Assembly (NCBI GenBank): GCA_023131225.1
Contig: JAGLZW010000013.1
Location: forward strand, 46,878 to 110,877
From: Candidatus Bathyarchaeota archaeon
GTDB taxonomy: Archaea > Thermoproteota > Bathyarchaeia > Bathyarchaeales > SOJC01
Length of the DNA stretch: 64,000 nucleotides
Reading direction: 5' to 3'
A model generated the notes under the pieces. It saw only the letters and a program-made list of their open reading frames with translations, ran no database searches and was not told where the DNA came from. This document shows, piece after piece, positions 1-64,000 of the stretch. A program made the position numbers and the translations under genes. Every line of letters begins with the position of its first letter. The first letter of the stretch is position 1.

Positions 1-778
1 CTTTGTGGAAGAGTATGTTCCAAGGGTGGTAGTCTCCATGCACCTGCGCCAGTCGATGAGTAAATCTTTTCAGCTTCCACCTCCACTCCACACAGCGCTT
101 CTCGATTTCCATCAAGTTCTTCTCGTTAATGTAATCCAAGCCAGTTGGGTAGCTGTCCATTAACCCCATTATGCACTCGCCATGGCCTATGAGGTCGCGG
201 ATTCGTCGAATGTAAAGCTCTGTTCGGCGGCTCTTAACCTGGTGAATCTCAGCTAAATATTCAGAGAGGGCTCTGCAGCGCTCCAAATCTAACGGACCGA
301 GTTGCTTGAACATTTTTAGCCTGTCCAAGTCTTCGTGGTAGAGCTTGCCTTCCACAAATTCTGTCACAATAAAGAATTCGTCGCAGTCGCCAAGGGACTT
401 CAAGCTTCGTCTTTTTGTAAAGGCACCAGCATCCACCGAGTGTACATGCTTAGGCAGTTTGTTGAAGGCGGAATGTTGCCAAAGTATAATCCCAGCGCGG
501 TCGCTGAAATGGTCATGGCTAAAACCACTGCCGGGGCGCATCGTTTCCAAAACAATCTTTTTCATGCGGCCACCAATGTTTAGGACGATGAGGTAAGGAA
601 TCCCATAGCCGAAGCCTTTCAAGCCGCATTCTTTATCCTTTTCTAGATCATTCCGCTTCTTTTCTTTACCTAGCTCATCAACATAAACCACATCAACATC
701 TTCGCCGAACAGTGACGAAAGATATGCCTCTAAACTCTCTTGTAGAACCACAACTCTTTCTTTTTCAGTCGTTGTCAT
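1..778 (-). CDS. Aminoglycoside phosphotransferase-like kinase, C-terminus cut by window edge
   Basis: The minus-strand frame opens at ATG 778-776 and runs without a stop off the left edge, so about 259 residues of the N-terminal and middle part are present. Near the edge it carries HGDYHPWNIL, the catalytic-loop signature of the APH/choline-kinase superfamily (HxDxxxxN), with the aspartate base and metal-binding asparagine in place. The DFG-like Asp expected about 15 residues later falls outside the window. A small-molecule or sugar kinase is the family-level reading; antibiotic resistance should not be assumed, because most archaeal members have unknown substrates. The next gene to the right is a broken membrane-protein gene on the same strand, 67 bases away. 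Confidence 0.75.
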   Translation of the reverse strand, partial: MTTTEKERVVVLQESLEAYLSSLFGEDVDVVYVDELGKEKKRNDLEKDKECGLKGFGYGIPYLIVLNIGGRMKKIVLETMRPGSGFSHDHFSDRAGIILWQHSAFNKLPKHVHSVDAGAFTKRRSLKSLGDCDEFFIVTEFVEGKLYHEDLDRLKMFKQLGPLDLERCRALSEYLAEIHQVKSRRTELYIRRIRDLIGHGECIMGLMDSYPTGLDYINEKNLMEIEKRCVEWRWKLKRFTHRLAQVHGDYHPWNILFHK

Positions 779-845
779 ACATGCCAAATCCAAATAGTTC
801 TTTCAACTCATCCCAAGTATACGCCAATATAGTAATAAACACGCT

Positions 846-1232
846 TTAGTAAATAAGCCAATGTAATCCGCCAAACGGCGCAAATCTACCTAATCCCAAC
901 AGGGAATTAGACACTATAACACTTGTTAAACGTGCTTCAATGAGGCAGATCACGCCTACTTGTAGCAGAAGCAACAGTTCATCAAGAAACCTAGCTGTGC
1001 TAACTTCACGCTTGATGAAAAGAAGCACTCCAGCCACTCCAACTAAAATGCCTAAATAAATGAAAACATAAAGGTGAAGCAGACCTTTTTAAGCAAAATA
1101 GGACGCAAACAGCCCAACTTCATACAGATAGAGGGAATAACCTCGCCAAGCAGCAAAGAACGTGGATAACACGTCTAGAATGTCCAAGACAGGCAAGATA
1201 AGAATCACACGATCTAGCCTGCTTAGCTTCAT
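846..1232 (-). pseudogene. Small multi-pass membrane protein gene interrupted by one in-frame TAA
   Basis: On the minus strand a frame begins at ATG 1232 and reads 47 codons (starting MKLSRLDRVI) into a TAA at 1091-1089. The same frame then continues for another 80 codons of clearly membrane-protein-like sequence to a TAA at 848-846. The first part has a hydrophobic segment with LDILDVLST; the second has at least two hydrophobic stretches (GILVGVAGVLLF and LLLLLQVGVICLI). The total, 129 codons including both stops, is exactly in phase, so a single nonsense change is enough to explain the break. The general pattern resembles small archaeal DUF5658-like membrane proteins, but I do not assign a family. 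Alternatives are a sequencing/assembly error or two independently translated halves; the second half has no ATG upstream of its coding-like part. Confidence 0.6.
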
Positions 1233-1310
1233 TAACCTCAAAGTTCTTCTAAAGCTTCACCAACTTTAATAACATTTCATCTAGAAAAGTTGTAAAACAG
1301 GAGAGTGTCT

Positions 1311-2651
1311 ATGAATTCGATTATAGAATGTGGAACAATAGTCACTATAAGCCACAAAGGCACGATAAAAAACGGCTCAATAATTATCGAAGATGACAAA
1401 ATAGTCGAAATAGGAAAAACCGACAAACTGAAGCCAAAGTATCGACGCTACAGAAAAATCAACGCAAAGAACAAGGTTGTCATTCCAGGCCTAATCAACA
1501 CGCACCATCACGCTGCTATGAGCATCCTAAGAGGCTACGCAGACGATTTGAACCTCAAAACATGGCTGGAAAAATGGGTATGGCCCATCGAAAAACACAT
1601 GACAAGCCAGGACATCTACGCAGGCGCCTTACTCACCGCCATCGAATCCATCAGGGGCGGCACAACAACAATCAACACAATGTATCACTATACTGACGAA
1701 TACAACGAAGCACGAGCCTTCGCTGAAACAGGTTTGCGTGGCGTCGTGGGACATGCCTGTTTTTCGTGGCGAAAAAAACAAGATAGAACGACTCTGGATT
1801 CTTTGACTAGAACATGGCACAACAAAAAAGATGGTCTTATACGAATCAGCATAGGCCCTCACTCCCCTTACACAGTAGGTCCAGACTATATGAAAGAGCT
1901 GAGAGCGTTTACGCAAGAGCTGAACCGAAAACGATGCTCACAAAATTCGCCTATAATCTGGCACATTCACGTGGCTGAAACAGCCGATGAGCCGGAAAAG
2001 ATTAGAAAAGCTTTCAACGTAGCTGTCAAAGGGGGAGTGGTAGAATATCTTGATGCTTTAGGCGTTCTTTCCCACGATGTAGTGGCGGCTCACTGCGTCC
2101 ACCTCACAAGAAGAGATATGGCGATTTTGAATAAAAGACAGGTAAAAGTCGCTCACAACCCCGTTTCGAACCTAAAGCTCGCCTCAGGCATAAGTCCAGT
2201 AACACAGCTCCTGGAGAAAGGCGTTACGGTAAGCCTCGGTACAGACAGTTCATGCTCCAACAACAGCTCCGACATGTTTGAAGTTATGAAGATTGCAGCT
2301 TTGCTCCATAAGGGAGTAAGCAGAGACCCAACGGTGTTGTCTGCTGAACAAATCTTGCGTATGGCAACCATTAATGGCGCTAAAGCAATAAGTTGGGACA
2401 AAGAAGTTGGCTCGATAGAGGTCGGTAAAAAGGCGGACTTGGCCATAGTTGACTTCAAAAAGCCTCATCTAATGCCAGTATACAACGAGACAAGCCACCT
2501 TGTTTACTCAGTCAAAAGTGCAGATGTGGACACTGTAATCATAAATGGTAAAATCGTGATGGAAAATAGGAAAATCAAAACTGTGAATGTAAATAAGGTT
2601 ATGGAGCTTGCAGAAAAGACAAAGCGTAGTCTCTTAGAACGTTTGAAATAA
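1311..2651 (+). CDS. S-adenosylhomocysteine / 5'-methylthioadenosine / 5'-deoxyadenosine deaminase-type amidohydrolase
   Basis: This is a 446-residue metal-dependent amidohydrolase of the TIM-barrel deaminase branch (SAH/MTA deaminase, DadD, TrzA/AtzA relatives). Visible signatures are THHHAA near residue 65 (HxH metal ligands), HVAE around residue 220, HCVHL around residue 260 and LGTDSSCSNNSSDMFE around residue 310 (metal Asp). It should convert the adenine ring of SAH, MTA or 5'-deoxyadenosine to hypoxanthine, releasing ammonia. ATG 1311 is preferred over the in-frame GTG at 1305 because GGAG at 1300-1303 sits 7 nt before the ATG. The next gene, 63 nt downstream on the same strand, encodes adenosylhomocysteinase, which supports a role in S-adenosylmethionine by-product recycling. 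Exact substrate cannot be read from sequence. Confidence 0.85.
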   Translation: MNSIIECGTIVTISHKGTIKNGSIIIEDDKIVEIGKTDKLKPKYRRYRKINAKNKVVIPGLINTHHHAAMSILRGYADDLNLKTWLEKWVWPIEKHMTSQDIYAGALLTAIESIRGGTTTINTMYHYTDEYNEARAFAETGLRGVVGHACFSWRKKQDRTTLDSLTRTWHNKKDGLIRISIGPHSPYTVGPDYMKELRAFTQELNRKRCSQNSPIIWHIHVAETADEPEKIRKAFNVAVKGGVVEYLDALGVLSHDVVAAHCVHLTRRDMAILNKRQVKVAHNPVSNLKLASGISPVTQLLEKGVTVSLGTDSSCSNNSSDMFEVMKIAALLHKGVSRDPTVLSAEQILRMATINGAKAISWDKEVGSIEVGKKADLAIVDFKKPHLMPVYNETSHLVYSVKSADVDTVIINGKIVMENRKIKTVNVNKVMELAEKTKRSLLERLK

Positions 2652-2714
2652 AAGCCTTTAAGGTATCCATCTTAAATAACTGATAGTTAACAACGTGATA
2701 GAGCAGTGGAAATC

Positions 2715-3971
2715 ATGCCAGAATTCAAAGTCAAAGACCCAAGTCTTGCTCCGAAAGGAGCCTCTCTAACGGAATGGGCTTCAATGCATATGCCTGTGCT
2801 GAATCAAATTAAACAACGATTTGAGAAGGAAAAACCTCTTGAAGGCATACGATTAGGAGCCTCTCTCCACGTAACAAAAGAAACCGCCGTTCTCATAGAC
2901 ACTCTCATGGCAGGCGGCGCAGACATAGCTCTGTGCGGCTCGAACCCCTTGTCTACTCAGGATGAAGTTGCAGCAGCTTTGGCTGAAAAAGGCATAAGTG
3001 TCTATGCTTGGAGAGGTCAAACAACCGAAGAATACTATCGGTGCGTTGAAAAAGTCATAGATCACAACCCCTTCATAACCGTAGATGACGGCGCCGATTT
3101 AGTCGGCACAATTCACTCTAAAAGAACTGAAATCATACCAGATATCAAAGGTGGAACCGAAGAAACAACAACTGGGGTTGTGCGGTTGCGAGCAATGGCA
3201 CAGAGTGGAGCACTAGAGTATCCGATAATAGCTGTGAATGACGCTTATACAAAATATCTTTTTGACAACCGCTATGGTACAGGTCAAAGTACACTCGATG
3301 GCATCCTCAGAGCCACCAGCATTCTACTTGCTGGCAAAAACTTTGTCATAGCTGGGTATGGATGGTGTGGACGCGGGCTAGCATTGAGAGCTAAAGGCAT
3401 GGGCGCTAACGTAATCGTAACAGAGACAGATGCGACAAAAGCCTTAGAGGCTGTCATGGATGGCTTTCGGGTGATGCCCATGGGAAAGGCTGCAGAAATA
3501 GGCGACATCTTCGTCACAGTCACAGGAAACGTAAGCATAATACGCAAAGAACACATGGAGAAAATGAAAGACGGTGCAATACTTGCTAATAGTGGCCACT
3601 TCAACGTAGAAATAAACATCCCGGAACTAGAAGGCATAACGGTTGCACAGAGGACAATTCGACCAAACCTGAAAGAGTACCAGTTGCAGGATGGAAGAAA
3701 ACTGTATTTGCTTGGCGAAGGAAGGTTAATCAACCTTGCCGCCGCAGAAGGTCATCCCTCAGAAGTCATGGACATGTCTTTCGCAAACCAAGCCCTCTGT
3801 ATAGAGCATCTAGTCAAAGAACCTAAACTAGAGTCAAAAGTCTACAGTGTTCCAAATGGAATAGATAGGCTTGTTGCTAACCTTAAACTGAGGGCCATGA
3901 ATGTTGAGATGGACCGGCTGACAGAAGAACAGAAAGAGTATCTAGCCAGCTGGAAAACTGGAACAATCTAA
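2715..3971 (+). CDS. ahcY: Adenosylhomocysteinase
   Basis: This cytosolic NAD-dependent enzyme hydrolyses S-adenosylhomocysteine reversibly to adenosine and homocysteine (or the inosyl analogue in some methanogens). The 418-residue length fits archaeal members. The substrate domain carries [18 protein letters not shown], where the family has its NAD- and substrate-contacting residues, followed by the Rossmann loop GYGWCGRG (the usual GYGDVGKG position) and VTVTGN. It ends [15 protein letters not shown], the usual C-terminal tail type. GTG 2706 lies in frame upstream, but ATG 2715 is the simpler start; no strong ribosome-binding site decides between them. It lies just downstream of a SAH-type deaminase on the same strand, suggesting a shared SAH recycling role. 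Confidence 0.93.
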
Positions 3972-4029
3972 ATCAATAACAAAGCTTATAACAACAACAT
4001 GCCTAAAAAGGCTACAAAGTGGTGATAAC

Positions 4030-4317
4030 ATGGTTGGTAAAGATCAAGGAATTGGCGGCTTAATTTTCCTTGTATGCGCTATCGTTGCAATCGGCTATAC
4101 CCTAGGACTCTTTTGGCTAGGAGAGCCACTTGGCGGCACACAAGACGCTTGGACGCTGTCTTTTTGGCTCATAGCAATGCCCGTGTACCTCGCGTTCATA
4201 CTCATTCTCGGCATAGGTGCTTGGATAGGTTGGACAATGGCTACTACTCCACCGCCGAAACCAATTGAAGAACTCGAAGTTGAAGAAAAGAAAGAAGAAG
4301 AACAAAAAGAAGAGTAA
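4030..4317 (+). CDS. Small two-helix membrane protein with charged C-terminal tail
   Basis: A 95-residue protein with two predicted transmembrane helices (about residues 9-30 and 45-70) and a proline-containing linker TTPPPKP, followed by a strongly acidic/lysine-rich tail of Glu/Lys repeats. GGTGAT at 4020-4025 gives a good ribosome-binding site for ATG 4030. I do not recognise a family; similar short membrane proteins with charged tails are common in uncultured archaea. Its tail probably faces the cytoplasm, but topology is inference. It sits between ahcY and a sugar nucleotidyltransferase with short spacers on both sides, so co-transcription is possible. Confidence 0.7.
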   Translation: MVGKDQGIGGLIFLVCAIVAIGYTLGLFWLGEPLGGTQDAWTLSFWLIAMPVYLAFILILGIGAWIGWTMATTPPPKPIEELEVEEKKEEEQKEE

Positions 4318-4379
4318 GCCCGCTAGCAAAACGCTTTTTTCTCTCTTATTTCATAAAAAAAGTCAATAGGTGATGTGCT

Positions 4380-5129
4380 GTGTGTAATACTAAGGCTTTA
4401 GTGTTGTGCGGAGGAGAAGGAAAAAGGCTTAGACCAATCACCTATTATCTTCAAAAAACCATGATCCCGATAGGTTATACACAACGACCCATTCTCGAGT
4501 ATATAGTCCGCCTTCTCAAATTTCACGGTATAACCGACATTGCCTTCTTGGTGAATCACAAAGCTGAACAGATTAAGAACTATTTCAGCGAGGGGTCAAG
4601 GTTTGAAGTAAGGATACGTTATGTTTATGACAGTCAATTGCTAAAGGGAACAGGCGGTTCAGTACTCAATGCCTACAAGCAAGAAGCCTTTAATGAAAAG
4701 GACACAGTACTTGTTTACTATGGAGATATTATCACAAACATGAACTTGAAAGACTTAATTAGTTTCCATAAGAGAAAGCAGGCAATGGCGACTGTGGCAC
4801 TTGCCTCTGGGTTTGAAGTAAGGGTTGGCTTAGCCAACCTTGAAAAAGACGGTAAAATTCAAAGATTCATTGAAAAGCCCAAATTAGAAAAACCTGTAAG
4901 TATCGGCATCTTGGCCTTTAAAGGCGCGTCTTTGAAGGCTGCGCAAAAATTGGTTGAAGAGAAACGAACAGTGGATTTGATGGGAGATGTGATTCCTCAT
5001 TTGATAAAGATGGGTAAGCCTGTATATGGGTTTGTGTCCGACGCTTTTTGGTTTGATGTCGGCAGCATCGAAGCTTACGAAAAGCTGGACAGAGAGAAAG
5101 TAAAAGATGCTATGTCTTTTTTGCTTTAA
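4380..5129 (+). CDS. Sugar-phosphate nucleotidyltransferase (NTP_transferase family)
   Basis: A 249-residue enzyme of the GT-A-fold nucleotidyltransferases, which join NTP and sugar-1-phosphate to make NDP-sugars for glycan or glycolipid synthesis. The N-terminal motif LCGGEGKRLRPIT (residues about 9-21) is the nucleotide-binding GGxGxRLxPxT signature; YYGDIITN around residue 120 holds the metal-binding Asp, and WFDVGSIEAY near the C-terminus is the usual product-site motif. The protein lacks the C-terminal left-handed beta-helix of longer bifunctional homologues. The start is GTG 4380 with GGTGAT 5-6 nt upstream; no in-frame ATG competes. Whether the product is GDP-mannose, UDP-glucose or dTDP-glucose type cannot be decided from sequence. 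Confidence 0.85.
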   Translation: MCNTKALVLCGGEGKRLRPITYYLQKTMIPIGYTQRPILEYIVRLLKFHGITDIAFLVNHKAEQIKNYFSEGSRFEVRIRYVYDSQLLKGTGGSVLNAYKQEAFNEKDTVLVYYGDIITNMNLKDLISFHKRKQAMATVALASGFEVRVGLANLEKDGKIQRFIEKPKLEKPVSIGILAFKGASLKAAQKLVEEKRTVDLMGDVIPHLIKMGKPVYGFVSDAFWFDVGSIEAYEKLDREKVKDAMSFLL

Positions 5130-5153
5130 GCTCTTTTGTTATTTGAGTATAGG

Positions 5154-5162
5154 TTATAAAAG
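5154..5162 (+). promoter_or_regulatory. TATA-like box for the coiled-coil/AAA+ pair
   Basis: TTATAAAAG lies 36 nt before the GTG at 5198. An archaeal start site about 25 nt downstream would give a leader of roughly 15-20 nt that still contains the ribosome-binding site GGAGAGG at 5186-5192. The box follows the preceding stop codon by only 24 nt. Confidence 0.5.
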
Positions 5163-5197
5163 AAACTTTGGAGAATATAGTTTTCGGAGAGGTTGCT

Positions 5198-6829
5198 GTG
5201 ACTGGCTCTAATTTAGTTCTGCCTTATGCTACAGGAGATAGCGGCAGAAAGACATGTTTTTCTGAGGCTATGGAAGTTGCGGCACTCATTTGCATTACTG
5301 AAGCAGAGCGGAAAAAGAAGCAGGGACTTCTTGGAGGAGCAGCAGAAACTCTTACCTTTCTCTCCAAACTTTATTATCCTCTTTGGGCAATTCCTTGGGA
5401 AAAAAACTGCTTGCTGATAGATGGAATGGGAACCGTTTCAGACAATATCCTATACTTTAAACCGCCTGACGTGGAAGCTTTTATTGAGCATTTAAGGAGA
5501 AGTGCTACAGTTCAAGAATTATATCACAGCACTTTAAGAAGCCACCGTGAAACTTTTTCTGGATTCACCTCCCAAACAGAAATTCCCATAGAGGGATTCA
5601 TTACAGAGAAAGAACTGTTATCCGACATGCTAGCATTCATAAAAAACAGCCCAGCAAAGATTACCAGTTCAGACTTAAAGCCCACTTCATCAATACAACC
5701 CAAAATTGACAAGGAAAACGCGGCTAAAATTAGCGAAAAAGTTCTGGGCCACTACAGCAAGCTCCAGTCGGAAATAAAAGGTTTGCAATTTGCAATTGAC
5801 ACCGTGAGCGAAGAAACGAAGACACATGTTGACAAGCTTCGGCAAGAATTAGAGCAAATTCGAGAAAAATATGAAGACAAGATTTCTACCGTTAGGACAG
5901 AGGTCGAGAAGAGAAAAGAAGAATTGGAAAAAGAGCGGGACAAGAAAATAGAAAAAATAACTGTAGCTAACGAAAAAGAAGCAAATGTAAGGCTTACAGA
6001 ACGTAAAAAATGGGAGCGAGAACTACTAAGACTTGAACAAAACAAAAGCGAATATGAAAAAAGGAAGGAGATGCGGAAGCGGAAAAACGACGAAATTGGG
6101 GAGGCCCGATGGGATGCCAGACTTCGAGATGTTCAAAATCGAATTTCAACCGTGAAGGGAAAAATTAAGGCTCTCTCAGAGTTTATCAATCGAAGCAACA
6201 AAGAAGCAGAAAAAACAACAAAGAATCTGCACGGGACCTACCGGAAGTTAATAGACGAAGAAAATTGGAAAATCATAGATTTGGAAAATCTACGTGACTC
6301 AGAGGTTGAGAAGAAGGGAAAAGAGATAGAGACGCTGCAGCGAGAAACACTGACCATCACAGATAAAATTGAGAGACTAATCGAACAGAAAAGAGAGCGT
6401 TGCTCAATTCTTAAAGAAGCTACCATTCCTTGGAAAACTGAAAACCTCACTTTGATTCATGTACCCTTCTACTTAATTCAATACGCAGCTGAGAAAAAGA
6501 AAAGATACTGTCTTCGCCCACCTGTTGTTGCAAGAGGGCGCGAGGGAGTTGCGATGAAGATTCGCTCGTTCGTGAAAAAAGCAAATATTAACACCCTTCT
6601 GAAACCCCGCTCCAAAGCCCTAGAGAAAATGCTGAACTCTCTTGAAGAGAAGCTAAAAAGCGACAAGGGAGTTAAAAGAAAACTAGACCAACTTGGCACG
6701 TCACACAACCTGTTAACGTCTGCAGACTTTAAAGAAAAAGTGAAAAAAGGCATAGAAGAGCTTGAAGTTGAAGGTTGGATCAAGCCAGAAGAAAAAGCAT
6801 CCATAATGAACACCCTTTCAGCAAACTAA
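5198..6829 (+). CDS. Large coiled-coil protein, partner of downstream AAA+ ATPase
   Basis: A 543-residue protein of unknown function. The first 170 residues are globular and contain WAIPWEKN and LLIDGMGTVSDNILYF. A long charged coiled coil rich in Glu/Lys/Arg follows (about 185-420), then a second globular part around LTLIHVPFYLIQY that returns to a helical C-terminus ending in a winged-helix-like EELEVEGWIKPEEKASI. The start is set at GTG 5198, because GGAGAGG (5186-5192) lies 5 nt before it; an upstream TTG at 5168 lacks such a site. The AAA+ gene begins 21 nt after this stop codon on the same strand, so the two are likely one operon and may form one machine. I do not recognise the family; no SMC-type Walker motifs are present. 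Confidence 0.8.
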   Translation: MTGSNLVLPYATGDSGRKTCFSEAMEVAALICITEAERKKKQGLLGGAAETLTFLSKLYYPLWAIPWEKNCLLIDGMGTVSDNILYFKPPDVEAFIEHLRRSATVQELYHSTLRSHRETFSGFTSQTEIPIEGFITEKELLSDMLAFIKNSPAKITSSDLKPTSSIQPKIDKENAAKISEKVLGHYSKLQSEIKGLQFAIDTVSEETKTHVDKLRQELEQIREKYEDKISTVRTEVEKRKEELEKERDKKIEKITVANEKEANVRLTERKKWERELLRLEQNKSEYEKRKEMRKRKNDEIGEARWDARLRDVQNRISTVKGKIKALSEFINRSNKEAEKTTKNLHGTYRKLIDEENWKIIDLENLRDSEVEKKGKEIETLQRETLTITDKIERLIEQKRERCSILKEATIPWKTENLTLIHVPFYLIQYAAEKKKRYCLRPPVVARGREGVAMKIRSFVKKANINTLLKPRSKALEKMLNSLEEKLKSDKGVKRKLDQLGTSHNLLTSADFKEKVKKGIEELEVEGWIKPEEKASIMNTLSAN

Positions 6830-6850
6830 TCCCCTTGCGAATAATTAAAA

Positions 6851-8629
6851 ATGGGAAAACCAACTTCTTTCGGCGAGTTGAGAAAAATGCGAAACAACAA
6901 AGTTGTTGACCGTAAACTCCTGCTTAAACGTGTATTTTCAAGAAGCAAGCTTTTCCAAATAGGAAAAGCGCTAGGCGTTCCCTATTTTATCAATTTTCAT
7001 AGCGAATGGGACATGGACTATGACAGAGCAGCTTTTGAAATTGCTTCCAATATAAGCGATGTGCAGCTCGAGAAAGTTTTCAGCAATTATGAACCCCGTA
7101 GATGGGAAGTTTTCAGAGGTCAATATTATACATTTGAGAATGGTAAATTTCGACTTGAGGGCTATTGGAAAACAATTCAAGCAGCGATTGCTCAGGCCAA
7201 GAAAAAATTCGGAAAAAACTGCATTGCTGTTTTGAAGTGTCTGGTGAATTCTGGGAAGGGTTGCAGCCTTAAAGAGATTAGACAGAATCTTCCAGAAAGC
7301 GCGGATCCTTCCCCAATTTTATCGGATTTAGAGAAGCTGAAGGTTATAGTGACTTCTTATAGGAGCAAAGATTTTCAGGAGTGGACAGTGTTGGAAGAAA
7401 CCTCTCCGATAATCCAGTTAGAGTTGGGGTTAGCTCCTAGGGAGGCTAGAAAAGCAGCTTTCGTCGTCAATGTTCCTGCAAAAGCTGACATAATAGATGA
7501 AGAACGCCAAATTGTCGGGGAGATGGACAGGGAGTTGGACGATTACTTAAATGACTTGTTCAAATATCGAGTTGATGAGGCGGTTAGGTTTGGCAAATCT
7601 TTTTCTATCTCTCGCCTGGCCGGCTATCTGAAGGATCTTTTTGGTCCAGTTCTCTATTTTGATAGTTTACTTAGCATCACTCAACAATACGGGTTGGCTG
7701 ATGTTGAGATTGTTCATAGTGAGGGTCGAACTGGGATGCGAACAGGGTGGAATCTTTCTCTTTTCGGTGAACCAGGCACTGGTAAGAGCTTTTCAGTTAG
7801 GGACATGATTCTTGGGAAGCTTGATGCTAAAATCCCACCTCACGGAATTCCAGGACGCAACCGTTACGCTGGAGGTATGACACCCGCCAGGTTCATTCGC
7901 ATAGGTCAAGCTTACTCTGGAAGAGTTTTTAATTTTATTATTCCTGAATTTAATGACTGGTTTAAATACAAAGGCATGGTAGAGCTATTGAAACTTGCCA
8001 TGGAACGAGGTGAAATTAAATACGAGACGCATCGCGAAGTCATTGGTCCTTATCGTTTCCACAGTTTCTTCAGCGTAAACTATAATGTAGCAGCGTTTGG
8101 CAGAGGTTATGAGCTGACTATTCAAGACCCAAACTTCAACGCAATCGAAGACCGCATGCTTTGTCGCCTACATAGACTTACTAAGCAGCGTTTTGTAGAA
8201 ATTGCAGAAAGTCAAATGCGGTTGGTCTTTGGAGAAATCGACATTGAAGAAGGAGCACAACAGATACGGGACCATTTGTCGCTGGTTTATGCGGCTGAAA
8301 CCAAACATCCTTTGGCACAGGGTAAATTTTCGCCAAAACCTGTTATGCTTACTCCAAAAGCTCAAGAGATGTTGATGAGAGCTAGAAAAGCCATCTTAGC
8401 GGAAATTCCGCGAAAGGTTGTTCGTTTTTCTGCTAGATTGGAAGACCGTGCTATCCGTTTTGCCTGTGCCGCTTCGCTTCTCAGCTATTTTCAGTCAGAT
8501 CTCGACTTCATTCCTGTTAGTGAAGACGCTTTGAAGTACGCTATTCAGCTTTATGTAGAAGAAGCCTCAGTAAGGTCGCAGGAAGAGTTTGTACCTGAAT
8601 CTGTTTTGGGGAAACTTGCTTTAGGATAG
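6851..8629 (+). CDS. AAA+ ATPase of MoxR/MCM-like type with winged-helix insert
   Basis: A 592-residue ATPase. Residues 1-110 are a unique domain; about 120-185 form a winged-helix-like domain with alternating basic and hydrophobic segments; Walker A is GEPGTGKS at 306-313. The Walker B position reads FIIPEFND (362-369), where the usual DE is replaced by PEF, as in some MCM/MoxR relatives in which the Glu alone is kept. Sensor-1 Asn is in FFSVNYN (near 410), and AIEDRMLCRL (about 431-440) gives a plausible arginine finger. The C-terminal lid is helical. It follows a coiled-coil gene by 21 nt and overlaps the convergent radical SAM gene by 9 bp. The function is unknown; a remodelling motor on DNA or protein is the family-level guess. 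Confidence 0.8.
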   Translation: MGKPTSFGELRKMRNNKVVDRKLLLKRVFSRSKLFQIGKALGVPYFINFHSEWDMDYDRAAFEIASNISDVQLEKVFSNYEPRRWEVFRGQYYTFENGKFRLEGYWKTIQAAIAQAKKKFGKNCIAVLKCLVNSGKGCSLKEIRQNLPESADPSPILSDLEKLKVIVTSYRSKDFQEWTVLEETSPIIQLELGLAPREARKAAFVVNVPAKADIIDEERQIVGEMDRELDDYLNDLFKYRVDEAVRFGKSFSISRLAGYLKDLFGPVLYFDSLLSITQQYGLADVEIVHSEGRTGMRTGWNLSLFGEPGTGKSFSVRDMILGKLDAKIPPHGIPGRNRYAGGMTPARFIRIGQAYSGRVFNFIIPEFNDWFKYKGMVELLKLAMERGEIKYETHREVIGPYRFHSFFSVNYNVAAFGRGYELTIQDPNFNAIEDRMLCRLHRLTKQRFVEIAESQMRLVFGEIDIEEGAQQIRDHLSLVYAAETKHPLAQGKFSPKPVMLTPKAQEMLMRARKAILAEIPRKVVRFSARLEDRAIRFACAASLLSYFQSDLDFIPVSEDALKYAIQLYVEEASVRSQEEFVPESVLGKLALG

Positions 8630-9346
8630 GGGCTGTCTCAAAATAGTTTTTGGCACAATCTTCCTGGCCAGCTTCAGAAAATCATCCGTATCTTTCGGAG
8701 AAAAAGACTTGACATTTTTGAATTTCGGGTCCAACGTTTTAACATCTTCTTTGAAGCTTTGAAGGACGTATCTTTTACTGCCCTTAATTCTGCTACAAAT
8801 TTGTTTAATGTCGTTCTTGCTGTGAATTGTAGGAACCAATGTTGTACGAAACTCGTAATCTATAATATTTTTTAACAAAATTTCAACTGTTCTTTCTACT
8901 TCAGTTAGCAGCTTTTCCGCGTTGACGCCGGCTGCATTCGAGTAACTCTCTACACTCAGAGGTGCCTTAACATCCATAGCAATGTAATCCACAAGTTTGT
9001 GTTCAATCAACTCTTGCACCATCGCAGAGTTTGTACCATTAGTGTCCAGCTTGACCCCTAAGCCCAATTCTTTGATACGTCTACATAGAGTTGGAAGTTC
9101 ATTGTGGATCGTTGGTTCGCCTCCAGTTATGGCCACTCCGTCCAGCCAACCCTTGTTTTTCGTCAGGTATTGCTCGATTTCTTCGTAGGGAATTGTTTGC
9201 ATTCCTTCTGGGTTAAGAACAAGACTGAGGTTGTAGCAGAAGGGGCAGCGAAAGTTGCAGTGAGGCAAGAATATGACTGCTGAGACTTTTCCATCCCAAT
9301 CTACAAGGCTGAGGTCGATGAACCCTTTAATTTCTGGCAGCTTCAT
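8621..9346 (-). CDS. Radical SAM activating enzyme, NrdG-like
   Basis: A 241-residue radical SAM protein with CNFRCPFC (residues about 31-38), the CxxxCxxC ligand set for the [4Fe-4S] cluster, followed by GGEPTIH, the SAM-amino-group motif. Family length and layout match anaerobic ribonucleoside-triphosphate reductase activases, which make a glycyl radical on NrdD. No NrdD is present in the window, so the target is not proven; pyruvate-formate-lyase-type or tRNA-modifying targets remain possible. Its ATG overlaps the stop of the upstream thioredoxin-like gene by 4 nt (ATGA), indicating translational coupling, and the thioredoxin-like protein may supply reducing power. The 3' end overlaps the convergent AAA+ gene by 9 bp. 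Confidence 0.82.
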   Translation of the reverse strand: MKLPEIKGFIDLSLVDWDGKVSAVIFLPHCNFRCPFCYNLSLVLNPEGMQTIPYEEIEQYLTKNKGWLDGVAITGGEPTIHNELPTLCRRIKELGLGVKLDTNGTNSAMVQELIEHKLVDYIAMDVKAPLSVESYSNAAGVNAEKLLTEVERTVEILLKNIIDYEFRTTLVPTIHSKNDIKQICSRIKGSKRYVLQSFKEDVKTLDPKFKNVKSFSPKDTDDFLKLARKIVPKTILRQPLS

Positions 9347-9600
9347 TTGGCTAACCGTTTCTTCACTTCGGTTTCCAACTCTTCTCTAGAAAGCAATTTT
9401 CCGCGAGTTATGACTTCGTCATCTATGGCTATGCTTGGCGTGCTCATAATCTGATACATAAGTCCGTCTAGTTGACCATCTGGGGTACTTATGTCCACTG
9501 TTTCATATTTCAATCCATGTTTTTGCGCAATTTCCTGAGAAATCTTTTTAGCAGCAGGACAATTTTTGCAGGTTGGCAAAGTAAAGACTTTCAACTCCAT
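9343..9600 (-). CDS. Thioredoxin/glutaredoxin-like protein
   Basis: A small thioredoxin-fold protein of 85 residues. The redox motif CKNC lies at residues 11-14 (in TLPTCKNCPAAK), and MSTPSIAIDDE holds the cis-proline loop. The start is ATG 9600 because GGAGG at 9610-9614 lies about 9 nt upstream; the longer frame to 9627 would add nine non-homologous residues. It overlaps the next gene (a radical SAM activase) by ATGA. This type of small archaeal redoxin commonly reduces ribonucleotide reductase or other disulfide partners. The pairing suggests the two work on the same anaerobic reductase; that is inference. Confidence 0.85.
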   Translation of the reverse strand: MELKVFTLPTCKNCPAAKKISQEIAQKHGLKYETVDISTPDGQLDGLMYQIMSTPSIAIDDEVITRGKLLSREELETEVKKRLAK

Positions 9601-9905
9601 ATCAAACTTCCTCCTTTCTAAACACATGTGTTGTTAGAAAATAAGAGTCTTAGCTTTTTCTGTTTGAAAGACTAGATGTACGAGATTTCTCCGGAAATTT
9701 ACTCGCCAGCAAATGCCAGCCAGAAATAGAAAATGCATCAAAACGCATCAACCCTTCCTTCCTATACATAAACAACATGTCTGCCTGCTATCTCCATCCA
9801 TTAGGCTAAGTTTAATCTAGACATATAGAGGTCAAAACCTTATTATGGTGTCTAAACCAAAGAAGCTTTATTCGTTAAACGTCTAGTTCTGTTTCTTGAG
9901 TTACG

Positions 9906-10376
9906 TTGCTTGTAAGAATCGTGCGCAGTCTAACGCCTGAAGAAGTTCATAATGGAATTCGCATATTCGAGGAACAACATGGCTTATCTTTTGAAGAATT
10001 CGAAGACCGATTTATCAAAAAGAAGAGACCAAGGCATCTGTTGAGTGTTTATCTTGAGTGGGCAGGTTTGGTTGATGCTTACAGAGGCTATGAGGAGGAG
10101 GGTGAACTTGGCTACATCGTAGAAGAGGTGCGAGATTTTGATTCTAAGCGGTTAGCTTCACTAACTTCGAAACGCGTAGAGCTGCTGAATCATCTTGCCA
10201 ATACACGTGTAGAATCTATAAATGAGCTGGCACATAAAATCAAACGTGACATTAAGAATGTTTATGAGGACTTGCTTGCTTTGAAGGAGTTGGGGCGTCT
10301 CAAGTTAAGACGAATGGGAAAACGTAATGTTGTGCCCGAAACTTTGGTTGAAGAGATAGCTTTTTTGATACGGTGA
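9906..10376 (+). CDS. Winged-helix transcriptional regulator (HVO_A0114-like)
   Basis: A 156-residue protein. The N-terminal half is acidic and helical (LSFEEFEDRF, then LEWAGLVDAY). The C-terminal half, from about residue 85, is a winged helix with TSKRVELLNHLAN, ESINELAHKIKRDIKNVYEDLLALKELGRL and a wing, as in HVO_A0114/MarR-like archaeal regulators. It may regulate itself or its neighbours. TTG 9906 is the first start in frame; GTG 9921 is an alternative, and no ribosome-binding site decides the matter. It stands between the divergent thioredoxin gene and the convergent archease gene. The 278-nt gap to its left holds no coding-like frame I can support, only promoter-like AT-rich stretches. 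Confidence 0.7.
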   Translation: MLVRIVRSLTPEEVHNGIRIFEEQHGLSFEEFEDRFIKKKRPRHLLSVYLEWAGLVDAYRGYEEEGELGYIVEEVRDFDSKRLASLTSKRVELLNHLANTRVESINELAHKIKRDIKNVYEDLLALKELGRLKLRRMGKRNVVPETLVEEIAFLIR

Positions 10377-10396
10377 TTTTGGCAGGGGATTTTGTT

Positions 10397-10855
10397 TTAA
10401 ATGTCGAGGATGAGCTTTACTGTGGTTTTGTTGGGCTTTTTGGTAATTTCCATTCTGTGATACGTTACGGCTTTGACTCCGACTTTTTGTGGGTGTTTCT
10501 TGGGATTAAATGTTTCACCTTGAATCTTGGCCTCTAGCCTGAAGCCTTTCTCTGTTCTTTTTATAGGTTCGATTTTAAATTTGGAGTATAACATTTCTGT
10601 CGTGTCGAATTTGACTAGAAGTGTTTCCAGCCAATTGTAGAGCAGTGCTTTTTCGTCGAACCCTTCAACTTCTACCGTTTCTTCAAGCTTTGGCTTTACT
10701 TCCTCTGTTTCAGTCATTGTTTCGAAGGTTGCAAGTGCTGCGTTTTCAAAGGCTTCTTCCAAGGTTTTGCCATAGGCTGCGATGTAAACGTCTGCTCGAT
10801 GTTCGAGAAACTTGAATTTCGTCTTTTTAGACAACAAACTTTTTCCCTTAAGCAA
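10397..10855 (-). CDS. Archease
   Basis: This SHS2-fold protein promotes turnover and guanylylation of the RNA ligase RtcB and chaperones some RNA-modifying enzymes. The 152-residue sequence carries EHRADVYIAAYGKTLEEAFENAA near the N-terminus (the DAD/H-type metal-binding region) and ends in VKAVTYHRMEI plus LILDI, the typical Lys/Tyr-His and C-terminal Asp region. No RtcB gene lies in the window. The start is uncertain: TTG 10855 gives the full frame, but the conserved part begins about 12 residues later, and no strong ribosome-binding site is seen. A run of CG alternation (about 10,904-10,914) lies about 50 nt upstream. Confidence 0.9.
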   Translation of the reverse strand: MLKGKSLLSKKTKFKFLEHRADVYIAAYGKTLEEAFENAALATFETMTETEEVKPKLEETVEVEGFDEKALLYNWLETLLVKFDTTEMLYSKFKIEPIKRTEKGFRLEAKIQGETFNPKKHPQKVGVKAVTYHRMEITKKPNKTTVKLILDI

Positions 10856-11075
10856 TGAATAGTTAACGGATTATTTTGCCTTTGCTCGGTTTTTATGGTT
10901 GCGTCGCGCGCGCGCATTTTCTAACTTCGTCTTCTCTACCCGTAACTCCGCAGGCATTGGAAAGCTTCTCCAAAGCGTCTGTAAGTTTCACTTATTCTTT
11001 CCCTCTTTAGACTGTTATTTAGCACAGAACTAAGAAATAAGCGTAAAGGCTATCTAGAAAAGCAGAGGCTATGGT

Positions 11076-12302
11076 TTGAAGGAAATTAACGTTCAAAATA
11101 TTTTGGTGATAGGCATCGACGCCGCTGCACTGGCCACTTCAGCAAAGATGGCAGGATACAACGTTTTTGCTGTAGACTATTTTGGAGATCAAGATCTTAA
11201 ACGAGCATGCAAAGATAATCTATCGATTATTGCGCAAAAACCTGGAAAATCTTGTAAGCGCCTTGAGACGAATTTTTCTCCAAACGCGCTTTTAAGTCTA
11301 ACAAAGAAGCTTCTTGCAACTCATCGAATAAACGCTGTTTTGTTAGCTTCAGGTCTGGAAGACTCGTTTCAGCCCTTAGCGAAACTCAACGATCTGATTC
11401 CCATAATTGGAAACAATCCTAAAATAATTAAAAAAGTGCGTGACAAAATGCAATTTTTCCATGAACTTAAGAAAATCGCCATACCTTATCCCGAAACTGC
11501 GTTGGCAAGAAATCCTGATGAAGGGAAGCGTGCGGCTAAAGATATTGGTTATCCTGTCATGGTGAAGCCTTTAGCAGGTTTCGGAGGTGTTGGAATCAGA
11601 AAGGTAAAAGATAGAGACGAGCTAGGCAAGGTTTTTCCACAAGTTGTTTCATTATCCCGAGGAGTTTTGATTCAAGAGTTTGTGTCTGGTATGGATGCTA
11701 GTGTGTCGTTTCTCTCGTCCAAGAAAGCGGCTGTGGTTTTGACTTTAAATGAACAATTATTGGGAATCCAAGGAGTTGGTCAAAAAGAACCATTTGGCTA
11801 CTGTGGAAATATTGCTCCGGCTTCAGCAAGTGAAGCGCTTATGGATATGTGTAAAGACACTGTACAAAAAATTGCCTCGCACTTTAGCCTTACGGGGTCA
11901 AACGGTGTAGATTTGGTGATTTCCAAAGATGGTATACCCTATGTTGTTGAAGTAAACCCCCGCTTTCAAGGAACCCTAGAGTGCCTTGAACGTATTCTTG
12001 AAATAAATTTAGTTAATGCCCACATAGAAGCCTGTGTTGAAGGAATTCTTCCACTTATCAGTGAGGGAAGACCAGCAACCTCGTGTGTTAGACTCATCTT
12101 ATATGCTCAGCGACGTTCAATAATCCCCTGCCTTACAGATCTTGCAGAAGCCAGAGACATCCCACTTCCAGGGGTTATCATAGAGGAAGGAGAACCACTC
12201 TGCTCTATTGTAGTTGAAGAAAAAACGAGAAGTTCTGCTTTGAGAAAATCAATGATGCTGGCTGATCTTATCTATGGGATTGTAAAGCCACAGTTTCAGT
12301 GA
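11076..12302 (+). CDS. ATP-grasp superfamily ligase (COG2232-like)
   Basis: A 408-residue ATP-grasp enzyme, which would couple a carboxylate to an amine or thiol via an acyl phosphate. A Rossmann-like N-terminal domain (ILVIGIDAAALATSAKMAGY) precedes the ATP-grasp fold. Recognisable parts are GYPVMVKPLAGFGGVGIRKV (about 157-176), where the Lys and Gly-rich loop bind ATP, IQEFVSGMDASVSF, and DGIPYVVEVNPRFQGTLE (about 292-309), where the Glu and Asn bind Mg. The start is TTG 11076, with a GAGG-type site just upstream; an ATG four nucleotides before runs into a stop. The substrate is unknown. The 3' end overlaps the convergent ECF-like gene by 7 bp. Confidence 0.8.
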   Translation: MKEINVQNILVIGIDAAALATSAKMAGYNVFAVDYFGDQDLKRACKDNLSIIAQKPGKSCKRLETNFSPNALLSLTKKLLATHRINAVLLASGLEDSFQPLAKLNDLIPIIGNNPKIIKKVRDKMQFFHELKKIAIPYPETALARNPDEGKRAAKDIGYPVMVKPLAGFGGVGIRKVKDRDELGKVFPQVVSLSRGVLIQEFVSGMDASVSFLSSKKAAVVLTLNEQLLGIQGVGQKEPFGYCGNIAPASASEALMDMCKDTVQKIASHFSLTGSNGVDLVISKDGIPYVVEVNPRFQGTLECLERILEINLVNAHIEACVEGILPLISEGRPATSCVRLILYAQRRSIIPCLTDLAEARDIPLPGVIIEEGEPLCSIVVEEKTRSSALRKSMMLADLIYGIVKPQFQ

Positions 12303-13015
12303 TGGATCAGCAAACCTGCTTTTCTTAGTGTTTCGAGTAAAGGATGTCCAATTGCTACAGTAGCCATGGCGGATAGCGCCACCTTTATGGGAGTGATGAC
12401 AGCGCCGCTACCCCAGATATACTGTAAATCTTCAACATTCCACCCATAAAAGAGCCTGTAAGTTTGACATGGAATAAGAATGAAAATTCGAAATAAAACG
12501 TCGGCCTCGAGGCCAACAAAAGCTATGACAGCAAGAACAATTGGCAACCTTGTAGATTCGTGTTTCCATAAGCCTTTCTGAATTAGGAAAATCACTGCGA
12601 GAAGAATGGCAAATGCAATATATGTGTCCCACATTCCCCAAAAGGGAAGTTGCCAAGCAACAGGTGTAAGGAAGTAAGCTGCAAATAAGATTGTGTAGTA
12701 ACCTAGCACGGGTTTCCATTTTCCTCTAAACAGCAGTGCTGAAACAGCTGCTCCGATCGGAGCGCCCATTGTAAAAAGGAATTCGTACGCGTCTATGAAG
12801 TATATGTAATGTCCAATCATAACTCCGATTGAGGTGGCTGCAAATCCTAACAGTGGTCCAAGTATGATTCCTGTAAGGGGCTCCATTAGAAAGTTCCAAC
12901 TGGACCAGATGCCGGAAGAGGGCAGACCCCCAAAAGAGTCAGTAATAACACTTAGGGCTGCAAAAACTGCCACAATAGCCACTGTTTGGGCTTTGGTGAT
13001 TTTTCTTTTCTGCAT
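12296..13015 (-). CDS. ECF-transporter S-component-like membrane protein
   Basis: A 239-residue integral membrane protein with about six hydrophobic segments: TVAIVAVFAALSVI, FLMEPLTGIILGPLLGFAAT, GYYTILFAAYFLTP, IAFAILLAVIFLI, IVLAVIAFVGLEADVLF and the C-terminal AMATVAIGHP. The N-terminal charged MQKRKITKAQ followed by an Ala-rich helix and the GxxxG-rich second helix match ECF S-components, which bind vitamins or metal ions and work with a shared energising module. No ECF ATPase or T-component lies in the window, so a substrate and partner cannot be named. Convergent with the ATP-grasp gene (7-bp overlap). Confidence 0.7.
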   Translation of the reverse strand: MQKRKITKAQTVAIVAVFAALSVITDSFGGLPSSGIWSSWNFLMEPLTGIILGPLLGFAATSIGVMIGHYIYFIDAYEFLFTMGAPIGAAVSALLFRGKWKPVLGYYTILFAAYFLTPVAWQLPFWGMWDTYIAFAILLAVIFLIQKGLWKHESTRLPIVLAVIAFVGLEADVLFRIFILIPCQTYRLFYGWNVEDLQYIWGSGAVITPIKVALSAMATVAIGHPLLETLRKAGLLIHH

Positions 13016-13083
13016 GGCTAGTTGCAGTCAATGTTGGCAAGTTTCTTTTATTGTTTTGCGTATAGTAGATGGGAGAGATTACT

Positions 13084-13836
13084 ATGTATGTAGTTTATCA
13101 TGAACGATACGAAGAAGTCTACGCCTCAGACCCTGCAGCATCTCCAGGCAGAATTGAGTGTATCAGAAAAGAACTGGAAGATCTCTTCCAATTCGTCAAA
13201 CCCGTATCTGCTAGCGAAGCTGATTTGCGGCTGGTGCATTCGCAAAACCACATTAGCTGGGTAAAACAGCAAGGCTTGACCTATGAAATTGCTGTCTTGG
13301 CTGTTGGAGGAGCGTTGAAAGCTTCTGAACTTGCTATGCGGGGAGAACCATCCTTTGGCTTAATTAGGCCTCCGGGGCATCACGCAAGTTCAGATTCCTG
13401 CTGGGGTTTCTGTTATTTCAATAATATCGCTGTTGCGATTGAAAAACTGAGGAGGGAAGGTGTTGTTAAGAAAGCTCTGATTGTGGATATCGACTTGCAC
13501 TTTGGGGATGGTACGAACAATTTTTTCGCATCGGTGCCTGAAGTTGAGTATCATCACGTTGAAGGCGATAAAAGGGCGAGTTTTGTGAGTGATTTGGAAC
13601 ACTTCCTTGCTTCTCAGCAAATCTGTGATGTGGTCGCTGTCTCCGCGGGTTTCGACGGACATGAGCTTGATTGGGGCGGTTTGCTAAAAACTGAAGACTA
13701 TAGAGTCATTGGAAGGATTGTGAAGGAATATGCTGACGAAAAATGTGGTGGGAACATGTTTGCTGTTTTAGAAGGTGGCTATAACCAAAGCGTTCTCGGA
13801 CGGAACGTCAAAGCCTTACTTTTGGGCTTGGAATAG
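13084..13836 (+). CDS. Histone-deacetylase-family (AcuC-like) hydrolase, short archaeal form
   Basis: A 250-residue arginase/deacetylase-fold protein. Visible catalytic elements are RPPGHHA (His pair, about residue 102), DIDLHFGDGT (metal-binding Asp and His, about 138-147), SAGFDGH (second metal Asp) and LEGGYN (the loop with the catalytic Tyr). All zinc ligands and the His-His dyad are therefore present, so activity on an acylated lysine, polyamine or small molecule is likely. It is shorter than bacterial AcuC (about 370-390 residues). ATG 13084 is preferred: GGGAGAG at 13071-13077 lies 6 nt upstream, whereas ATG 13069 overlaps that site. Substrate unknown; the gene has no obvious operon partner. 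Confidence 0.88.
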   Translation: MYVVYHERYEEVYASDPAASPGRIECIRKELEDLFQFVKPVSASEADLRLVHSQNHISWVKQQGLTYEIAVLAVGGALKASELAMRGEPSFGLIRPPGHHASSDSCWGFCYFNNIAVAIEKLRREGVVKKALIVDIDLHFGDGTNNFFASVPEVEYHHVEGDKRASFVSDLEHFLASQQICDVVAVSAGFDGHELDWGGLLKTEDYRVIGRIVKEYADEKCGGNMFAVLEGGYNQSVLGRNVKALLLGLE

Positions 13837-13931
13837 CTTTTTTCTCATTATTCAGCATTTCTCTCAAAGCTCGAGCGAAAGCAGCTTTATAAGCTGTTTT
13901 GGCGTGTAGACAATGTTTGGTGGAACTACTA

Positions 13932-14813
13932 GTGATATGGGTGTACACAGTCACAGAATCAAATGAATTACAAGCTAGAGACGCTAGTTCTCTACAAGAA
14001 TTGCAAAGCCTTAGTAGAGAAGTTGATTGGCTCTGGATAGATTGTATGGATCTTGGCGACAAAGAGTTTGAGGTCATTGGCGGATTGGTTGAAGAAACTA
14101 AGGTTATTAATGATATTAAGGAGCAAAAGATTTTTTCACGACCCGAGAGAGTCAACAATTACCTCATGTTTTCAGTTCCTCACGTTGTGTTTATAGATGA
14201 ACTGAAAACGTTTCCCATTTACGTTTTTATGAAAGAAGGTATGTTCTTAACTGTAAGAAATAAGCATTCTTCCAAGCCTGTTAAGAATGCGTTTAAAACC
14301 TTTGAGGATTGTGTTGGAAAAGTTTGTGAAGGATCCACTAATTCCTCTTTTATCCTTAGTAGGCTGTTCCACGAGATAAGTAATGAAAATCTGGACGTGG
14401 TGATGGCTCTGAGAGAGAATATTGATAAGATAGAAGAGAGGGCACTTGCGAGTCCAGGGGATAAAAGAATCAGTCGTTCGGTTTTTGTAATGAAGAGAGA
14501 GATATCCGCTCTCGAAAGAATCTTATGGTCTCAAAGAGAGTTAATGCTTAGCATAAGAGAAGGTGTAGTCCTTATTGTTAAGCCTTCTGAGGAAATCAGA
14601 GCGACTCTGAGCCATGCAGTCAATAACATTTCGCGTGAGCTTTCTCTTCTCGACTCTGATAATAATGCTTTAGACAGTGTTCTCAGCCTGCAAGATTTGG
14701 GTATGATACATAAAGTTGAAAGAAATCTAATCTACCTTACTTTAATTGCCTTGGTTGTGAGTGTCCTTCTAATTCTCTTAGAAATTGATATAATTAATCT
14801 TTTATCAAGATGA
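13932..14813 (+). CDS. CorA-like protein lacking the GMN motif
   Basis: A 293-residue protein with the CorA layout. The N-terminal cytoplasmic domain starts IWVYTV and includes WLWIDCMDLGDKEFEVIG; the funnel helices follow (NLDVVMALRENIDKIEERAL and SVFVMKREISALERILWSQRELM). The only clear membrane helix is YLTLIALVVSVLLILLEIDI, and the protein ends ten residues later. The pore-loop Gly-Met-Asn and the second transmembrane helix, required for Mg2+ conduction in known CorA channels, are absent. GTG 13932 is chosen since GGTGG at 13919-13923 lies 8 nt upstream; a longer frame begins at 13899. It may be a divergent, non-conducting or one-helix family member rather than a Mg2+ transporter. Confidence 0.75.
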   Translation: MIWVYTVTESNELQARDASSLQELQSLSREVDWLWIDCMDLGDKEFEVIGGLVEETKVINDIKEQKIFSRPERVNNYLMFSVPHVVFIDELKTFPIYVFMKEGMFLTVRNKHSSKPVKNAFKTFEDCVGKVCEGSTNSSFILSRLFHEISNENLDVVMALRENIDKIEERALASPGDKRISRSVFVMKREISALERILWSQRELMLSIREGVVLIVKPSEEIRATLSHAVNNISRELSLLDSDNNALDSVLSLQDLGMIHKVERNLIYLTLIALVVSVLLILLEIDIINLLSR

Positions 14814-14955
14814 ATCTGGAACATCCCACAAGAAACAGGTTATGAAACTAATAGCGCAAAATATATAGAGAGCTCCTTTCTCTTAGAGAAAAGTCCAGTA
14901 GAAGGCGATAGAACGAAAGCAAAACTATTGTGTGTAGCCAAACGCTATCTGAAAA

Positions 14956-15285
14956 ATGCTGTGGCTTTTAGGAGCGAATGGTTCTATAACCTCAATCATT
15001 GTCTATCCACTCTTGATTATACTCATATGGTTTATCGCAAAGGGTTCAAAACTCTTAGCATCATATTTGCTTTTCCGCCAACTGCTTGGGACAAAATACT
15101 CGTTACTGTTAGGTTTAGGCCTTAGCGTAAGGTTCAGCACGAGCTTAATCGTAACATATGTCTTGCTCAATTCTGGACTGATTTCATTGGCTTTATGCTC
15201 AGCACTTATCGCCACCGCGATATTCATGAAACCTGTAATTCTAAGCGTATACTCATGGGTCTTATCTAAAGGAAAACCTCCATAG
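14956..15285 (+). pseudogene. C-terminal fragment of a Kef/NhaP-type cation:proton antiporter
   Basis: A 109-codon hydrophobic frame with SIIVYPLLIILIWFIAKGSKLL, then LGLGLSVRFSTSLIVTYVLL and IATAIFMKPVILSVYSWVL. This matches the final helices of monovalent cation:proton antiporters, where GLGLSxRG...lxtAillttxxP is characteristic. Known family members have about 380 or more residues with the ion-binding Asp in the missing N-terminal half; here a stop codon lies directly before the ATG. The piece is therefore most likely a remnant. A real short membrane protein cannot be excluded. The 140 nt to its left holds no recognisable missing portion. Confidence 0.5.
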
Positions 15286-15356
15286 ATTGTCTGAGCTTCA
15301 ATAGTTTTGCAGTCCACACACAAATAAAATCAAAGGCTTTTAAGCTGATGATATGG

Positions 15357-15441
15357 CGCCGGGAATGGGATTCGAACCCATGCGGCCCAGAAGGGCCACA
15401 GGCTTTCAAGGCCTGCGCATTATCCGCTCTGCCATCCCGGC
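15357..15441 (-). tRNA. tRNA-Ser (TGA anticodon)
   Basis: Reading from 15441 down, GCCGGGA pairs with TCCCGGC at 15364-15358, discriminator G at 15357, and an encoded CCA at 15356-15354. The anticodon arm is CAGGC-CTTGAAA-GCCTG, giving anticodon TGA. A long variable arm (pairing TGGCCC with GGGCCG-type bases) marks a class II tRNA. The T arm ATGGG-TTCGAAT-CCCAT is intact. No intron is seen. Confidence 0.93.
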
Positions 15442-15606
15442 TTGTGAAACATACAGTGGTTTACTCAAGAATAAAATATTAACCTAGCCCCCAACTTTGC
15501 TTTAATAATAGAAAGAGTCTAATGCCTAGTCATATTCGATGTCTATTAACTGCCTACTAGAAGCCTATAGTGCACGGCTTGATCCAAGGGTGATACACAC
15601 GTAATT

Positions 15607-15987
15607 TTATATGGTCGCCAACGCTTTTTTCCTTTTCCTCTTTTTCCTTGCAACTACACCCTCTTCAATAAAGCTGGAACTACGTAGCTCATGCATGTAC
15701 CACCCTCTAGCCCGCGAGAAATAGGTTCCTGCCGCTAACCCGAATACCATTAACGCTAACCCGCTCAGCGTCAATGCCAACCCCAATACACATCCAGGTG
15801 CGGTCGAAAACCCAACGGGCACAAATAAGATCCAATTAACCAATTCTGCCACAGCTAACGTCTCCAAAATTCCGCCGATAAATAAAACACTTCCCGCAAT
15901 AAACATTAAATAAGCTGACATCTCGTCATGCCTAGATTCTGCAGCTCTCTCACGTAGATAATCGCGAATCGACAACGTCGACCCCAT
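15607..15987 (-). CDS. Small membrane protein with three predicted helices
   Basis: A 126-residue protein. The N-terminal 25 residues are charged (RDYLRERAAESRHDE) and are followed by hydrophobic helices at about 24-46 (YLMFIAGSVLFIGGILETLA), 48-62 (VNWILFVPVGF) and 64-88 (GCVLGLALTLSGLALMVFGL). The C-terminal tail is very basic (ARKKRKRKK) and probably cytoplasmic. ATG 15987 is the only plausible start. I recognise no family and no operon partner; the neighbouring genes are tRNA-Ser on one side and a divergent zinc protein on the other. Confidence 0.6.
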   Translation of the reverse strand: MGSTLSIRDYLRERAAESRHDEMSAYLMFIAGSVLFIGGILETLAVAELVNWILFVPVGFSTAPGCVLGLALTLSGLALMVFGLAAGTYFSRARGWYMHELRSSSFIEEGVVARKKRKRKKALATI

Positions 15988-16095
15988 ATAGAAGCAATAA
16001 CGAAAAATATGTAAATGTTATGATAGGTCACTAAAGATTTACAATCTATATAACAAAAGAAAACTGCATACATGTACAACAACAACACGGAAACG

Positions 16096-16106
16096 TTTAT
16101 TAAATC
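16096..16106 (+). promoter_or_regulatory. TATA-like box upstream of the CPHY zinc protein
   Basis: TTTATTAAATC lies 26 nt before the GTG at 16132. That spacing would place transcription initiation at or within a few bases of the start codon, consistent with a leaderless archaeal mRNA. Confidence 0.55.
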
Positions 16107-16131
16107 TTAAGTTTTACTATATGCTTAACTG

Positions 16132-16503
16132 GTGTCTCCTTTGTCAAAGCTTATTTCAATGCAATACACGGAGAATGTTGAAAGTGGAAATAATGACAGT
16201 TGCTGCGAAGCCTGCGGACGGATGTTTGGAAATCCCATCCAACTGACCAATCTTTCAGCAATACCTATGCAAACATATAACGCTTGTCCATTCTGTTTCT
16301 CTAAACTGGAACTTGACAATTTTGAAGTGTTAGCTTCAAGAGATGCAGGCAACACCCATGAAGAAACTCAGAAAAATACGGAAAGCTCTGCACAGTCAGA
16401 ATGTCCGCATTACCTTGGATATTTGAAAAAACGCCCAAAAAACACGCCAATTCCAGACTCTTGTTTGGTCTGTCAAAAAATGATACAGTGCATACTCCAT
16501 TAG
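16132..16503 (+). CDS. Cysteine-rich zinc-binding small protein with CPHYLGYLKKRPK domain
   Basis: A 123-residue protein with two zinc-site regions. The first holds CCEACG and CPFC (residues about 24-56), a treble-clef or ribbon-like pair. The second is a C-terminal block SECPHYLGYLKKRPKNTPIP followed by CLVCQKMIQC, a pattern seen in many small proteins of uncultured archaea in which Cys residues and the PHxxGYL and IPxxC elements are kept. The function is unknown; metal- or nucleic-acid-binding is the obvious suggestion. GTG 16132 fits the TATA box at 16096; ATG 16159 is an alternative within frame. Confidence 0.7.
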   Translation: MSPLSKLISMQYTENVESGNNDSCCEACGRMFGNPIQLTNLSAIPMQTYNACPFCFSKLELDNFEVLASRDAGNTHEETQKNTESSAQSECPHYLGYLKKRPKNTPIPDSCLVCQKMIQCILH

Positions 16504-16624
16504 CTGGAAGAATACTCACGCAATTCGTCTTATCTAATAATATTCAAAATCAATATTCTATTTCATGAATTACCCTTCATAAGCTATTTATCTTTTACAG
16601 AGATTGTTATTGCTGGGATTAAAT

Positions 16625-17266
16625 ATGGCAATTGCGAGAATCAGCGTTAAAGATGAGAATGAGCTGCAGAAAATAGTCGCACATGACGTAAGTGCTGTCG
16701 AAAAGGGACTGACAATGATTTGCAGTAACATGCCAATAGATTCAAAAGTAAATATCGATGTACTGTGCCACGATGAAGATGGACAACTGGTCATTGTCAA
16801 ACTAAGTACGAAAGAGAACGATAACATGTTTTTTGACGGTTTGAAAATCTTGGCCTACGTCAACAACGTGAAACCCTTGCTGAAGTTTTCCTACAAGGAC
16901 TATAAAATAAATGATACAAAGTCACCAAGGCTAGTCTTTTTAGCGCCTTCGTTTTCAACACAATTAGTCGACGTAGTTAGTCAGATGCAAGGAATCCAGA
17001 TGGATCTCTACACGTGGGAGTACTTCGAATTTGATGATAAAAGAGCCTTACATCTTGAGCCAGCATGGTTAAGCGAGGCAACGAAATCAAGGCCACGAAG
17101 AACCAAGCCGGAAAAGCCCCGGCCGCTAAAAGCTGTTGAGGAGCCTGAAAAGGAACCTGAGAAGGTAACAGAAGAGGTTGTAATGCCTCCAGAAGAAGTA
17201 AAGCCAAAGTCGCCTAAGAAAGAATACAAAGAACGAGCGAAAAAGAAGTCGATTTTCTCGATCTGA
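16625..17266 (+). CDS. PD-(D/E)XK-nuclease-like protein with altered catalytic residues
   Basis: A 213-residue protein. The first 130 residues look like the restriction-nuclease fold seen in NucS/DUF91 proteins: VEKGLTMIC, then NIDVLCHDEDGQLVIVKLS, then DGLKILAYVNNV. In active homologues the strand after the DG turn reads about VVIELK, supplying Glu and Lys; here it reads VIVKLS, so the Glu-x-Lys pair is lost while the Asp is kept. The tail (from about 140) is Pro/Glu/Lys-rich with PEKEP and PPEEVKPKS repeats and ends in a basic patch, suggesting disorder. ATG 16625 is preferred to TTG 16604. The protein may bind DNA without cutting; that is inference. Confidence 0.6.
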   Translation: MAIARISVKDENELQKIVAHDVSAVEKGLTMICSNMPIDSKVNIDVLCHDEDGQLVIVKLSTKENDNMFFDGLKILAYVNNVKPLLKFSYKDYKINDTKSPRLVFLAPSFSTQLVDVVSQMQGIQMDLYTWEYFEFDDKRALHLEPAWLSEATKSRPRRTKPEKPRPLKAVEEPEKEPEKVTEEVVMPPEEVKPKSPKKEYKERAKKKSIFSI

Positions 17267-17394
17267 GTCTGCTTTCATCATCCACCATCAATTTTTTCTA
17301 GCTTTTTCCATTATTTAGCTGAAGCGCAAAATAGAAATTCATTTTCGATCCAATTATTAAGCGAAACTCTAATTGATACATTAAGGTGATGTAA

Positions 17395-17544
17395 GTGGAT
17401 GCAAAATTGTATGTTGACGAAGAAGAAATCCCACTCAATGAATTTGTAAAGAAATTGTTTAGCGGAATGGTTGCAGGTGCCGTCATGTCACTAAGAGACA
17501 TAGAAAAAAAGTGGAAGCGGATTCGAATTGAAGTAACAAGATAG
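17395..17544 (+). CDS. Conserved-looking 49-residue protein
   Basis: A short frame starting GTG 17395, with GGTGAT at 17385-17390 four bases upstream, giving 49 residues: an acidic start (DAKLYVDEEEIPLNEF), a Gly/Ala-rich helix (SGMVAGAVMSLR) and a basic end (KKWKRIRIEVTR). The pattern fits a recurrent small protein of uncultured archaea, with a strand-helix layout. No function is known. The good ribosome-binding site and biased composition argue that it is translated. A hairpin follows 10 nt after the stop. Confidence 0.6.
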   Translation: MDAKLYVDEEEIPLNEFVKKLFSGMVAGAVMSLRDIEKKWKRIRIEVTR

Positions 17545-17554
17545 ACATTAATAG

Positions 17555-17571
17555 CCTCGAGTTTGTCGAGG
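17555..17571 (+). terminator. Hairpin after the 49-residue gene
   Basis: CCTCGA-GTTTG-TCGAGG forms a perfect 6-bp stem with a 5-nt loop, 10 nt after the stop codon at 17544. It is not followed by a clear T run, so termination is a guess; it may instead stabilise the mRNA 3' end. Confidence 0.35.
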
Positions 17572-17686
17572 AAATCTGCTGCTTAGCGATTTTTCAAAGA
17601 GCTTGTTAACTGATGAAGGAATAAACTATGTTTTAAGGAATGCAGATTTCTGTTCTGTATTTGTGTTGGACATGTCGACAAAAAGG

Positions 17687-17697
17687 TTTATTAAATA
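17687..17697 (+). promoter_or_regulatory. TATA-like box upstream of a two-helix membrane protein
   Basis: TTTATTAAATA at 17687-17697 is preceded by AAAAGG, which resembles a BRE. The next start codon is ATG 17761, so the leader would be about 35-40 nt, containing GGGA near 17751. Confidence 0.45.
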
Positions 17698-17760
17698 TTC
17701 AGATTCATGATATGTTGACTTGCAATATTTATTCAAGATGTCTGAAAAGGGAAAATCATA

Positions 17761-18015
17761 ATGCGGGGTTTAGCAGTTTTCGTTGTGTTTTTCGCCATTT
17801 TCTTAGCATCATCACTTGCAATTCCTTCTCCATTGTTCCCTGGAAATGTTGTTTGTTTTTTCTTTGGAATTTCGGATTTAAATTATATTTCTCTTGTCAA
17901 CGCTGTGGTAAATGGAATTTTTTATGGGTTTATTGCTTGGATTGTTTTTAGTTTGAGCTTTAGATGGGTAGAACGTTCCCTTTGTAAGAAAAGGTCTGCA
18001 AAGAAGAAAAAGTAG
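17761..18015 (+). CDS. Small two-helix membrane protein
   Basis: An 84-residue protein with an N-terminal helix (VFVVFFAIFLASSLAIP), a loop with LFPGNVVCFFFG, a second helix (LVNAVVNGIFYGFIAWIVFSL) and a very basic tail (KKRSAKKKK) that probably lies in the cytoplasm. GGGA precedes ATG 17761 by about 7 nt. No family is recognised. The gene is convergent with a zinc-ribbon gene 4 nt away. Confidence 0.6.
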   Translation: MRGLAVFVVFFAIFLASSLAIPSPLFPGNVVCFFFGISDLNYISLVNAVVNGIFYGFIAWIVFSLSFRWVERSLCKKRSAKKKK

Positions 18016-18019
18016 TTTT

Positions 18020-18271
18020 TCATAAAGAAGTGAATCCGGTTATGTGGATGATGCTTCCGCAATTGATACATTTTATTACAAGTTCTTCTAGTTGGGCCTT
18101 CTTTTTAATTTGGACTTCTTGAATGACGTACGTGGTTTCAGTTTCATCGTCTGGCGAAATTACTGTACCGCAATTTGGACAGAGGAAATCTCCGTTGCCT
18201 TCAATCTTTGTTAGATCAACCACATATACGGTGGAAGCTTTTTTCATTTTTTGGTTCTTCCTTTCTAACAT
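18020..18271 (-). CDS. Small zinc-ribbon protein
   Basis: An 83-residue protein with two CxxC knuckles: CPNC (residue about 31) and CINC (about 69), spaced as in a zinc ribbon. Between them are Glu/Thr-rich and Val/Ile-rich strands. The protein may be translated from ATG 18271 or from ATG 18247 (MKKASTV). The latter is preceded by AAAGGAAG, though at a long spacing. Function unknown; nucleic-acid or protein binding is plausible. It is the last gene before the left end of the integrated element at 18501. Confidence 0.65.
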   Translation of the reverse strand: MLERKNQKMKKASTVYVVDLTKIEGNGDFLCPNCGTVISPDDETETTYVIQEVQIKKKAQLEELVIKCINCGSIIHITGFTSL

Positions 18272-18493
18272 GATGTTTTGGTTTTACCATGGATTTAATA
18301 AATAACCTTTGTGAATTATGAATCCAGAACGTTGAAAAAATGTATCCCTCTTAGATCTCTCTAGATATTGAAGATGAAGGCTTCAACCTCTGTTGGATTC
18401 CGCAAATCTACTTCTCTAACAGTCCTCTTAGCGTCTGTATGATCGCCTTCTGACTCGCTTTGCTTAAATGCTGGATGTTCGATAAAGTCTTGA

Positions 18494-18682
18494 CTAATAA
18501 TCTAGGCTCTTAGCATCGGACGCATGGTTGATTCCCATTCTAAAAGCATCTTCTTAACTTAAAGAATGTATAATGTATTTTCTGCTATAGTTGACATAGC
18601 CTTTGTAATGTTTGATTCTGTAGCTGTTACCTCTTTTTTCTAGAAATCCCATAGTATTGCATTTAGGACATTTGACTTTCAT
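18494..18682 (-). pseudogene. int(N): N-terminal zinc-ribbon part of a split SSV-type integrase
   Basis: The frame opens at ATG 18682, preceded by GGAG 6-7 nt upstream, and encodes MKVKCPKCNTMGFLEKRGNS followed by YRIKHYKGYV, a zinc-ribbon/RNA-like module found at the start of archaeal SSV-type integrases. A TAA at 18556-18554 interrupts it. The same phase resumes as EDAFRMGINHASDAKSLDY and ends in TAG at 18496-18494, just past the attachment repeat. The piece HASDAKSLD corresponds to LASEAKSLD in the large fragment at the right end, with the core repeat encoding AKSLD in both. Together they reconstruct one integrase. Because of the internal stop the excision-competent gene could not be restored without repair. 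Confidence 0.75.
18501..18523 (+). repeat. Left attachment repeat (decayed copy of tRNA-Pro anticodon arm)
   Basis: The 23-nt sequence TCTAGGCTCTTAGC-A-TCGGACGC matches 21883-21905 except for A in place of C at 18515. Flanking bases (18470-18500 and 18524-18540) resemble tRNA only weakly, as expected for a tRNA half that lost function after integration. Confidence 0.8.
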
Positions 18683-18845
18683 TGTAGTCTCCTTCATTTC
18701 TCCTAAAACTTGTAGCTAATAATATGTTGAAGTGGATATTTCCGTTTTATGTAAGGTCTGCCATGAAGAATCTAGAGCAATGAGCAAACTTCTATTAGAT
18801 TGAAGTCTCTTCCACAACTCATAAAACTACAAGAATAGGGTTTGC

Positions 18846-19277
18846 TCACTTCTGCCTACTCAGAATTTCATCTAGTTTTTTTAATGCTTCTTTATTCCCC
18901 TTCCATTTCAACAACTTAAGAGCTTCTTTAAGACTACACCATTTATATTCAAAATGTTCTCTGCTAATTGTAATTTTCTCGTTTGAAGAAACCTCAACAC
19001 CGAAAACATATTCTTTTATCAGATGTTGGCAACCTTCTCGTTTGAAGAAATCCCAAAACTCATCATAGTAAATGTCTTTCATAATTCTTACAACGTTCTT
19101 AATCCCAGTTTCTTCTCTCACTTCTCTTTTTAAAGCTTCGATTTTAATTTCTCCTTCTTCTATGCCACCAGTTACAGGTTGCCAGAATCCTTCTTTAATT
19201 CTCTTCAGAAGTAGGTACTGTATTTTCCCGTTAATCTTCCTGAACAGGATGGCTTGAACCTGTATTGGCAATCTCAT
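18846..19277 (-). CDS. Nudix hydrolase
   Basis: A 143-residue Nudix-fold protein that would hydrolyse a nucleoside diphosphate linked to another group. The Nudix box GGIEEGEIKIEALKREVREE-TGI (residues about 37-59) has the complete Gx5Ex7REUxEExGU pattern, so it is probably active. Strand VQAILFRKINGKIQYLLLKR precedes it, as in MutT/Ap4A-type enzymes; FWQPVTGG is the characteristic lead-in of dinucleoside tetraphosphate or dihydroneopterin-type members. It is cargo of the integrated element at 18501-21905. Substrate cannot be told; the ATG at 19277 is the only reasonable start. Confidence 0.88.
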   Translation of the reverse strand: MRLPIQVQAILFRKINGKIQYLLLKRIKEGFWQPVTGGIEEGEIKIEALKREVREETGIKNVVRIMKDIYYDEFWDFFKREGCQHLIKEYVFGVEVSSNEKITISREHFEYKWCSLKEALKLLKWKGNKEALKKLDEILSRQK

Positions 19278-19395
19278 AATAGAAAAGAAGAATTAAAGAA
19301 GAATATATGAAACTTCTCTAGCTCTCTAGGCTTCCATAAATCATAAAACTGAAGAAGAAGAACATGCAGATTGAGAAACTCTAGGAGAAGATGCT

Positions 19396-19875
19396 GTGAG
19401 CAAGAAAGAATTCGGACAACTGAATTTTGATGAAGTCAGAAACAAAAAGATTGAGTTCTTAGAAAGCCATCATACAATAATAATAGCTACATCACACGAT
19501 AACAAAGTTACAGCGAGAACTGTTACTTATGCCACTGAAGGACTTGATTTTTACTTCATGTCTTGGGATCACCATGAGAAGATTCTTCAAATAAAAGAAA
19601 ACTCGAATGTTGCATTGGCAAGAGACAACATAAGTATAAAAGGTGTTGCAGAAATCTTAGGAAAACCATTAGATGAAAAGAGCAAAGAAGGAGCAGAAGT
19701 CACAAGGAAAAAACACTCAAAGGAATTTGAAATCTTTTGTCGTATTCCAGGAATGATTATGGTAAAAGTAACATCTATATACATCAAATCTTGGGTGCGA
19801 ATTGACAACAAGTTCTTAATAGAACATTTAGATCTGGAAAACAAAGTAGCATATTTGGAGAAGCCTGAGGGTTAG
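19396..19875 (+). CDS. Pyridoxamine 5'-phosphate oxidase-like flavin-binding protein
   Basis: A 159-residue split-barrel protein. TIIIATSHDNKVTARTVTYA is the usual first-barrel sequence of PNPOx-like/FMN- or F420-binding proteins, and DFYFMSWDHHEKILQIKENSN gives the dimer and cofactor-contacting strand. It most likely binds FMN, heme or F420 and reduces or senses a small molecule. GTG 19396 is preceded by AGGAG about 8 nt upstream. It lies within the integrated element; a second, distantly related split-barrel gene lies just outside at 21992-22423, and the two are not close copies. Confidence 0.75.
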   Translation: MSKKEFGQLNFDEVRNKKIEFLESHHTIIIATSHDNKVTARTVTYATEGLDFYFMSWDHHEKILQIKENSNVALARDNISIKGVAEILGKPLDEKSKEGAEVTRKKHSKEFEIFCRIPGMIMVKVTSIYIKSWVRIDNKFLIEHLDLENKVAYLEKPEG

Positions 19876-20041
19876 GGAAACATACTACTGGAAGTCATGA
19901 TGAATTTATTGTTCAAGTTTTTTCCACAAGTCATAAACCTGAAGCAGATATACTGAACGCTGTGAACTTTGGAATGAGTGGTTTAATGGCGTGCACATGA
20001 TTTGGATGGACAAAGAAGAAGAAAGGTGATGAAAACAGAAA

Positions 20042-20815
20042 ATGAAAGTTAAGGACTTTAAGGATGCAAGGAAAAAATTTAGACCAAACACAAGAAGAAA
20101 AGAACGAGAAATGAAGGAAGCGAGAGAGAGCAAAATTGCTTACCAAGAGTTATTTAGGGCAGCCCAGATTTTCGAGGAAGATCCTGATGCTCGCAGTAGT
20201 GATTGGATTTCAGCTCGAAGGTTTGTAGATTGGAAAAATTTAGACAGCTTGCCAACGGAAGAGGTCAAGCGGAGAGTGATAGGTTTTTTGAACCGTTGGC
20301 ATTGTCGTTTACCAGTGTCTGATAAACTTGCTGAGAGAATAAAAGAGACATATCGACAGATGATCCCCTTCTTAAGGGCTCTGGAGAATGAAACTTTGGA
20401 AGACTTCGAATATGAGAAGGAGAAAGAAGTTGATGGCAAAGAATATTTTAACAGAGAGATTTTGACTAAAGTTTTCGAGAGTTTCTGTAAAATAAGACCT
20501 AATCTTAGAGGCGTTGCTGCCTCGAAACTTCTCTCACTCATTAGTCCATATTTGTTTGTAATGTGGGATATCAGTATTTGCAAGGCATATGGAATAAGAA
20601 ATCCATCTGAACCAAACATGAGAGACAAGCAATATGTCCTTGAATTTATCCCTCTTATGAAAGAGAAAGCCAACAGCGTAATAGACTCTTACATGAAAGC
20701 CAAGAAATGCAGTAGAAAAGAAGCAGTGGAAGCTATCAATTATTTTCGAGACTGGAGACCATTAGCAAAATTACTGGATGAATATAACTGGAAGAAATAT
20801 TACTTGGAAATATGA
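20042..20815 (+). CDS. Unrecognised 257-residue element-encoded protein
   Basis: A helical, charged protein carried by the SSV-type element. Residues 1-35 are very basic (KKFRPNTRRKEREMKEARES). The middle has PTEEVKRRVIGFLNRWHCRLP, then KIRPNLRGVAASKLLSLISPYLFVMWD, a pattern where a small helical bundle ends in a Trp-Asp. The ISPYLFVMWD-type motif recurs in uncharacterised viral and plasmid proteins, but I do not claim a function; structure-based comparison would be required. GGTGAT lies 10 nt before ATG 20042. It is followed by the integrase gene in convergent orientation with a 136-nt gap. Confidence 0.65.
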   Translation: MKVKDFKDARKKFRPNTRRKEREMKEARESKIAYQELFRAAQIFEEDPDARSSDWISARRFVDWKNLDSLPTEEVKRRVIGFLNRWHCRLPVSDKLAERIKETYRQMIPFLRALENETLEDFEYEKEKEVDGKEYFNREILTKVFESFCKIRPNLRGVAASKLLSLISPYLFVMWDISICKAYGIRNPSEPNMRDKQYVLEFIPLMKEKANSVIDSYMKAKKCSRKEAVEAINYFRDWRPLAKLLDEYNWKKYYLEI

Positions 20816-20951
20816 AAATAAAAAGGAGTATGCGACTACTAGCAGCCAAAGTCTGACAGATATTGCTGGAATAGATGCCTAGTACTCCATTTTCTAAATT
20901 TTACCTAATGCAATATCTTTCTAGGAAGTTAATAAAGAGGAAAGATTTAGG

Positions 20952-21950
20952 CTATTGCTGTAGTATTGTGAATAGCTCTTCTTGTAGTGGTTTTATTGCT
21001 TCAAGTATTTGTGTTCTAGTTTCTTTTAGGAATGGTTTATAGTAGAATCTTAGGAATATTGACTGCCCTATTCTTCCTTGTACTAAGTCAATGATTTCTT
21101 GAGGTATTTTGTTGTCTCTTAGCTTGGTTGCGTATAGTTTTCTTAGATCAGTTATTTGTATTCCTTGTTTTTTCTTTCTAACTGCTGATTTCAATGCTTG
21201 ATACTTTACTGAGGGCTTGTGCTCTAGCACTAGCTCTAGTAGGCTTTGAGGAATAAATGAGATGTATGCATTCTTCGAACCTCTTAGGAATAGTTTTGGG
21301 AATCTGAAATGCTGTAGCATCATTAAGTCTCTGTCTAAGTATTTGTCCAAGTCTTCTTTCTCTGATAATTCCACTAGTAGAGTACAAGACATGCATCCTT
21401 CTGTAGGTCTTAATCCTGTTAGAGTGTTATACAATAGTTGAATGCTGTATTTTGTAGACAGCTTAGGAATTATTGACTTCAGCCATTCTTCAACCTTAGT
21501 TATGTCTGTGTTTAGAATGTTGATGAGAGTATCTAATGCATTCTTTTTTTCCCATTTCAATCCAGCATTCTTTACTATGCTTCTCCAATGTTCATAGATT
21601 CCCAGATATTTGCTCAAGTTAGCTAATGCAATCATTGTCATTCTTTTCTTAGCTTTAGACAGACTTGTTATTCCATGCACACTTGAAGGATCAGCCAGAA
21701 CATCAGCATACTTTCTAGCATAGTTTAGAGCATAACCTAAAGTATTTTTATTGTGATTCTGTAGATACCATTGAGTATATGATTTCCAATCTATGCTAAT
21801 TGCTTTGGGAATCAAATTGGGAATCAATAAGCAAGTAGAAGGCTCAGATTCCTGATTTGCATGGGGCTGTCGGCTAGCTTGGTCTAGGCTCTTAGCCTCG
21901 GACGCTAGGGACCCCGGTTCAAATCCGGGCAGCCCCACCATAAGCAACAC
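20952..21950 (-). CDS. int(C): SSV-type tyrosine recombinase, catalytic part
   Basis: A 332-codon frame. The first ~30 codons (starting at 21950) are antisense to tRNA-Pro or host DNA, so the element-derived part begins at the core repeat (SEAKSLD). A core-binding helical domain (SYTQWYLQNHNKNTLGYAL and following) is followed by a catalytic domain. Catalytic elements are TGLRPTEG (first Arg), ITDLRKLYATKLRDN (the HxxR region, His replaced by Leu-Asp) and QGRIGQSIFLRFYYKPF (the nucleophilic Tyr in FYY). This matches archaeal viral integrases of the SSV1 family, which cleave within a tRNA gene. The N-terminal zinc ribbon is missing here and lies at the other end of the element. Confidence 0.88.
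   Translation of the reverse strand: MLLMVGLPGFEPGSLASEAKSLDQASRQPHANQESEPSTCLLIPNLIPKAISIDWKSYTQWYLQNHNKNTLGYALNYARKYADVLADPSSVHGITSLSKAKKRMTMIALANLSKYLGIYEHWRSIVKNAGLKWEKKNALDTLINILNTDITKVEEWLKSIIPKLSTKYSIQLLYNTLTGLRPTEGCMSCTLLVELSEKEDLDKYLDRDLMMLQHFRFPKLFLRGSKNAYISFIPQSLLELVLEHKPSVKYQALKSAVRKKKQGIQITDLRKLYATKLRDNKIPQEIIDLVQGRIGQSIFLRFYYKPFLKETRTQILEAIKPLQEELFTILQQ
21863..21937 (+). tRNA. tRNA-Pro (CGG anticodon)
   Basis: GGGGCTG at 21863-21869 pairs with CAGCCCC at 21930-21936, discriminator A at 21937, and CCA is encoded at 21938-21940. The anticodon arm TTAGC-CTCGGAC-GCTAG gives anticodon CGG. The T arm CCCGG-TTCAAAT-CCGGG is perfect. The D arm has one unusual G-G apposition in its stem. 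The gene overlaps the 5' end of the integrase frame on the opposite strand and forms the right attachment site of the integrated element. Confidence 0.9.
21883..21905 (+). repeat. Right attachment repeat inside tRNA-Pro
   Basis: The anticodon-arm segment of tRNA-Pro matches 18501-18523 with one mismatch over 23 nt. On the minus strand it encodes the in-frame SEAKSLD start of the large integrase fragment. Confidence 0.8.
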
Positions 21951-21991
21951 ACACTAAAACAACTATAAACAAATGCACCCACATATTCAGT

Positions 21992-22423
21992 CTAGAGCGT
22001 GACTCTAACTGCTTGGTGGCTATCTGGTCTCATGTATTCAAATCCAATAGGGTTCAGCTCGACAAGAGTATAGGTAGGATCACTTGGGGTTTCAAAGAAC
22101 TCTTTCATAAAAGGAATCTTGTTGAATACAGTTGTTTTAACGCTCAGATCTTCGATAATCTTGGCTGTACACTCAGCTCTTATTGTTCCTTTCTTTTCAC
22201 CCTTCTCTATTAACAAACAGAATTCTGTCTTGGGATTGCTTTTCATCTGCAAGACCTTGGCGTCTCTGGAACCGGTAGCTACAAGAAGTTTGTTCTGAAG
22301 CTTGATAAGTGTCACTGGGCGCACTCTGGGTTGGTTTCCTTCAGCAGTAGCTAGGAAAACGTATTGTTGTTCATCAAAATGTCCCCAGATTTCTCTTCTT
22401 AATTCATCAACTTTATCATTCAA
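21992..22423 (-). CDS. Pyridoxamine 5'-phosphate oxidase-family protein
   Basis: A 143-residue split-barrel protein. It has LATAEGNQPRVRPVTLIKLQ near residue 25, the FMN-binding first strand pair; KLLVATGSRDAKVLQMKSNP carries the cofactor phosphate-contacting Lys/Arg; and TEFCLLIEKG follows. It is likely a small FMN- or F420-binding oxidoreductase or heme-handling protein. ATG 22423 is the only plausible start. It sits just outside the integrated element, with host gene orientation; similarity to the element-encoded gene at 19396 is limited to the fold pattern. Confidence 0.8.
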   Translation of the reverse strand: MNDKVDELRREIWGHFDEQQYVFLATAEGNQPRVRPVTLIKLQNKLLVATGSRDAKVLQMKSNPKTEFCLLIEKGEKKGTIRAECTAKIIEDLSVKTTVFNKIPFMKEFFETPSDPTYTLVELNPIGFEYMRPDSHQAVRVTL

Positions 22424-22550
22424 GTTTACTCCTCATAATTCCATATCGACATGTTAAATTGATAAGCCTTGTGCGTGTATTTTGTTGGGTTTGGGATTTA
22501 TTTAAAAATTGTGTGTGTGCCCATCATAAGCAAAACTAATTACAGACACT

Positions 22551-23507
22551 TTAGAGCATTATGAAGTATTGGTCGTTGAAATTATAAATGGCCGTGTATG
22601 GATATAACGCGATTATATCACCTGGCCCCGTGTACCATCCGTCTTGTTGAGGGTCAATATCGTACCAGATCGTTGTCCATGGAATTCTTATTTTCACCCA
22701 AGCATGATAATCTCCTGCCTCATTTTGTCCAACCACAACATAAACACCTTCTGCACTCCATCCATCAGCCCTCAGCAACGAACAAAGCAGAATCGCAAAG
22801 TCTTCACAATCACCAGTTCGACTTTCCAAAGTTTCCTTTCCAAGCTGCCAAAACTCACCGACTCCATGGGAATCAAAATCATTTACATACTCAATATTTA
22901 TTCCAACCCAATCTCGAATTGCCATCCAACGAACAATAACTCTACCGCTCATTATCTCCTTGTAAGCTGATTCCACGTATTTCTCATCAGGAGTTATGAA
23001 AAGCTTTGACATACCCCAAGAAGGATCTCTGGGCAACTCTGCATCTACGGTGTAACTCCAATAAGCTGTTACATTATCGTAGCTCGCTTCCACCATAACA
23101 GTTTTCGATTCATCATAGTCTACTGAAAACGAGATTGAATCTGTGAATCCGGAATTTGGCTGTAGGTCGTAGACGGTTTTAGTGAAATAGTCTACCGCGT
23201 CTAGGACAATCTCTACGGTCACAACTTCGGCGGAGACATTTCCAACGTTCTCAATAACGTAGTTGACTGCAACAATAAGCACAGGTAAATCATTAGTTCC
23301 TCGCTCCCAGAAATCGTCCAAGTCGCCATCAACCTTTAACTCTACGAAACCTGAAGTTTGGGAAGTTCCAGTATCTTGCGGCTTCTGTTCATGTTCGCTG
23401 TCTGGTGTCTGTTTAGATTCTTTTATGCTTAGTTGCTCGTCTATTAGAATTAGAGTTATAGCGAAGAGTAAGAGAAAAATCAAACCAACTGCAACAAGCT
23501 TTCCCAT
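22551..23507 (-). CDS. Membrane-anchored transglutaminase-like cysteine protease-fold protein
   Basis: A 318-residue exported protein. An N-terminal membrane segment (KLVAVGLIFLLLFAITLILI) is followed by a Ser/Thr/Glu-rich spacer and a beta-rich domain (VNYVIENVGNVSAEVVTVEIV, an immunoglobulin-like FxxxVeNxGn pattern). The C-terminal half is a transglutaminase-like domain: RTGDCEDFAILLCSLLRA with the catalytic Cys, GDYHAWVKI with the His, and WYDIDPQ with the Asp. It would act outside the cell on proteins or peptides, either as a peptidase, deamidase or crosslinker. It is divergently arranged with an HTH membrane protein 133 bp away. Confidence 0.85.
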   Translation of the reverse strand: MGKLVAVGLIFLLLFAITLILIDEQLSIKESKQTPDSEHEQKPQDTGTSQTSGFVELKVDGDLDDFWERGTNDLPVLIVAVNYVIENVGNVSAEVVTVEIVLDAVDYFTKTVYDLQPNSGFTDSISFSVDYDESKTVMVEASYDNVTAYWSYTVDAELPRDPSWGMSKLFITPDEKYVESAYKEIMSGRVIVRWMAIRDWVGINIEYVNDFDSHGVGEFWQLGKETLESRTGDCEDFAILLCSLLRADGWSAEGVYVVVGQNEAGDYHAWVKIRIPWTTIWYDIDPQQDGWYTGPGDIIALYPYTAIYNFNDQYFIML

Positions 23508-23640
23508 TGTCCTCAGAAAGCATAGAATGGGAGTTTCCGTTTAAAAAGTCTTGTGCGTCAATTCGGTGGTAGTTTATTGTTGCTATCGATGCGATTCAAA
23601 ATTTCTTTCACTCAACTTATTTATGTAGAAAATAGTAGTC

Positions 23641-24111
23641 TTGCTTGGAGGCTTGGCAATTAAAGAGAGTAGATCAGCCAAAGGGCACATTTCAGGCACC
23701 ACTTGGGATGTTTACCTCTATATCTTAACCTCCAAAGAACCTGTAGGTGTAAGAAACGTTTGGAGAACTCTAAAGTTTTCCAGCCCCAGTTTAGCCCAAT
23801 ATCACATCAATAAGCTTCTAGCCTTGAAACTATTATGTCAAACCCGAGACGGAAAATACTGGGTTAAAGAAAAACAGAAGGTAGAAGCCTTAAGAAGCTT
23901 TGTCTTGTTAAGAGGGAAGCTTATTCCAAGACTGGTTTTTTATGGCGCTCTCATCGCAGGTATCCTTGCTGTATACATTGCTCTAAGACCTATTGAATGG
24001 GATTTCCCTGATTTGATGGTTTTAACAGTCTCTGTTTTCAGCATCTTTGCCTTCTTCTTCGAAGCCTATAACCAGTATCGAAGCCTAAAGGTAGCTGTTC
24101 AAAAAATTTGA
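23641..24111 (+). CDS. Winged-helix regulator anchored by two membrane helices
   Basis: A 156-residue protein. Residues about 18-85 form a winged helix of the ArsR/MarR kind (TTWDVYLYILTSKEPVGVRNV and LAQYHINKLLALKLL). The C-terminal half contains two transmembrane helices (LVFYGALIAGILAVYIAL and LMVLTVSVFSIFAFFF). Such membrane-tethered one-component regulators are common in archaea. TTG 23641 is the first start; TTG 23653 is an alternative and the ribosome-binding site is not decisive. It is divergent from the transglutaminase-like gene and precedes a beta-propeller gene by about 95 nt; the three may form a cell-surface regulon. Confidence 0.75.
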   Translation: MLGGLAIKESRSAKGHISGTTWDVYLYILTSKEPVGVRNVWRTLKFSSPSLAQYHINKLLALKLLCQTRDGKYWVKEKQKVEALRSFVLLRGKLIPRLVFYGALIAGILAVYIALRPIEWDFPDLMVLTVSVFSIFAFFFEAYNQYRSLKVAVQKI

Positions 24112-24205
24112 ACGACTGTTCTAAAGCGTAGTATTAAGAACCATATTGGAGTCATATTCTAGTGTGATTGCCTTGAAGTTCCACAGACTTTACCCAAACT
24201 CGATT

Positions 24206-25990
24206 ATGAACAAAAGAAGAGTTCTAGTCACTGGCTTAGTTGCCTTCCTCGGCGGGGCTCTGCTGTGCAGCATACTGTTAAATCTTACTCAAATATCACC
24301 ATATTTTACTGTATCTGGAGAACCACTTTTGAGGTTTTCTTCTTATGAAGAGCTAGTGAATTTCATAAACACCAGCTCCCAATATCCTTACTACCTTACT
24401 GAAGGCGAACGAATGAATGTACTTGGTGCAGACGCTGAAAGCGCGACATCTACCCCTGAGTACTCGACCACCAACATTCAAGTCGAAGGAGTAGACGAGG
24501 CAGATATCGTAAAAACCGATGGAACATACCTTTACGTAATTTCGAACCAAACAGCCTTCATTATAAAAGCTTACCCTCCGGAAGAGCAGCAAATCCTTTC
24601 TCGAATAAAACTAAACACAACCTTACATGGAATATTCATCAATGGAGATAAGCTAGTTGTCTTTGGATCCACTTCTTACAAAGCAAGTGTGACAAACGAG
24701 GTTGTCAGACCTTACTATTGGCCTTATCTACTGCCTAGAACTTTCATTAATGTATATAACATCTCCAACAGAGAATCACCTGTTTTGACAAGAAATGTTA
24801 CACTTGACGGTTCTTATTTTGGCTCTAGGATGATAGGTGACCACGCATATACTGTGATAAACGAGCCAGCGGCGCTTAGTGCAGGCGAAGTGAAGCTGCC
24901 AACATTGTACTATCCCAGCAACAAAGTTCAGAAGGTAAACGCAATTGACATCTGCTATTCCAACATCACCGACTATTACTATACATTCACAACCATCATT
25001 GCCATAAACATTCAAAACGACGCCGAGAAACCAACACACGAAACACTTTTACTAGGGGCTACATGTGGCTTGTACGTTTCTCTTGACAACATTTACGTAA
25101 CATTTCCTAAGCAAAGAGATACCACCACAAAAGTTGAAAAAACGCTAATCTATAGAATTCACATAGAAGCTGGCAACATAGAAAGCCAGGCAAACGGAGC
25201 TGTTCCAGGCAAAGTATTAAACCAGTTTTCCATGGACGAATACGATGGCTACTTCAGGATAGCAACCACATCAGGCTCCTTTTGGGGCGGAGAATCGTCT
25301 CGAAACAACGTATATGTTCTCAATATGAGTCTTACGGTTGTCGGAAACTTGGAAAACCTCGCTCCGGGAGAGAGGATTTACTCGGCCAGGTTTATGGGTG
25401 ACAGATGCTATCTTGTAACATTCAAACAGATAGACCCGTTCTTCACGATAGACCTTAGCAACCCAGCTGAACCTGAAGTCTTAGGTTATTTGAAGATACC
25501 AGGGTTCTCAAGTTATCTCCACCCATACGACGAAGACCACATAATAGGCATAGGCAAACAAGACAGCAACGTGAAAATGTCACTTTTCAATGTCACAGAC
25601 GTTACTGCACCGAATGAGACGGCTAAGTTCGTTGTGCAAGGCTACTGGTCGGATTCAGCAGTTTTGTTGGACCACAAGGCGTTTCTGTTCGACAAATCGA
25701 AACAACTGTTGGCTCTTCCACTTTCAATAAGCTTCGTTGAAACGAAAGACAGCTTTTATCATAGAGTATATTGGCAAGGCGTATACGTCTTCAACGCATC
25801 TTTAGAACGAGGCTTCGTGTTGAAAGGCAATATAACCCATCAAGAAAGCAGTGCAAGCTATGTTGAATATGGGTTCCAGGTGCAAAGAATACTTTACATA
25901 GACAACGTACTCTACACAATCTCAGACAGAAAGATAAAGATGAACAGCCTAGAGACGCTCGATGAAATCGGGGAAATAGAGCTTTCTTAG
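24206..25990 (+). CDS. Secreted/membrane-anchored beta-propeller protein
   Basis: A protein of 594 residues from ATG 24206, which starts MNKRRVLV and has an N-terminal anchor VTGLVAFLGGALLCSILL. It carries TNIQVEGVDEADIVKTDGTYLYVIS, the hallmark beginning of archaeal and bacterial secreted beta-propeller proteins distantly related to WD40 repeats, and several later blade-like strands (TFKQIDPFFTIDLSNPAEPE, GYLKIPGFSSYLHPYDEDHI). These proteins are exported and presumably bind partners at the cell surface; no catalytic residues are known. An upstream in-frame TTG at 24146 would add a non-signal-like stretch. The 3' end overlaps the convergent glpX-type gene by 4 bp. Confidence 0.85.
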   Translation: MNKRRVLVTGLVAFLGGALLCSILLNLTQISPYFTVSGEPLLRFSSYEELVNFINTSSQYPYYLTEGERMNVLGADAESATSTPEYSTTNIQVEGVDEADIVKTDGTYLYVISNQTAFIIKAYPPEEQQILSRIKLNTTLHGIFINGDKLVVFGSTSYKASVTNEVVRPYYWPYLLPRTFINVYNISNRESPVLTRNVTLDGSYFGSRMIGDHAYTVINEPAALSAGEVKLPTLYYPSNKVQKVNAIDICYSNITDYYYTFTTIIAINIQNDAEKPTHETLLLGATCGLYVSLDNIYVTFPKQRDTTTKVEKTLIYRIHIEAGNIESQANGAVPGKVLNQFSMDEYDGYFRIATTSGSFWGGESSRNNVYVLNMSLTVVGNLENLAPGERIYSARFMGDRCYLVTFKQIDPFFTIDLSNPAEPEVLGYLKIPGFSSYLHPYDEDHIIGIGKQDSNVKMSLFNVTDVTAPNETAKFVVQGYWSDSAVLLDHKAFLFDKSKQLLALPLSISFVETKDSFYHRVYWQGVYVFNASLERGFVLKGNITHQESSASYVEYGFQVQRILYIDNVLYTISDRKIKMNSLETLDEIGEIELS

Positions 25991-26988
25991 CGTTTTTGCG
26001 TTAACTGTTTATATACTGGATGCCCTTTGAACCGCAGCATCGTCTCCGATTTCTCGAAGGTTCCACTCGGCAGCCTTACGCATAGCGAGTTAACTATGGC
26101 TCCGTTAGGAATGAAGCGCACTCCATCCAAAAGCTCCCCTTTCGTGACGCCGGACGCCGCAAAAACCAGTTCATTACCCTTGGCTAGTTCCATCTCAGAA
26201 TAAGCCTTCTCCACATCAACTCCTTCAGCCTCCAACCGTTCCAGCCTCTTAGCATCATCTCTTCTATCCCTCCAAACCTTAACCAACATCGTTCCACCAA
26301 GACACTTAACAGCAGTTGCTCCAATAGTGGCCTCTGGACCCGCACCAGCCCCAATCAGCAAGTCAACTCCTGACTTTGGAATACACGTGACAACCGACGC
26401 CGCAATATCTCCATCTGGAATCAAAATAATCCTAACCCCCAACTTTCTTAGCCTCTCCAACATCTCCCTATGGCGCTCTCGTTCAAGCATAATAACAGTG
26501 AAGTTCTCAAGGCGCATCTTCTTCTGCTCAGCAGCGATCTGCACAATTTCCTCAATAGACATCTCAAGCGAAATCTTACCTTTCGAGCGATAGTCCGTTG
26601 CTACTTTGAAGTAATATCCATCGTCTGGAAGCACCTGCAAACAGCCCTTCGGAGCGCACGCCAAAGCGGAAATCGCATCCTTCCTTCCCTTAGAGGTAGC
26701 CGTTGTGCCATCTACAGGATCCATAACAAACTCCACCTTGGGTCCACGTCCGATGCCTACTTTTTCTCTTTTGGTGAAGGCGGGAGCGTTGTCTTTTGGT
26801 CCTTCACAGGAAATCACTTCGCCATCAATCTCCATCTGCGACAGCAAAGCTCTTGAAAAGTCAACTGCTCGTTGGTCAACAATTTTGGGGTTGCCTTGTC
26901 CTATGTGAAGGGCGGCGCCGACTGCAGCGGCTATGGTTATTCTCGTCAGTGATGGGGCGAGAGTTCTTAATGAAACCAACACTTTCAC
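25987..26988 (-). CDS. glpX: Fructose-1,6-bisphosphatase, class II (GlpX type)
   Basis: A 333-residue Mg/Mn-dependent phosphatase of gluconeogenesis. Visible signatures are KIVDQRAVDFSR, DGEVISCEGPKDNAPAF (metal-binding Asp and Glu), EFVMDPVDGTTATSKG (the DPxDGT metal-binding loop typical of the inositol-phosphatase superfamily), DGDIAASV and GAGAGPEATIGA. This is rare in archaea, most of which use the bifunctional FBP aldolase/phosphatase, although GlpX-type enzymes occur in several uncultured lineages; a sedoheptulose or inositol phosphatase role is an alternative. The start is GTG 26988 or GTG 26982; GAGGTG upstream favours the latter. A zinc-ribbon gene precedes it by 36 nt. Confidence 0.85.
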   Translation of the reverse strand: MKVLVSLRTLAPSLTRITIAAAVGAALHIGQGNPKIVDQRAVDFSRALLSQMEIDGEVISCEGPKDNAPAFTKREKVGIGRGPKVEFVMDPVDGTTATSKGRKDAISALACAPKGCLQVLPDDGYYFKVATDYRSKGKISLEMSIEEIVQIAAEQKKMRLENFTVIMLERERHREMLERLRKLGVRIILIPDGDIAASVVTCIPKSGVDLLIGAGAGPEATIGATAVKCLGGTMLVKVWRDRRDDAKRLERLEAEGVDVEKAYSEMELAKGNELVFAASGVTKGELLDGVRFIPNGAIVNSLCVRLPSGTFEKSETMLRFKGHPVYKQLTQKR

Positions 26989-27024
26989 CTCAGTTACCGT
27001 TCTACAGAGCTAAGTATATGGCTT

Positions 27025-27279
27025 TTATTCCTCTTTAACTCTTTTTAAAAACTTTTCTCGAATCTTTTCCGCCAGTCTGCCATCCTCAACTATGAAAGCT
27101 CCTCGGTATCCACAATCTCTGCACTCCCAGATCGACCATAATTGAGGCAACCCACTAGCCCACTGGATGTCTGTGGAGCCACATTTTGGACAAAACTTTA
27201 CTCGCTTTTTCTCTTTCTTCACAGCTTTCACTTCCAAGAAGTTGTTTTGGGGTCTGCCCGTCATGAGGTCCTCATCCAT
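27025..27279 (-). CDS. Small zinc-ribbon protein
   Basis: An 84-residue protein with CPKC (residues about 30-33) and CRDC (about 53-56), a TFIIS/RPA12-like zinc ribbon with the WECRDCGYRGAFIVEDG pattern, then a basic helical tail. It is of the widespread type found next to many archaeal genes; a role in transcription or RNA binding is family-level guesswork. ATG 27264 may be the real start since GAGG lies 5 nt before it, with ATG 27279 as the longer option. It is upstream of glpX on the same strand. The 290 nt to its right up to 27,570 contain no supported gene. Confidence 0.7.
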   Translation of the reverse strand: MDEDLMTGRPQNNFLEVKAVKKEKKRVKFCPKCGSTDIQWASGLPQLWSIWECRDCGYRGAFIVEDGRLAEKIREKFLKRVKEE

Positions 27280-27569
27280 AAATGTCGGTCTGGGACGGCC
27301 ACATCATCCCCCAATTATTGAAGGGTTCCCCCACTGATAGAGTTTTTGCTACATTGTGATATTCAACGAGAATGATTATGCTGACAGCGCGATTAAGCTT
27401 ATGAGATGAATCTTTTGTATTGTATGCTATTCTTCTATTTGCAGGTTCATTGTTTTGCAGCTTCTTTTTTCCTAATGGAATGTTGTTCATCATCTAGCTT
27501 AGTGTTTAAAGTAAAAGTGCTCTAGCACGCAGGTGAGTTGCTGACAATCATTGTATTATAATTATGAAA

Positions 27570-28679
27570 TTATTCGAGTAGTTTTTGCAGTGAGCTGGCT
27601 ATATAGTCTATCTGTTCTGTAGTCACAGCGGGATGGACGGGTAGCGAAAAGACTTGTCTTGCTGCTTTTTCTGTGTTTGGAAGACCATATTTGCTGAACT
27701 TGCTATAGAAAGGCATTAAATGTATAGGCACGCGGTAATAGGCTGTGGCGCCAATGCTAAGTTTTTTTAACTCAACAATTGTTTCGTCTCGTTTTTTCTC
27801 GTCTGCATTCTTGAGTCTAACAGTGAAGAGATACCAGCTGTGTTTATACCCTTTTGGCACTGTTGGCAGCTGCAGTTCTTTGATGCCTTCTAGTCTTGAC
27901 GCAATTCTTTCTGCATTTCTCCGTCTTTGCTTCAGGAAATTTGGCAACTTCTCAAGCTGTGCACAACCAATTGCCGCTTCCATTTCAGGCATGCGAAAAT
28001 TGTGTCCAATCATACTCGACACATATTCTTCTTTTTCACCGTGCGACCTCATATAGGGCAGTTTTTCAGCATATTCATCGCTGTTTGTGGTTATCATACC
28101 GCCTTCACCAGTAGTCATGTTCTTGCTAGCGTAGAAACTCCAGCAAACCAAGTCAGCGAAACTTCCAGCAGGTTTTCCCGCATATTGTGCACCGTGAGCT
28201 TGAGCGGCGTCTTCAACAACTGCCAAGCCATGTTCTTGTGCTATTTCCTTTATGGGTTTCATATCTGCAGGCAATCCGAAAAGGTCAACTGGTATGATTG
28301 TCTTGGTATTCTTTGTGATGGCCTTTCTAGTTCTCTCGGGGTCAATATTGTATGTGTCAAGGTTTATGTCTACAAAGACGGGTTTGGCTCCTACTAACAC
28401 CACAGTTTCGGCGGTTGATACAAACGTGAAACTGGGTACAATCACTTCGTTCCCGGGTCCTACCTCTGCGGCCAAGAGCGATAAGTGAAGCGCGGATGTT
28501 CCACTGTTTACAGCAAACGCATGTTTAGCTTTCACAAACTTTGCAAAGGCATCTTCAAACTGTCCTACTATTGAGCCACTCTTCGTGCGGCTTGTTAGAA
28601 TGCCACTTCTCAAAACTTTGACAACTGCTTCAACTTCTTCCTCGCCGAGGAGAGGTTTGTTGATAGGAATCATTTCCAT
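27570..28679 (-). CDS. DegT/DnrJ/EryC1/StrS-family sugar aminotransferase
   Basis: A 369-residue PLP-dependent enzyme that transfers an amino group to a keto sugar nucleotide during surface polysaccharide synthesis. NSGTSALHLSLLAAEVGPG, PSFTFVSTAETV, VEDAAQAHGAQY and SFYASKNMTTGEGGM (the Schiff-base Lys in SKN) are the standard motifs in the standard order; NFRMPEMEAAIGCAQL and HSWYLFTV complete the fold. The start is ATG 28679. It has no sugar-dehydratase partner in the window; the only related gene is the nucleotidyltransferase at 4380, far away. An RHH regulator follows on the same strand upstream (28817-29176). Confidence 0.9.
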   Translation of the reverse strand: MEMIPINKPLLGEEEVEAVVKVLRSGILTSRTKSGSIVGQFEDAFAKFVKAKHAFAVNSGTSALHLSLLAAEVGPGNEVIVPSFTFVSTAETVVLVGAKPVFVDINLDTYNIDPERTRKAITKNTKTIIPVDLFGLPADMKPIKEIAQEHGLAVVEDAAQAHGAQYAGKPAGSFADLVCWSFYASKNMTTGEGGMITTNSDEYAEKLPYMRSHGEKEEYVSSMIGHNFRMPEMEAAIGCAQLEKLPNFLKQRRRNAERIASRLEGIKELQLPTVPKGYKHSWYLFTVRLKNADEKKRDETIVELKKLSIGATAYYRVPIHLMPFYSKFSKYGLPNTEKAARQVFSLPVHPAVTTEQIDYIASSLQKLLE

Positions 28680-28816
28680 AGCGATGCCTTCAAATACGAG
28701 GTTGCGAGCTGCACAATGTTACTAGATATACGCTAATTAAACTTTGACCAAAAACTGGCAAGAACTAGATTACCTAATTAAAGTCCCTTGCATTTCAGCA
28801 AATAACTATCCTGACA

Positions 28817-29176
28817 CTATCCAACAAACCATGTACAATGTTTCTTTTTCTCTTTACAACCTAGTCTTCGAGCTCCTCCCAAACTAGCATCTTCGAACCA
28901 ACCGAACATGGGGCACATAACCCAAACGGAACTGTCATCATACTTGACTACTTTGACATTATGAACAAAGTCATTGGTGCAAGTGTACGTCCTCACTCCG
29001 ACAATGCGCTCTCGTTCTAGAGATTCCAACATTCTTCGTCTAGCTAATGTTTGCAAGCGATGTTGAATCGCTTCTGAAACGAAATCAGAGAGATCTTTAT
29101 GCTCAGTTTTCACTAATTCTTTCTTCACTTCTTCAGCGAGCTCTTGTTGGATCTTAACGGTTTTCCACTTTGCCAT
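28817..29176 (-). CDS. Ribbon-helix-helix DNA-binding regulator with cysteine-rich tail
   Basis: A 119-residue protein. The N-terminal 45 residues (KWKTVKIQQELAEEVKKEL, then DLSDFVSEAIQHRLQ) form a ribbon-helix-helix of the CopG/Arc/NikR type. The C-terminal half has several Cys residues (YTCTNDF, VMCPMFGW, LGCKEKKKHC), suggesting metal or redox sensing. An 11-bp perfect inverted repeat lies about 20 nt upstream of ATG 29176, overlapping the predicted start of transcription, so autoregulation is likely. It might control the nearby DegT or Hdr genes; the target is inferred only from proximity. Confidence 0.78.
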   Translation of the reverse strand: MAKWKTVKIQQELAEEVKKELVKTEHKDLSDFVSEAIQHRLQTLARRRMLESLERERIVGVRTYTCTNDFVHNVKVVKYDDSSVWVMCPMFGWFEDASLGGARRLGCKEKKKHCTWFVG

Positions 29177-29195
29177 GGTCTAACTCTCTCAGATG

Positions 29196-29225
29196 TGTAT
29201 TTATGCTTGCGCATGCATAAATACA
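29196..29225 (-). promoter_or_regulatory. Perfect inverted repeat operator of the RHH regulator
   Basis: TGTATTTATGC (29196-29206) and GCATAAATACA (29215-29225) are exact reverse complements separated by 8 nt (TTGCGCAT). Size and symmetry suit a tetrameric RHH protein. The repeat covers the stretch between a TATA-like box (CATATAAAC on the minus strand, 29230-29238) and the start codon at 29176, roughly where transcription would begin. Confidence 0.7.
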
Positions 29226-29560
29226 TAGTGTTTATATGATTAGCTGTAGTATATACTATAAATGTATGGCTTGTTTCAAGATAGGGCAATCTAGCTCTAA
29301 ATCGTAGTGTCCCAACCATCAATTTCGCGTGTGCGTAACCTTCTACGACTTTTCTTTCTTCGTTCCAAAAGGGTTTGAATGCCAAAACTATTACTTGGGA
29401 ATGGAAAGAATTTAGCTTATTGTTAAATGTTATTTTTGCTTTGAAGTTTTTGTTACCCCAACTATAAAGACTATCAGATGTTTTTTTGCCATATTAGTAA
29501 TAAATAAAAGGTTCTATGGCACTGTTAGATTACTCTACAGTCAAAAAAGGTGGTTAGGTC
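29226..29560. other. Intergenic region between RHH and hdrA genes
   Basis: It contains divergent promoter elements: the minus-strand TATA box at 29230-29238 and, for hdrA, an AT-rich AATAAATAAAAG at 29499-29510, about 50 nt before the TTG 29561. An 86-codon minus-strand frame lies here (29125-29385) but overlaps the RHH gene and operator and does not look coding. Confidence 0.5.
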
Positions 29561-32500
29561 TTGGCTCAGATAGGTGTGTATATCTGCCACTGCGGATTGA
29601 ATATAGCAGGAGTAGTTGATGTTAAAGGAGTCGCAGCGTACGCCGCAGAGCTTCCAAACGTAAAGGTTGCAAGAGACGATACATACCTCTGTTCAGACGC
29701 TGGACAGAAAATGATCAAAGAAGATATTAAAAAACACAAGTTGGATGGAGTAGTTGTAGCTTCCTGCTCTCCGAGAATGCATGAAGAAACTTTTCGCAAG
29801 GCAATAAGCGAGGCGGGATTAAACCCGTATCTGCTAGAGATGATCAACATTCGTGAGCAAGACTCGTGGTGTCACAGCGAAGAACCAAAAAAGGCAACTG
29901 AAAAAGCCAAGGCACTTATTAAAATGGCTGTTGCTCGAGCAACCCTTTTAGAACCACTAGAAAGGGGTAAAATTAGAGCGAGGAAGAGTGTTCTCGTCAT
30001 AGGCGGTGGAATTGCTGGAATCCAAGCTTCACTCGACTTGGCTAATGATGGGTTCAAAGTATATCTTGTGGAGAAATCTCCAAGCATAGGGGGCAGAATG
30101 GCTCAGCTTGACAAAACGTTTCCCACACTCGACTGCAGCGCGTGTATCCTAACGCCTAAAATGGCAGAAGTAAGCAGGCATTCAAACATTGAACTGTTAA
30201 CGTATGCTGAAGTTGAAAACGTAACGGGGTTTGTTGGAAACTACGAGGTTACGATTCGAAAAAAGCCTAGGTACGTAGATGTGGAGCAATGTACTGGTTG
30301 TGGTGAGTGTGAAAAGGTATGTCCTATTTCGGTGCCTAACGAGTTTGACCTCGGCTTAAAGATGAGAAAAGCCGTATACAGACCTTTCCCTCAGGCAATG
30401 CCCAACGTTTTTACAATCGATAAAAGAGGGACTCCGCCGTGTAGAGCAGCGTGTCCCGCAGGAGTCAATGTTCAAGGATACATAGCCCTCGTAAGTCAAG
30501 GAAAATTCAAAGAGGCTTACGAACTTATTAGACGATCTATCCCTTTCCCATCGGTTTGTGGGCGAGTTTGTTTTAGTCCTTGTGAAAGTGAGTGTGAACG
30601 TGGGAAATTGGATGAACCAGTGGCGATTAATGCCATAAAACGGTTTGTAGCCGACTACGTTCTAAGCCGAGAAAGGGAAAAACCCGAGCTTATTCCTAAG
30701 AAATACCCAGAGAAAGTTGCGGTAATCGGCTCTGGACCAGCAGGACTTACAGCTGCTTATGAACTAACCACAATGGGATACCCAGTAACGGTTTTTGAAT
30801 CATCACCAAAACCCGGTGGAATGCTACGAGTGGGCATACCCCCGTATCGGCTGCCCAAGGATATACTCGACGAAGAAATCCGAATAATCGAGCGTTTGGG
30901 CGTCGAAATCAAAACCAATGTGACAATTGGCAAGGATTTAACTATAGACTCGCTTCTGCAGCAAGGCTACGCAGTAATATTCATTGCTGTTGGCGTTCAA
31001 GAATGCCGAAAACTCAGAATCGAGGGTGAGGAACTAAAGGGCGTGATACCAGCTCTGGAGTTTCTAAAGCAAGTAAACTTGGAGAAACATGTTGAGATTG
31101 GACAGAAAGTTGCAGTAATCGGCGGAGGCAACGTTGCCATTGATGCAGCAAGAACTGCCCTACGACGGCACGCAGAAGAAGTCATCATTTTGTACCGAAG
31201 ATCGAGAGAGGAGATGCCGGCGCACTCTTCCGAGGTGGAGGAGGCAACAAAGGAAGGCATCAAGCTTCACTTCTTAGCTTCACCAACGAAAATCTTGGGC
31301 AAAGAAGGACGCATTGTTGCTCTAGAATGTATTGAAATAAAGTTGGGAAAACCCGACGAAACTGGAAGAAGACGTCCAATTGCCATCGAAGGCTCAGAAT
31401 TCGTCATAGATGTTGACACAGTGATTCCAGCAGTGGGGCAGTCACTTGACACCACTCTTTTGCCAAAAAACGTGAAACTCTCACGATACGAGACTATTGC
31501 TGCTGATCCTGTCACTTTGCAAACGAATTTGCCAGGCATTTTTGCTGGGGGAGATGCGGTTATGGGAGAGGCCACAGTTGTTGATGCAATAGCTCAAGGA
31601 AAAAGAGCGGCGATTTCCATTGATCATTATTTGAAAGGCGAAGAGTCGCTGGCTGTCATGGAAAAGAAAGTTTCGAAGATTGAAGAGGTTCCCACAGTAG
31701 GGATAGAGAAAAAACATCGGCTGGCGATGCCTTTACTCCCTCTCGACCAAAGAGTAAGCAATAAAGAAGTAGAGTTAGGATTTACAGAAGAAATGGCGAG
31801 AGAAGAGGCTGGCAGGTGTCTTGCGTGCGCGGGTTGTGCCGAGTGTCTTGAATGCGAAAAAGTGTGCGAGTTGGCAGGCGTGATTAATCATCAACAGAAA
31901 GAGGAACATGTCACTATTGAAGTTGGGGGCATAATTGTAGCTGTGGGATGTGAGGTTTTTAATCCTTCTCTGACACCTGAACTAGGGTATGGACGCTACA
32001 AGGACGTTATCAGCAATCTAGAGTTTGAAAGGCTATCCAGCGCAGCAGGACCCACTGGAGGCAAAATACTACGTCTTACAACAGGAAAGCCACCTAGAAG
32101 CGTGGCGTTTATCCAATGCGTTGGAAGCAGAGATAAGAGATTCTGTGAATATTGCTGCCGCATCGGTTGCATGGTGACGCTGAAACAAGCTATTCTCGTT
32201 AAGGAGAAGATGGGTCATGATATTGACGTTTGCATCTGCTACAATGACATGCGGGCGTTTGGCAAAGCATATGAAGAATTTTACGAACGAGCTCGTCACA
32301 TGGGTATCAAGTTTGTGAAAGGACTACCTTCAGAAATCAAGTCTTCACCTAACCATTTGTTGCGCTTTGACGTTTACGAGTCGAGCACAAACAAACTTCT
32401 CGAAATCCAGGCTGACCTCATTGTACTCGCTTCTGGCCTCGTGCCCTCGCCAGACTTTGCTGAACTGCAGAATATTTTACGTATTTCACGAAGTCCAGAT

Positions 32501-32935
32501 GGTTTCTTTCTGGAGGCGCACCCTAAGCTGCGACCTTTAGAAACCCCAACTAGAGGCATATTTCTAGCAGGGACTTGTCAAAGTCCAAAAGATATTCCTG
32601 ACACGGTTTCGCAGGCAAGTGGCGCTGCAATGAAAGCTGCAGAGCTTTTAGCAACCGGTGAAGTTGAGATTGAGCCACTGATTGCAGTTGTTGAGGAAAC
32701 TTTTTGCAGTGGCTGCAGAATTTGTGAATCAATTTGTCCATATCAGGCTGTTACAATGGAAGGCAAAATCGTGAATGGTGAAGAGAGAAATATCGCTAAG
32801 GTTCTAGAAGCAGTTTGTCAAGGCTGTGGTGCGTGCTCCGCTGCCTGCCCCACCCACGCCATAGACATGCAACATTATCGAGAAGCGCAAATTTTAGCGC
32901 AGGTTGCCGCTGCTGTTCAAGGAGAGAAGAGATAA
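29561..32935 (+). CDS. hdrA: HdrA-like flavoprotein with inserted GltD/NfnB-type NAD(P)H oxidoreductase module
   Basis: A 1124-residue protein, far longer than the ~650 residues of methanogen HdrA. Residues 1-290 are HdrA-like: IGGGIAGIQ (148-156) for FAD and CTGCGECEKVCP (244-255). From about 290 to 770 lies a glutamate-synthase beta-subunit-like module with CRAACPAGVNVQGYI, two Rossmann loops (IGSGPAGLT, IGGGNVAID) and AGCAECLECEKVC. The rest returns to HdrA, ending with two ferredoxin sets (CSGCRICESICP, CQGCGACSAACP). It should carry electrons between NAD(P)H, FAD and ferredoxin, with electron bifurcation at the HdrA FAD inferred. TTG 29561 has GGTGG 7 nt upstream. The stop overlaps hdrC by one base (TAATG). 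Confidence 0.9.
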   Translation: MAQIGVYICHCGLNIAGVVDVKGVAAYAAELPNVKVARDDTYLCSDAGQKMIKEDIKKHKLDGVVVASCSPRMHEETFRKAISEAGLNPYLLEMINIREQDSWCHSEEPKKATEKAKALIKMAVARATLLEPLERGKIRARKSVLVIGGGIAGIQASLDLANDGFKVYLVEKSPSIGGRMAQLDKTFPTLDCSACILTPKMAEVSRHSNIELLTYAEVENVTGFVGNYEVTIRKKPRYVDVEQCTGCGECEKVCPISVPNEFDLGLKMRKAVYRPFPQAMPNVFTIDKRGTPPCRAACPAGVNVQGYIALVSQGKFKEAYELIRRSIPFPSVCGRVCFSPCESECERGKLDEPVAINAIKRFVADYVLSREREKPELIPKKYPEKVAVIGSGPAGLTAAYELTTMGYPVTVFESSPKPGGMLRVGIPPYRLPKDILDEEIRIIERLGVEIKTNVTIGKDLTIDSLLQQGYAVIFIAVGVQECRKLRIEGEELKGVIPALEFLKQVNLEKHVEIGQKVAVIGGGNVAIDAARTALRRHAEEVIILYRRSREEMPAHSSEVEEATKEGIKLHFLASPTKILGKEGRIVALECIEIKLGKPDETGRRRPIAIEGSEFVIDVDTVIPAVGQSLDTTLLPKNVKLSRYETIAADPVTLQTNLPGIFAGGDAVMGEATVVDAIAQGKRAAISIDHYLKGEESLAVMEKKVSKIEEVPTVGIEKKHRLAMPLLPLDQRVSNKEVELGFTEEMAREEAGRCLACAGCAECLECEKVCELAGVINHQQKEEHVTIEVGGIIVAVGCEVFNPSLTPELGYGRYKDVISNLEFERLSSAAGPTGGKILRLTTGKPPRSVAFIQCVGSRDKRFCEYCCRIGCMVTLKQAILVKEKMGHDIDVCICYNDMRAFGKAYEEFYERARHMGIKFVKGLPSEIKSSPNHLLRFDVYESSTNKLLEIQADLIVLASGLVPSPDFAELQNILRISRSPDGFFLEAHPKLRPLETPTRGIFLAGTCQSPKDIPDTVSQASGAAMKAAELLATGEVEIEPLIAVVEETFCSGCRICESICPYQAVTMEGKIVNGEERNIAKVLEAVCQGCGACSAACPTHAIDMQHYREAQILAQVAAAVQGEKR

Positions 32936-33441
32936 TGAGCTTGACTGACCTTATGACTATGGCGAAATCCAATAAAGAGCTGCAAAAAAAGATTTTAAGT
33001 AAATTATGGAAAGTTCACCCTGACGAATGTTTCCAATGCATGCGCTGTACCAGTGGATGCACATCGCTGAAACTGTTAGAACTGAAACCCCACGAGATCA
33101 TGCTACTTGTAAACTCGGGATTCATTGAAGAACTGGTTTCATCCGACACTATCTGGACGTGTGCATCATGTTTGAAATGTCGAGAAAGGTGCCCCCAGAA
33201 AGCATCTCCCTATGACACTATTATGGCCTTGAGAAACTTAGCAGTGGAACGGGAAGCAAAGGTTCCAGAAGCATACATGAAAATGTTGGCTCAAATCCTA
33301 GAAACAGGCTTGATGCAGCAAGTGCAAACGGTTACCTCTAGGGAAATGCAACCATTCAACAGAGAAACTCTTGGACTACCTAAAATACAATATCCAGATG
33401 ACAAGTTCAAGGCTGTTTTTATGACAGTTCTTGGAGGATAA
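32935..33441 (+). CDS. hdrC: Heterodisulfide reductase subunit C-like iron-sulfur protein
   Basis: A 168-residue two-cluster ferredoxin-like subunit. CFQCMRCTSGC and CASCLKCRERCP supply eight cysteines for two [4Fe-4S] clusters that pass electrons between HdrA and HdrB. The length is close to methanogen HdrC. The ATG overlaps the hdrA stop by one base (TAATG), giving tight translational coupling, and hdrB starts 3 nt after its stop. Because this is not a canonical methanogenic cluster, the final acceptor may be a disulfide other than CoM-S-S-CoB. Confidence 0.92.
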   Translation: MSLTDLMTMAKSNKELQKKILSKLWKVHPDECFQCMRCTSGCTSLKLLELKPHEIMLLVNSGFIEELVSSDTIWTCASCLKCRERCPQKASPYDTIMALRNLAVEREAKVPEAYMKMLAQILETGLMQQVQTVTSREMQPFNRETLGLPKIQYPDDKFKAVFMTVLGG

Positions 33442-33444
33442 AAA

Positions 33445-34314
33445 ATGAAAGTCGCAGTTTATTGGGGATGCAAAATCCCAACAGCACAATATGGTTATGA
33501 AATGTCAGTTAGGCAAGTTTTTCCATATTTCAACATCGAGCTCGTTGACTTGAAAGGGGCGTCTTGTTGCGGAGGACCCGTGAGAAGCATCAACATTTCT
33601 GCTGCCATGTATCTTTCTGCAAGAAACTTGGCTCTTGCAGGCCAAACTGGCCTAGATGACCTGCTCGTGCCCTGTAACGAATGCCACTTCATGCTGAGCG
33701 AAGCGAAGCACCGAATAGACGATGATGAAGAGATGCACAGGAAGATGGAGGAATTGCTTAAAGAAGAGGGACTTCAATACCCCTCTAAGGTTAAAATCTG
33801 GCACGTTGTTGACTTGCTCCACGACAAGGTTAAGATCGATGCAGTAAAAGCCAACGTCAAGAAGCCACTTAAAGGCTTGAAGTTCGCGGTGCATCCTGGG
33901 TGCCAAATTATTAGACCGAGCGAAATCGGACGAGTGGACAATGCGGAAAATCCGAGAAAACTGGATGCCTTGGTTAAAGCTCTTGGAGCTGAGACCGTAG
34001 ATTATTCAGAGAAGCTGGATTGTTGCGGGGCGGCTTTGCTGAATTCACATAAGGATGCGGCGTTGAGTCTTGCTGGCTCTAAACTGAAGGCAGTTCAAGC
34101 TTGTAGCGTGGATGGACTTGTGGATACCTGCCCTTATTGTCATATAATGTATGATGCCAAGCAGAAAGAAGCTGCGGACACAGTAGGTGGCAAGCTTTCC
34201 CTATCAGTGCTTTACTATACTCAGCTTTTGGGACTTGCCCTTGGAATTGAAAAAGAAAAACTCGGGCTGCATCTAAACCAAAGTTTCAACCCAGAGGATC
34301 CTAAATTCAAATAA
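33445..34314 (+). CDS. hdrB: Heterodisulfide reductase subunit B-like protein
   Basis: A 289-residue protein with two CCG domains, each with the CxnCCGxxC pattern that builds the non-cubane [4Fe-4S] centres in HdrB. The first is WGCKI...ASCCGGP...CNEC, and the second is HPGCQII...LDCCGAAL...CPYC. The catalytic surface for disulfide or other substrate lies here in homologues. The protein follows hdrC by 3 nt and is followed 78 nt later by an acyl-CoA dehydrogenase. In this context a bifurcating HdrABC linked to fatty-acyl oxidation is suggested, not shown. Confidence 0.92.
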   Translation: MKVAVYWGCKIPTAQYGYEMSVRQVFPYFNIELVDLKGASCCGGPVRSINISAAMYLSARNLALAGQTGLDDLLVPCNECHFMLSEAKHRIDDDEEMHRKMEELLKEEGLQYPSKVKIWHVVDLLHDKVKIDAVKANVKKPLKGLKFAVHPGCQIIRPSEIGRVDNAENPRKLDALVKALGAETVDYSEKLDCCGAALLNSHKDAALSLAGSKLKAVQACSVDGLVDTCPYCHIMYDAKQKEAADTVGGKLSLSVLYYTQLLGLALGIEKEKLGLHLNQSFNPEDPKFK

Positions 34315-34392
34315 CTCAAAATTTCAAGCGTGCACTCTGACAATCCTTATATGCTCAAGCATAAGCATATTTCTCTTCAAGAGGGAGCGCAA

Positions 34393-35610
34393 ATGGTAAA
34401 TTTCAGCTTTACAGAAGAGCAAGAACTTTTCCGCAACGCACTGCAGGAATGGTGCAGAAAATTTCTGCCCTTAGATAAAATTAGGGAAATGGACACCAAA
34501 GGGGAAATCCCCCAATCATTAGTAAGAGATATGGCAAACCTTGGCTTGCTAATCATGACTGCTCCAGAGGAGCATGGTGGAACCGGTGGTGATTGGGTTA
34601 CGGCGTGTATCGCAGCTGAAGAGTTGGGTTATGCTGATATCAGCATCGCAATTCCTGTCTTCTGGCTTGTAGAATCATCTTGGGGATACGTTGTTGACAA
34701 ATACTGCAGCGGACAAGTCAGAGAAGATGTCATACGAAAAGCCATCAAAGGAGACGCTTTCATCGGCATAGCCTCCACAGAAGCAAGCGGCGGATCAGAC
34801 GTTGCAGCCTTCCGGTCCACCGCTAAAAAGCAAGGAGACAAATGGGTTCTTAACGGTGAAAAAACCTATATTAGCGGAACTGAAGAGGCTAAGAAGTGGG
34901 GTGGAGGCTTTTTCGTCAACGCGAGAACTTCACCTGCACCACCAGGAGCAGCCCATCGAGGCATGACTGGGTTCTACTTACCCATGGATGCCCTTGGAGT
35001 TGAAATTAACAAACGCTTTGAAGACATGGGAAGAATGGCTATTTCAACAGGTGGTTTTGTGATGAAGAACGTGCAGTTGCCAGAACATCACCTTATTGGC
35101 GAGGTTGATAAAGGCTTTTACTTAACTATGGAAGGATTCGACTGCGCCCGCATTCTAATCGGTGCCGTGTGTTTGGGTGCTGCAAGACGAGCATTAGATT
35201 TGGGTATGGAGTATATTAAGGAACGGCGAGCCTTCGGGCGTCCTATTGGTAAGTTTGAAGGCATACAATTCGAGTTGGCAGATGACTGGGCAGAACTAGA
35301 AGCCTTACGGTCGCTTGTTTACAGAACTGCTTGGATGATGGACAAGCGATACAAAGAAAAACGATTCACACCGCTTGAGGTTGCACAGATGATTTCCGCG
35401 TGCAAACTAAAGGCTCCGCACTTCGCTTTTGATGTTTGCAAACATGTCATGCTATGGTTTGGCGCATACGGCTATACAAAAGAGTGTCCTGTGGAGATGG
35501 GGTTGAGAGGTATAATGTCCTACTGCGTCGGCGCTGAAGGAGCAACAAACATTCAACGAGTAGTCATAGCGAGGGAACTGCTGGGAAAGGAATACATGGC
35601 ACATAAGTAG
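34393..35610 (+). CDS. Acyl-CoA dehydrogenase
   Basis: A 405-residue FAD enzyme that introduces an alpha-beta double bond into an acyl-CoA, passing electrons to ETF. ATG 34393 has GGGAG at 34383-34387 5 nt upstream, and the conserved sequence begins FSFTEEQELFRNALQEW. Signature elements are ASTEASGGSDVAAFRSTA (CoA/FAD region), KWVLNGEKTYISG, and near the C-terminus YGYTKECPVEMGLRGIM, then NIQRVVIARELLG. The usual catalytic base region contains EMGLRG, where Glu is plausible. It ends 9 nt before the convergent etfA stop, so dehydrogenase and ETF genes face each other and probably work together. Confidence 0.92.
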   Translation: MVNFSFTEEQELFRNALQEWCRKFLPLDKIREMDTKGEIPQSLVRDMANLGLLIMTAPEEHGGTGGDWVTACIAAEELGYADISIAIPVFWLVESSWGYVVDKYCSGQVREDVIRKAIKGDAFIGIASTEASGGSDVAAFRSTAKKQGDKWVLNGEKTYISGTEEAKKWGGGFFVNARTSPAPPGAAHRGMTGFYLPMDALGVEINKRFEDMGRMAISTGGFVMKNVQLPEHHLIGEVDKGFYLTMEGFDCARILIGAVCLGAARRALDLGMEYIKERRAFGRPIGKFEGIQFELADDWAELEALRSLVYRTAWMMDKRYKEKRFTPLEVAQMISACKLKAPHFAFDVCKHVMLWFGAYGYTKECPVEMGLRGIMSYCVGAEGATNIQRVVIARELLGKEYMAHK

Positions 35611-35618
35611 AACAGCAA

Positions 35619-36587
35619 TTACATACCTAATGCTTTCTTCAATGCATCAACTATCGCTGGCACTATTTCGTACAGGTCTCCAACAACAACATAGTCAGCA
35701 ACCTCAAAGATAGCTGCTTCAGGATCCTTATTAATTGCCACAACCACCTGCGAGTCTCGCATCCCCGCCACGTGTTGAATCATGCCGCTGATGCCGCAGC
35801 CTATGTAAAGTGTCGGCTTGATTTTCTTTCCAGACAATCCCACCCATCCCGTGAACCATTTTCGGTCTTCAGCTAACGGTCTCGTGTTGCCAACTTGACC
35901 GCCGAGAAGTTGAGCGAGCTCTTTAAGTGGCTTAAAGTCTTCTTTCTTTTCAATTCCTCTTCCGCCGCAGACAGCTATGCGCGCCTCTTCAATTTTCACG
36001 TCAGCCACTTCTATCTCGTTGACTCCCACAACTTCCAACTTTGGCTCCTCAATGTCAACATCAACATTTGCTATCTCACCGCTCCTTTCTTTTGGCTCCA
36101 GCTTTTCGAACGTTTTAAGTGGTACTGTTGCTATTTGCGGTTTTTTACGATATGTAGCTGTGACGATGGCGTTGCCACTGTACACGATTCTCTTAGTCAC
36201 AAGCCGTCCCTCCTCGTTGATGAATAGTTGACTACAATCTGGAGTGCATCCAGTTTCAAGCCTTGCAGCAAGACGGGAAGCTAGCTCCTTTCCATCCTTT
36301 GTAGATCCGATGAGAAGAATCTCAGGCTTGTTATTGACAACGAGGTTTGTTAGAGCGCTCAAACATGTTTCTGTTTGGAAGCCTTTTAAGCGGGGGTGGT
36401 CAACTACGAAGACTCTGTCAGCACCATACTTAATAATCTCCTCTGCCTTGCTTCCCACTTCGCTTCCAAGCAACACAGCTACGAGTTCTGTCTTAAGGTT
36501 AGCTGCAAGGGGGTTTCCGCCGGCTAACAGTTCCAGCATCAGATCATAATTCTCAGAAAAAACCCAAACACCCTTATGTTCGCTCAT
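35619..36587 (-). CDS. etfA: Electron transfer flavoprotein alpha subunit
   Basis: A 322-residue protein. The C-terminal FAD domain carries LYIGCGISGMIQHVAGM followed by VAINKDPEAAIFEVADY, the classic ETF-alpha signature (GxSGAxQHxxGM, NxDxxAPIF). It should hold the electron-accepting FAD and pair with EtfB. It converges with the acyl-CoA dehydrogenase gene (9-nt gap) and lies 6 nt after the etfB stop in the same operon (etfB-etfA). The presence of HdrABC next door suggests the electrons end in bifurcating HdrA rather than in a quinone oxidoreductase. Confidence 0.93.
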   Translation of the reverse strand: MSEHKGVWVFSENYDLMLELLAGGNPLAANLKTELVAVLLGSEVGSKAEEIIKYGADRVFVVDHPRLKGFQTETCLSALTNLVVNNKPEILLIGSTKDGKELASRLAARLETGCTPDCSQLFINEEGRLVTKRIVYSGNAIVTATYRKKPQIATVPLKTFEKLEPKERSGEIANVDVDIEEPKLEVVGVNEIEVADVKIEEARIAVCGGRGIEKKEDFKPLKELAQLLGGQVGNTRPLAEDRKWFTGWVGLSGKKIKPTLYIGCGISGMIQHVAGMRDSQVVVAINKDPEAAIFEVADYVVVGDLYEIVPAIVDALKKALGM

Positions 36588-36593
36588 TGCTTT

Positions 36594-37412
36594 CTATCTC
36601 CCTACTACACCTTCCTGAATGAGCGCTTTCACCAGTTTCTCTGCAATCTCAGCAGGATTTTCTCCTTCAATCATGACCCCTTTCCGTTCTACCTTAGGCG
36701 CCAAAACATCCATGATCTTGACGCCAGATCCAGTTTCTCCAACTTTTCCAGGTTGAACATTGATGTCTGCAAGCTTCCAAGTTATGATTTCCTTTTTAGA
36801 AGCTTTCATTATCGCCATAAGTGAAGGAATCCGCGACTCGTTAATCTCTTTGGTTACCGTCACTATTGCAGGCGTCTTAGCTTTTACTGTCTCATAGCGA
36901 TCTTCAAGAGCACGCTCCACAGTTACAACGTTGCCTTCTAAAGCGATTTTACGAGCGTACGTGATCACAGGGATTTTCAGTAGCTCAGCGAGACGCGGGC
37001 CAACTTGAGCTGAAAAACCGTCGATAGACGCTTCACCGCAAAGAACAAGGTCAAACTGACCGATTTTCTTTATCGCTTCTGCTAACACAATTGAAGTTGC
37101 CAATGTGTCAGAATCTCGCAAAGCCTCATCGTTGACGAAATATCCTTTGTCAGCTCCCATCGCCAAAGCTTCACGAACTGAGGTCTTGGCGTCTTCCACG
37201 CTCACGGTAACTGTTATGACTTCGCCGCCAAGCTTTTCCTTAAGGTGAACAGCTTCCTCTAACGCATTCTTGTCAAAATCACTAATTTTCCGTGACACAC
37301 CAGCTGTGACTAATCGATGTGTGGAAGTATCTGCCTTCAGTTGGCCAACGTCTATTGCTTGTTTAAGACAAACTATGATTTTCAGCCCTTTCTTGGCACT
37401 TTCTGAACTCAA
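36594..37412 (-). CDS. etfB: Electron transfer flavoprotein beta subunit
   Basis: A 272-residue protein. IIVCLKQAIDVGQLKAD is the N-terminal ETF-beta start, and SDFDKNALEEAVHLKEKLGG and CGEASIDGFSAQVGPRLAELL are the conserved nucleotide/FAD-contact motifs. TTG 37412 is set as the start since GGAGG at 37423-37427 lies 10 nt upstream, with the TATA-like box ATTTAAAT at 37454-37461 a further 27 nt upstream. It would bind AMP or a second FAD in a bifurcating ETF; which type cannot be decided from the motifs. Translated first in the etfB-etfA operon. Confidence 0.92.
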   Translation of the reverse strand: MSSESAKKGLKIIVCLKQAIDVGQLKADTSTHRLVTAGVSRKISDFDKNALEEAVHLKEKLGGEVITVTVSVEDAKTSVREALAMGADKGYFVNDEALRDSDTLATSIVLAEAIKKIGQFDLVLCGEASIDGFSAQVGPRLAELLKIPVITYARKIALEGNVVTVERALEDRYETVKAKTPAIVTVTKEINESRIPSLMAIMKASKKEIITWKLADINVQPGKVGETGSGVKIMDVLAPKVERKGVMIEGENPAEIAEKLVKALIQEGVVGR

Positions 37413-37453
37413 TCTAATCCGTCCTCCGAAGAATCAGTAAAATATACTTCGAG

Positions 37454-37461
37454 ATTTAAAT
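37454..37461 (-). promoter_or_regulatory. TATA-like box of the etfB-etfA operon
   Basis: On the minus strand ATTTAAAT lies 42 nt before the etfB start, with GGAGG between. A start site about 25 nt downstream would give a short leader. Confidence 0.55.
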
Positions 37462-37561
37462 GTGCTTCGCCAACCCAGATAATCTTCACCGCGAGTTTGT
37501 ATTCTGACAGTCCGGTGTGCGTCACTTTTTGACGGGGATTCCTGCTATAGGCTCCAAATGG

Positions 37562-37576
37562 GCGTCTAATAGACGC
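37562..37576. promoter_or_regulatory. Perfect short palindrome between the MFS and etfB genes
   Basis: GCGTCT-AAT-AGACGC is a perfect 6-bp inverted repeat with a 3-nt loop. It is 36 nt downstream of the MFS stop (minus strand) and about 100 nt upstream of the etfB TATA box. It could be a terminator hairpin for the MFS gene or an operator of etfB; no T run follows. Confidence 0.4.
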
Positions 37577-37611
37577 TAAATGCAAGCTGTTTCTTAGGGT
37601 CTAAGGAGAAG

Positions 37612-38811
37612 CTAGGTTTTGCCTGTTTTAGTTGTAAAGAATATTCCTGTAGTGGTGAGGATTACTATGCCGAGGGATCCGAATAGGCCGATATATTTCA
37701 GGGTTGATGCGAGTATTATTCCTGACACAATTGGTCCGATGGTTTGGCCGATATCCATTATCGTGGCTAGGAATCCCATGGCTGCGCCGTAGCTTTCTTT
37801 TTGAGTTAATTCAGATACTAGTGCTGGTGTTGACGAGGTTACTAAAGAGAATCCTAGCCCATACATTATGGAGAGCGCTAAGAGCAAGAGAAAGTGAACT
37901 GTGAGAGGGATGACAATTAATGGAAAGCTAGCGATCAACGATCCTGCAATAATTGGCGTTCTTCTTCCAGTTTTGTCTGATAGTTTGCCCATGAAAGGTT
38001 TTGTGAGCGAAATTGTGATAAGCTGTGCTCCTAAAATTATGCCTATCAGGAAAATGTTCATCGTTGCAATATCTTGAAGATACCCAACCAAAAAGAATTC
38101 AAATGCTCCGAAAGTATAGTATTGAGAAGCTTCTAAGAGACCTACCACTAGAATTCCCTTGTTTTTTGCGATTTTGCTCCAATCTTGAAAAACTCTAATT
38201 TTCTTCCCTTGTCTTACCTTTGAATGTTTGATCGAGCTTGTTGAAGCGATTTCTTTAAGAAACATTAAGGCTGTAAATAGAGAAATAACACCCGCTGCTC
38301 CAACAATGATATATAACTCGTGATAGTTGTTGGCCGTGATGAATAGAATTGAACCTCCAAGGAGAGGGGCAATGCTTCTTCCTAGAATGGTTGCGGAAGA
38401 AAATGTTGAGATTTTCTCGCCTTTTTTTGCTGGGAATAATTCTGCAATTGTTGCGTTTGAAACTGGAACAAAGATGGCTGTTGCAAAACCATGGTAAAAA
38501 CGCACTAAGACAAGTTGCCACCAAGAAAACACGAAGAGATATAGAAAAGGGGCAGAAGCAAAGACAATACCAGACGCTAACAAAAGTTTTCTTCGCCCAA
38601 GCACGTCAGAAAGCCAACCAGCAGGAAAGCTTACAAGGATTCCAGGAACCGTGGAAGCCGCAGCAACAATGCCCAATAATGCTTCTGGCGTGCCTAGACT
38701 TGTTGCAAATGGTTTCAGAACAGGATTCTTTGACATTGTAGAACTCAGAATCGCAAATAACCCTATAAGGCACAGTATCCAAAAAAACCTGTTTCGCAAA
38801 TTGTGGGACAT
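37612..38811 (-). CDS. Major facilitator superfamily transporter
   Basis: A 399-residue protein with about 12 hydrophobic helices. The loop between helices 2 and 3 reads GWLSDVLGRRKLL (the MFS GxLaDrxGrrxxl motif), and a second copy is GKLSDKTGRRTPI in the C-terminal half. The 12-helix pattern fits drug or sugar efflux MFS proteins. The protein starts MSHNLRNRFFW and has a moderate basic N-terminus. The substrate is unknown. It is unrelated to the MFS gene at 43126 beyond the family. The 250 nt between this gene and ppa on its right are discussed in a separate entry. Confidence 0.88.
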   Translation of the reverse strand: MSHNLRNRFFWILCLIGLFAILSSTMSKNPVLKPFATSLGTPEALLGIVAAASTVPGILVSFPAGWLSDVLGRRKLLLASGIVFASAPFLYLFVFSWWQLVLVRFYHGFATAIFVPVSNATIAELFPAKKGEKISTFSSATILGRSIAPLLGGSILFITANNYHELYIIVGAAGVISLFTALMFLKEIASTSSIKHSKVRQGKKIRVFQDWSKIAKNKGILVVGLLEASQYYTFGAFEFFLVGYLQDIATMNIFLIGIILGAQLITISLTKPFMGKLSDKTGRRTPIIAGSLIASFPLIVIPLTVHFLLLLALSIMYGLGFSLVTSSTPALVSELTQKESYGAAMGFLATIMDIGQTIGPIVSGIILASTLKYIGLFGSLGIVILTTTGIFFTTKTGKT

Positions 38812-39060
38812 TGCGTTTTGTAAATCTGGAATGCTTATTCTTTAAGCTTTTTCTGGGAAAGTCAAGTAGCCATCTTTTCTCTATTGTAAGAAAAGGTCGT
38901 CTTCATATCTCTCTTCGATTGAGCAAACACACTTTATATGACTCGCGCAACATGCGGAACAATTAATTTCTTGATTTGATGCAGGACCGCCCGCATTTCA
39001 AATTCTCCACTTCTAAGTGCGCGGCCAAATAGGTTAAGAAAATAAGCGCCTTCTTCGAGC
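38812..39060 (-). other. Intergenic stretch with a coding-like frame overlapping the ppa 3' end
   Basis: On the minus strand a frame runs from about 39113 (TTG) to a TAA at 38936-38934; its last 44 codons look coding (ELEEGAYFLNLFGRAL, then FEMRAVLHQIKKLIVPHVARV), and they begin immediately after the ppa end. The only ATG at the junction (39064, forming ATGA with the ppa stop) opens a different frame of 33 codons. This may be a small gene with a non-standard start or a frameshift, or chance. No other feature is seen in this gap. Confidence 0.25.
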
Positions 39061-39600
39061 TCATTTTTGCTTTGAGAACCTCTTTGTAAAAAGTTTGATT
39101 GCGTAGTTGACAATCTTCTTCGCTTCTTCAGCATTTCGCCATTCTCTAAATCTTACCCATTTTTTCGGCTCTAATGTCTTATAAACTTCAAAGAATTCTC
39201 GGATATCTCGTAGTTTATGGGGGTGAACATCTGTTAGGTCATTATAGCCATCAAACCTTGGGTCGCCTGTGGGAACGGCTAAGATTTTTGGGTCTTCTCC
39301 TTCTTCGTCTTCCATGATTAAGACGCCGATTAATCGAGTTCTGACGACGCAACCGACTTCAAGGGGCTCGTAACTTAGAACCATAATATCCAATGGATCG
39401 TTATCGTCGAACCAGGTTTGAGGAATAAAACCATATTCTACAGGAAAGACAACTGAGGAGTGCAACACTCTATCCAGCACAAAGGCTTCCCATTCAAAAT
39501 CGTATATATACTTGTCTCGAGACCCGCTTATTACCTCCACAACCACATTAACCAAGTTAGGAGGCCTGTCACCAGATGAAACATCACGCCATAAGTTCAT
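39061..39600 (-). CDS. ppa: Inorganic pyrophosphatase (family I)
   Basis: A 179-residue soluble enzyme that hydrolyses PPi to two phosphates and drives biosynthetic reactions. Family I signatures are present: VVVEVISGSRDKYIYDFE (substrate Lys and Tyr), YGFIPQTWFDDNDPLDIMVL (the DxDPxD metal site, residues about 64-73) and VPTGDPRFDGYNDLTDV (a further metal and substrate site). The length is typical of archaeal enzymes. The start is ATG 39600; no ribosome-binding site is obvious. A small coding-like frame follows its 3' end. Confidence 0.94.
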   Translation of the reverse strand: MNLWRDVSSGDRPPNLVNVVVEVISGSRDKYIYDFEWEAFVLDRVLHSSVVFPVEYGFIPQTWFDDNDPLDIMVLSYEPLEVGCVVRTRLIGVLIMEDEEGEDPKILAVPTGDPRFDGYNDLTDVHPHKLRDIREFFEVYKTLEPKKWVRFREWRNAEEAKKIVNYAIKLFTKRFSKQK

Positions 39601-39685
39601 AAGACCTCAAAAGCACGCATCCAAATATATCAGTTTTCACGAAATCTTGAGGAAGACCTGATCAGAGAATATGCGTGCGCAGTAT

Positions 39686-40048
39686 TTACTTTGTACCATA
39701 TTGAGCTAGTTTTGACGAGCTTTCTTCTCTTCTGAAAAGCTTTACACCTATCTTGGATATTAGTAAATCACCTACGACAAATAGCCCTATTAGTGTTGCA
39801 ACCACGACAGGTGCAAGTATCATTGTGTCCATAACTTGGGCAAATACCAGTACAAGAATGAGAATTACGAGAATCGCACTAATTTGTTTAGCCTCTCTGA
39901 AATCTTTGACTCTGGCTGAAATAATAACCGTTAAGCCAATGCCTGCAAGTGCTATCGCTGGAGAGGGCCTGAAAATCAACATAATCCAAACCACGTTTGG
40001 AAGCAACAATATGCCATTAAAAAGAGAAAAAGATTGTGAGCATCTCAT
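39686..40048 (-). CDS. Small membrane protein coupled to the HtpX-like protease
   Basis: A 120-residue protein with about three hydrophobic helices (ILLLPNVVWIMLIF, IALAGIGLTVIIS, and the long AILVILILVLVFAQVMDTMI to LIGLFVVGDLLI) and a charged C-terminus. The gene begins 2 nt after the stop of htpX in the same orientation, so it is almost certainly co-transcribed and may be a partner or substrate of the protease. I recognise no family. ATG 40048 is the start. Confidence 0.65.
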   Translation of the reverse strand: MRCSQSFSLFNGILLLPNVVWIMLIFRPSPAIALAGIGLTVIISARVKDFREAKQISAILVILILVLVFAQVMDTMILAPVVVATLIGLFVVGDLLISKIGVKLFRREESSSKLAQYGTK

Positions 40049-40050
40049 GT

Positions 40051-41088
40051 TTAGATGTTGGTGTAAATGCGACTGCTGGAATAGCGTCCGGTTGTCATCT
40101 CATCTTCGATTTCTCGCAGCATAAGAATTCTCTTAAAGGTTGGAGGATGAGTTGAAAACCACTTGTTGATGGTTGTCCACGTTGATTTGGTTTCTTTCTC
40201 CATGGCAAGCTGCAGTTCCCTCTCATCTAAGACGCCATCACGGTCAAGGTCGTACGCATCTTTTCGCTTAATTATACCTTGACATTCCTGCTTTGCCATA
40301 GCCGGATCGCCTATGTAAAATGTTCTTGCACTAGTTGTCGGCTTTGGCGATAGCGAGAGTCCATAGGTGATTTTAGCCAGAGCACTTTGCAGCTGCCTTG
40401 GCTGACCAGTTATGTAGGCGGAGTAGGCGTCAGCATAGTGTTCGCGCTTTCTGCTTAGACCCATCACACATAGAAGCGTCACGATATAGACTATGTATGA
40501 TATTAAGGCGACGATGAAAAGCGCCGCTTTAAGACCGCCTTCCTTCTTATCGCGAGAACCGCTGCTGCTCCATCTTCCAGCCTCAAATGTTCCCCAAGCA
40601 ATCCAGAAAGCAAGGAGCGGTAATGCTGAAAGCATAGTCATAACTAGATAGTCTTTGTGTTTGATGTGGCCAAGTTCATGACCGATAACTGCTTTTATTT
40701 CATCTTTATTCAGTTTTTCAAGCAACCCCTCATGCACTGCAAGAGTGGCGTCGCCGGCTGTTCTTCCAAAAATGAAGGCGTTTGGTGTTTTATCTGGGAC
40801 TATTGCTAGTTTGGGCATGGGAATGCCGCTTTTTTGGGTTAGTTCCTTCACTGTTGATTCTAGCCATGGGTTTTCGCCTGATTTCAAGTAGCGCAGATGT
40901 GTGGAGCCTCTTACGATCGCCGGTCCAATGAGATACTGTAGCAGAAGGAAGAATATGGTAGCGATAAAAGCCCATATTGGATGAAGCCCCAGTATGTACA
41001 TAATTACTCCTAGGAAAACGGTGAAGATTACGCTGACGAGAAGGATGGATATAGTCATGGAAAGTTTCAATTGTGCTAGCCTTGCCAA
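40051..41088 (-). CDS. htpX: HtpX-like M48 membrane zinc protease with an inserted EF-hand loop
   Basis: A 345-residue membrane metalloprotease. Two N-terminal helices (residues about 12-60) anchor it. VIGHELGHIKH at 134-144 gives the zinc ligands H137 and H141 and catalytic E138; the third ligand is E216 in KREHYADAYS. Another two hydrophobic helices lie between about 150-165 and 185-210. In homologues it degrades misfolded membrane proteins. Residues 280-291 (DLDRDGVLDERE) fit the canonical EF-hand consensus exactly, with Asp at 1, 3, 5 and 9, Gly at 6 and Glu at 12, which is not part of the usual HtpX fold. It is co-transcribed with the small membrane gene downstream. Confidence 0.9.
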   Translation of the reverse strand: MARLAQLKLSMTISILLVSVIFTVFLGVIMYILGLHPIWAFIATIFFLLLQYLIGPAIVRGSTHLRYLKSGENPWLESTVKELTQKSGIPMPKLAIVPDKTPNAFIFGRTAGDATLAVHEGLLEKLNKDEIKAVIGHELGHIKHKDYLVMTMLSALPLLAFWIAWGTFEAGRWSSSGSRDKKEGGLKAALFIVALISYIVYIVTLLCVMGLSRKREHYADAYSAYITGQPRQLQSALAKITYGLSLSPKPTTSARTFYIGDPAMAKQECQGIIKRKDAYDLDRDGVLDERELQLAMEKETKSTWTTINKWFSTHPPTFKRILMLREIEDEMTTGRYSSSRIYTNI

Positions 41089-41170
41089 GATTTTAACCTC
41101 ATTTTAAAGTTAGAAGTGCTTTTAAGAAATAAACATTTTCTAACAATCCAGGAATGGCAACCTGCTAAAT

Positions 41171-41686
41171 TCACGCTTTTCTCTTGAGGAGACGTAGTTT
41201 GTGTCCAAGAATTTCAACCTCACCTTGTCTTTCGAGAAAGTCGGTGTGAACAAAGTCTTTGCGTAGTTCCAACATGTTTAGTGTGTCATAGCCATTGTGG
41301 GCTAGGAAGTTGAGCGAAACTGAGTGTTTGGGCTCCACAGTCAAGTATATTGATGTCTCCCCCTTCTTTCGGACAAGGTCTTCGCATCTCGCTAACAGTT
41401 TACTGCCTACTTTTTCTCTTCTAAAGGGTCTTGCAACAAAGACCTCTCGCATAAAATATGCCCCATCCCAAAACTGGACCCTCGCAAACCCAACGAGCTT
41501 TCCAGAATTTTCAGCCACAAATATCCGTGAATTCTTGTCTAAGCTTTCTTTTGCGGTTTCTACCGCCCCTTTTTCGTCAAGCTTTAGTTGTTCCCAACCT
41601 TGCCATTCCCTCATCTCGTTGAAAAAATCTTTATAGAGGCGGGCTAAATTGCTGAAGTCGCTGCTTTTGTATTTTCTGATATTCAT
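41171..41686 (-). CDS. GNAT-family N-acetyltransferase
   Basis: A 171-residue acetyltransferase. After IRKYKSSDFSNLARLYKDFF, it has FVAENSGKLVGFARVQF (beta-hairpin), then MREVFVARPFRREKVGSKLLARCEDLVRKKG, where the acetyl-CoA pyrophosphate loop (R/Q-x-x-G-x-G/A) reads RREKVGSKL, and VSLNFLAHNGYDTLN as the last motif. The acceptor is unknown; RimI-like protein N-termini or small amines are typical. The start is ATG 41686. It is divergent from a small membrane gene at 41765. Confidence 0.85.
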   Translation of the reverse strand: MNIRKYKSSDFSNLARLYKDFFNEMREWQGWEQLKLDEKGAVETAKESLDKNSRIFVAENSGKLVGFARVQFWDGAYFMREVFVARPFRREKVGSKLLARCEDLVRKKGETSIYLTVEPKHSVSLNFLAHNGYDTLNMLELRKDFVHTDFLERQGEVEILGHKLRLLKRKA

Positions 41687-41764
41687 AGCAAATTCTCCCT
41701 TTTGTGTAAATAATATATATCTTGGACGTATAGAGTTTTTAGTGGCACTTTGGAGGGAAATTGT

Positions 41765-42106
41765 TTGGCAAGGTTTCAGTTAGGACTTCTGTCCTTTGGC
41801 GTTTTTCTAGTAATTGTTGCAGTTTGGATAGCTGCTTTTCTTTTGGAATTAATTTTAGTAGAAAACATTGTTCCTTTAATCCTACTATCCAGCGGCGTTT
41901 GGACCGTAGTTACTGCTGGTCTTAAAGCAGTCAAACCTGAAGAAGGTGCTTTCAGCACTTTCGGCTGGGGCATGCTTTTCATAGTTCTCGGTGGCTCGTT
42001 GTACATGATAAAAGTGGGAATGAATCCGACGTATACCGTCGTGTTTGTGTTAGCGTTAATCGGAGTGTTGGCAGTCGCCACTGCGCTACGGTCAAGCAGA
42101 AAATAG
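41765..42106 (+). CDS. Small membrane protein with four predicted helices
   Basis: A 113-residue protein with hydrophobic segments GLLSFGVFLVIVAVWIAAFLL, ENIVPLILLSSGVWTVVTAGL, STFGWGMLFIVLGGSLYMI and YTVVFVLALIGVLAVATAL. TTG 41765 is preferred to TTG 41750 because GGAGGG (41752-41757) lies 7 nt before it. It precedes a zinc-ribbon gene on the same strand by 41 nt. No family is recognised; such small four-helix proteins often accompany transport or assembly genes. Confidence 0.6.
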   Translation: MARFQLGLLSFGVFLVIVAVWIAAFLLELILVENIVPLILLSSGVWTVVTAGLKAVKPEEGAFSTFGWGMLFIVLGGSLYMIKVGMNPTYTVVFVLALIGVLAVATALRSSRK

Positions 42107-42147
42107 AATATATCCAAGCCCTGTTCATATCAAACTGGAGGCTTTCG

Positions 42148-42900
42148 ATGTCCATAATACAAGATATCAGTTGCGCTCATTGCGGAGCACCAATTCAATT
42201 CAAACCTGGAGAAATCGTGACTACGTGTCGTTACTGCGGCTTTACACAGGTAATTGAGACAGGTCGACCCTTCACCTTTAAACATTCCATGTTCTTAAAC
42301 AAATATAATTCAACTCAGATTGAGGACATGGTGCACAGGTGGATGAGAGCAGGGTTCACAAAGCCAGGCGACTTGGTAAAAAAGTCAAAGATAACCGAAA
42401 AAAATTTAGTTTATGTTCCCTTCTGGGTCTTGGAAATCGAAGCAATGAGCTCATATAAGGGCGTTTTTGAACGGCTCACACCGCCAGTGGTGAAGGAAGG
42501 CAAAATCAAAAAGCATTACGACTGGCTCATCCTTGCGAGAAAAGCCACACATTTCCCCACTAGAGAGTACGATGTTCCATTAGAAGGTAAGGTTCCTTAC
42601 GACTTTCGAAAAGTAGAGGGCTTTGCGAAGGTTCTGAACAGTGAAGTTGAGAAGAGTGAGGCGGCTGAGAAGGCTAAGCAGCAAATTGAAGCCCTTCACC
42701 AGTTCTTAATCAAACAAGAGGTGGACAAAATAATGGAGATGCACACCAACTTCGGATTTGGCGACTCTGTTTACCTTCATGCGCCAATTTGGTTTGTAGC
42801 TTACGAATACAAGAAGAAAAGCCATGAAATAATCTTAGACGGAGCAACGGGAATGACAATCAAGGGTGACATACCAGCAATCAAGTTTGGCCTATTTTAA
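42148..42900 (+). CDS. Zinc-ribbon protein with long helical/beta C-terminal domain
   Basis: A 250-residue protein. CAHC (residues 9-12) and CRYC (27-30) form an N-terminal zinc ribbon (SCAHCGAPIQFKPGEIVTTCRYCGFTQVIE). The rest includes VYVPFWVLEIEAMSSYKGVFE, a charged region and YLHAPIWFVAYEYKKKSHEIILDGATGMTIKGDIP, a pattern seen in uncharacterised archaeal proteins in which a zinc ribbon precedes a membrane-peripheral beta domain. It follows a four-helix membrane protein gene by 41 nt and may form an operon with it. Function unknown. Confidence 0.75.
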   Translation: MSIIQDISCAHCGAPIQFKPGEIVTTCRYCGFTQVIETGRPFTFKHSMFLNKYNSTQIEDMVHRWMRAGFTKPGDLVKKSKITEKNLVYVPFWVLEIEAMSSYKGVFERLTPPVVKEGKIKKHYDWLILARKATHFPTREYDVPLEGKVPYDFRKVEGFAKVLNSEVEKSEAAEKAKQQIEALHQFLIKQEVDKIMEMHTNFGFGDSVYLHAPIWFVAYEYKKKSHEIILDGATGMTIKGDIPAIKFGLF

Positions 42901-43029
42901 GCACGTATGTGCTTCATTCTTCTATCTTTTGACTATGGCAGCGATGGATTCAACAGATGACTCAAAGTCTCTTTATACATTTCCTGTAAACACCCACACC
43001 AAAGCAGCCACAGGTGATATCATTAGTAT

Positions 43030-43049
43030 CGTAGAAAAATAATTCTACG
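43030..43049. promoter_or_regulatory. Inverted repeat in the leader region of the MFS gene
   Basis: CGTAGAA-AAATAA-TTCTACG (7-bp arms, 6-nt spacer) lies between the zinc-ribbon gene and the MFS gene. A TATA-like TTTATATC follows at 43081-43088, about 40 nt before ATG 43126, so the repeat would lie just upstream of the promoter. Its AT-rich symmetry suits an operator; a hairpin is also possible. Confidence 0.4.
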
Positions 43050-43125
43050 CTGACAACGCCCATGCAGAGGTTAAGTCAAGATTTATATCAGCAGGCACGC
43101 ACGATTCAAGAAAAGAGTGAAATTC

Positions 43126-44391
43126 ATGGGGCTAATCGACGTTCTTAGGCGAGAGTTCTCCTTCATCACAGGCAACTATCGAGTTCTTGTAATAAGCTGG
43201 ATAATAATGGACCTCGCCATGGAAATGCCCACCCCAAACTTTCAAGCTTACGTCGTTGAAACTCTGCACGGCCCAGATATGGCCCTAGGAATCATCGGTC
43301 TGGCAAATTTTCTGGCAATGGCAGCCGTAGCCTTTCCTGGCGGCTACCTTGCAGACAAATATGGAAGGCGTTGGCTCATCACAACTATGACGTTTGGAAT
43401 GGCGTTATCATGGTTGTTATTCGCAATTGCCCCGACATGGCACTTTATTTTGCTAGGAACAATTGTGAGCAGCCTTTGTTTAATTTATCAGCCAGCGCTG
43501 TTCGCGATGGTTCAAGATTCGCTTCCTCCCGAGCGTAGGGGCATGGGTATATCGATTATACAGCTTATTCATGGTACATTTAACACTCCTGGCCCTATAA
43601 TTGCAGGTTTTCTTTTACTACAATTCGGACTAGGGTGGAGTATGCGGATAATCTATCTAGTAATGACAGTTCTCTATCTTACAGCGGCGGTGTGGCGGCT
43701 CAGATTAAAAGAAACAGTAACGAACGAAGAGCCAATCCGCTTTAGCTATTTCATTTCCTCTTACCCCAAGGCTATAAAAGAAAGCGTCAGCGTTATGAAG
43801 AAAGTGCCGAGATCAATGTTCTGGTTATTTATCGTTCAAACTCTGGTAATGTTCGCGATGGTGCTTACGCAAGTGGTCAACCAAATTTACGCAATGAAGG
43901 TACTTGGAATAAGCATAGAGCAGTGGTGGCTCGTCTTCATCCCGCTTTTATTGACAATGGTTGTAGCTTCGATCCCAATCGGCAAGATTGTCGACAAATT
44001 TGGAAGGAAAATTCCTTTGATTCTTGGTTTACTCACCCTTGGCGCTGCTACATTGATTTTTGCCACTGGCAACTTCTTGACAGTAATGATTTCGATGATT
44101 CTATTCGGGATAGCTCAATTGTTAGCGATGTCCGCAGTGATGGCGCTCGCAACGGACCTTGTGCAACCAGAAAATAGAGGCAAGGTTGTTGGGCTCACAA
44201 ATTTCATCGGTTACATCGTGATGGGCTTCGGCATGTTACTCGGTAACTATCTCTTCATAGAAGGACTGACGATTGGCATTCCCCAACTGCCCTTCTATGT
44301 AGCACTTGGATTGATTATTCCCCAACTTCTCATAGTTCTATTTCTCATACATGAACCCAAAAAGCGAGTAGGCGCTATAAGTTCCGATTAG
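43126..44391 (+). CDS. Major facilitator superfamily transporter
   Basis: A 421-residue protein (from ATG 43126) with about 12 transmembrane helices. The helix 2-3 loop reads GGYLADKYGRRWLIT and its second-half counterpart GKIVDKFGRKIPLI, both matching the MFS motif. The first helix region contains WIIMDLAMEMPTPNFQAYV, as in efflux-type members. GTG 43117 is an alternative start; ATG 43126 has a weak GAGTGA site. The substrate is not readable. It precedes lysS by 30 nt in the same direction, with a TATA-like AT stretch in between. Confidence 0.88.
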   Translation: MGLIDVLRREFSFITGNYRVLVISWIIMDLAMEMPTPNFQAYVVETLHGPDMALGIIGLANFLAMAAVAFPGGYLADKYGRRWLITTMTFGMALSWLLFAIAPTWHFILLGTIVSSLCLIYQPALFAMVQDSLPPERRGMGISIIQLIHGTFNTPGPIIAGFLLLQFGLGWSMRIIYLVMTVLYLTAAVWRLRLKETVTNEEPIRFSYFISSYPKAIKESVSVMKKVPRSMFWLFIVQTLVMFAMVLTQVVNQIYAMKVLGISIEQWWLVFIPLLLTMVVASIPIGKIVDKFGRKIPLILGLLTLGAATLIFATGNFLTVMISMILFGIAQLLAMSAVMALATDLVQPENRGKVVGLTNFIGYIVMGFGMLLGNYLFIEGLTIGIPQLPFYVALGLIIPQLLIVLFLIHEPKKRVGAISSD

Positions 44392-44421
44392 ACAACAATT
44401 TTTATTTCCCAACGCATTATA

Positions 44422-46041
44422 ATGTTATGGACTGAAACTTTGATGACAGTAAAAATCATCGGTCACGGCACATGGTACGACAAAGCAGCCGCCAGAATCA
44501 TAGAAAGGGAACATAAACTAGGACGCAGCCTTGACCTAATCCGAACAGAAATGGGTCTTGGCGCTTCAGGGCTACCTCATATCGGCAGTTTTGGCGATGC
44601 AGCAAGATCCTTCGCAGTAACATTAGCCCTGAAGGAACAAGGCATCAACTCTGAACTAATCGCATTTTCAGACGACAAAGACGGTTTGCGAAAAGTTCCA
44701 GCAGGCTTTCCTAAAACAATGAAAAAATACCTCGGCTACCCAGTAACAAGCATACCCGACCCCTTCAAATGCCACAACAGCTTCGGAGAACACATGAGCT
44801 CTCTACTACTAGAAGCCCTAGACAAATCCAACATAGAATACCACTTCATTTCAGCAGAAAAAGCTTACAAAGAAGGCTTGTTCAACGAAGAAATCAAAAC
44901 AATCCTCACAAACGCGAAACAAGTAGGCAAAATCGTGAAAGAAGAGGTAGGACAAGAAAGATACACCGAAGCACTACCTTATTTTCCAATATGTGGCAAT
45001 TGCGGGCGAATCTACACAACAACCGCCCACAAATTCTTGCCGAATGAAGAGAAAATACTGTACACGTGCAAAGGCATGGAAATAAAAGGAAAATGGCTCG
45101 AAGGCTGCGGATACCAAGGCGAAACGGACTACAGAGAGGGCGAAGGCAAACTGAGCTGGAAAAGCGAATTCGCAGTAAGATGGAAAGCCTTAGACATAAG
45201 GTTCGAGGCCTACGGAAAAGACATAGAAGACTCCGTGAGAATAAACGATAGAATCTGCCGAGAAATCCTAAAGTACGAACCACCGATGCACGCAAGATAT
45301 GAAATGTTCCTAGATAAAAGTGGAAAGAAAATTTCAAAATCCGCCGGAAACGTCTTCACACCACAAGTTTGGCTGCGCTATGGCTCGTCCCAATCACTAA
45401 TCTTGCTCATGCTAAAGCGCTTTGCAGGCACTCGCGAACTGTCGGTAGTAGATATTCCTCAATACATGAACGAATTCGATGAACTAGAGGACATATACTT
45501 CGGCAAGAAGCAAATCGCCAACAAGAAAGAACTTGCCAAACTGACAGGGCTCTACAAGTACTGCTGCTGGCTCAACCCCCCATCAAAGCCTAGCATCCAT
45601 ATGCCCTACAACCTCCTAGCATACATAACCAAAATCGCCCCCGAAAACAAAGAAACGGAATATGTCACCCAGAAGCTGCGAGAATATGGCTACCTAGAAA
45701 ACAAGGAATTACCGCTTAAAGCTCTAAAGAAGAGAATCCAATATGCTGTCAACTGGAACAACGACTTCATGGAAATAAAAGAAACCCAACTGAAACTCAC
45801 GGCAAACGAGACAGATGCAATAAAGGAACTTGTAGCAACTTTTCAAGGCAAAATAAATGCGGAAATAATTCAAAGCGCAATTTTCGACATCGCTAGAAAA
45901 TACAACATATCACCAAAAAGATTCTTCAAAATACTCTACACAATTCTCCTCGGAATACCTGCAGGTCCAAGACTTGGCCCTTACATAATTGCCATGGGAA
46001 AACAAAACGTCACCGAAGCTCTACAGCGAGCTATTAACTAA
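44422..46041 (+). CDS. lysS: Lysyl-tRNA synthetase, class I
   Basis: A 539-residue class I (archaeal-type) lysyl-tRNA synthetase. LPHIGSFGD (about residues 51-59) is the HIGH signature, and KKISKSAGN (about 309-317) is KMSKS. Between them are CGNCGRIYTT and YTCKGMEIKGKWLEGCGYQG, the cysteine-rich zinc insert, and KALDIRFEAYGKDIEDSV. The helical C-terminal domain binds the tRNA-Lys anticodon. The start is ATG 44422 or ATG 44443; no strong ribosome-binding site is seen. It attaches Lys to tRNA-Lys in the cytoplasm. Archaea use either class I or class II enzymes, so this helps show archaeal affiliation. Confidence 0.94.
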   Translation: MLWTETLMTVKIIGHGTWYDKAAARIIEREHKLGRSLDLIRTEMGLGASGLPHIGSFGDAARSFAVTLALKEQGINSELIAFSDDKDGLRKVPAGFPKTMKKYLGYPVTSIPDPFKCHNSFGEHMSSLLLEALDKSNIEYHFISAEKAYKEGLFNEEIKTILTNAKQVGKIVKEEVGQERYTEALPYFPICGNCGRIYTTTAHKFLPNEEKILYTCKGMEIKGKWLEGCGYQGETDYREGEGKLSWKSEFAVRWKALDIRFEAYGKDIEDSVRINDRICREILKYEPPMHARYEMFLDKSGKKISKSAGNVFTPQVWLRYGSSQSLILLMLKRFAGTRELSVVDIPQYMNEFDELEDIYFGKKQIANKKELAKLTGLYKYCCWLNPPSKPSIHMPYNLLAYITKIAPENKETEYVTQKLREYGYLENKELPLKALKKRIQYAVNWNNDFMEIKETQLKLTANETDAIKELVATFQGKINAEIIQSAIFDIARKYNISPKRFFKILYTILLGIPAGPRLGPYIIAMGKQNVTEALQRAIN

Positions 46042-46131
46042 TAATAACTCTAAAAATTCCTTTGCCTCGTATTACTGAACATTGAAAGTTGAATGAAACT
46101 TCAAAGTGAAAAATAATGGGAGGTTCACAGA

Positions 46132-46578
46132 ATGAACGTTAATGAAAAAGAAATTGCAGAGTACTTGGAGAAATGGCAGGCTATTTTAAGATTGCGAGAT
46201 TGGGACATAATAGTCAAAATGGTCAAAACCCCTTGGAGAAAGTCTGCAGACATAAAAATCGATCTTGAAGATAAAAAAGCAGTCCTTTTAGTGAGTTGCA
46301 ACCCAAAGTGCGAGAATCTGGAAGAGCTGGTTATCCATGAGTTGCTTCATCTAAAATTGTATGGAATGGATCAAATAATTGAAGAACTCCTGTCTATTGT
46401 CTATGGCGAGAAAGAGGAAGATCCAAAAAAAGAGTTTGCTAGTACACAATTCATGAAGCTCCTAGAATCTACAGTTGAAGATTTAACTAAAGGCTATTTA
46501 ACAGCAGTCAATAGTCAGAAAATGCTATCATTTGGAAGATTGCAGAAGGCTATTGATGAAGAGATTAAGAACAACTAG
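46132..46578 (+). CDS. Small zinc-dependent metallopeptidase-like protein
   Basis: A 148-residue protein with VIHELLHLKLYGMD, an HExxH zinc motif near residue 67, preceded by RLRDWDIIVKMVK and a beta strand (AVLLVSCNPKCENLEEL). The layout resembles small minimal-gluzincin proteins (ImmA/DUF45-like), in which the third ligand lies about 40-50 residues later. Candidates such as E in QFMKLLESTVEDL are seen. GGGAGG at about 46117-46122 precedes ATG 46132. Targets unknown. It lies 5' of tRNA-Arg, and the next HExxH gene lies just after that tRNA. Confidence 0.7.
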   Translation: MNVNEKEIAEYLEKWQAILRLRDWDIIVKMVKTPWRKSADIKIDLEDKKAVLLVSCNPKCENLEELVIHELLHLKLYGMDQIIEELLSIVYGEKEEDPKKEFASTQFMKLLESTVEDLTKGYLTAVNSQKMLSFGRLQKAIDEEIKNN

Positions 46579-46820
46579 AACATGGTTAGTAGCCCTATTG
46601 GTACAGAAGAAGAAAAGTCTAGCAGACTCTACAGAATAAAAAGAACCTAAACTTCCATTTTCAATTCTTTAGTAACATCTTTCTAGGAAATTTATGAAAG
46701 AAAGGTTATGCACGTACATATTCCTCAATGTTCCCTTACTCCATCTAAAACTTCTAAATTTTATTAATGTGTTAATGGCTTTCTCTTTAGTATGCTCAGA
46801 ACACTATAATCCAGTTGAGA

Positions 46821-46896
46821 GGGCCCGTAGTCTAGTCTGGATTTGGACGCTGGCCTGCGGAGCCGGAGATCTGGGGTTCAAATCCCCACGGGCCCG
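46821..46896 (+). tRNA. tRNA-Arg (GCG anticodon)
   Basis: GGGCCCG at 46821-46827 pairs with CGGGCCC at 46889-46895; discriminator G at 46896; CCA encoded at 46897-46899. The anticodon arm CTGGC-CTGCGGA-GCCGG gives anticodon GCG. The T arm TGGGG-TTCAAAT-CCCCA is perfect. No intron is seen. argS follows about 460 bp downstream, and an exact antisense copy of its last 19 nt lies after argS at 49378-49396. Confidence 0.93.
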
Positions 46897-46975
46897 CCAC
46901 TATTTTGGTTGTCACGAAATGGTTTTGCATTTTTGAGCTGTATCTATTGTGAGAATATTCTGTAATTCGCAAATA

Positions 46976-47239
46976 TGGATATATTTCCTTTTTTCTACGT
47001 GTTTATTGAAGAGGACTTGGAAGATGCGAAATGGAAGGCTGCAGTTTCGTTTCTGTTTCCCACCTATTTATGGTATTTATGACACTGGCGGAGGCGTAAT
47101 CTATGTTTTCGGTGAGCACGATGGTAAAATTGAAGATGTTTTGAGTCATGAAGTATTACACTGGGCTGTGCAAGAAATCGCGGGAAAACAGGCAAGTTTA
47201 GATTTGGATAATGTTCCGCCCAAATTATTGAGAATGTAG
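46976..47239 (+). pseudogene. Frameshifted small HExxH metallopeptidase-like gene
   Basis: Two overlapping frames fit together only with a shift. Frame A begins at ATG 46976 and reads MDIFPFFYVFIEEDLEDAKW-KAAVSF, then drifts into a stop at 47080. Frame B holds the HExxH motif (DVLSHEVLHWAVQEIAGK) and ends at 47239; it opens at ATG 47024 with GAGG 9 nt upstream, but its first residues (RNGRLQFRF) are unlike a protein N-terminus. A one-base indel near 47,060 would join A and B into a protein of about 88 residues. Either a frameshift mutation/assembly error or an actual short gene from 47024 is possible; I favour the frameshift. Confidence 0.45.
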
Positions 47240-47359
47240 CCTAGAAAAACTAGTTCGTTTCTCGTTTTTTCTCGCTGTCAAACAATTTATTAGTTACGTC
47301 AGAAGAGGATTTTCTGCAAAGTTTATGAGGCTGTATAAGTTCTCATAGGTGGTCGCAAT

Positions 47360-49309
47360 ATGGTTTCCATCAACCCTTTCGGTGATTTTCAGAGAGATTG
47401 TGAAAAGGCTTTAAGAAAGGCTCTTACCGAAATTTATCCTGGCATCTCTGTTGAATCTTTTTTATTAGCTGTTCCGCCTACTCCGGAATTTGGTGAATTG
47501 GCTTCATCTATTTGTTTTGAGCTTGCTAAAAAATTAAAAAAGCAGCCTCGTGAAATCGCAGATCAAATCGTTGAAAATATTATTATAGAAAGTTTTCCGA
47601 TAATCAAAAACGTGAAAGCTGCTGGGAAAGGATATATTAATTTTTATTCAGATTTTGCAGAACTTTCTGCTTTAGTCATCCAATCTATTCGCATCTTGAA
47701 TAATGAGTACGGCTATGTTAAGACAGACAAACCTCGGAAAGTCATAGTGGAACACACAAGCGTTAATCCTATTCACCCGATTACTATTGGGCAAGCAAGA
47801 AACCCTGTTTTAGGTGATGCCCTGGCCCGTATTTTGAAAGCTCGGGGCCATACAGTGGCTCGTCACTATTATGTGGATGATGTTGGCCGACAAACTGCAA
47901 TCGCAGCCTTTGCATATGACAAGTTGGGTGAACCTAAACCTGAAGAAAAGCCGGACCATTTCGTAGGCAACATTTACACTGTAGCAAGTTGCATTATAGA
48001 GATAAATCGGCTGAAAAAGGAAGCTGAAAAAACACGAGACAAGACTACTGATGAAGACGCCCGAGAACTTCAGCGAAAACTCGACGATTGGATAATTATC
48101 TCAAAAGAGTTAAAAAACAGATTTCCACAAATTTTCAACAAACTCCTTAAAGAAACAATAAAAGATGAGAACCTAGAGCAAACTGTCAGCAGCTTGAACC
48201 GTGCTTACGAAGCCGGAGAAGAAAAAGCAAAACATTTGGTGCGCCAAGTCTGTAAAATGTGTCTGGAAGGATTTAAACAGACTCTCAGTAGAGCTGAAAT
48301 TTTCTATGACTCTTGGGACTGGGAAAGCGACTTTGTTTGGAACAATGAAGTTGCAAAAAACCTAGACAAATTAAAGAAAACCCCGTACGTTTTCCAAGAA
48401 GGCGGCGTTATCGAGTTCGACGCAGAGAAAGTTGCAAAGAATTTAAAATTGAAAGAAATCCTTGGTATAAAGAAAGATTACGAGATCCCTTCCCTGACCT
48501 TGATTAGATCCGATGGAACAACACTTTACACTACAAGAGACATTCCATACAATCTGTGGAAGTTCAAGAAAGCTGAGAAAGTAATCAATGTCATCGGAAT
48601 GGAACAAAAACTACCACAACAACAATTGAAATTGGCCCTATGGGCTTTAGGACATGCCAACCAAGCAAAAAATCTTACACATTTCGCCTACAATCTGATA
48701 ACTCTTCCAGATTATAAGATGTCTAGCCGTAGAGGACGCTACATAACCCTTGACGAAGTGATGGATGAGGCTATAAAGAGAGCCCGTGAAGAAGTGGAAA
48801 AACGTTCACCACAACTTGCCGATGAAGAAAAGTCGAAAATCTCGAAGATAGTTGGAATCGGGGCTCTGAAATATGCTCTCGTTGAAGTTGACCCCGTAAA
48901 ACCCGTAGTTTTCACTTGGGACAGAGTGATAGACTTCGAAAGAAATAGCGCCCCTTACATTCAATATTCTCATGCGCGAGCCCTCAGCATTTTGAGAAAA
49001 GCAAAAAGAGAACCAGAGAAACCGGACTATTCACTACTAGAAGAACCAATAGAACACAACCTTGTTTTGGCGCTTGCACGCTTCCCAGAAGTCTTCGTCA
49101 ATTCTGCAGAAAACCTAAAACCCAACGCGATAGCCGACTATGCAAACATTCTAGCCGACAAATTCAACAGCTTTTACAATGCCTTACCTGTATTAAAAGC
49201 GAAGCCGAAAACACTAAGCGACGCAAGGCTGGCACTAGTCGAGGCGATCAGAATAGTGCTCAGAAATTCATTGAATCTAATCGGCATTGTAGCACCCAAA
49301 AAAATGTAA
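47360..49309 (+). CDS. argS: Arginyl-tRNA synthetase
   Basis: A 649-residue class I synthetase with the ArgRS N-terminal Add-1 domain (about 1-115), catalytic domain and DALR anticodon-binding C-terminus (RNSAPYIQYSHARALSILRKA). MSSRRGRYITLDEV is the KMSKS-loop equivalent. The HIGH position reads HPITIGQARN (139-148), where homologues have (P)LHIGHARN, so both HIGH histidines appear replaced by Thr142 and Gln145. AGGTGGTC lies about 8 nt before ATG 47360. It attaches Arg to tRNA-Arg; tRNA-Arg(GCG) lies just upstream on the same strand. Retained catalysis is expected from context but unproven. Confidence 0.92.
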   Translation: MVSINPFGDFQRDCEKALRKALTEIYPGISVESFLLAVPPTPEFGELASSICFELAKKLKKQPREIADQIVENIIIESFPIIKNVKAAGKGYINFYSDFAELSALVIQSIRILNNEYGYVKTDKPRKVIVEHTSVNPIHPITIGQARNPVLGDALARILKARGHTVARHYYVDDVGRQTAIAAFAYDKLGEPKPEEKPDHFVGNIYTVASCIIEINRLKKEAEKTRDKTTDEDARELQRKLDDWIIISKELKNRFPQIFNKLLKETIKDENLEQTVSSLNRAYEAGEEKAKHLVRQVCKMCLEGFKQTLSRAEIFYDSWDWESDFVWNNEVAKNLDKLKKTPYVFQEGGVIEFDAEKVAKNLKLKEILGIKKDYEIPSLTLIRSDGTTLYTTRDIPYNLWKFKKAEKVINVIGMEQKLPQQQLKLALWALGHANQAKNLTHFAYNLITLPDYKMSSRRGRYITLDEVMDEAIKRAREEVEKRSPQLADEEKSKISKIVGIGALKYALVEVDPVKPVVFTWDRVIDFERNSAPYIQYSHARALSILRKAKREPEKPDYSLLEEPIEHNLVLALARFPEVFVNSAENLKPNAIADYANILADKFNSFYNALPVLKAKPKTLSDARLALVEAIRIVLRNSLNLIGIVAPKKM

Positions 49310-49377
49310 CCGTAGCTCTAATGTTTCACAGATAATTTAGGAATAATTCATTTCTCGTTTCTGAGCTCTGGTTAGAA

Positions 49378-49396
49378 GTGGCGGGCCCGTGGGGAT
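49378..49396 (-). repeat. Antisense copy of the last 19 nt of tRNA-Arg(GCG)
   Basis: The plus-strand 49378-49396 is an exact reverse complement of 46882-46900, covering the T-stem 3' strand, acceptor 3' strand, discriminator and CCA of tRNA-Arg(GCG). Bases beyond it do not resemble tRNA. Two readings are possible: a leftover attachment site of an integrative element whose tRNA lies outside the window, or a functional antisense element in the argS 3' region. Confidence 0.8.
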
Positions 49397-49489
49397 GCAC
49401 TCGGTGTGGCGAGCGGATACCAACCTCATAGTTATGTGTGTGTGGGCTTAAAATTTAATCCAACCAACCAACCAAGCTGCTTTTAATAG

Positions 49490-49526
49490 CTGACGCTTGA
49501 GCCTGAATATGGAAAGCAAGCGTCAG
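49490..49526. repeat. 10-bp perfect inverted repeat
   Basis: CTGACGCTTG (49490-49499) and CAAGCGTCAG (49517-49526) are exact reverse complements with a 17-nt spacer; CTGACGCTCG at 49541-49550 is a third copy with one change. It may form a hairpin in a readthrough transcript or bind a regulator of the Argonaute operon. Confidence 0.55.
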
Positions 49527-49680
49527 TATGATATTGCTCGCTGACGCTCGCAACTGAAAATGGACCGAAAGTTGAAAGACTCAAAGGCAATTGTAACAAT
49601 CAAAAATCCTTCTAGATTGAAATCATAATGTAGTTATTCCAAATTATGTTAAAATAGCAGAAGAATATTTTTTTAATGAC

Positions 49681-49691
49681 ATTTTTAATTA
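49681..49691 (+). promoter_or_regulatory. TATA-like box of the helicase-Argonaute operon
   Basis: ATTTTTAATTA lies about 30 nt before GTG 49721, giving a nearly leaderless transcript. The surrounding region (49650-49700) is strongly AT-rich, so exact position is uncertain. Confidence 0.4.
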
Positions 49692-49720
49692 CTTATTAGT
49701 GTATTACTTCAATATTCTCA

Positions 49721-51415
49721 GTGAGATGTTTTAATTTGGGTAATCCAATAGTAATTTCTGAAGAAGAGTGTTTTCGAGCTTTCCTCAGGACAGAACCTAA
49801 ACCTTACCAGAGGAATATTATTAAAGAACTCATTGTTGAACTGGCAAAAGGTAAAGATGTTGTCCTTCAACTTCCTACGGGAACTGGAAAGACGTTTGTG
49901 TATTTACCTGTGGCAATTACGGCAGCAGCTAACGATTACAGAGTAGCAATTTTAACTGCTACCAATCTCATTATTGACCAGATCGTTGGCAAATACTTAC
50001 CATATTTCAGAACAGACCCTGAAGTTTATGCTGCAAAGGGCATAGAACACTATTCATGTCATATCACAAATAATAAAGCAGAATATACTACATGTACGCG
50101 TGAACAGAGAAGTCTTTGTGAAACGGAAAATCCAGAGTGCGCTGTTATATACACCAACAAACAACTTGAAGAACATCAATTAATCTTAACAAACTTCCAC
50201 AAATTCTTGTCAGTACCAACTTCGCGAGGATTCGATTTTGTGGTGATCGATGATTCTCATGGTTTTGAGAACGCACTTTCGGATAAGTTTCAAACTAACA
50301 TATCTTATTATCAAATCGAAAAACTCTACCGTGAACACGAATCAAAAGAAGATACAATCTCCGATTTTGCAGGAAATTTCCTAGACTCCTTTGACGATGC
50401 ATTTAGAACTGTACCTCCAAAGGAGTTCAAAAAAAGAGTTCCAGAAGATATAATTAAAGAAATTGCGCAAATGGAAGGCTACGACGAAGTTTTGGGACAA
50501 TTGTCGACTCTCGATGAACTTGAAAAGGGTGTATTCTATAATTTATTGTATTTCGTAAAATGTTGCAAAAATACTAGCTTGAACACGTTTTACATTCAGA
50601 AAGATTATTACTTTCCAGATAAGCCTCAGGAGGCAAATCTTATAGCAAGAAGCTCAGAAGTTTTTCAAAAGCACATAATAAAATCCCTTTTTGGCAATTC
50701 ACTGGTTCTATTTGTTAGTGCAACTCCCGGAGATGTTTACACACATGCAAAATATTGTACTCATAAAAAGTATTCGGAAGATGATATTGTAATCTTACCC
50801 TACTCTTATCCTCCAGTTGTTGAAAATTGGTTTAAAAACCTCGAGATTTATGAGACACAGGATTTTCCAGAAGACCCGATCGAGAATGGCATAGAGATAG
50901 CTGCAACCATCATAAAAAAGACTAAAGGAAAGGTTCTCTTACTTTTCAAGAGTTATAGAGATCAACGTAGAGCGGAATCCTTCTTAAGAAAATTGGTACC
51001 TCGAAAAATAGTGTTTATTGATGAGAGTTATCAAAACGAGTTGGTTCAGGAGTTAGTCGAAAAAGCAGACATAATAATGGCAACAGCTTCCTCGAGGTTA
51101 TGGGAAGGAATAGACATAAGCGATCTGAAAATGGAAATAATTTTTTCCTTGCCCTTCATAAGACCACCTGTCTATCTTGATTCAACAAAATCTTTTCCAT
51201 TTGTTAGACGAAAAATGCTGATTAGGCTTCAACAAGGCATAGGGAGATTGATTAGGAAAGAAAATGACAAAGGAGTTTGTGTAATTCTCGACAACAGGTT
51301 AAAAAAATACAAGAACAGCAAAAATTTCTCTGACTTTTTCCGTGAACGGATATTCCCTGTAAGTGTAAATGAACTAATAGAAAAAATAGAAAACAGTTTC
51401 GGAAGTAGAGAATAA
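49721..51415 (+). CDS. XPD/DinG-like SF2 helicase with predicted Fe-S cluster
   Basis: A 564-residue helicase. The Walker A motif LPTGTGKT is at 51-58. Four cysteines follow in the position of the XPD/DinG Fe-S domain: C113, C125, C133 and C140. The DEAH box position reads IDDSH (176-180), a DEAH variant with Ser. Motif V is RLWEGIDI and motif VI is QQGIGRLIRKENDKGVCVILDNR, the XPD/DinG-type ending. Homologues move 5' to 3' on single-stranded DNA. It is the first gene of an operon, with its stop overlapping the Argonaute ATG by one base (TAATG). GTG 49721 is the only workable start. It probably unwinds DNA for, or is recruited by, the Argonaute; that role is inferred. Confidence 0.85.
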   Translation: MRCFNLGNPIVISEEECFRAFLRTEPKPYQRNIIKELIVELAKGKDVVLQLPTGTGKTFVYLPVAITAAANDYRVAILTATNLIIDQIVGKYLPYFRTDPEVYAAKGIEHYSCHITNNKAEYTTCTREQRSLCETENPECAVIYTNKQLEEHQLILTNFHKFLSVPTSRGFDFVVIDDSHGFENALSDKFQTNISYYQIEKLYREHESKEDTISDFAGNFLDSFDDAFRTVPPKEFKKRVPEDIIKEIAQMEGYDEVLGQLSTLDELEKGVFYNLLYFVKCCKNTSLNTFYIQKDYYFPDKPQEANLIARSSEVFQKHIIKSLFGNSLVLFVSATPGDVYTHAKYCTHKKYSEDDIVILPYSYPPVVENWFKNLEIYETQDFPEDPIENGIEIAATIIKKTKGKVLLLFKSYRDQRRAESFLRKLVPRKIVFIDESYQNELVQELVEKADIIMATASSRLWEGIDISDLKMEIIFSLPFIRPPVYLDSTKSFPFVRRKMLIRLQQGIGRLIRKENDKGVCVILDNRLKKYKNSKNFSDFFRERIFPVSVNELIEKIENSFGSRE

Positions 51416-53676
51416 TGAGTGTCAATTTCAATGTAAATCTATTCGAGTTGAAGACTTACAAGCCCTTCAAAGTGAATATTTATGATCCTGAGCTAACTCC
51501 CTCTCCAGAAAACATGTATCACTTCTATCAGGTTTTAGCGAAATTAGCCCAGAAGCTAACCCGATCATTGAAAACAGCAGTTATTTCTGATTCAGGTAAA
51601 ATCAAAGTACTCGAGGAATCAATCAGTGAACAAGAATTCCAGAATGAAGTTGAACTTAAAAATACAGCCACTTACAACGTAAAGTTGAAACCAGCAGGCG
51701 AAGAGCATATCGTTTTTGCAGAGTCACCCTTGGAATATGGAAGATTGGTAAGCAAGATTGTTGACCTAGCTCTAGTTCACTTATCAAATGATTATTACAA
51801 GTATAGCATTTTTTCACCCTTCATAATGGAAAGAGGTGAAGGATACTTTGATGAGGGACTTCGAGAGAGGATAGGAATCGAAGACGGCAGAAGATATTAT
51901 AGAGGAATTCGTGTCATGGATGGGATTCCTCACCTGATTCTAAATAGAGAAATTGAGTTGAGATCATGGAAGAATCTACTGAATGAATTGAAGGTATTTG
52001 CTGAATGGTGGGGGACCATTAAAAACAAAAAAATCGATTTTTATGACCCACCTAAAGATTTCGTGAAGTTTGCTAACTGGGTTTTTTTGAACCGGAGAGC
52101 AAGCGTAAAAGCATATTCTGCTCGGTCACTTTTCATTCGCGAAATAACATGGGACTATCGAGCCGAGAGTAAGATCTTGGAAGGCAACATTTCTCCATGC
52201 GATTATCACAAAAAAGTTCAAGGAATAATTATTAAAGACAAAAAGCAACCCCTCGTGAAGTGGCAGATGATTACCCCGGAAGGCGAAAAAAGGGATCAAT
52301 TTCATGTTCCCGAGTTGCTTGTGGTTGGACATACATTCAAAGATATCAGGATGAGAGTCTCAAAATCTCAAATCTCTCAAGTTTTTGACATACTTCATCC
52401 GCATTGTGGAGATCAACTTAGAAAGATTCTCGAGCTAACTAAAAAAATCGATGATATTTTAAGAACCAGATTTCGAATTATCTATCCCAACAAGCTCGAG
52501 TTCTCTGTTTTACCAAAAGAAGTGGATAAGAATGTTACATCATCATCTGTGGCCATAAAGTTCGGTAATAAAGAAACGGATATTGAGCCTCCTTTTGGTA
52601 TCAATTTTTATCGAAAGTATTCCAAGACAACGACTTTTGTTAAACCAACGCCAGAAAGAATAAAGATCCTTGCTGTTTGTGAAGAAATACATCTACCCTT
52701 CATAGAAAAGTTGAAAAAGGAACTCGAAGTTAGAAACAATTCCGAAGTCAGTATTTCTCACATTTTGGAAATAGACTTTGAGGCGGTAACTCCTTCTTTT
52801 GATCTATTAATAACGGTGACAGATGATGAAGAAATTATGAGGAAATGTAAGAGCATTATTATCAATCATTTTGGAATAGCTCATCAGAATGTGACACCAA
52901 AGAATGCTATGGATAAATCTATTCCGCAACTAGTTATGCAGATAACCTTAAAACTTGGAGGGTGGCCTTGGGTCCTAAAGAATCCTGAAAAGGTTACGGT
53001 TTTATCGATATACGCATATAGAAATCCCATCACTTCGGTGAAATTTTATCTTTTTAACTTAATGAAACCAGAAGGAGAGATTATTTTTCAATCTAAACCT
53101 TTTGAAAATGGCATAGATTTTCTTAAGGAACTGAAAGCAAGTACAAAAAACATTGATAAACTACTAATACTGTCGTCTTTTATCGACCAACAACTTCAGG
53201 AATTTCTCCTTGATGAGATCGGTTCCATAATCCCAGAATTTATCTTTATCCAAATAAAACAGAGAGACGAACTCAGATTATTCTCCACATTCAGACCGGT
53301 TATAAAAACTCAGAGGCGGAGAAGAAAGCCCACTGTAATCTTTCCTATAGAAGCATATGAAGAAGTTCCTGAAGGATCCATCTTGAGATTTGCAGACGAC
53401 GAGTACTATTTATTGACAACAGCATCTACAAAAGTGGGTACATATCACAGAGGTTGTCCAAATCCAATTAGACTCAAGATACTCGGAAGCAAAGGTATTT
53501 TTAACAAAGATAAAATTCTTCATTACATCCTTTCTCTTTCGCTCGTTTCTGGGACCAGTGGACATGAAACAAAGCTACCAGCTCCGCTATACTATATGAA
53601 GAGATATGCTGGTTATGTTAACGAATATGGTCTGCCAAGCAATGAGAAGATTTTCAGAACACTTTTTTATGTCTGA
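51415..53676 (+). CDS. Prokaryotic Argonaute, long form, predicted catalytically inactive
   Basis: A 753-residue protein with Argonaute layout: N and L1 (1-190), a PAZ-like region (about 190-310, with VKWQMITPEGEKRDQFHVPE), MID (about 410-500, FGIAHQNVTPKNA with the 5'-end-binding Gln) and PIWI (505-753). PIWI starts with LVMQITLKLGGWPWVLKNP, the characteristic lead-in, and ends HRGCPNPIRLKILGSKGIF followed by LPAPLYYMKRYAGY. The DEDX tetrad is lost: the first Asp position reads SIYAY (531-535), the second reads ILSSFID (585-591, no RDG), and the final His/Asp reads LYYM. It may therefore use guide nucleic acid to recognise DNA and recruit the flanking helicases. The operon is tight: 1-bp overlap upstream, 5-nt gap downstream. 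Confidence 0.85.
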   Translation: MSVNFNVNLFELKTYKPFKVNIYDPELTPSPENMYHFYQVLAKLAQKLTRSLKTAVISDSGKIKVLEESISEQEFQNEVELKNTATYNVKLKPAGEEHIVFAESPLEYGRLVSKIVDLALVHLSNDYYKYSIFSPFIMERGEGYFDEGLRERIGIEDGRRYYRGIRVMDGIPHLILNREIELRSWKNLLNELKVFAEWWGTIKNKKIDFYDPPKDFVKFANWVFLNRRASVKAYSARSLFIREITWDYRAESKILEGNISPCDYHKKVQGIIIKDKKQPLVKWQMITPEGEKRDQFHVPELLVVGHTFKDIRMRVSKSQISQVFDILHPHCGDQLRKILELTKKIDDILRTRFRIIYPNKLEFSVLPKEVDKNVTSSSVAIKFGNKETDIEPPFGINFYRKYSKTTTFVKPTPERIKILAVCEEIHLPFIEKLKKELEVRNNSEVSISHILEIDFEAVTPSFDLLITVTDDEEIMRKCKSIIINHFGIAHQNVTPKNAMDKSIPQLVMQITLKLGGWPWVLKNPEKVTVLSIYAYRNPITSVKFYLFNLMKPEGEIIFQSKPFENGIDFLKELKASTKNIDKLLILSSFIDQQLQEFLLDEIGSIIPEFIFIQIKQRDELRLFSTFRPVIKTQRRRRKPTVIFPIEAYEEVPEGSILRFADDEYYLLTTASTKVGTYHRGCPNPIRLKILGSKGIFNKDKILHYILSLSLVSGTSGHETKLPAPLYYMKRYAGYVNEYGLPSNEKIFRTLFYV

Positions 53677-53681
53677 TTCCA

Positions 53682-55136
53682 ATGAAGTTACTATCAAAGG
53701 AACAGTGGTTTTCTAAATTAGAGGACTTTTCAATTCCTTTTCGGAAATATGGGTCTTTTCTGCCTGAACAGAGAAAATTATTAGAAGAGGTTTATGACAA
53801 ACTTACGAATTCCCAAAAACCAATATTAGTTTTTGTCGCTCCTACAGCATCGGGCAAAACGCATACGATATGCCTTATTGCACGAACTCTTCAAGAAAAA
53901 AATTATCGTATCGCCATATTAGTTCCGAACAACTATCTTAAGGAGGAATATAAGAAGGCTCAGCATGATGTGCGTGGACGGCTTCAAGATATTGATTTCC
54001 TAAACATCTTCGAGTATCTCAAGACTACGAAACAATACAATTTCGTCTTAGCTGACGAAGCACATAATCTGAAAACCTTTCTGGAACTAGATAGAAACAT
54101 TGTCAGAAGTATAGATTTTACAGAAAAAGAAGACTTATTTTTCGACATCGCAAGCAGACATCTACCTCCAAACAAATCTTTTATTGCCAAACAGTTATCG
54201 TTCAACTCTGCAAGAGAGTTGTTAGACGATCTAGATAATATTCCAAAATTCTCAAAGTATCTCAGACCAATTATTCAAAACCCAACCTCATGGATCAGCT
54301 TCATTTACATATGGAGGCAAAACAAACGGTGCTCAATTAAGTTTGTCCGCTCATCAGATTATTTATGTAAACTCAAACTCCCGATGGATCGCATACTAAT
54401 GTTTTCTGCTTCACCATTGTCAGACAAAGAGCTTCAGTTCTACTGTGGGATTCCTGCAAGTAGTATCGAACGAGCGACTCCGATAAAAACAACAGCAGAT
54501 TGGAGAAAGAAACAAAGTGTTTATTTTTCAGTGATTGACGAGCTTAGTTCGAAAGATAAGACAAGCCTTCTTGAGGAACTAATTCGAGAAACTAAAACGA
54601 GAACGCTAATTCTCTTTAACAACTTCGATAGCTGTAAAAAAACATTCAAAAGTCTCGGTAAGATTTTTGACAATATTACAATGATTCCTCCCGCACCGTT
54701 AATGATTAACCTGCAGAAATTCAACGATTTCCTAAGCTATCGTAACGGTACCCTTTTAACAGCATCAACAGTTTTCTGGGAGGGAATCACCATTGAGTGC
54801 CTTAAACTTGTTATAATAACGGATCCGCCGTATCCTAGACCTACTCTTGTAGATCTTGTCAAGAAGAAACGTATCTTTGGGAAACAAGACATTACCCGTA
54901 GACTTCAACAGGGACTTGGGCGTATAGCAAGGAGACAAGGTGAATATGGCATAGGAATATTATTATTTGACATAGAAAAGCATTGTAAGGAAGTCCAGAA
55001 TATTGTTGGAAAGAACAGAGTTCTTAGAATGAAATCACCTCAGTGCCTTCTTGTTCTCCACAAAATATTTACTGATAAATCTCCCTCTTTAGATATGTTC
55101 ATTTCCTCAAAATGTAGCGAAAGTTCACACATTTGA
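53682..55136 (+). CDS. SF2 helicase (DinG-like) without Fe-S cysteines
   Basis: A 484-residue helicase. Walker A is APTASGKT (53-60), the DEAH box is DEAHN (125-129), motif V is FWEGITI, and motif VI is QQGLGRIARRQGEYGIGILLFD, showing the same DinG/XPD-like ending as the upstream helicase. It lacks the four-cysteine insert. The two helicases are therefore not simple duplicates; the shorter one may form a heterodimer or act on a different polarity. ATG 53682 is 5 nt after the Argonaute stop, indicating co-translation. The C-terminal tail is short, and no nuclease domain is visible. Role in the system inferred from operon structure. Confidence 0.82.
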   Translation: MKLLSKEQWFSKLEDFSIPFRKYGSFLPEQRKLLEEVYDKLTNSQKPILVFVAPTASGKTHTICLIARTLQEKNYRIAILVPNNYLKEEYKKAQHDVRGRLQDIDFLNIFEYLKTTKQYNFVLADEAHNLKTFLELDRNIVRSIDFTEKEDLFFDIASRHLPPNKSFIAKQLSFNSARELLDDLDNIPKFSKYLRPIIQNPTSWISFIYIWRQNKRCSIKFVRSSDYLCKLKLPMDRILMFSASPLSDKELQFYCGIPASSIERATPIKTTADWRKKQSVYFSVIDELSSKDKTSLLEELIRETKTRTLILFNNFDSCKKTFKSLGKIFDNITMIPPAPLMINLQKFNDFLSYRNGTLLTASTVFWEGITIECLKLVIITDPPYPRPTLVDLVKKKRIFGKQDITRRLQQGLGRIARRQGEYGIGILLFDIEKHCKEVQNIVGKNRVLRMKSPQCLLVLHKIFTDKSPSLDMFISSKCSESSHI

Positions 55137-55353
55137 AAAATTGAGATGTGATATTTTAGAAATGATCAACCTCGTTTTTATCCGTATTGAAATTCACCAT
55201 CTTTGGACCTAAATTCAGTCAGAACTATCTCAAATGGAGACTTACTCGTGCGCACACAGTTTATTTTGAACCCATTACGACTTTTCAGGCAATGATGGTT
55301 AAAAGGTAGATGAGATCAAATTGAAATGCGCGCGCGAAATCTATTCAACTAAA
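55137..55353. other. Convergent intergenic spacer with CG-alternating tracts
   Basis: The spacer between the Argonaute operon and the AlbA_2 gene holds two alternating purine-pyrimidine tracts: GTGCGCACACA (55248-55258) and TGCGCGCGCG (55325-55334). Both are unusual in AT-rich flanking DNA; similar tracts occur at 56829-56840 and 57371-57378. No gene is seen. Confidence 0.4.
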
Positions 55354-56721
55354 TCACTGGTCATGCAAGAATGTATAGAGGTTCAATATGAAACGATAAT
55401 TGTCACTTGGTATGTTCTTTTTTGAATCTTTAATCTTCTCGTAACTGCTTCTTTCCAACCCTGTTTCCGTTCTGATTGGACACGAAATCTTTCCGGTTTG
55501 ATCTTTGACCGAGATTACATCCTTTGTTTGGGCTACGGCAATTGCTAGACAACTCTTATCCCTTCCATCCTCATCTTTCATTGGTATTTGCTGACAGTGA
55601 GTGAAGCCAGTATTATAATTAACATGTCTCCTAAGAACGTTCTTGGCATCTTTTATTCTATTTTCCATATCCTGAACCCCCAAGATTCTTCTTGGTGGTT
55701 CATCTGTGACACCTATAATCAGGACTCCACCATTTGTATTTGCGAAGCTAGCGATTTGCTCGCAAAACTTAAACTCGGCTTTCTCTCTTTCCCTGTGTCT
55801 TGGATGCCACATTTCTAAAGTTGCTTTGAAATCCCATAGTTGATTTTCGATTCTATTGCTACTCATGGCCTTCATTATGAAGGATTTCCAAAAGGATTCT
55901 CTGTATAGTAGTTTCATTTGATCATTATACTTTTCGATGTCGAGAATGATATTCCTCAAGGATTGGCGAAGAAACTCAAAATAGGTAGCAAGTTCAGAAA
56001 GAACTCTGTGAAAAGTTCGACCGAGAACTCTTTGCTTGGGGGGCACCGGAATTGGACCCGGATATTCATCATCAAGTGATTCGGCAATCTCATAGAAAAT
56101 GTCAGAATAAACCGTTCCTATTGTGTAAATCTGGTCTATTCGTAAACCAAGAGCCACTTCCACACATTTCTTTACTGTCTCATGATCTTCATCAATAGTA
56201 TTCGCAGTAATCCTTATCACTCGCTCTGAAAGTCTTGTTGATCCCCAAACTCTATAGGCAAATAATATACGTGGCGCAAGAACATCCTTTTCGTGTAACC
56301 ACAATACATAGTCATACAAATCATGGATTTCTTTCTTGTGATCTTTCGTAAAGTTATGAATTTTTCTTATTAGATCCGAATACGACTTTGGAGCAGATTT
56401 GCTCTTTAATGCAAATGAATCTTCTTTTAGTTTTTGAGCAGAACTCAATACGACTTCAGTCTTTTTTCTTAACTCTTCAACTTCCGTTTCCCTTCTATAA
56501 ACCCACCAGTTAATTTCATCGGTCCCAACTTCTTCACCAAAAGGTGTCACCTCCAATAGTACATTGCTATGTTCGCCCTTTTTCCTAATTTCGCATCTAC
56601 TGTCCATCTCAGTATCAGCTTTCTGAATATACCAGTGAATTTTACCTATTTCCCACGATGAGCCGGAGAATAGCTCATCATGACACTTAATCTCATCTTC
56701 ATAACCATTTGGAACCAACAC
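55354..56721 (-). CDS. Schlafen AlbA_2-domain protein
   Basis: A 455-residue protein. The C-terminal third (about residues 290-400) holds a Schlafen AlbA_2 domain with WDFKATLEMWHPRH, FCEQIASFANTNGGVLIIGVTD and RRILGVQDMENRI, a fold that binds or cleaves RNA or binds ATP in homologues. The N-terminal two thirds is helical with no clear match. GTG 56721 is preferred: GAGG precedes it by 9 nt, and a TATA-like GATTTTATAC (minus strand, 56772-56781) lies about 50 nt upstream; the longer frame reaches 56856. The gene is convergent with the Argonaute operon and may be part of the same defence island. AlbA_2 proteins are found in several antiviral systems. Confidence 0.78.
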   Translation of the reverse strand: MLVPNGYEDEIKCHDELFSGSSWEIGKIHWYIQKADTEMDSRCEIRKKGEHSNVLLEVTPFGEEVGTDEINWWVYRRETEVEELRKKTEVVLSSAQKLKEDSFALKSKSAPKSYSDLIRKIHNFTKDHKKEIHDLYDYVLWLHEKDVLAPRILFAYRVWGSTRLSERVIRITANTIDEDHETVKKCVEVALGLRIDQIYTIGTVYSDIFYEIAESLDDEYPGPIPVPPKQRVLGRTFHRVLSELATYFEFLRQSLRNIILDIEKYNDQMKLLYRESFWKSFIMKAMSSNRIENQLWDFKATLEMWHPRHREREKAEFKFCEQIASFANTNGGVLIIGVTDEPPRRILGVQDMENRIKDAKNVLRRHVNYNTGFTHCQQIPMKDEDGRDKSCLAIAVAQTKDVISVKDQTGKISCPIRTETGLERSSYEKIKDSKKNIPSDNYRFILNLYTFLHDQ

Positions 56722-57429
56722 TTCTTCTTTCCTCGTTCTTCTAGTCCTTGTCGATATAACTAGAATGAGCGTGTATAAAATCTTATCAGAAGCTTTAGCT
56801 TTTAATAAAAAGAGTTGTAAATAGGTTTGCGCACACGCGCTGTAAGTATTGTCCAAGACTGCGCATGTATGTTATTTATCCAGGGTTTGACAGATTTTTG
56901 ATAGAATGTCCCATGCTTTTACAATACATCTAACTTTGCGCGCACAATCGATAAGCAAGGAAAGAAGTGTTAAAGGTGAGACTATAGAAGTGCCTTAGAT
57001 TCAAATAGATGACTGGTTAGGCTGTTCACATAGAAGAAGGTACAGAGCTTTGGCCTCTATATGCTTAGAACACTTAGGACACTAGTGGCGCTATACTACA
57101 GAAGAGGCAGCTCTACGTGGACCTCCCCAACAAGACAAAACACTTTACAGTCCCTATGTGAAACAATAGTTCTATACTGTGCTTAAACAAGAATCTGCCT
57201 CTATAGATTCTATCCATAGCGCTCTATAGCGGATTGATAGAGCTGTATAGAAAAAGCCTTATCAAGCATATAATAGGAAAATCAAACGTTTCTACACTAG
57301 TCTATGACAGAGCTGTGTAGCTCCTATGCAGCTCTGAGGTCAGAGTCAGTAGAGGAAGGTATTGGACTCTTGTGTACGCGCGCTTCCTTAGATGGATTGA
57401 TTGGCTCACCATATTTTACACTCCTATCT
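56722..57429. other. Gene-free 700-nt region with short repeats
   Basis: Apart from the AlbA_2 promoter it holds no supported gene. It has several copies of AGCTCT/AGAGCT-type elements, including CAGAGCTG (57307-57314) and CAGCTCTG (57328-57335), an exact 8-bp inverted repeat, and several CTCTATAG or TATAGAGC-like pieces near 57196-57250. CG-alternating tracts lie at 56829-56840 and 57371-57378. A regulatory or non-coding RNA element cannot be ruled in or out. Confidence 0.45.
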
Positions 57430-60402
57430 TCAAGATGAAATGCCTTGTTGTTTTTTTTCTCGTCTAGAGAATAAACCTCGCTTTTCAAGCTTTCTTATTC
57501 TGGAATGTATAGCCCCGCGTGTTCGTTTGTGTCTCTTCGCCAATTCAGTAATGGAAATGCCTTTTTTGTACTCTTCTAATAATTCATTGTCTTCTTCAGG
57601 CTCCCAAATTTCATAGGCTTTTAGGTGAGCTTCCTTGAGTCCTTCAACCGAATTGGGGTCTTTTATCTCTTTTATTTGATTATTCGATTTCATTTGAGTG
57701 AGAGGCTCTTCAGTAGTGTAGTCAGTAATTTCATTGAGAAACTTACTCATCGCTGATTCCCTTGTATATATGTACAGGTCTTCCATCGCTCGAGTAATAG
57801 CTACATAGAACAGTCTACGTTCTTCTTCTAGAGGGTTTTGTGGAGGGTAATCCTCTCTTGCAGGTTCATAAATAGCTGGGTCCTCTATCTGACATGGAAA
57901 ACCATAGGTGTCTTCAGTAGCATTGAGCAGAAATACCACTTTGGCTTCCAATCCTTTACTTCGATGTGCGGTAAGTAATCGAACTTCATTCTCTGTATGC
58001 ACTCTATCATATGCAAGTTGCAGCTCACTTTCTTTTGCTCTATCCATCAAAGCCTTAACGTATGAAAGAAACTTGTATCCACGAGGTTTAGTTTTGGTTC
58101 GCATGCATCGGCTCAGTACAAGTATATCGCTAGGAGAGCACCCATTCTGAATATAATGTTGAATTCGGTCTACGCAATCTTCAGCAATTTGAACATCGTT
58201 GTCGTATTCATAATCTGTTGGAGCGACCTTGAGAATTTTTATTGGTCGAATCTGAGGGGTGTGTGATTGGGCAGGTTTCTGGATTTGACAACTGGTGTTA
58301 TTTTTGATAAGTGCTGCTCCAGCATCAACAATGGTCTTAATGCTTCGATAGTTGGTAGAGATTTTTGTGATGGCTGGATTCGCAAAATATTGGTCGAAGT
58401 TAACGAAGAAATTCAGGTTGGAGCCTGCGAATCCCATTATGCTCTGCCAATCATCTCCAACACAAAAGAGTTTGCAGTCAGGATTTCGCTCCATTAATTT
58501 TTTAATTAGTTTGTAACGTTGAGCGCTTATGTCTTGATATTCGTCGATTAGTATATGGTCGTATAAATTAGCTCGCAGATTCGGGTCATCCTCGAGTTTT
58601 GCGATAGCCTTGTTTATCATATCTTCGAAATCAATCCTTTGAGATTCTCGTAAGGCTTCTTCATACGCAGAAAATATTGGAAGCACAAGATTACCAAAAG
58701 CAATCTGCTTAGATAACCAGTTACCATTGCGAAGTTTTTGTGCGATATTTTCAGGTCGTAGACCATAAGTCTTGGCGATAGTTATGAAATTTTGAATATC
58801 ATCTACAGGAGTTCTGTATGATTGCCATGCGACATCTAAAATTTCCTCATAGCTCTTGAGAGTGAATTCGAAATTTTTACCATACATCTTTTGAAGTGCG
58901 GTGGTAACCCTTGATTTTACTACTTCGAAGAAGTCATAAGGGTTATTCTCGTCATACTCATAAGCGAAGGTCTCAATAAGCACTTTGTCATGGTCAGCCA
59001 GCCATTGCTTTTTCATTTCCATAGCATGTTTATATTCTTCTGTAGTCTGATTGAACCAGTTAGGAACTTCGCCTTCTTTGGTAAGACCCCAGTGTTCAAT
59101 AAATATGTCGTACTCAGGCAGATGAAAATCAGGGAGAAATCCACCTATATCAGGTTCGTACCTTATTGCTATAGCTCTCCCATTCAGTTTATGCATTAAA
59201 AAGAAATCCATAATCTCCTTTTCAGCTCGACTGTTCACCTGAGTGTTATCAATGGAAAAGTAGGGACGTTCACGTGCATATGCAAGGTTTTCTTCTTTTT
59301 CTTCATCTCCTTCGTTTATCTCCTTGTCATGGAGAGTTCGAACGAAGTCCAAGAATAATTGATAGTATTGAGATTCATTCTTGACTTTCTGTTTGAAAGC
59401 TCTACTAATTATATCATGTTTTCTGTTATTATTAACGATGTCAGTATGGACAAAATAGTCGCCAGTTTCTTCCAGAATGTCTTTTCCAAGTTTGTGGAAT
59501 GTTTTTACATTGACATTTTGAATGTTGTGCCGTTTGTATAGCCGCTGTTCTATTTGTTCCATAGCTTTTCTTTGGTAGGCGATGGCTAGAATTCTCTGAG
59601 GGTGAACAGTGTCAGGTTTTCTAGTAATCAGATATGCGGTTCTTGTGGTCAGAACTTCGGTTTTGCCTGAGCCTGCAGCTGCTACCACTAGATTATGTTT
59701 ATCATCTGTTACTATTGCTGTTTGCTGTTCGTCATCCAGAGATAAGGAAGCATTATTCCAGAGATGTTCGTAATCTTTTTTTCGTTGTTGTACGAATTTA
59801 GTGTTGTATTCTAAAATAATCTGGCGAGATTCAGTTAGCTTTTCTAATTGCTTTCCTATGAATTTCTCGTTGAAGATATTTTTTTGTTTACAGGTTGTTA
59901 AGTCATTCTCAAATGATTTAATCGAATTAATACATTGTTGCTTGTCCGAGTGTATTAGATAGGTACCACTGTTTAGGATTGATTCAACCTGTTGATATAC
60001 AATGTTTTCTTTCTGTTTAATTAAATTCTTAGTGTGGTCTAGAATTAGCTCATGTTTCTTTCTCAATTCTTCTTCCAGTTCTGCAGTCAGACTATGCATG
60101 CCGCTGAATTTCTCTTTGAAGGTTTCTATTCTTTCTTGCAGTTCTCTAAGAATGACAAAGTTATCGGTTATCTCTTCAATCCGATTATTTACATGCACCA
60201 AATCGTGGAGGTGTGTGACTATGGTTTGAATAATTGATTGATTCTGCGAAGTAAGCTCTTGAATCTTCGTTTCTGTGTCTCTACCTATAAAAAAGCCAAT
60301 TAGAATGAATTTTAGATATTTCCGTAGATGTTTAAGTCTATGCTGTTTCTTTATTTCCTGCAGATTTTCTAATATTTCTTCAACAGCAGTTCTTAAGTTC
60401 AT
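57430..60402 (-). CDS. UvrD/HelD-like SF1 helicase with embedded PD-(D/E)XK-like nuclease
   Basis: A 990-residue protein. Residues 1-215 form a hydrophobic-then-coiled-coil N-terminus. SLDDEQQTAI and AAAGSGKTEV (241-250) begin the helicase; IDEYQDIS, VGDDWQSIMGFAGS, LTAHRSKGLEAKVVFLLNA and RLFYVAITRAMEDLYI are the other SF1 motifs. Inserted at about 389-480 is a restriction-nuclease-like domain: E394 in NSRAEKEI, PDF at 424-426 and E436 in FIEHWG. The last 50 residues contain a helix-turn-helix (TELAKRHKRTRGAIHSRI). Cleavage coupled to unwinding is likely in similar proteins. It may be the nuclease of the island. ATG 60402 is the start. Confidence 0.88.
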   Translation of the reverse strand: MNLRTAVEEILENLQEIKKQHRLKHLRKYLKFILIGFFIGRDTETKIQELTSQNQSIIQTIVTHLHDLVHVNNRIEEITDNFVILRELQERIETFKEKFSGMHSLTAELEEELRKKHELILDHTKNLIKQKENIVYQQVESILNSGTYLIHSDKQQCINSIKSFENDLTTCKQKNIFNEKFIGKQLEKLTESRQIILEYNTKFVQQRKKDYEHLWNNASLSLDDEQQTAIVTDDKHNLVVAAAGSGKTEVLTTRTAYLITRKPDTVHPQRILAIAYQRKAMEQIEQRLYKRHNIQNVNVKTFHKLGKDILEETGDYFVHTDIVNNNRKHDIISRAFKQKVKNESQYYQLFLDFVRTLHDKEINEGDEEKEENLAYARERPYFSIDNTQVNSRAEKEIMDFFLMHKLNGRAIAIRYEPDIGGFLPDFHLPEYDIFIEHWGLTKEGEVPNWFNQTTEEYKHAMEMKKQWLADHDKVLIETFAYEYDENNPYDFFEVVKSRVTTALQKMYGKNFEFTLKSYEEILDVAWQSYRTPVDDIQNFITIAKTYGLRPENIAQKLRNGNWLSKQIAFGNLVLPIFSAYEEALRESQRIDFEDMINKAIAKLEDDPNLRANLYDHILIDEYQDISAQRYKLIKKLMERNPDCKLFCVGDDWQSIMGFAGSNLNFFVNFDQYFANPAITKISTNYRSIKTIVDAGAALIKNNTSCQIQKPAQSHTPQIRPIKILKVAPTDYEYDNDVQIAEDCVDRIQHYIQNGCSPSDILVLSRCMRTKTKPRGYKFLSYVKALMDRAKESELQLAYDRVHTENEVRLLTAHRSKGLEAKVVFLLNATEDTYGFPCQIEDPAIYEPAREDYPPQNPLEEERRLFYVAITRAMEDLYIYTRESAMSKFLNEITDYTTEEPLTQMKSNNQIKEIKDPNSVEGLKEAHLKAYEIWEPEEDNELLEEYKKGISITELAKRHKRTRGAIHSRIRKLEKRGLFSRREKKQQGISS

Positions 60403-60529
60403 ATCACTTTGAACGCCTTTAACAATTAATATGGATTAGGATTAGATAGTTCATGAGTCTTTTGGTTCAGTTTAGTGTATGTGTGCACATTACTTTTTTG
60501 CAGATACATTAATGAATTGAATCGCCGTC

Positions 60530-62866
60530 TTATCCATATCTCCACTGTAACTGCCCACACGAGCATTGTAGTCTTTCTCTCGTTGTTTGATCAGCTAGCC
60601 ATATATAGTCACCACATGAAGGGCATCTGAAACTTTCTAACGCTTTCTCGCAAGCCTCGATCAGTTTCCGAGCTTCTCCTATTGTCAAGGTTCCTGTATG
60701 CGATGATCGATCTCCCCAAGCAATCAAAAGATTCTTTGCGTTTTTCCACTCAGATATTGGATCAGGAAAAGGCACCCACCTGTTTCCTTCCTTCTTTCTA
60801 AATCGACTAGGGGTTTCCCCAAGAATCCGGTTGAGGAAGTCTATACAGGTTCTGCGATCATTACGATCCCCTCTCAGAAAAGGCATTGACAATCTTAATC
60901 TTTCAGCTGCTATCGCTAGTTGTTCATCCATGATTGATCGAGTTCTATTACCACTAGCTTCTGGATGACCGGTGACTAGATCGCGAGCCTCATCAAAGGT
61001 ATATGCTGATCTCGACCACCTTAGACCAATCTTCGGGTTTTCCCAAGGACGCAGAACTAGGAATTTCCATTTATTGGATGGGAGTCGGAATCGTAATTCG
61101 TTATACCACTCACGATCGTGCGTAAAAAGAACGACTTGGCGATCGCTGAGGTCTTCCATTAGTATATCTGCAATTCTTCCTCGATGTTCTCGATCTAAAC
61201 TGGAAACAATGTCATCAAGTATGATCGGGTGATCGGGACTCGCCTTTAGCATTGCAAGCGCCAAAAAAATGCAAAGCCCGAGACTATTTCTGTGGCTCTC
61301 AGAAAGAGTTAGACGAGGTGATGGTTGGTCTACTCCGAAGAACTTTATGGCAATATCAATAGCTTTATCCATTTCGCCAGGGATATAGAGTCGGGCTTCT
61401 TCGATTGGTTCATCTGGATGGAGCTTTGACCAAAGACCTTGAATCTCAGAAGAGATTTCTCTAATGGTACGTTCTGTCCTGCTCCTAATTTCGCTTCTAA
61501 CCTTATGTTCACAAGTTTCCAGGGCATTCAGAAGGGATTCTATGCGCGTCACATAGTTCTGTAATACAAGAATACTAGGGAATGTTGAGCCAGCCTCAAT
61601 CGCTTTGAGATCATCAAGCAGCTCTTTGACTGATGAAGGTACTTCCTCGATTTCTTCGGAAATGGTAAGGACTACTTTTGGAATGTTATCTTTCAGAACC
61701 TTAAAATCTGACTTATCCCAGTTTCTAAGAGGATCGGTGACTTCTATCTTTTCCAGATTACTAAGGGCATTAGCAAGGCGTTCTTGTTCACCACTTTCTA
61801 ACCACGAAGAGAGATCTTTCGACTTCTTGACGGTTTCCTTTATTGACATGGCTAGAGAATTGCATTTCTCCGCTGCAGCATCACGTAGTTCCCTATCTTT
61901 TTCGAGAGAATTAAGCTCTTTCTGAACATGGTTAGCTAGATCAACTCCCATAACCATCTGACCGCAAGATGGGCATGGAACTTCTTTATTCAGGTCCTCT
62001 AAAGCATCAGTGAACGCTAAGGTAGATTCCAAAACGGAAATTTGGCGATCTAGTATGGTTCCAACAACTCCCTCAGCATTCTCTCGCGCTGAGATAGCTT
62101 CTTCAAGTTTTTTATCGAGATTCTCATTCAAGATCTGATCTAGAATTGTATAGCGTGTATTTTCGGACTTTGATGCCCTTTCTATAAGGGCACATGATAT
62201 GTCTAAGATGTCTCCGGTAGGAATCATACCTAAATATTTTTTCGCTAAATTCTGTAACTTTAGTAGAACGTCCTCTTGTTTGCCAGATCCACAGTGGCTT
62301 TTCACTCTGGCAATTAGATACGTCAGTTTGTTGTTTACAAGTTCGACTTTGGATTGCTCGGCTACATGATTCTTAAGTCTTTTTAGATTCTCAGCGGCAA
62401 ATTCGAGGTCGTCTAAACCTAGTAGAGGAAGTAGTATAGAATACTTCCTTCCTTTAGTCAAATGGATAAAATCAGATACTTCGTCTTGACGCAAAAGGTG
62501 ATTCTCTAGTGCCCAACTCTGGACTCTCTCTAAAAGATCTGGTGGGTCGCTTTTTAGGATAAAGGTCCCGGAAGGTTTAATGTCGGCCGAAACGCATGAG
62601 CCGTCGTCGAAGTAAATTTCACATTTTGACGACGTTCCATCGGGCGTGTGGGTATTTCTGATGCCCAGCTCTTGTCTTGTACCACTGTACTCGTGTGATA
62701 GATGGCGAATTTTACCTTTATTAATAACATATTCGATCGCATCTACGAATGTGGATTTTCCTGAAGCATTTGAACCGTATACAACTAGATTTTTCGAGTT
62801 TAAATCAAGATCACCACTTTCTGCGGCTCCTCTAAACCACGAAAGATGAATCTTATCAAGTCTCAT
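60530..62866 (-). CDS. SMC/RecF-like ATPase with zinc hook and C-terminal zinc ribbon
   Basis: A 778-residue ATPase. Walker A is GSNASGKST (31-39) with the typical lead-in LDKIHLSWFRG. A central coiled coil contains CPSCGQ, the Rad50/SbcC-type zinc hook. The signature is LTLSESHRNSLGLCIFLALA, and Walker B is HPIILDDIVSSLDREH, so ATP hydrolysis is expected. The last 200 residues add a globular domain ending in a zinc ribbon (CPSCGDYIW...LQCSCGQ). The layout resembles defence-linked overcoming-lysogenization/AAA ATPases. The start ATG 62866 overlaps the stop of the small gene upstream by 11 bp. No HNH or TOPRIM nuclease partner is seen directly beside it. Confidence 0.85.
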   Translation of the reverse strand: MRLDKIHLSWFRGAAESGDLDLNSKNLVVYGSNASGKSTFVDAIEYVINKGKIRHLSHEYSGTRQELGIRNTHTPDGTSSKCEIYFDDGSCVSADIKPSGTFILKSDPPDLLERVQSWALENHLLRQDEVSDFIHLTKGRKYSILLPLLGLDDLEFAAENLKRLKNHVAEQSKVELVNNKLTYLIARVKSHCGSGKQEDVLLKLQNLAKKYLGMIPTGDILDISCALIERASKSENTRYTILDQILNENLDKKLEEAISARENAEGVVGTILDRQISVLESTLAFTDALEDLNKEVPCPSCGQMVMGVDLANHVQKELNSLEKDRELRDAAAEKCNSLAMSIKETVKKSKDLSSWLESGEQERLANALSNLEKIEVTDPLRNWDKSDFKVLKDNIPKVVLTISEEIEEVPSSVKELLDDLKAIEAGSTFPSILVLQNYVTRIESLLNALETCEHKVRSEIRSRTERTIREISSEIQGLWSKLHPDEPIEEARLYIPGEMDKAIDIAIKFFGVDQPSPRLTLSESHRNSLGLCIFLALAMLKASPDHPIILDDIVSSLDREHRGRIADILMEDLSDRQVVLFTHDREWYNELRFRLPSNKWKFLVLRPWENPKIGLRWSRSAYTFDEARDLVTGHPEASGNRTRSIMDEQLAIAAERLRLSMPFLRGDRNDRRTCIDFLNRILGETPSRFRKKEGNRWVPFPDPISEWKNAKNLLIAWGDRSSHTGTLTIGEARKLIEACEKALESFRCPSCGDYIWLADQTTRERLQCSCGQLQWRYG

Positions 62867-63077
62867 TTGTCAATCCTTTCCTAAGTTTCTTTAGAAGTTC
62901 ATAGGTCCATTGCTCAATGGTTCCCTTAGTTTGATATTGTTCTAGAGCACCTTCCTTGGCTAGTGACCTGATATGGTTTTTAGCTTCGTCGGTAATACTC
63001 TCTCTCTCAGATAATGATAAATTGACTAAATCGGTGAGGGTTTTTTCGACTTGAGAGTTTTCCGTATTTCCCATCAA
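62856..63077 (-). CDS. Small acidic protein, partner of the SMC-like ATPase
   Basis: A 73-residue protein (MMGNTENSQVEKTLTDLVNL, then SLAKEGALEQYQTKGTIEQW), helical and mixed charge. GGAAGGAT lies 5-6 nt before ATG 63077. It overlaps the ATPase gene by 11 bp, implying translational coupling. A regulatory subunit or a small toxin-antitoxin-like partner is possible; no family is recognised. The TATA-like TTTTAAATATT (minus strand, 63155-63165) and GTGCACGC lie upstream. Confidence 0.65.
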   Translation of the reverse strand: MMGNTENSQVEKTLTDLVNLSLSERESITDEAKNHIRSLAKEGALEQYQTKGTIEQWTYELLKKLRKGLTNET

Positions 63078-63195
63078 CTATCCTTCCTTTTAAGAAAGCG
63101 CAGTACGCCATTTTTGTAGTCGATCTATGGCATTTAATAACTATTCGAACACGAATATTTAAAATGCGTGCACAGAAGAACACAATAGGCAGGAG

Positions 63196-63681
63196 CTACA
63201 CAATTTCAGCTAACTTCTCTGGGTAGTGCTTCTTCATCAAGGCCACCCAAGCCTTTCTTCGTTTCCTCTCAGTCTCGTTAAGCTGCGCGTCCGTTTTGGA
63301 GAGGTCAAGTATCCCTCCTCTTAACCATTCAATGTATCGATTATCCTTCATGAAGTGTTTGGCATATTCAGGGCTTATCTGGGCAACTCTTTCTGCAAAC
63401 CTGAGCGCCAGCTTGTCCGCTGAGTCAGACATGTCGGATATCTCCACATATTGCATCCCATTTAATAAATAGAGCAAGTTGCAGATGGTTCTAATAGCCT
63501 CATGAAGAAGCTGAGGAACGGCTTCCTTCACCAAATTCTCCCCCATGCTAGGCTTCTTCCCAATGTATTTCGCTGCGGTCCCCCTACTCACTCCGACCAT
63601 TTTGCCTATCTCCTTCTTTGAATACCCCTCCCTATCAAGGCGTTGAATCTCATCAATCTTCCTCTTAGGTAACCTTCCCAC
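63196..63681 (-). CDS. Helix-turn-helix DNA-binding protein of mobile-element type
   Basis: A 161-residue protein. The N-terminal 45 residues form an HTH of the resolvase/small-terminase type: IDEIQRLDREGYSKKEIGKMVGVSRGTAAKYIGK. The rest is helical (LLHEAIRTICNLLYLL, SADKLALRFAERVAQ). GTG 63681 has GGGAGG about 8 nt upstream. This resembles regulators or recombination proteins carried by archaeal viruses and plasmids. It would fit an island-borne regulator; target unknown. Confidence 0.7.
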   Translation of the reverse strand: MGRLPKRKIDEIQRLDREGYSKKEIGKMVGVSRGTAAKYIGKKPSMGENLVKEAVPQLLHEAIRTICNLLYLLNGMQYVEISDMSDSADKLALRFAERVAQISPEYAKHFMKDNRYIEWLRGGILDLSKTDAQLNETERKRRKAWVALMKKHYPEKLAEIV

Positions 63682-63851
63682 TAAGGAAACCTCCCAAACT
63701 GAAAAGTACTTGTATTACCCTCCATTTCCACATGACTTGAACAAAAAAATGGTTTCATTGATCTCAAACTCGACACGCCTCAACACCAGATTTTCAGGTT
63801 TATCACCAATTGTGCAGACACCATCTTGTCATAACCAAAAGCTTGTACACT

Positions 63852-64000
63852 CTACCATTTTCTCCTGACGATTACTTTACGGTCATCAATCTTTGCCACA
63901 AACATCCAACCTTCACCTAAACACTTCTCAAGTTCAGCGAGCGGAACAAGCTTGTCAATAGCTTTACTTGGCATCCTGTCCATTGAAAAGTTCAGCTTCG
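63852..64000 (-). CDS. C-terminal part of an unidentified protein, cut by window edge
   Basis: The minus-strand frame enters at the right edge and ends in TAG at 63854-63852, giving 48 residues (KLNFSMDRMPSKAIDKLVPL and ending GWMFVAKIDDRKVIVRRKW). The GWxFVAxl...KvIVRr tail is a common C-terminal ending of archaeal mobile-element proteins including some recombinases, so an integrase is possible. Too little is present to name it. Confidence 0.45.
   Translation of the reverse strand, partial: KLNFSMDRMPSKAIDKLVPLAELEKCLGEGWMFVAKIDDRKVIVRRKW

Follow-up and report, generated by a model that had tools for sequence, protein, structure and literature searches.

Three tightly coupled genes

The window analysed here is a stretch of 64,000 nucleotides from a Candidatus Bathyarchaeota archaeon. 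On its plus strand, three open reading frames form a tightly coupled unit. The first (positions 49721..51415) starts with GTG and encodes an Fe-S XPD/DinG-like SF2 helicase of 564 amino acids (Hel1). The second (51415..53676) starts with ATG and encodes a full-length Argonaute of 753 amino acids with the domain order N-PAZ-MID-PIWI, and the third (53682..55136), also with an ATG start, encodes a helicase of 484 amino acids with the XPD/DinG fold and without the Fe-S domain (Hel2). The stop codon of Hel1 and the start codon of the Argonaute overlap by 1 bp in a TAATG (51413..51417, plus strand), and 5 nt separate the Argonaute stop from the Hel2 start. The frames and junctions are exactly those that a first-pass annotation of this DNA had given. 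In relatives, the Hel1 and Argonaute genes overlap by 4 bp or abut (0 nt). A TAA reported within the Argonaute of one relative (G437) is, by coordinates, the Hel1 stop just upstream of the start, and the G437 reading frame is whole.

Conservation and co-occurrence of the trio

The first-pass annotation had named an Argonaute always separate from the helicases as the finding that would speak against its operon. Instead, the order Hel1-Argonaute-Hel2 and the tight coupling are kept in all five distinct close-family loci read as DNA, and the order persists down to 31-35% identity. Among 256 genomes of the class, the Argonaute family was found in five (E<=1e-3), the Hel2 family in the same five (E<=1e-30), and the Hel1 family in the same five plus one contig-edge fragment (E<=1e-30). 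The trio is missing from G118, the only other genome of its genus among the 256. Its distribution within the class is patchy (5/256).

In a linkage test, Argonaute, Hel1 and Hel2 clusters were paired when their longest contigs had exactly equal length. By this measure 26 of the 39 Argonaute clusters were paired with a Hel1 and/or a Hel2 cluster, 11 with both, and one is a natural gene fusion; eight offset lengths used as a control gave 0-2 matches per list pair. No partner was assigned to 13/39 Argonaute, 39/64 Hel1 and 50/74 Hel2 clusters. Since two of these partnerless clusters (P0017 and P0198) are proteins of verified trios, the test overlooks true pairs. Because the longest contig is at least 5 kb long in 22 of the 39 partnerless Hel1 clusters, some Hel1 genes may stand alone. 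In the fusion protein (P0039), residues 1-418 match Hel1 and residues 463-699 match Argonaute residues 1-237. The pairwise distances of the three proteins across 16 loci are also correlated (Mantel r 0.975, 0.956 and 0.930; 0/2000 permutations each). The three archaeal genes thus make up one conserved unit. That the genes are chance neighbours or a decaying group has in its favour the loss of catalytic residues from the Argonaute and nothing further; it is refuted by the conserved order, the intact frames, the co-occurrence, the fusion and the correlated distances, and we consider it extremely improbable.

Genes around the trio

We compared the flanks of six loci all against all, using ORFs of at least 100 amino acids. 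The only matches between loci were trio members, the gene pair of a distant sixth locus (G395) and one other XPD-like helicase, and no non-trio gene was common to the trio loci in the flanks read. The UvrD, Schlafen and SMC genes beside the trio were thus rejected as partners, since no neighbour recurs between loci, and for the same reason the suggestion in the first-pass annotation that the adjoining UvrD-like protein supplies a nuclease finds no support. A search for relatives in viral contigs (pattern-based), plasmids or phages returned none, and the idea of a mobile-element cargo was dropped. At Rfam gathering scores, the region 46000-57500 contained only the tRNA and no guide RNA beside the operon; the predicted fold at 49340-49570 was no better than that of shuffled sequences (z 0.01), and the upstream regions of the loci shared nothing convincing.

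A defence-family match was found among the tested neighbours in 4/5 trio loci; in L003 the single neighbour tested gave none. XPD/DinG helicases serve repair, and the trio could on that ground be a chromosome maintenance module for repair or replication rather than for defence. Knockout of PIWI-RE altered the sensitivity to ciprofloxacin, as described in PMC10991935, which also fits such a role. However, the sparse occurrence of the trio, its absence from the congener G118 and its defence-type neighbours speak against this reading, which we judge improbable.

A long Argonaute predicted to be inactive

In Pfam searches up to E 1, the Argonaute matched only Piwi (9.2e-10, above the cut-off) and PAZ (2.4e-5; 24.7 bits, below the cut-off of 28.8). 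The sub-threshold PAZ region (residues 212-308; 52048..52338, plus strand) aligns with the PAZ domain of Piwi. The predicted structure has a mean pLDDT of 89.7 and a pTM of 0.86, with only residues 714-718 under 50, and it aligns end to end with the structures of Piwi, human Ago2 and HrAgo1, covering residues 1-753. All four domains of a long Argonaute are therefore present, with PAZ below threshold by Pfam and supported by the structure. The 753-residue protein was described beforehand as a full-length Argonaute, a description that a lack of MID-PIWI folds would have undone, and the confident full-length model upholds it.

The catalytic residues of PIWI are gone at three aligned places in all 35 Argonaute relatives. 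Tyr-533 (Y533; 53011..53013, plus strand) stands at the first catalytic Asp, aligned to the D of GIDVYHD in Ephydatia Piwi (D in 0/35 rows). Ser-588 (S588; 53176..53178, plus strand) stands at the Asp of the RDG motif in the alignment with the G395 Argonaute (A4; D in 0/35 rows), and Lys-729 (K729; 53599..53601, plus strand) at the last catalytic His/Asp, aligned to the H of YAHKLA in Piwi (H or D in 0/35 rows). With a catalytic residue absent at each place examined, the Argonaute is predicted to be catalytically inactive, in agreement with the first-pass annotation.

On the other hand, Lys-479, Gln-491 and Lys-513 of the MID domain (K479, Q491 and K513; 52849..52953, plus strand), which we take to be the guide 5'-phosphate pocket, are kept in 35/35, 35/35 and 34/35 rows. 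This conservation suggests that the Argonaute has retained guide binding. The residue four positions before K479 is mostly Ile in the relatives, at a place where Tyr, His or Arg is frequent in other Argonautes; 5'-end binding could therefore differ. The nearest solved relatives by sequence are PIWI proteins, and the fold ranking is also PIWI-like. Since PIWI proteins are RNA-guided, RNA is a possible target of this Argonaute.

This PIWI-like character in sequence and fold ranking would also suit a control of RNA/DNA hybrids, in which R-loops on foreign DNA that is replicating or strongly transcribed are resolved or silenced and the Argonaute acts as the hybrid sensor, as proposed for pPIWI-RE. 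DinG-type helicases indeed act on RNA/DNA hybrids, as described in PMC3702460 and PMC10450177. Nevertheless, the conserved MID residues and the PAZ region suggest that the Argonaute binds a guide and does more than sense hybrids, and we hold hybrid control to be rather unlikely.

Two related helicases

Hel1 matched Pfam Helicase_C_2 (4e-21), together with ResIII and DEAD. Its family profile matched archaeal XPD (1.9e-24) and DinG (4.9e-15) in the PDB. Its Fe-S segment (50057..50140, plus strand) contains cysteine codons 113, 125, 133 and 140, and the cysteines are kept in 40/40, 40/40, 39/40 and 40/40 rows of the family alignment (A2); judging from the family, we infer that they hold an Fe-S cluster. 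With these Fe-S-type cysteines and the SF2 motifs, Hel1 is an XPD/DinG family member, and the Pfam matches, the PDB profile matches and the conservation in A2 agree with the four-cysteine helicase named at first pass.

Hel2 matched Helicase_C_2 (1.5e-9) and ResIII (1.5e-8), and its predicted structure aligns with CasDinG, the helicase match spanning residues 2-453 of 484. Thus it has the motifs and fold of a second XPD/DinG helicase, as proposed, and its alignment contained no Fe-S-type cysteine cluster. The motor (ATPase motif) residues are invariant in both Hel1 and Hel2. In a midpoint-rooted helicase tree, Hel1 forms one clade (95/94) and Hel2 another (100/100); 16 of the 17 rows of bacterial-type DinG stand apart (100/100), and the seventeenth (P0103) groups with the G395 helicase. 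A profile comparison of Hel1 with Hel2 gave a probability of 99.9%, which indicates kinship only. It is likely that Hel2 is a duplicate of Hel1, although the long stem of the Hel2 clade (2.05) and the midpoint rooting keep the tree from proving it.

Pfam and defence-family domain searches found no nuclease domain in either helicase, as the first-pass annotation had held. Matches to families that hold nucleases (ResIII, Cas3 and exonuclease-DinG) lie on the helicase parts of those families. A nuclease may be encoded elsewhere in the genome.

Comparison with known systems

No paper recognised as describing a helicase-Argonaute-helicase trio appeared in our literature searches. This agrees with the novelty claimed at first pass, which had, however, missed two precedents, the pPIWI-RE/DinG operons and the type IV-A DinG.

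The closest gene-level precedent is the bacterial pPIWI-RE/DinG/REase operon, in which a PIWI-superfamily protein likewise shares a compact operon with a DinG-type helicase (Hel1 in the trio). Its genes run REase-DinG-PIWI, and its PIWI protein has a different N-terminal domain in place of N/PAZ, as described in PMC3702460 and PMC10991935. In contrast, the trio has no REase (no restriction endonuclease domain was matched in its three genes), a second helicase, a central Argonaute, and both Piwi and sub-threshold PAZ matches. The PADLOC model labelled PprPIWI, however, matched the window Argonaute at 1.4e-15 and, at full length, those of L003 at 6.5e-25 and G395 at 6e-38. HrAgo1, a PIWI-like Argonaute from Asgard archaea, has an ordered catalytic tetrad and an RNase III gene in its operon (PMC11217426), unlike the trio Argonaute without catalytic residues.

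By analogy, the closest working counterpart of the trio is type IV-A CRISPR, a guided complex with a DinG helicase. DinG is established there as the motor of guided plasmid clearance (PMC10450177), and guided recognition, an XPD/DinG effector and nuclease-independent interference (PMC11519345) are features that the trio is predicted to share. The best defence-family match of Hel1 is PADLOC typeIV_DinG (PDLC01439; 3.8e-46, residues 20-540 of 564), and the Hel2 model resembles CasDinG. The trio differs in having an Argonaute in place of the Cas complex, and two helicases; moreover, the Fe-S domain of CasDinG is vestigial (PMC10450177) and Hel1 keeps the Fe-S-type cysteines. A scan of six window proteins gave no match to a Csf/Cas complex, and there was no CRISPR array in 46700-60500, where no repeat family exceeded two copies.

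The first-pass annotation had likened the operon to DdmDE, and the trio does combine the same classes, a long Argonaute predicted to be inactive (compare DdmE) and an SF2 helicase. However, DdmD is a helicase-nuclease with a C-terminal PD-(D/E)XK domain (PMC12409362), and membership in DdmDE fails because the trio has no counterpart of this nuclease and has two helicases instead of one. No DdmD- or DdmE-named row was found among the defence-family, solved-structure or PDB-profile (E<=0.01) matches, the PDB names being those of depositors and hence a weak guide, and DdmE was not among the 50 fold matches listed for the Argonaute, an absence that carries no weight. The trio could still work by a DdmDE-like clearance, in which Hel1, recruited by the guided Argonaute, unwinds the plasmid and a host nuclease encoded elsewhere degrades the DNA. 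DdmD moves 5'-3' and loads on the non-target strand, and its source treats finishing of the plasmid by host nucleases as an open question (PMC12409362). With two helicases, no nuclease domain and no neighbour common to the loci, we consider this clearance unlikely, if the strongest of the alternatives.

Proposed function and origin

Inactive prokaryotic Argonautes rely on partner effectors, for example nonspecific nucleases, as described in PMC11442185. With close to even confidence, we propose that the trio is a defence unit in which a guided inactive Argonaute loads two helicases that unwind invading DNA without a nuclease; what we infer is its role in defence, the binding of a guide, the recruitment, the polarity of the helicases and the outcome. 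The Argonaute would carry a short nucleic-acid guide to the invading DNA and load both XPD/DinG-family helicases on the target, and their unwinding would block expression or replication. Going by the family, both helicases probably move 5'-3', and in the picture that we prefer each helicase would occupy its own strand of the opened target, Hel1 the displaced one and Hel2 its partner, and the two would diverge from the Argonaute. Host nucleases, none of them consistently encoded with the trio, might finish the exposed single strands. If this is true, guided unwinding alone would be an immune effector outside CRISPR, with two helicases as the sole conserved partners. The natural fusion and the fixed gene order would then define a complex for purification.

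The distant sixth locus (L011, in G395) contains an Argonaute and one helicase, without Hel2. The Argonaute gene comes first, followed after 9 nt by a helicase of the Hel1 family (A2 profile 1.2e-66) with a similar four-cysteine stretch, as judged by eye. Like the trio, this pair joins an Argonaute to an Fe-S-type helicase; unlike it, the G395 Argonaute has an Asp at each of the three catalytic positions inspected, and the trio Argonaute, without them, lies in the middle beside an extra Hel2. Because the distant Argonaute keeps its catalytic residues beside one Fe-S helicase, the inactive Argonaute and the second helicase look derived. In a fuller and more tentative version of our proposal, the trio is an Argonaute counterpart of type IV-A CRISPR that opens and silences invading DNA, without a nuclease, through a dead PIWI-like Argonaute and two XPD-family motors, one per strand; its ancestor would have been an active Argonaute-helicase pair that lost slicing and acquired the second motor. 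The G395 pair allows both an archaeal ancestry of PIWI and the loss of slicing to be tested in one lineage. Its Argonaute is PIWI-like and, in a ranking of similarity only, closest among solved structures to eukaryotic PIWI.

Gene order and linkage of the trio

Among five distinct close-family loci read as DNA (the window; L002 and L003, both from Bathyarchaeota MAGs; L010 of genome G184; and L015 of genome G437), the order was identical in all five: Hel1, an Fe-S XPD/DinG-like helicase (49721-51415 in the window, + strand), the Argonaute (51415-53676), and Hel2, an XPD/DinG-fold helicase with no Fe-S domain (53682-55136). The helicase-Argonaute-helicase arrangement proposed by the first-pass annotation is thus conserved, at identities to the window as low as 34.7% for the Argonaute, 32.5% for Hel1 and 30.6% for Hel2. 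Hel1 and the Argonaute overlap by 1 bp or 4 bp or abut at 0 nt. Between the Argonaute and Hel2 the spacing runs from a gap of 5 nt to an overlap, in some cases varying with the chosen start. In protein cluster P0039 (six member sequences), residues 1-418 correspond to Hel1 and residues 463-699 to Argonaute residues 1-237 in one chain, very probably as a natural fusion, with a small chance of an assembly fault despite the six members. The trio is one unit that is real, conserved and unusual.

In the class of the window's genome, the Argonaute (E limit 1e-3) and Hel2 (E limit 1e-30) were found in the same 5 of 256 genomes, and Hel1 (E limit 1e-30) in these five and a sixth, where the match is a fragment, a 266-aa frame whose first base is position 5 of its contig. 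When the phylum was sampled evenly, the Argonaute-family profile matched in 3 of 398 genomes: the one that holds the window, G184, and G395, which is distant. As a control, we used 15 other Thermoproteota Argonaute loci (18 genomes with a Pfam Piwi match minus those three). No Hel1- or Hel2-family ORF was found near these Argonautes at E 1e-3 within the stretch read (0/15), a control that is limited because six of the stretches are shorter than 8 kb and five of the Piwi matches lie below the Pfam cut-off.

Of the 39 Argonaute clusters in the protein database, 26 (counting P0039, paired with itself) had a longest contig of exactly the same length as that of a Hel1 or Hel2 cluster, with the Hel1 list holding 64 of 106 hits, and 11 of the 39 matched both. 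Eight shifted lengths gave 0-2 coincidences each. Equal length of the longest contig is taken to indicate the same contig. Clusters without a partner numbered 13/39 for the Argonaute, 39/64 for Hel1 and 50/74 for Hel2, with longest contigs under 5 kb in 4, 17 and 21 of them, respectively. Because unmatched P0017 (the L002 Argonaute) and P0198 (the L015 Hel2) come from true trios, the co-location test misses true trios; among the other unmatched Hel1 genes, some may nevertheless be solitary. Pairwise distances of the three proteins were correlated over 16 loci, 11 of them paired by equal longest-contig size (r 0.975, 0.956 and 0.930; 0/2000 permutations each), and shared host ancestry would contribute to this correlation too.

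An Argonaute-helicase pair in a distant genome

G395 belongs to the same phylum and another family. Its 772-aa Argonaute (L011:9718-12036) is separated by 9 nt from a downstream Hel1-family helicase (L011:12046-13701; Hel1-family profile, 1.2e-66), and Hel2 is absent from the locus. The G395 Argonaute keeps Asp at three aligned catalytic places. Its best PDB match by phmmer was a eukaryotic Piwi (2.3e-28, 102 bits), followed by HrAgo1 (8.4e-12, 48 bits), CpAgo (2.8e-10) and human Ago3 (3.8e-9); by this score ranking, which is no tree, it appears PIWI-like and closer to eukaryotic Piwi than to HrAgo1. A recent study reports that some Argonautes of archaea and bacteria bear PIWI-like signatures (PMC12477606). 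In the class of G395, 3 of 81 genomes had a match, full-length only in G395 itself.

In a tree of 46 helicases, Hel1 and Hel2 each formed one clade, both of which part L003, L010 and L015 from the window and L002. The G395 helicase fell outside the Hel1 clade and grouped with cluster P0103. Type I restriction genes are present on the same G395 contig.

A full-length Argonaute with replaced catalytic residues

The Argonaute had been described as full-length. Indeed, the predicted model was confident across almost the whole chain, and its residues 1-753 align with the structures of Piwi, human Ago2 and HrAgo1. Since many fold matches lie within a Z of 1 of one another, we name no single structure as nearest; the top sequence match of the family profile was a eukaryotic Piwi (8.4e-9). 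The catalytic residue was kept in 0 of 35 rows of the family alignment at the positions that correspond to the first Asp (533: Y26 L5 H3 K1), the RDG Asp (588: S25 T8 P1 N1) and the last His/Asp (729: K14 R6 G5 S5 Q3 E1 N1), and the aligned L003, L010 and L015 Argonautes likewise have no catalytic residues there. Five of the 39 family proteins were omitted from the alignment, P0001 as a near copy and P0023, P0033, P0038 and P0039 as short or fused. In the MID domain, K479 (35/35), Q491 (35/35) and K513 (34/35) are kept, and we take these residues to be the putative pocket for the guide 5'-phosphate.

Two further motifs were seen. RGCP (residues 679-682, 53449-53460) is invariant in the 35 rows and lies near where Piwi has QGT. 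RRRRK (residues 634-638, 53314-53328) is a basic run in a lower-confidence loop of the model, present in much of the window's subgroup and absent from L003, L010 and L015.

Comparison with known systems

In DdmDE, a long Argonaute that is inactive and carries a DNA guide acts with a helicase-nuclease (PMC12409362). Whereas the DdmDE helicase has a nuclease, no nuclease domain was found in the trio, in agreement with the first-pass annotation for both helicases. The trio, which the first-pass annotation regarded as possibly DdmDE-like, is therefore not a DdmDE, but it may work partly like one. Operons of pPIWI-RE join, in strict order, genes for an REase, a DinG helicase and a PIWI protein (PMC3702460). 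The trio is unmentioned in the accessible portions of a review on DinG proteins in bacteria (PMC11981726) and of surveys of archaeal immunity (PMC12988326) and prokaryotic Argonautes (PMC6299218). We recognised no paper on the trio in the literature searched, which covered few subscription papers and no bioRxiv preprints, so this absence is no proof of novelty. Because the PADLOC PprPIWI model matches the trio Argonaute, its family may already have been collected by others.

Proposed working of the trio

Both trio helicases have intact motifs, and XPD/DinG helicases move 5'-3'. For the function of the trio, we infer that the guided Argonaute would open target DNA and pass the opened DNA to Hel1 and Hel2, which would force the strands apart and push off polymerases. 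Motors of the same polarity on opposite strands would depart from the site in opposite directions, and such travel would be the simplest reason we see for keeping two helicases. In type IV-A CRISPR, CasDinG moves 5'-3' and is required for plasmid clearance (PMC10450177), and it loads on the non-target strand of an R-loop (PMC11519345).

Genomic surroundings

Apart from the trio genes, the G395 pair and a further XPD-like helicase, no gene was common to any two of six loci in the flanks read. Downstream of the trio, on the - strand (55354-62866), are a Schlafen AlbA_2 protein, a UvrD-like helicase with a terminal helix-turn-helix and an SMC ATPase that resembles LmuB; the window end coincides with the contig end. 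Defence-family matching of chosen neighbours identified the SMC gene as LmuB-like (1.4e-28) and the UvrD gene as RTasHel/GajB-like in the window, Shedu SduA (5.9e-78) in L002, PDC-S28 (3.9e-112) and PDC-S71 (2.2e-50) in L010, and PDC-S70 (7.5e-19) in L015, a weak case that is DUF3368 by Pfam. The remaining neighbours tested in L002, L010 and L015, and the single one tested in L003, had no defence-family match.

The gap upstream of Hel1 (49310-49720) is a mosaic of genomic repeats, with an exact 20-nt inverted copy (49377-49396) of the tRNA-Arg 3' end (46882-46901), a 75-bp segment with a 92% match on contig C2, and a segment of about 140 bp with an 87% match on contig C28 and an exact hairpin of 37 nt. 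The tRNA-Arg is flanked by two small ORFs (46132-46578 and 46949-47239) with HExxH metallopeptidase-like motifs (HELLH and HEVLH) and nothing above the Pfam cut-off. An archaeal phage integrase is encoded at 20952-21950 on the - strand (Pfam Phage_integr_3, 8.1e-12), and its start (longest ORF) overlaps tRNA-Pro (21863-21940), which suggests an integrated element.
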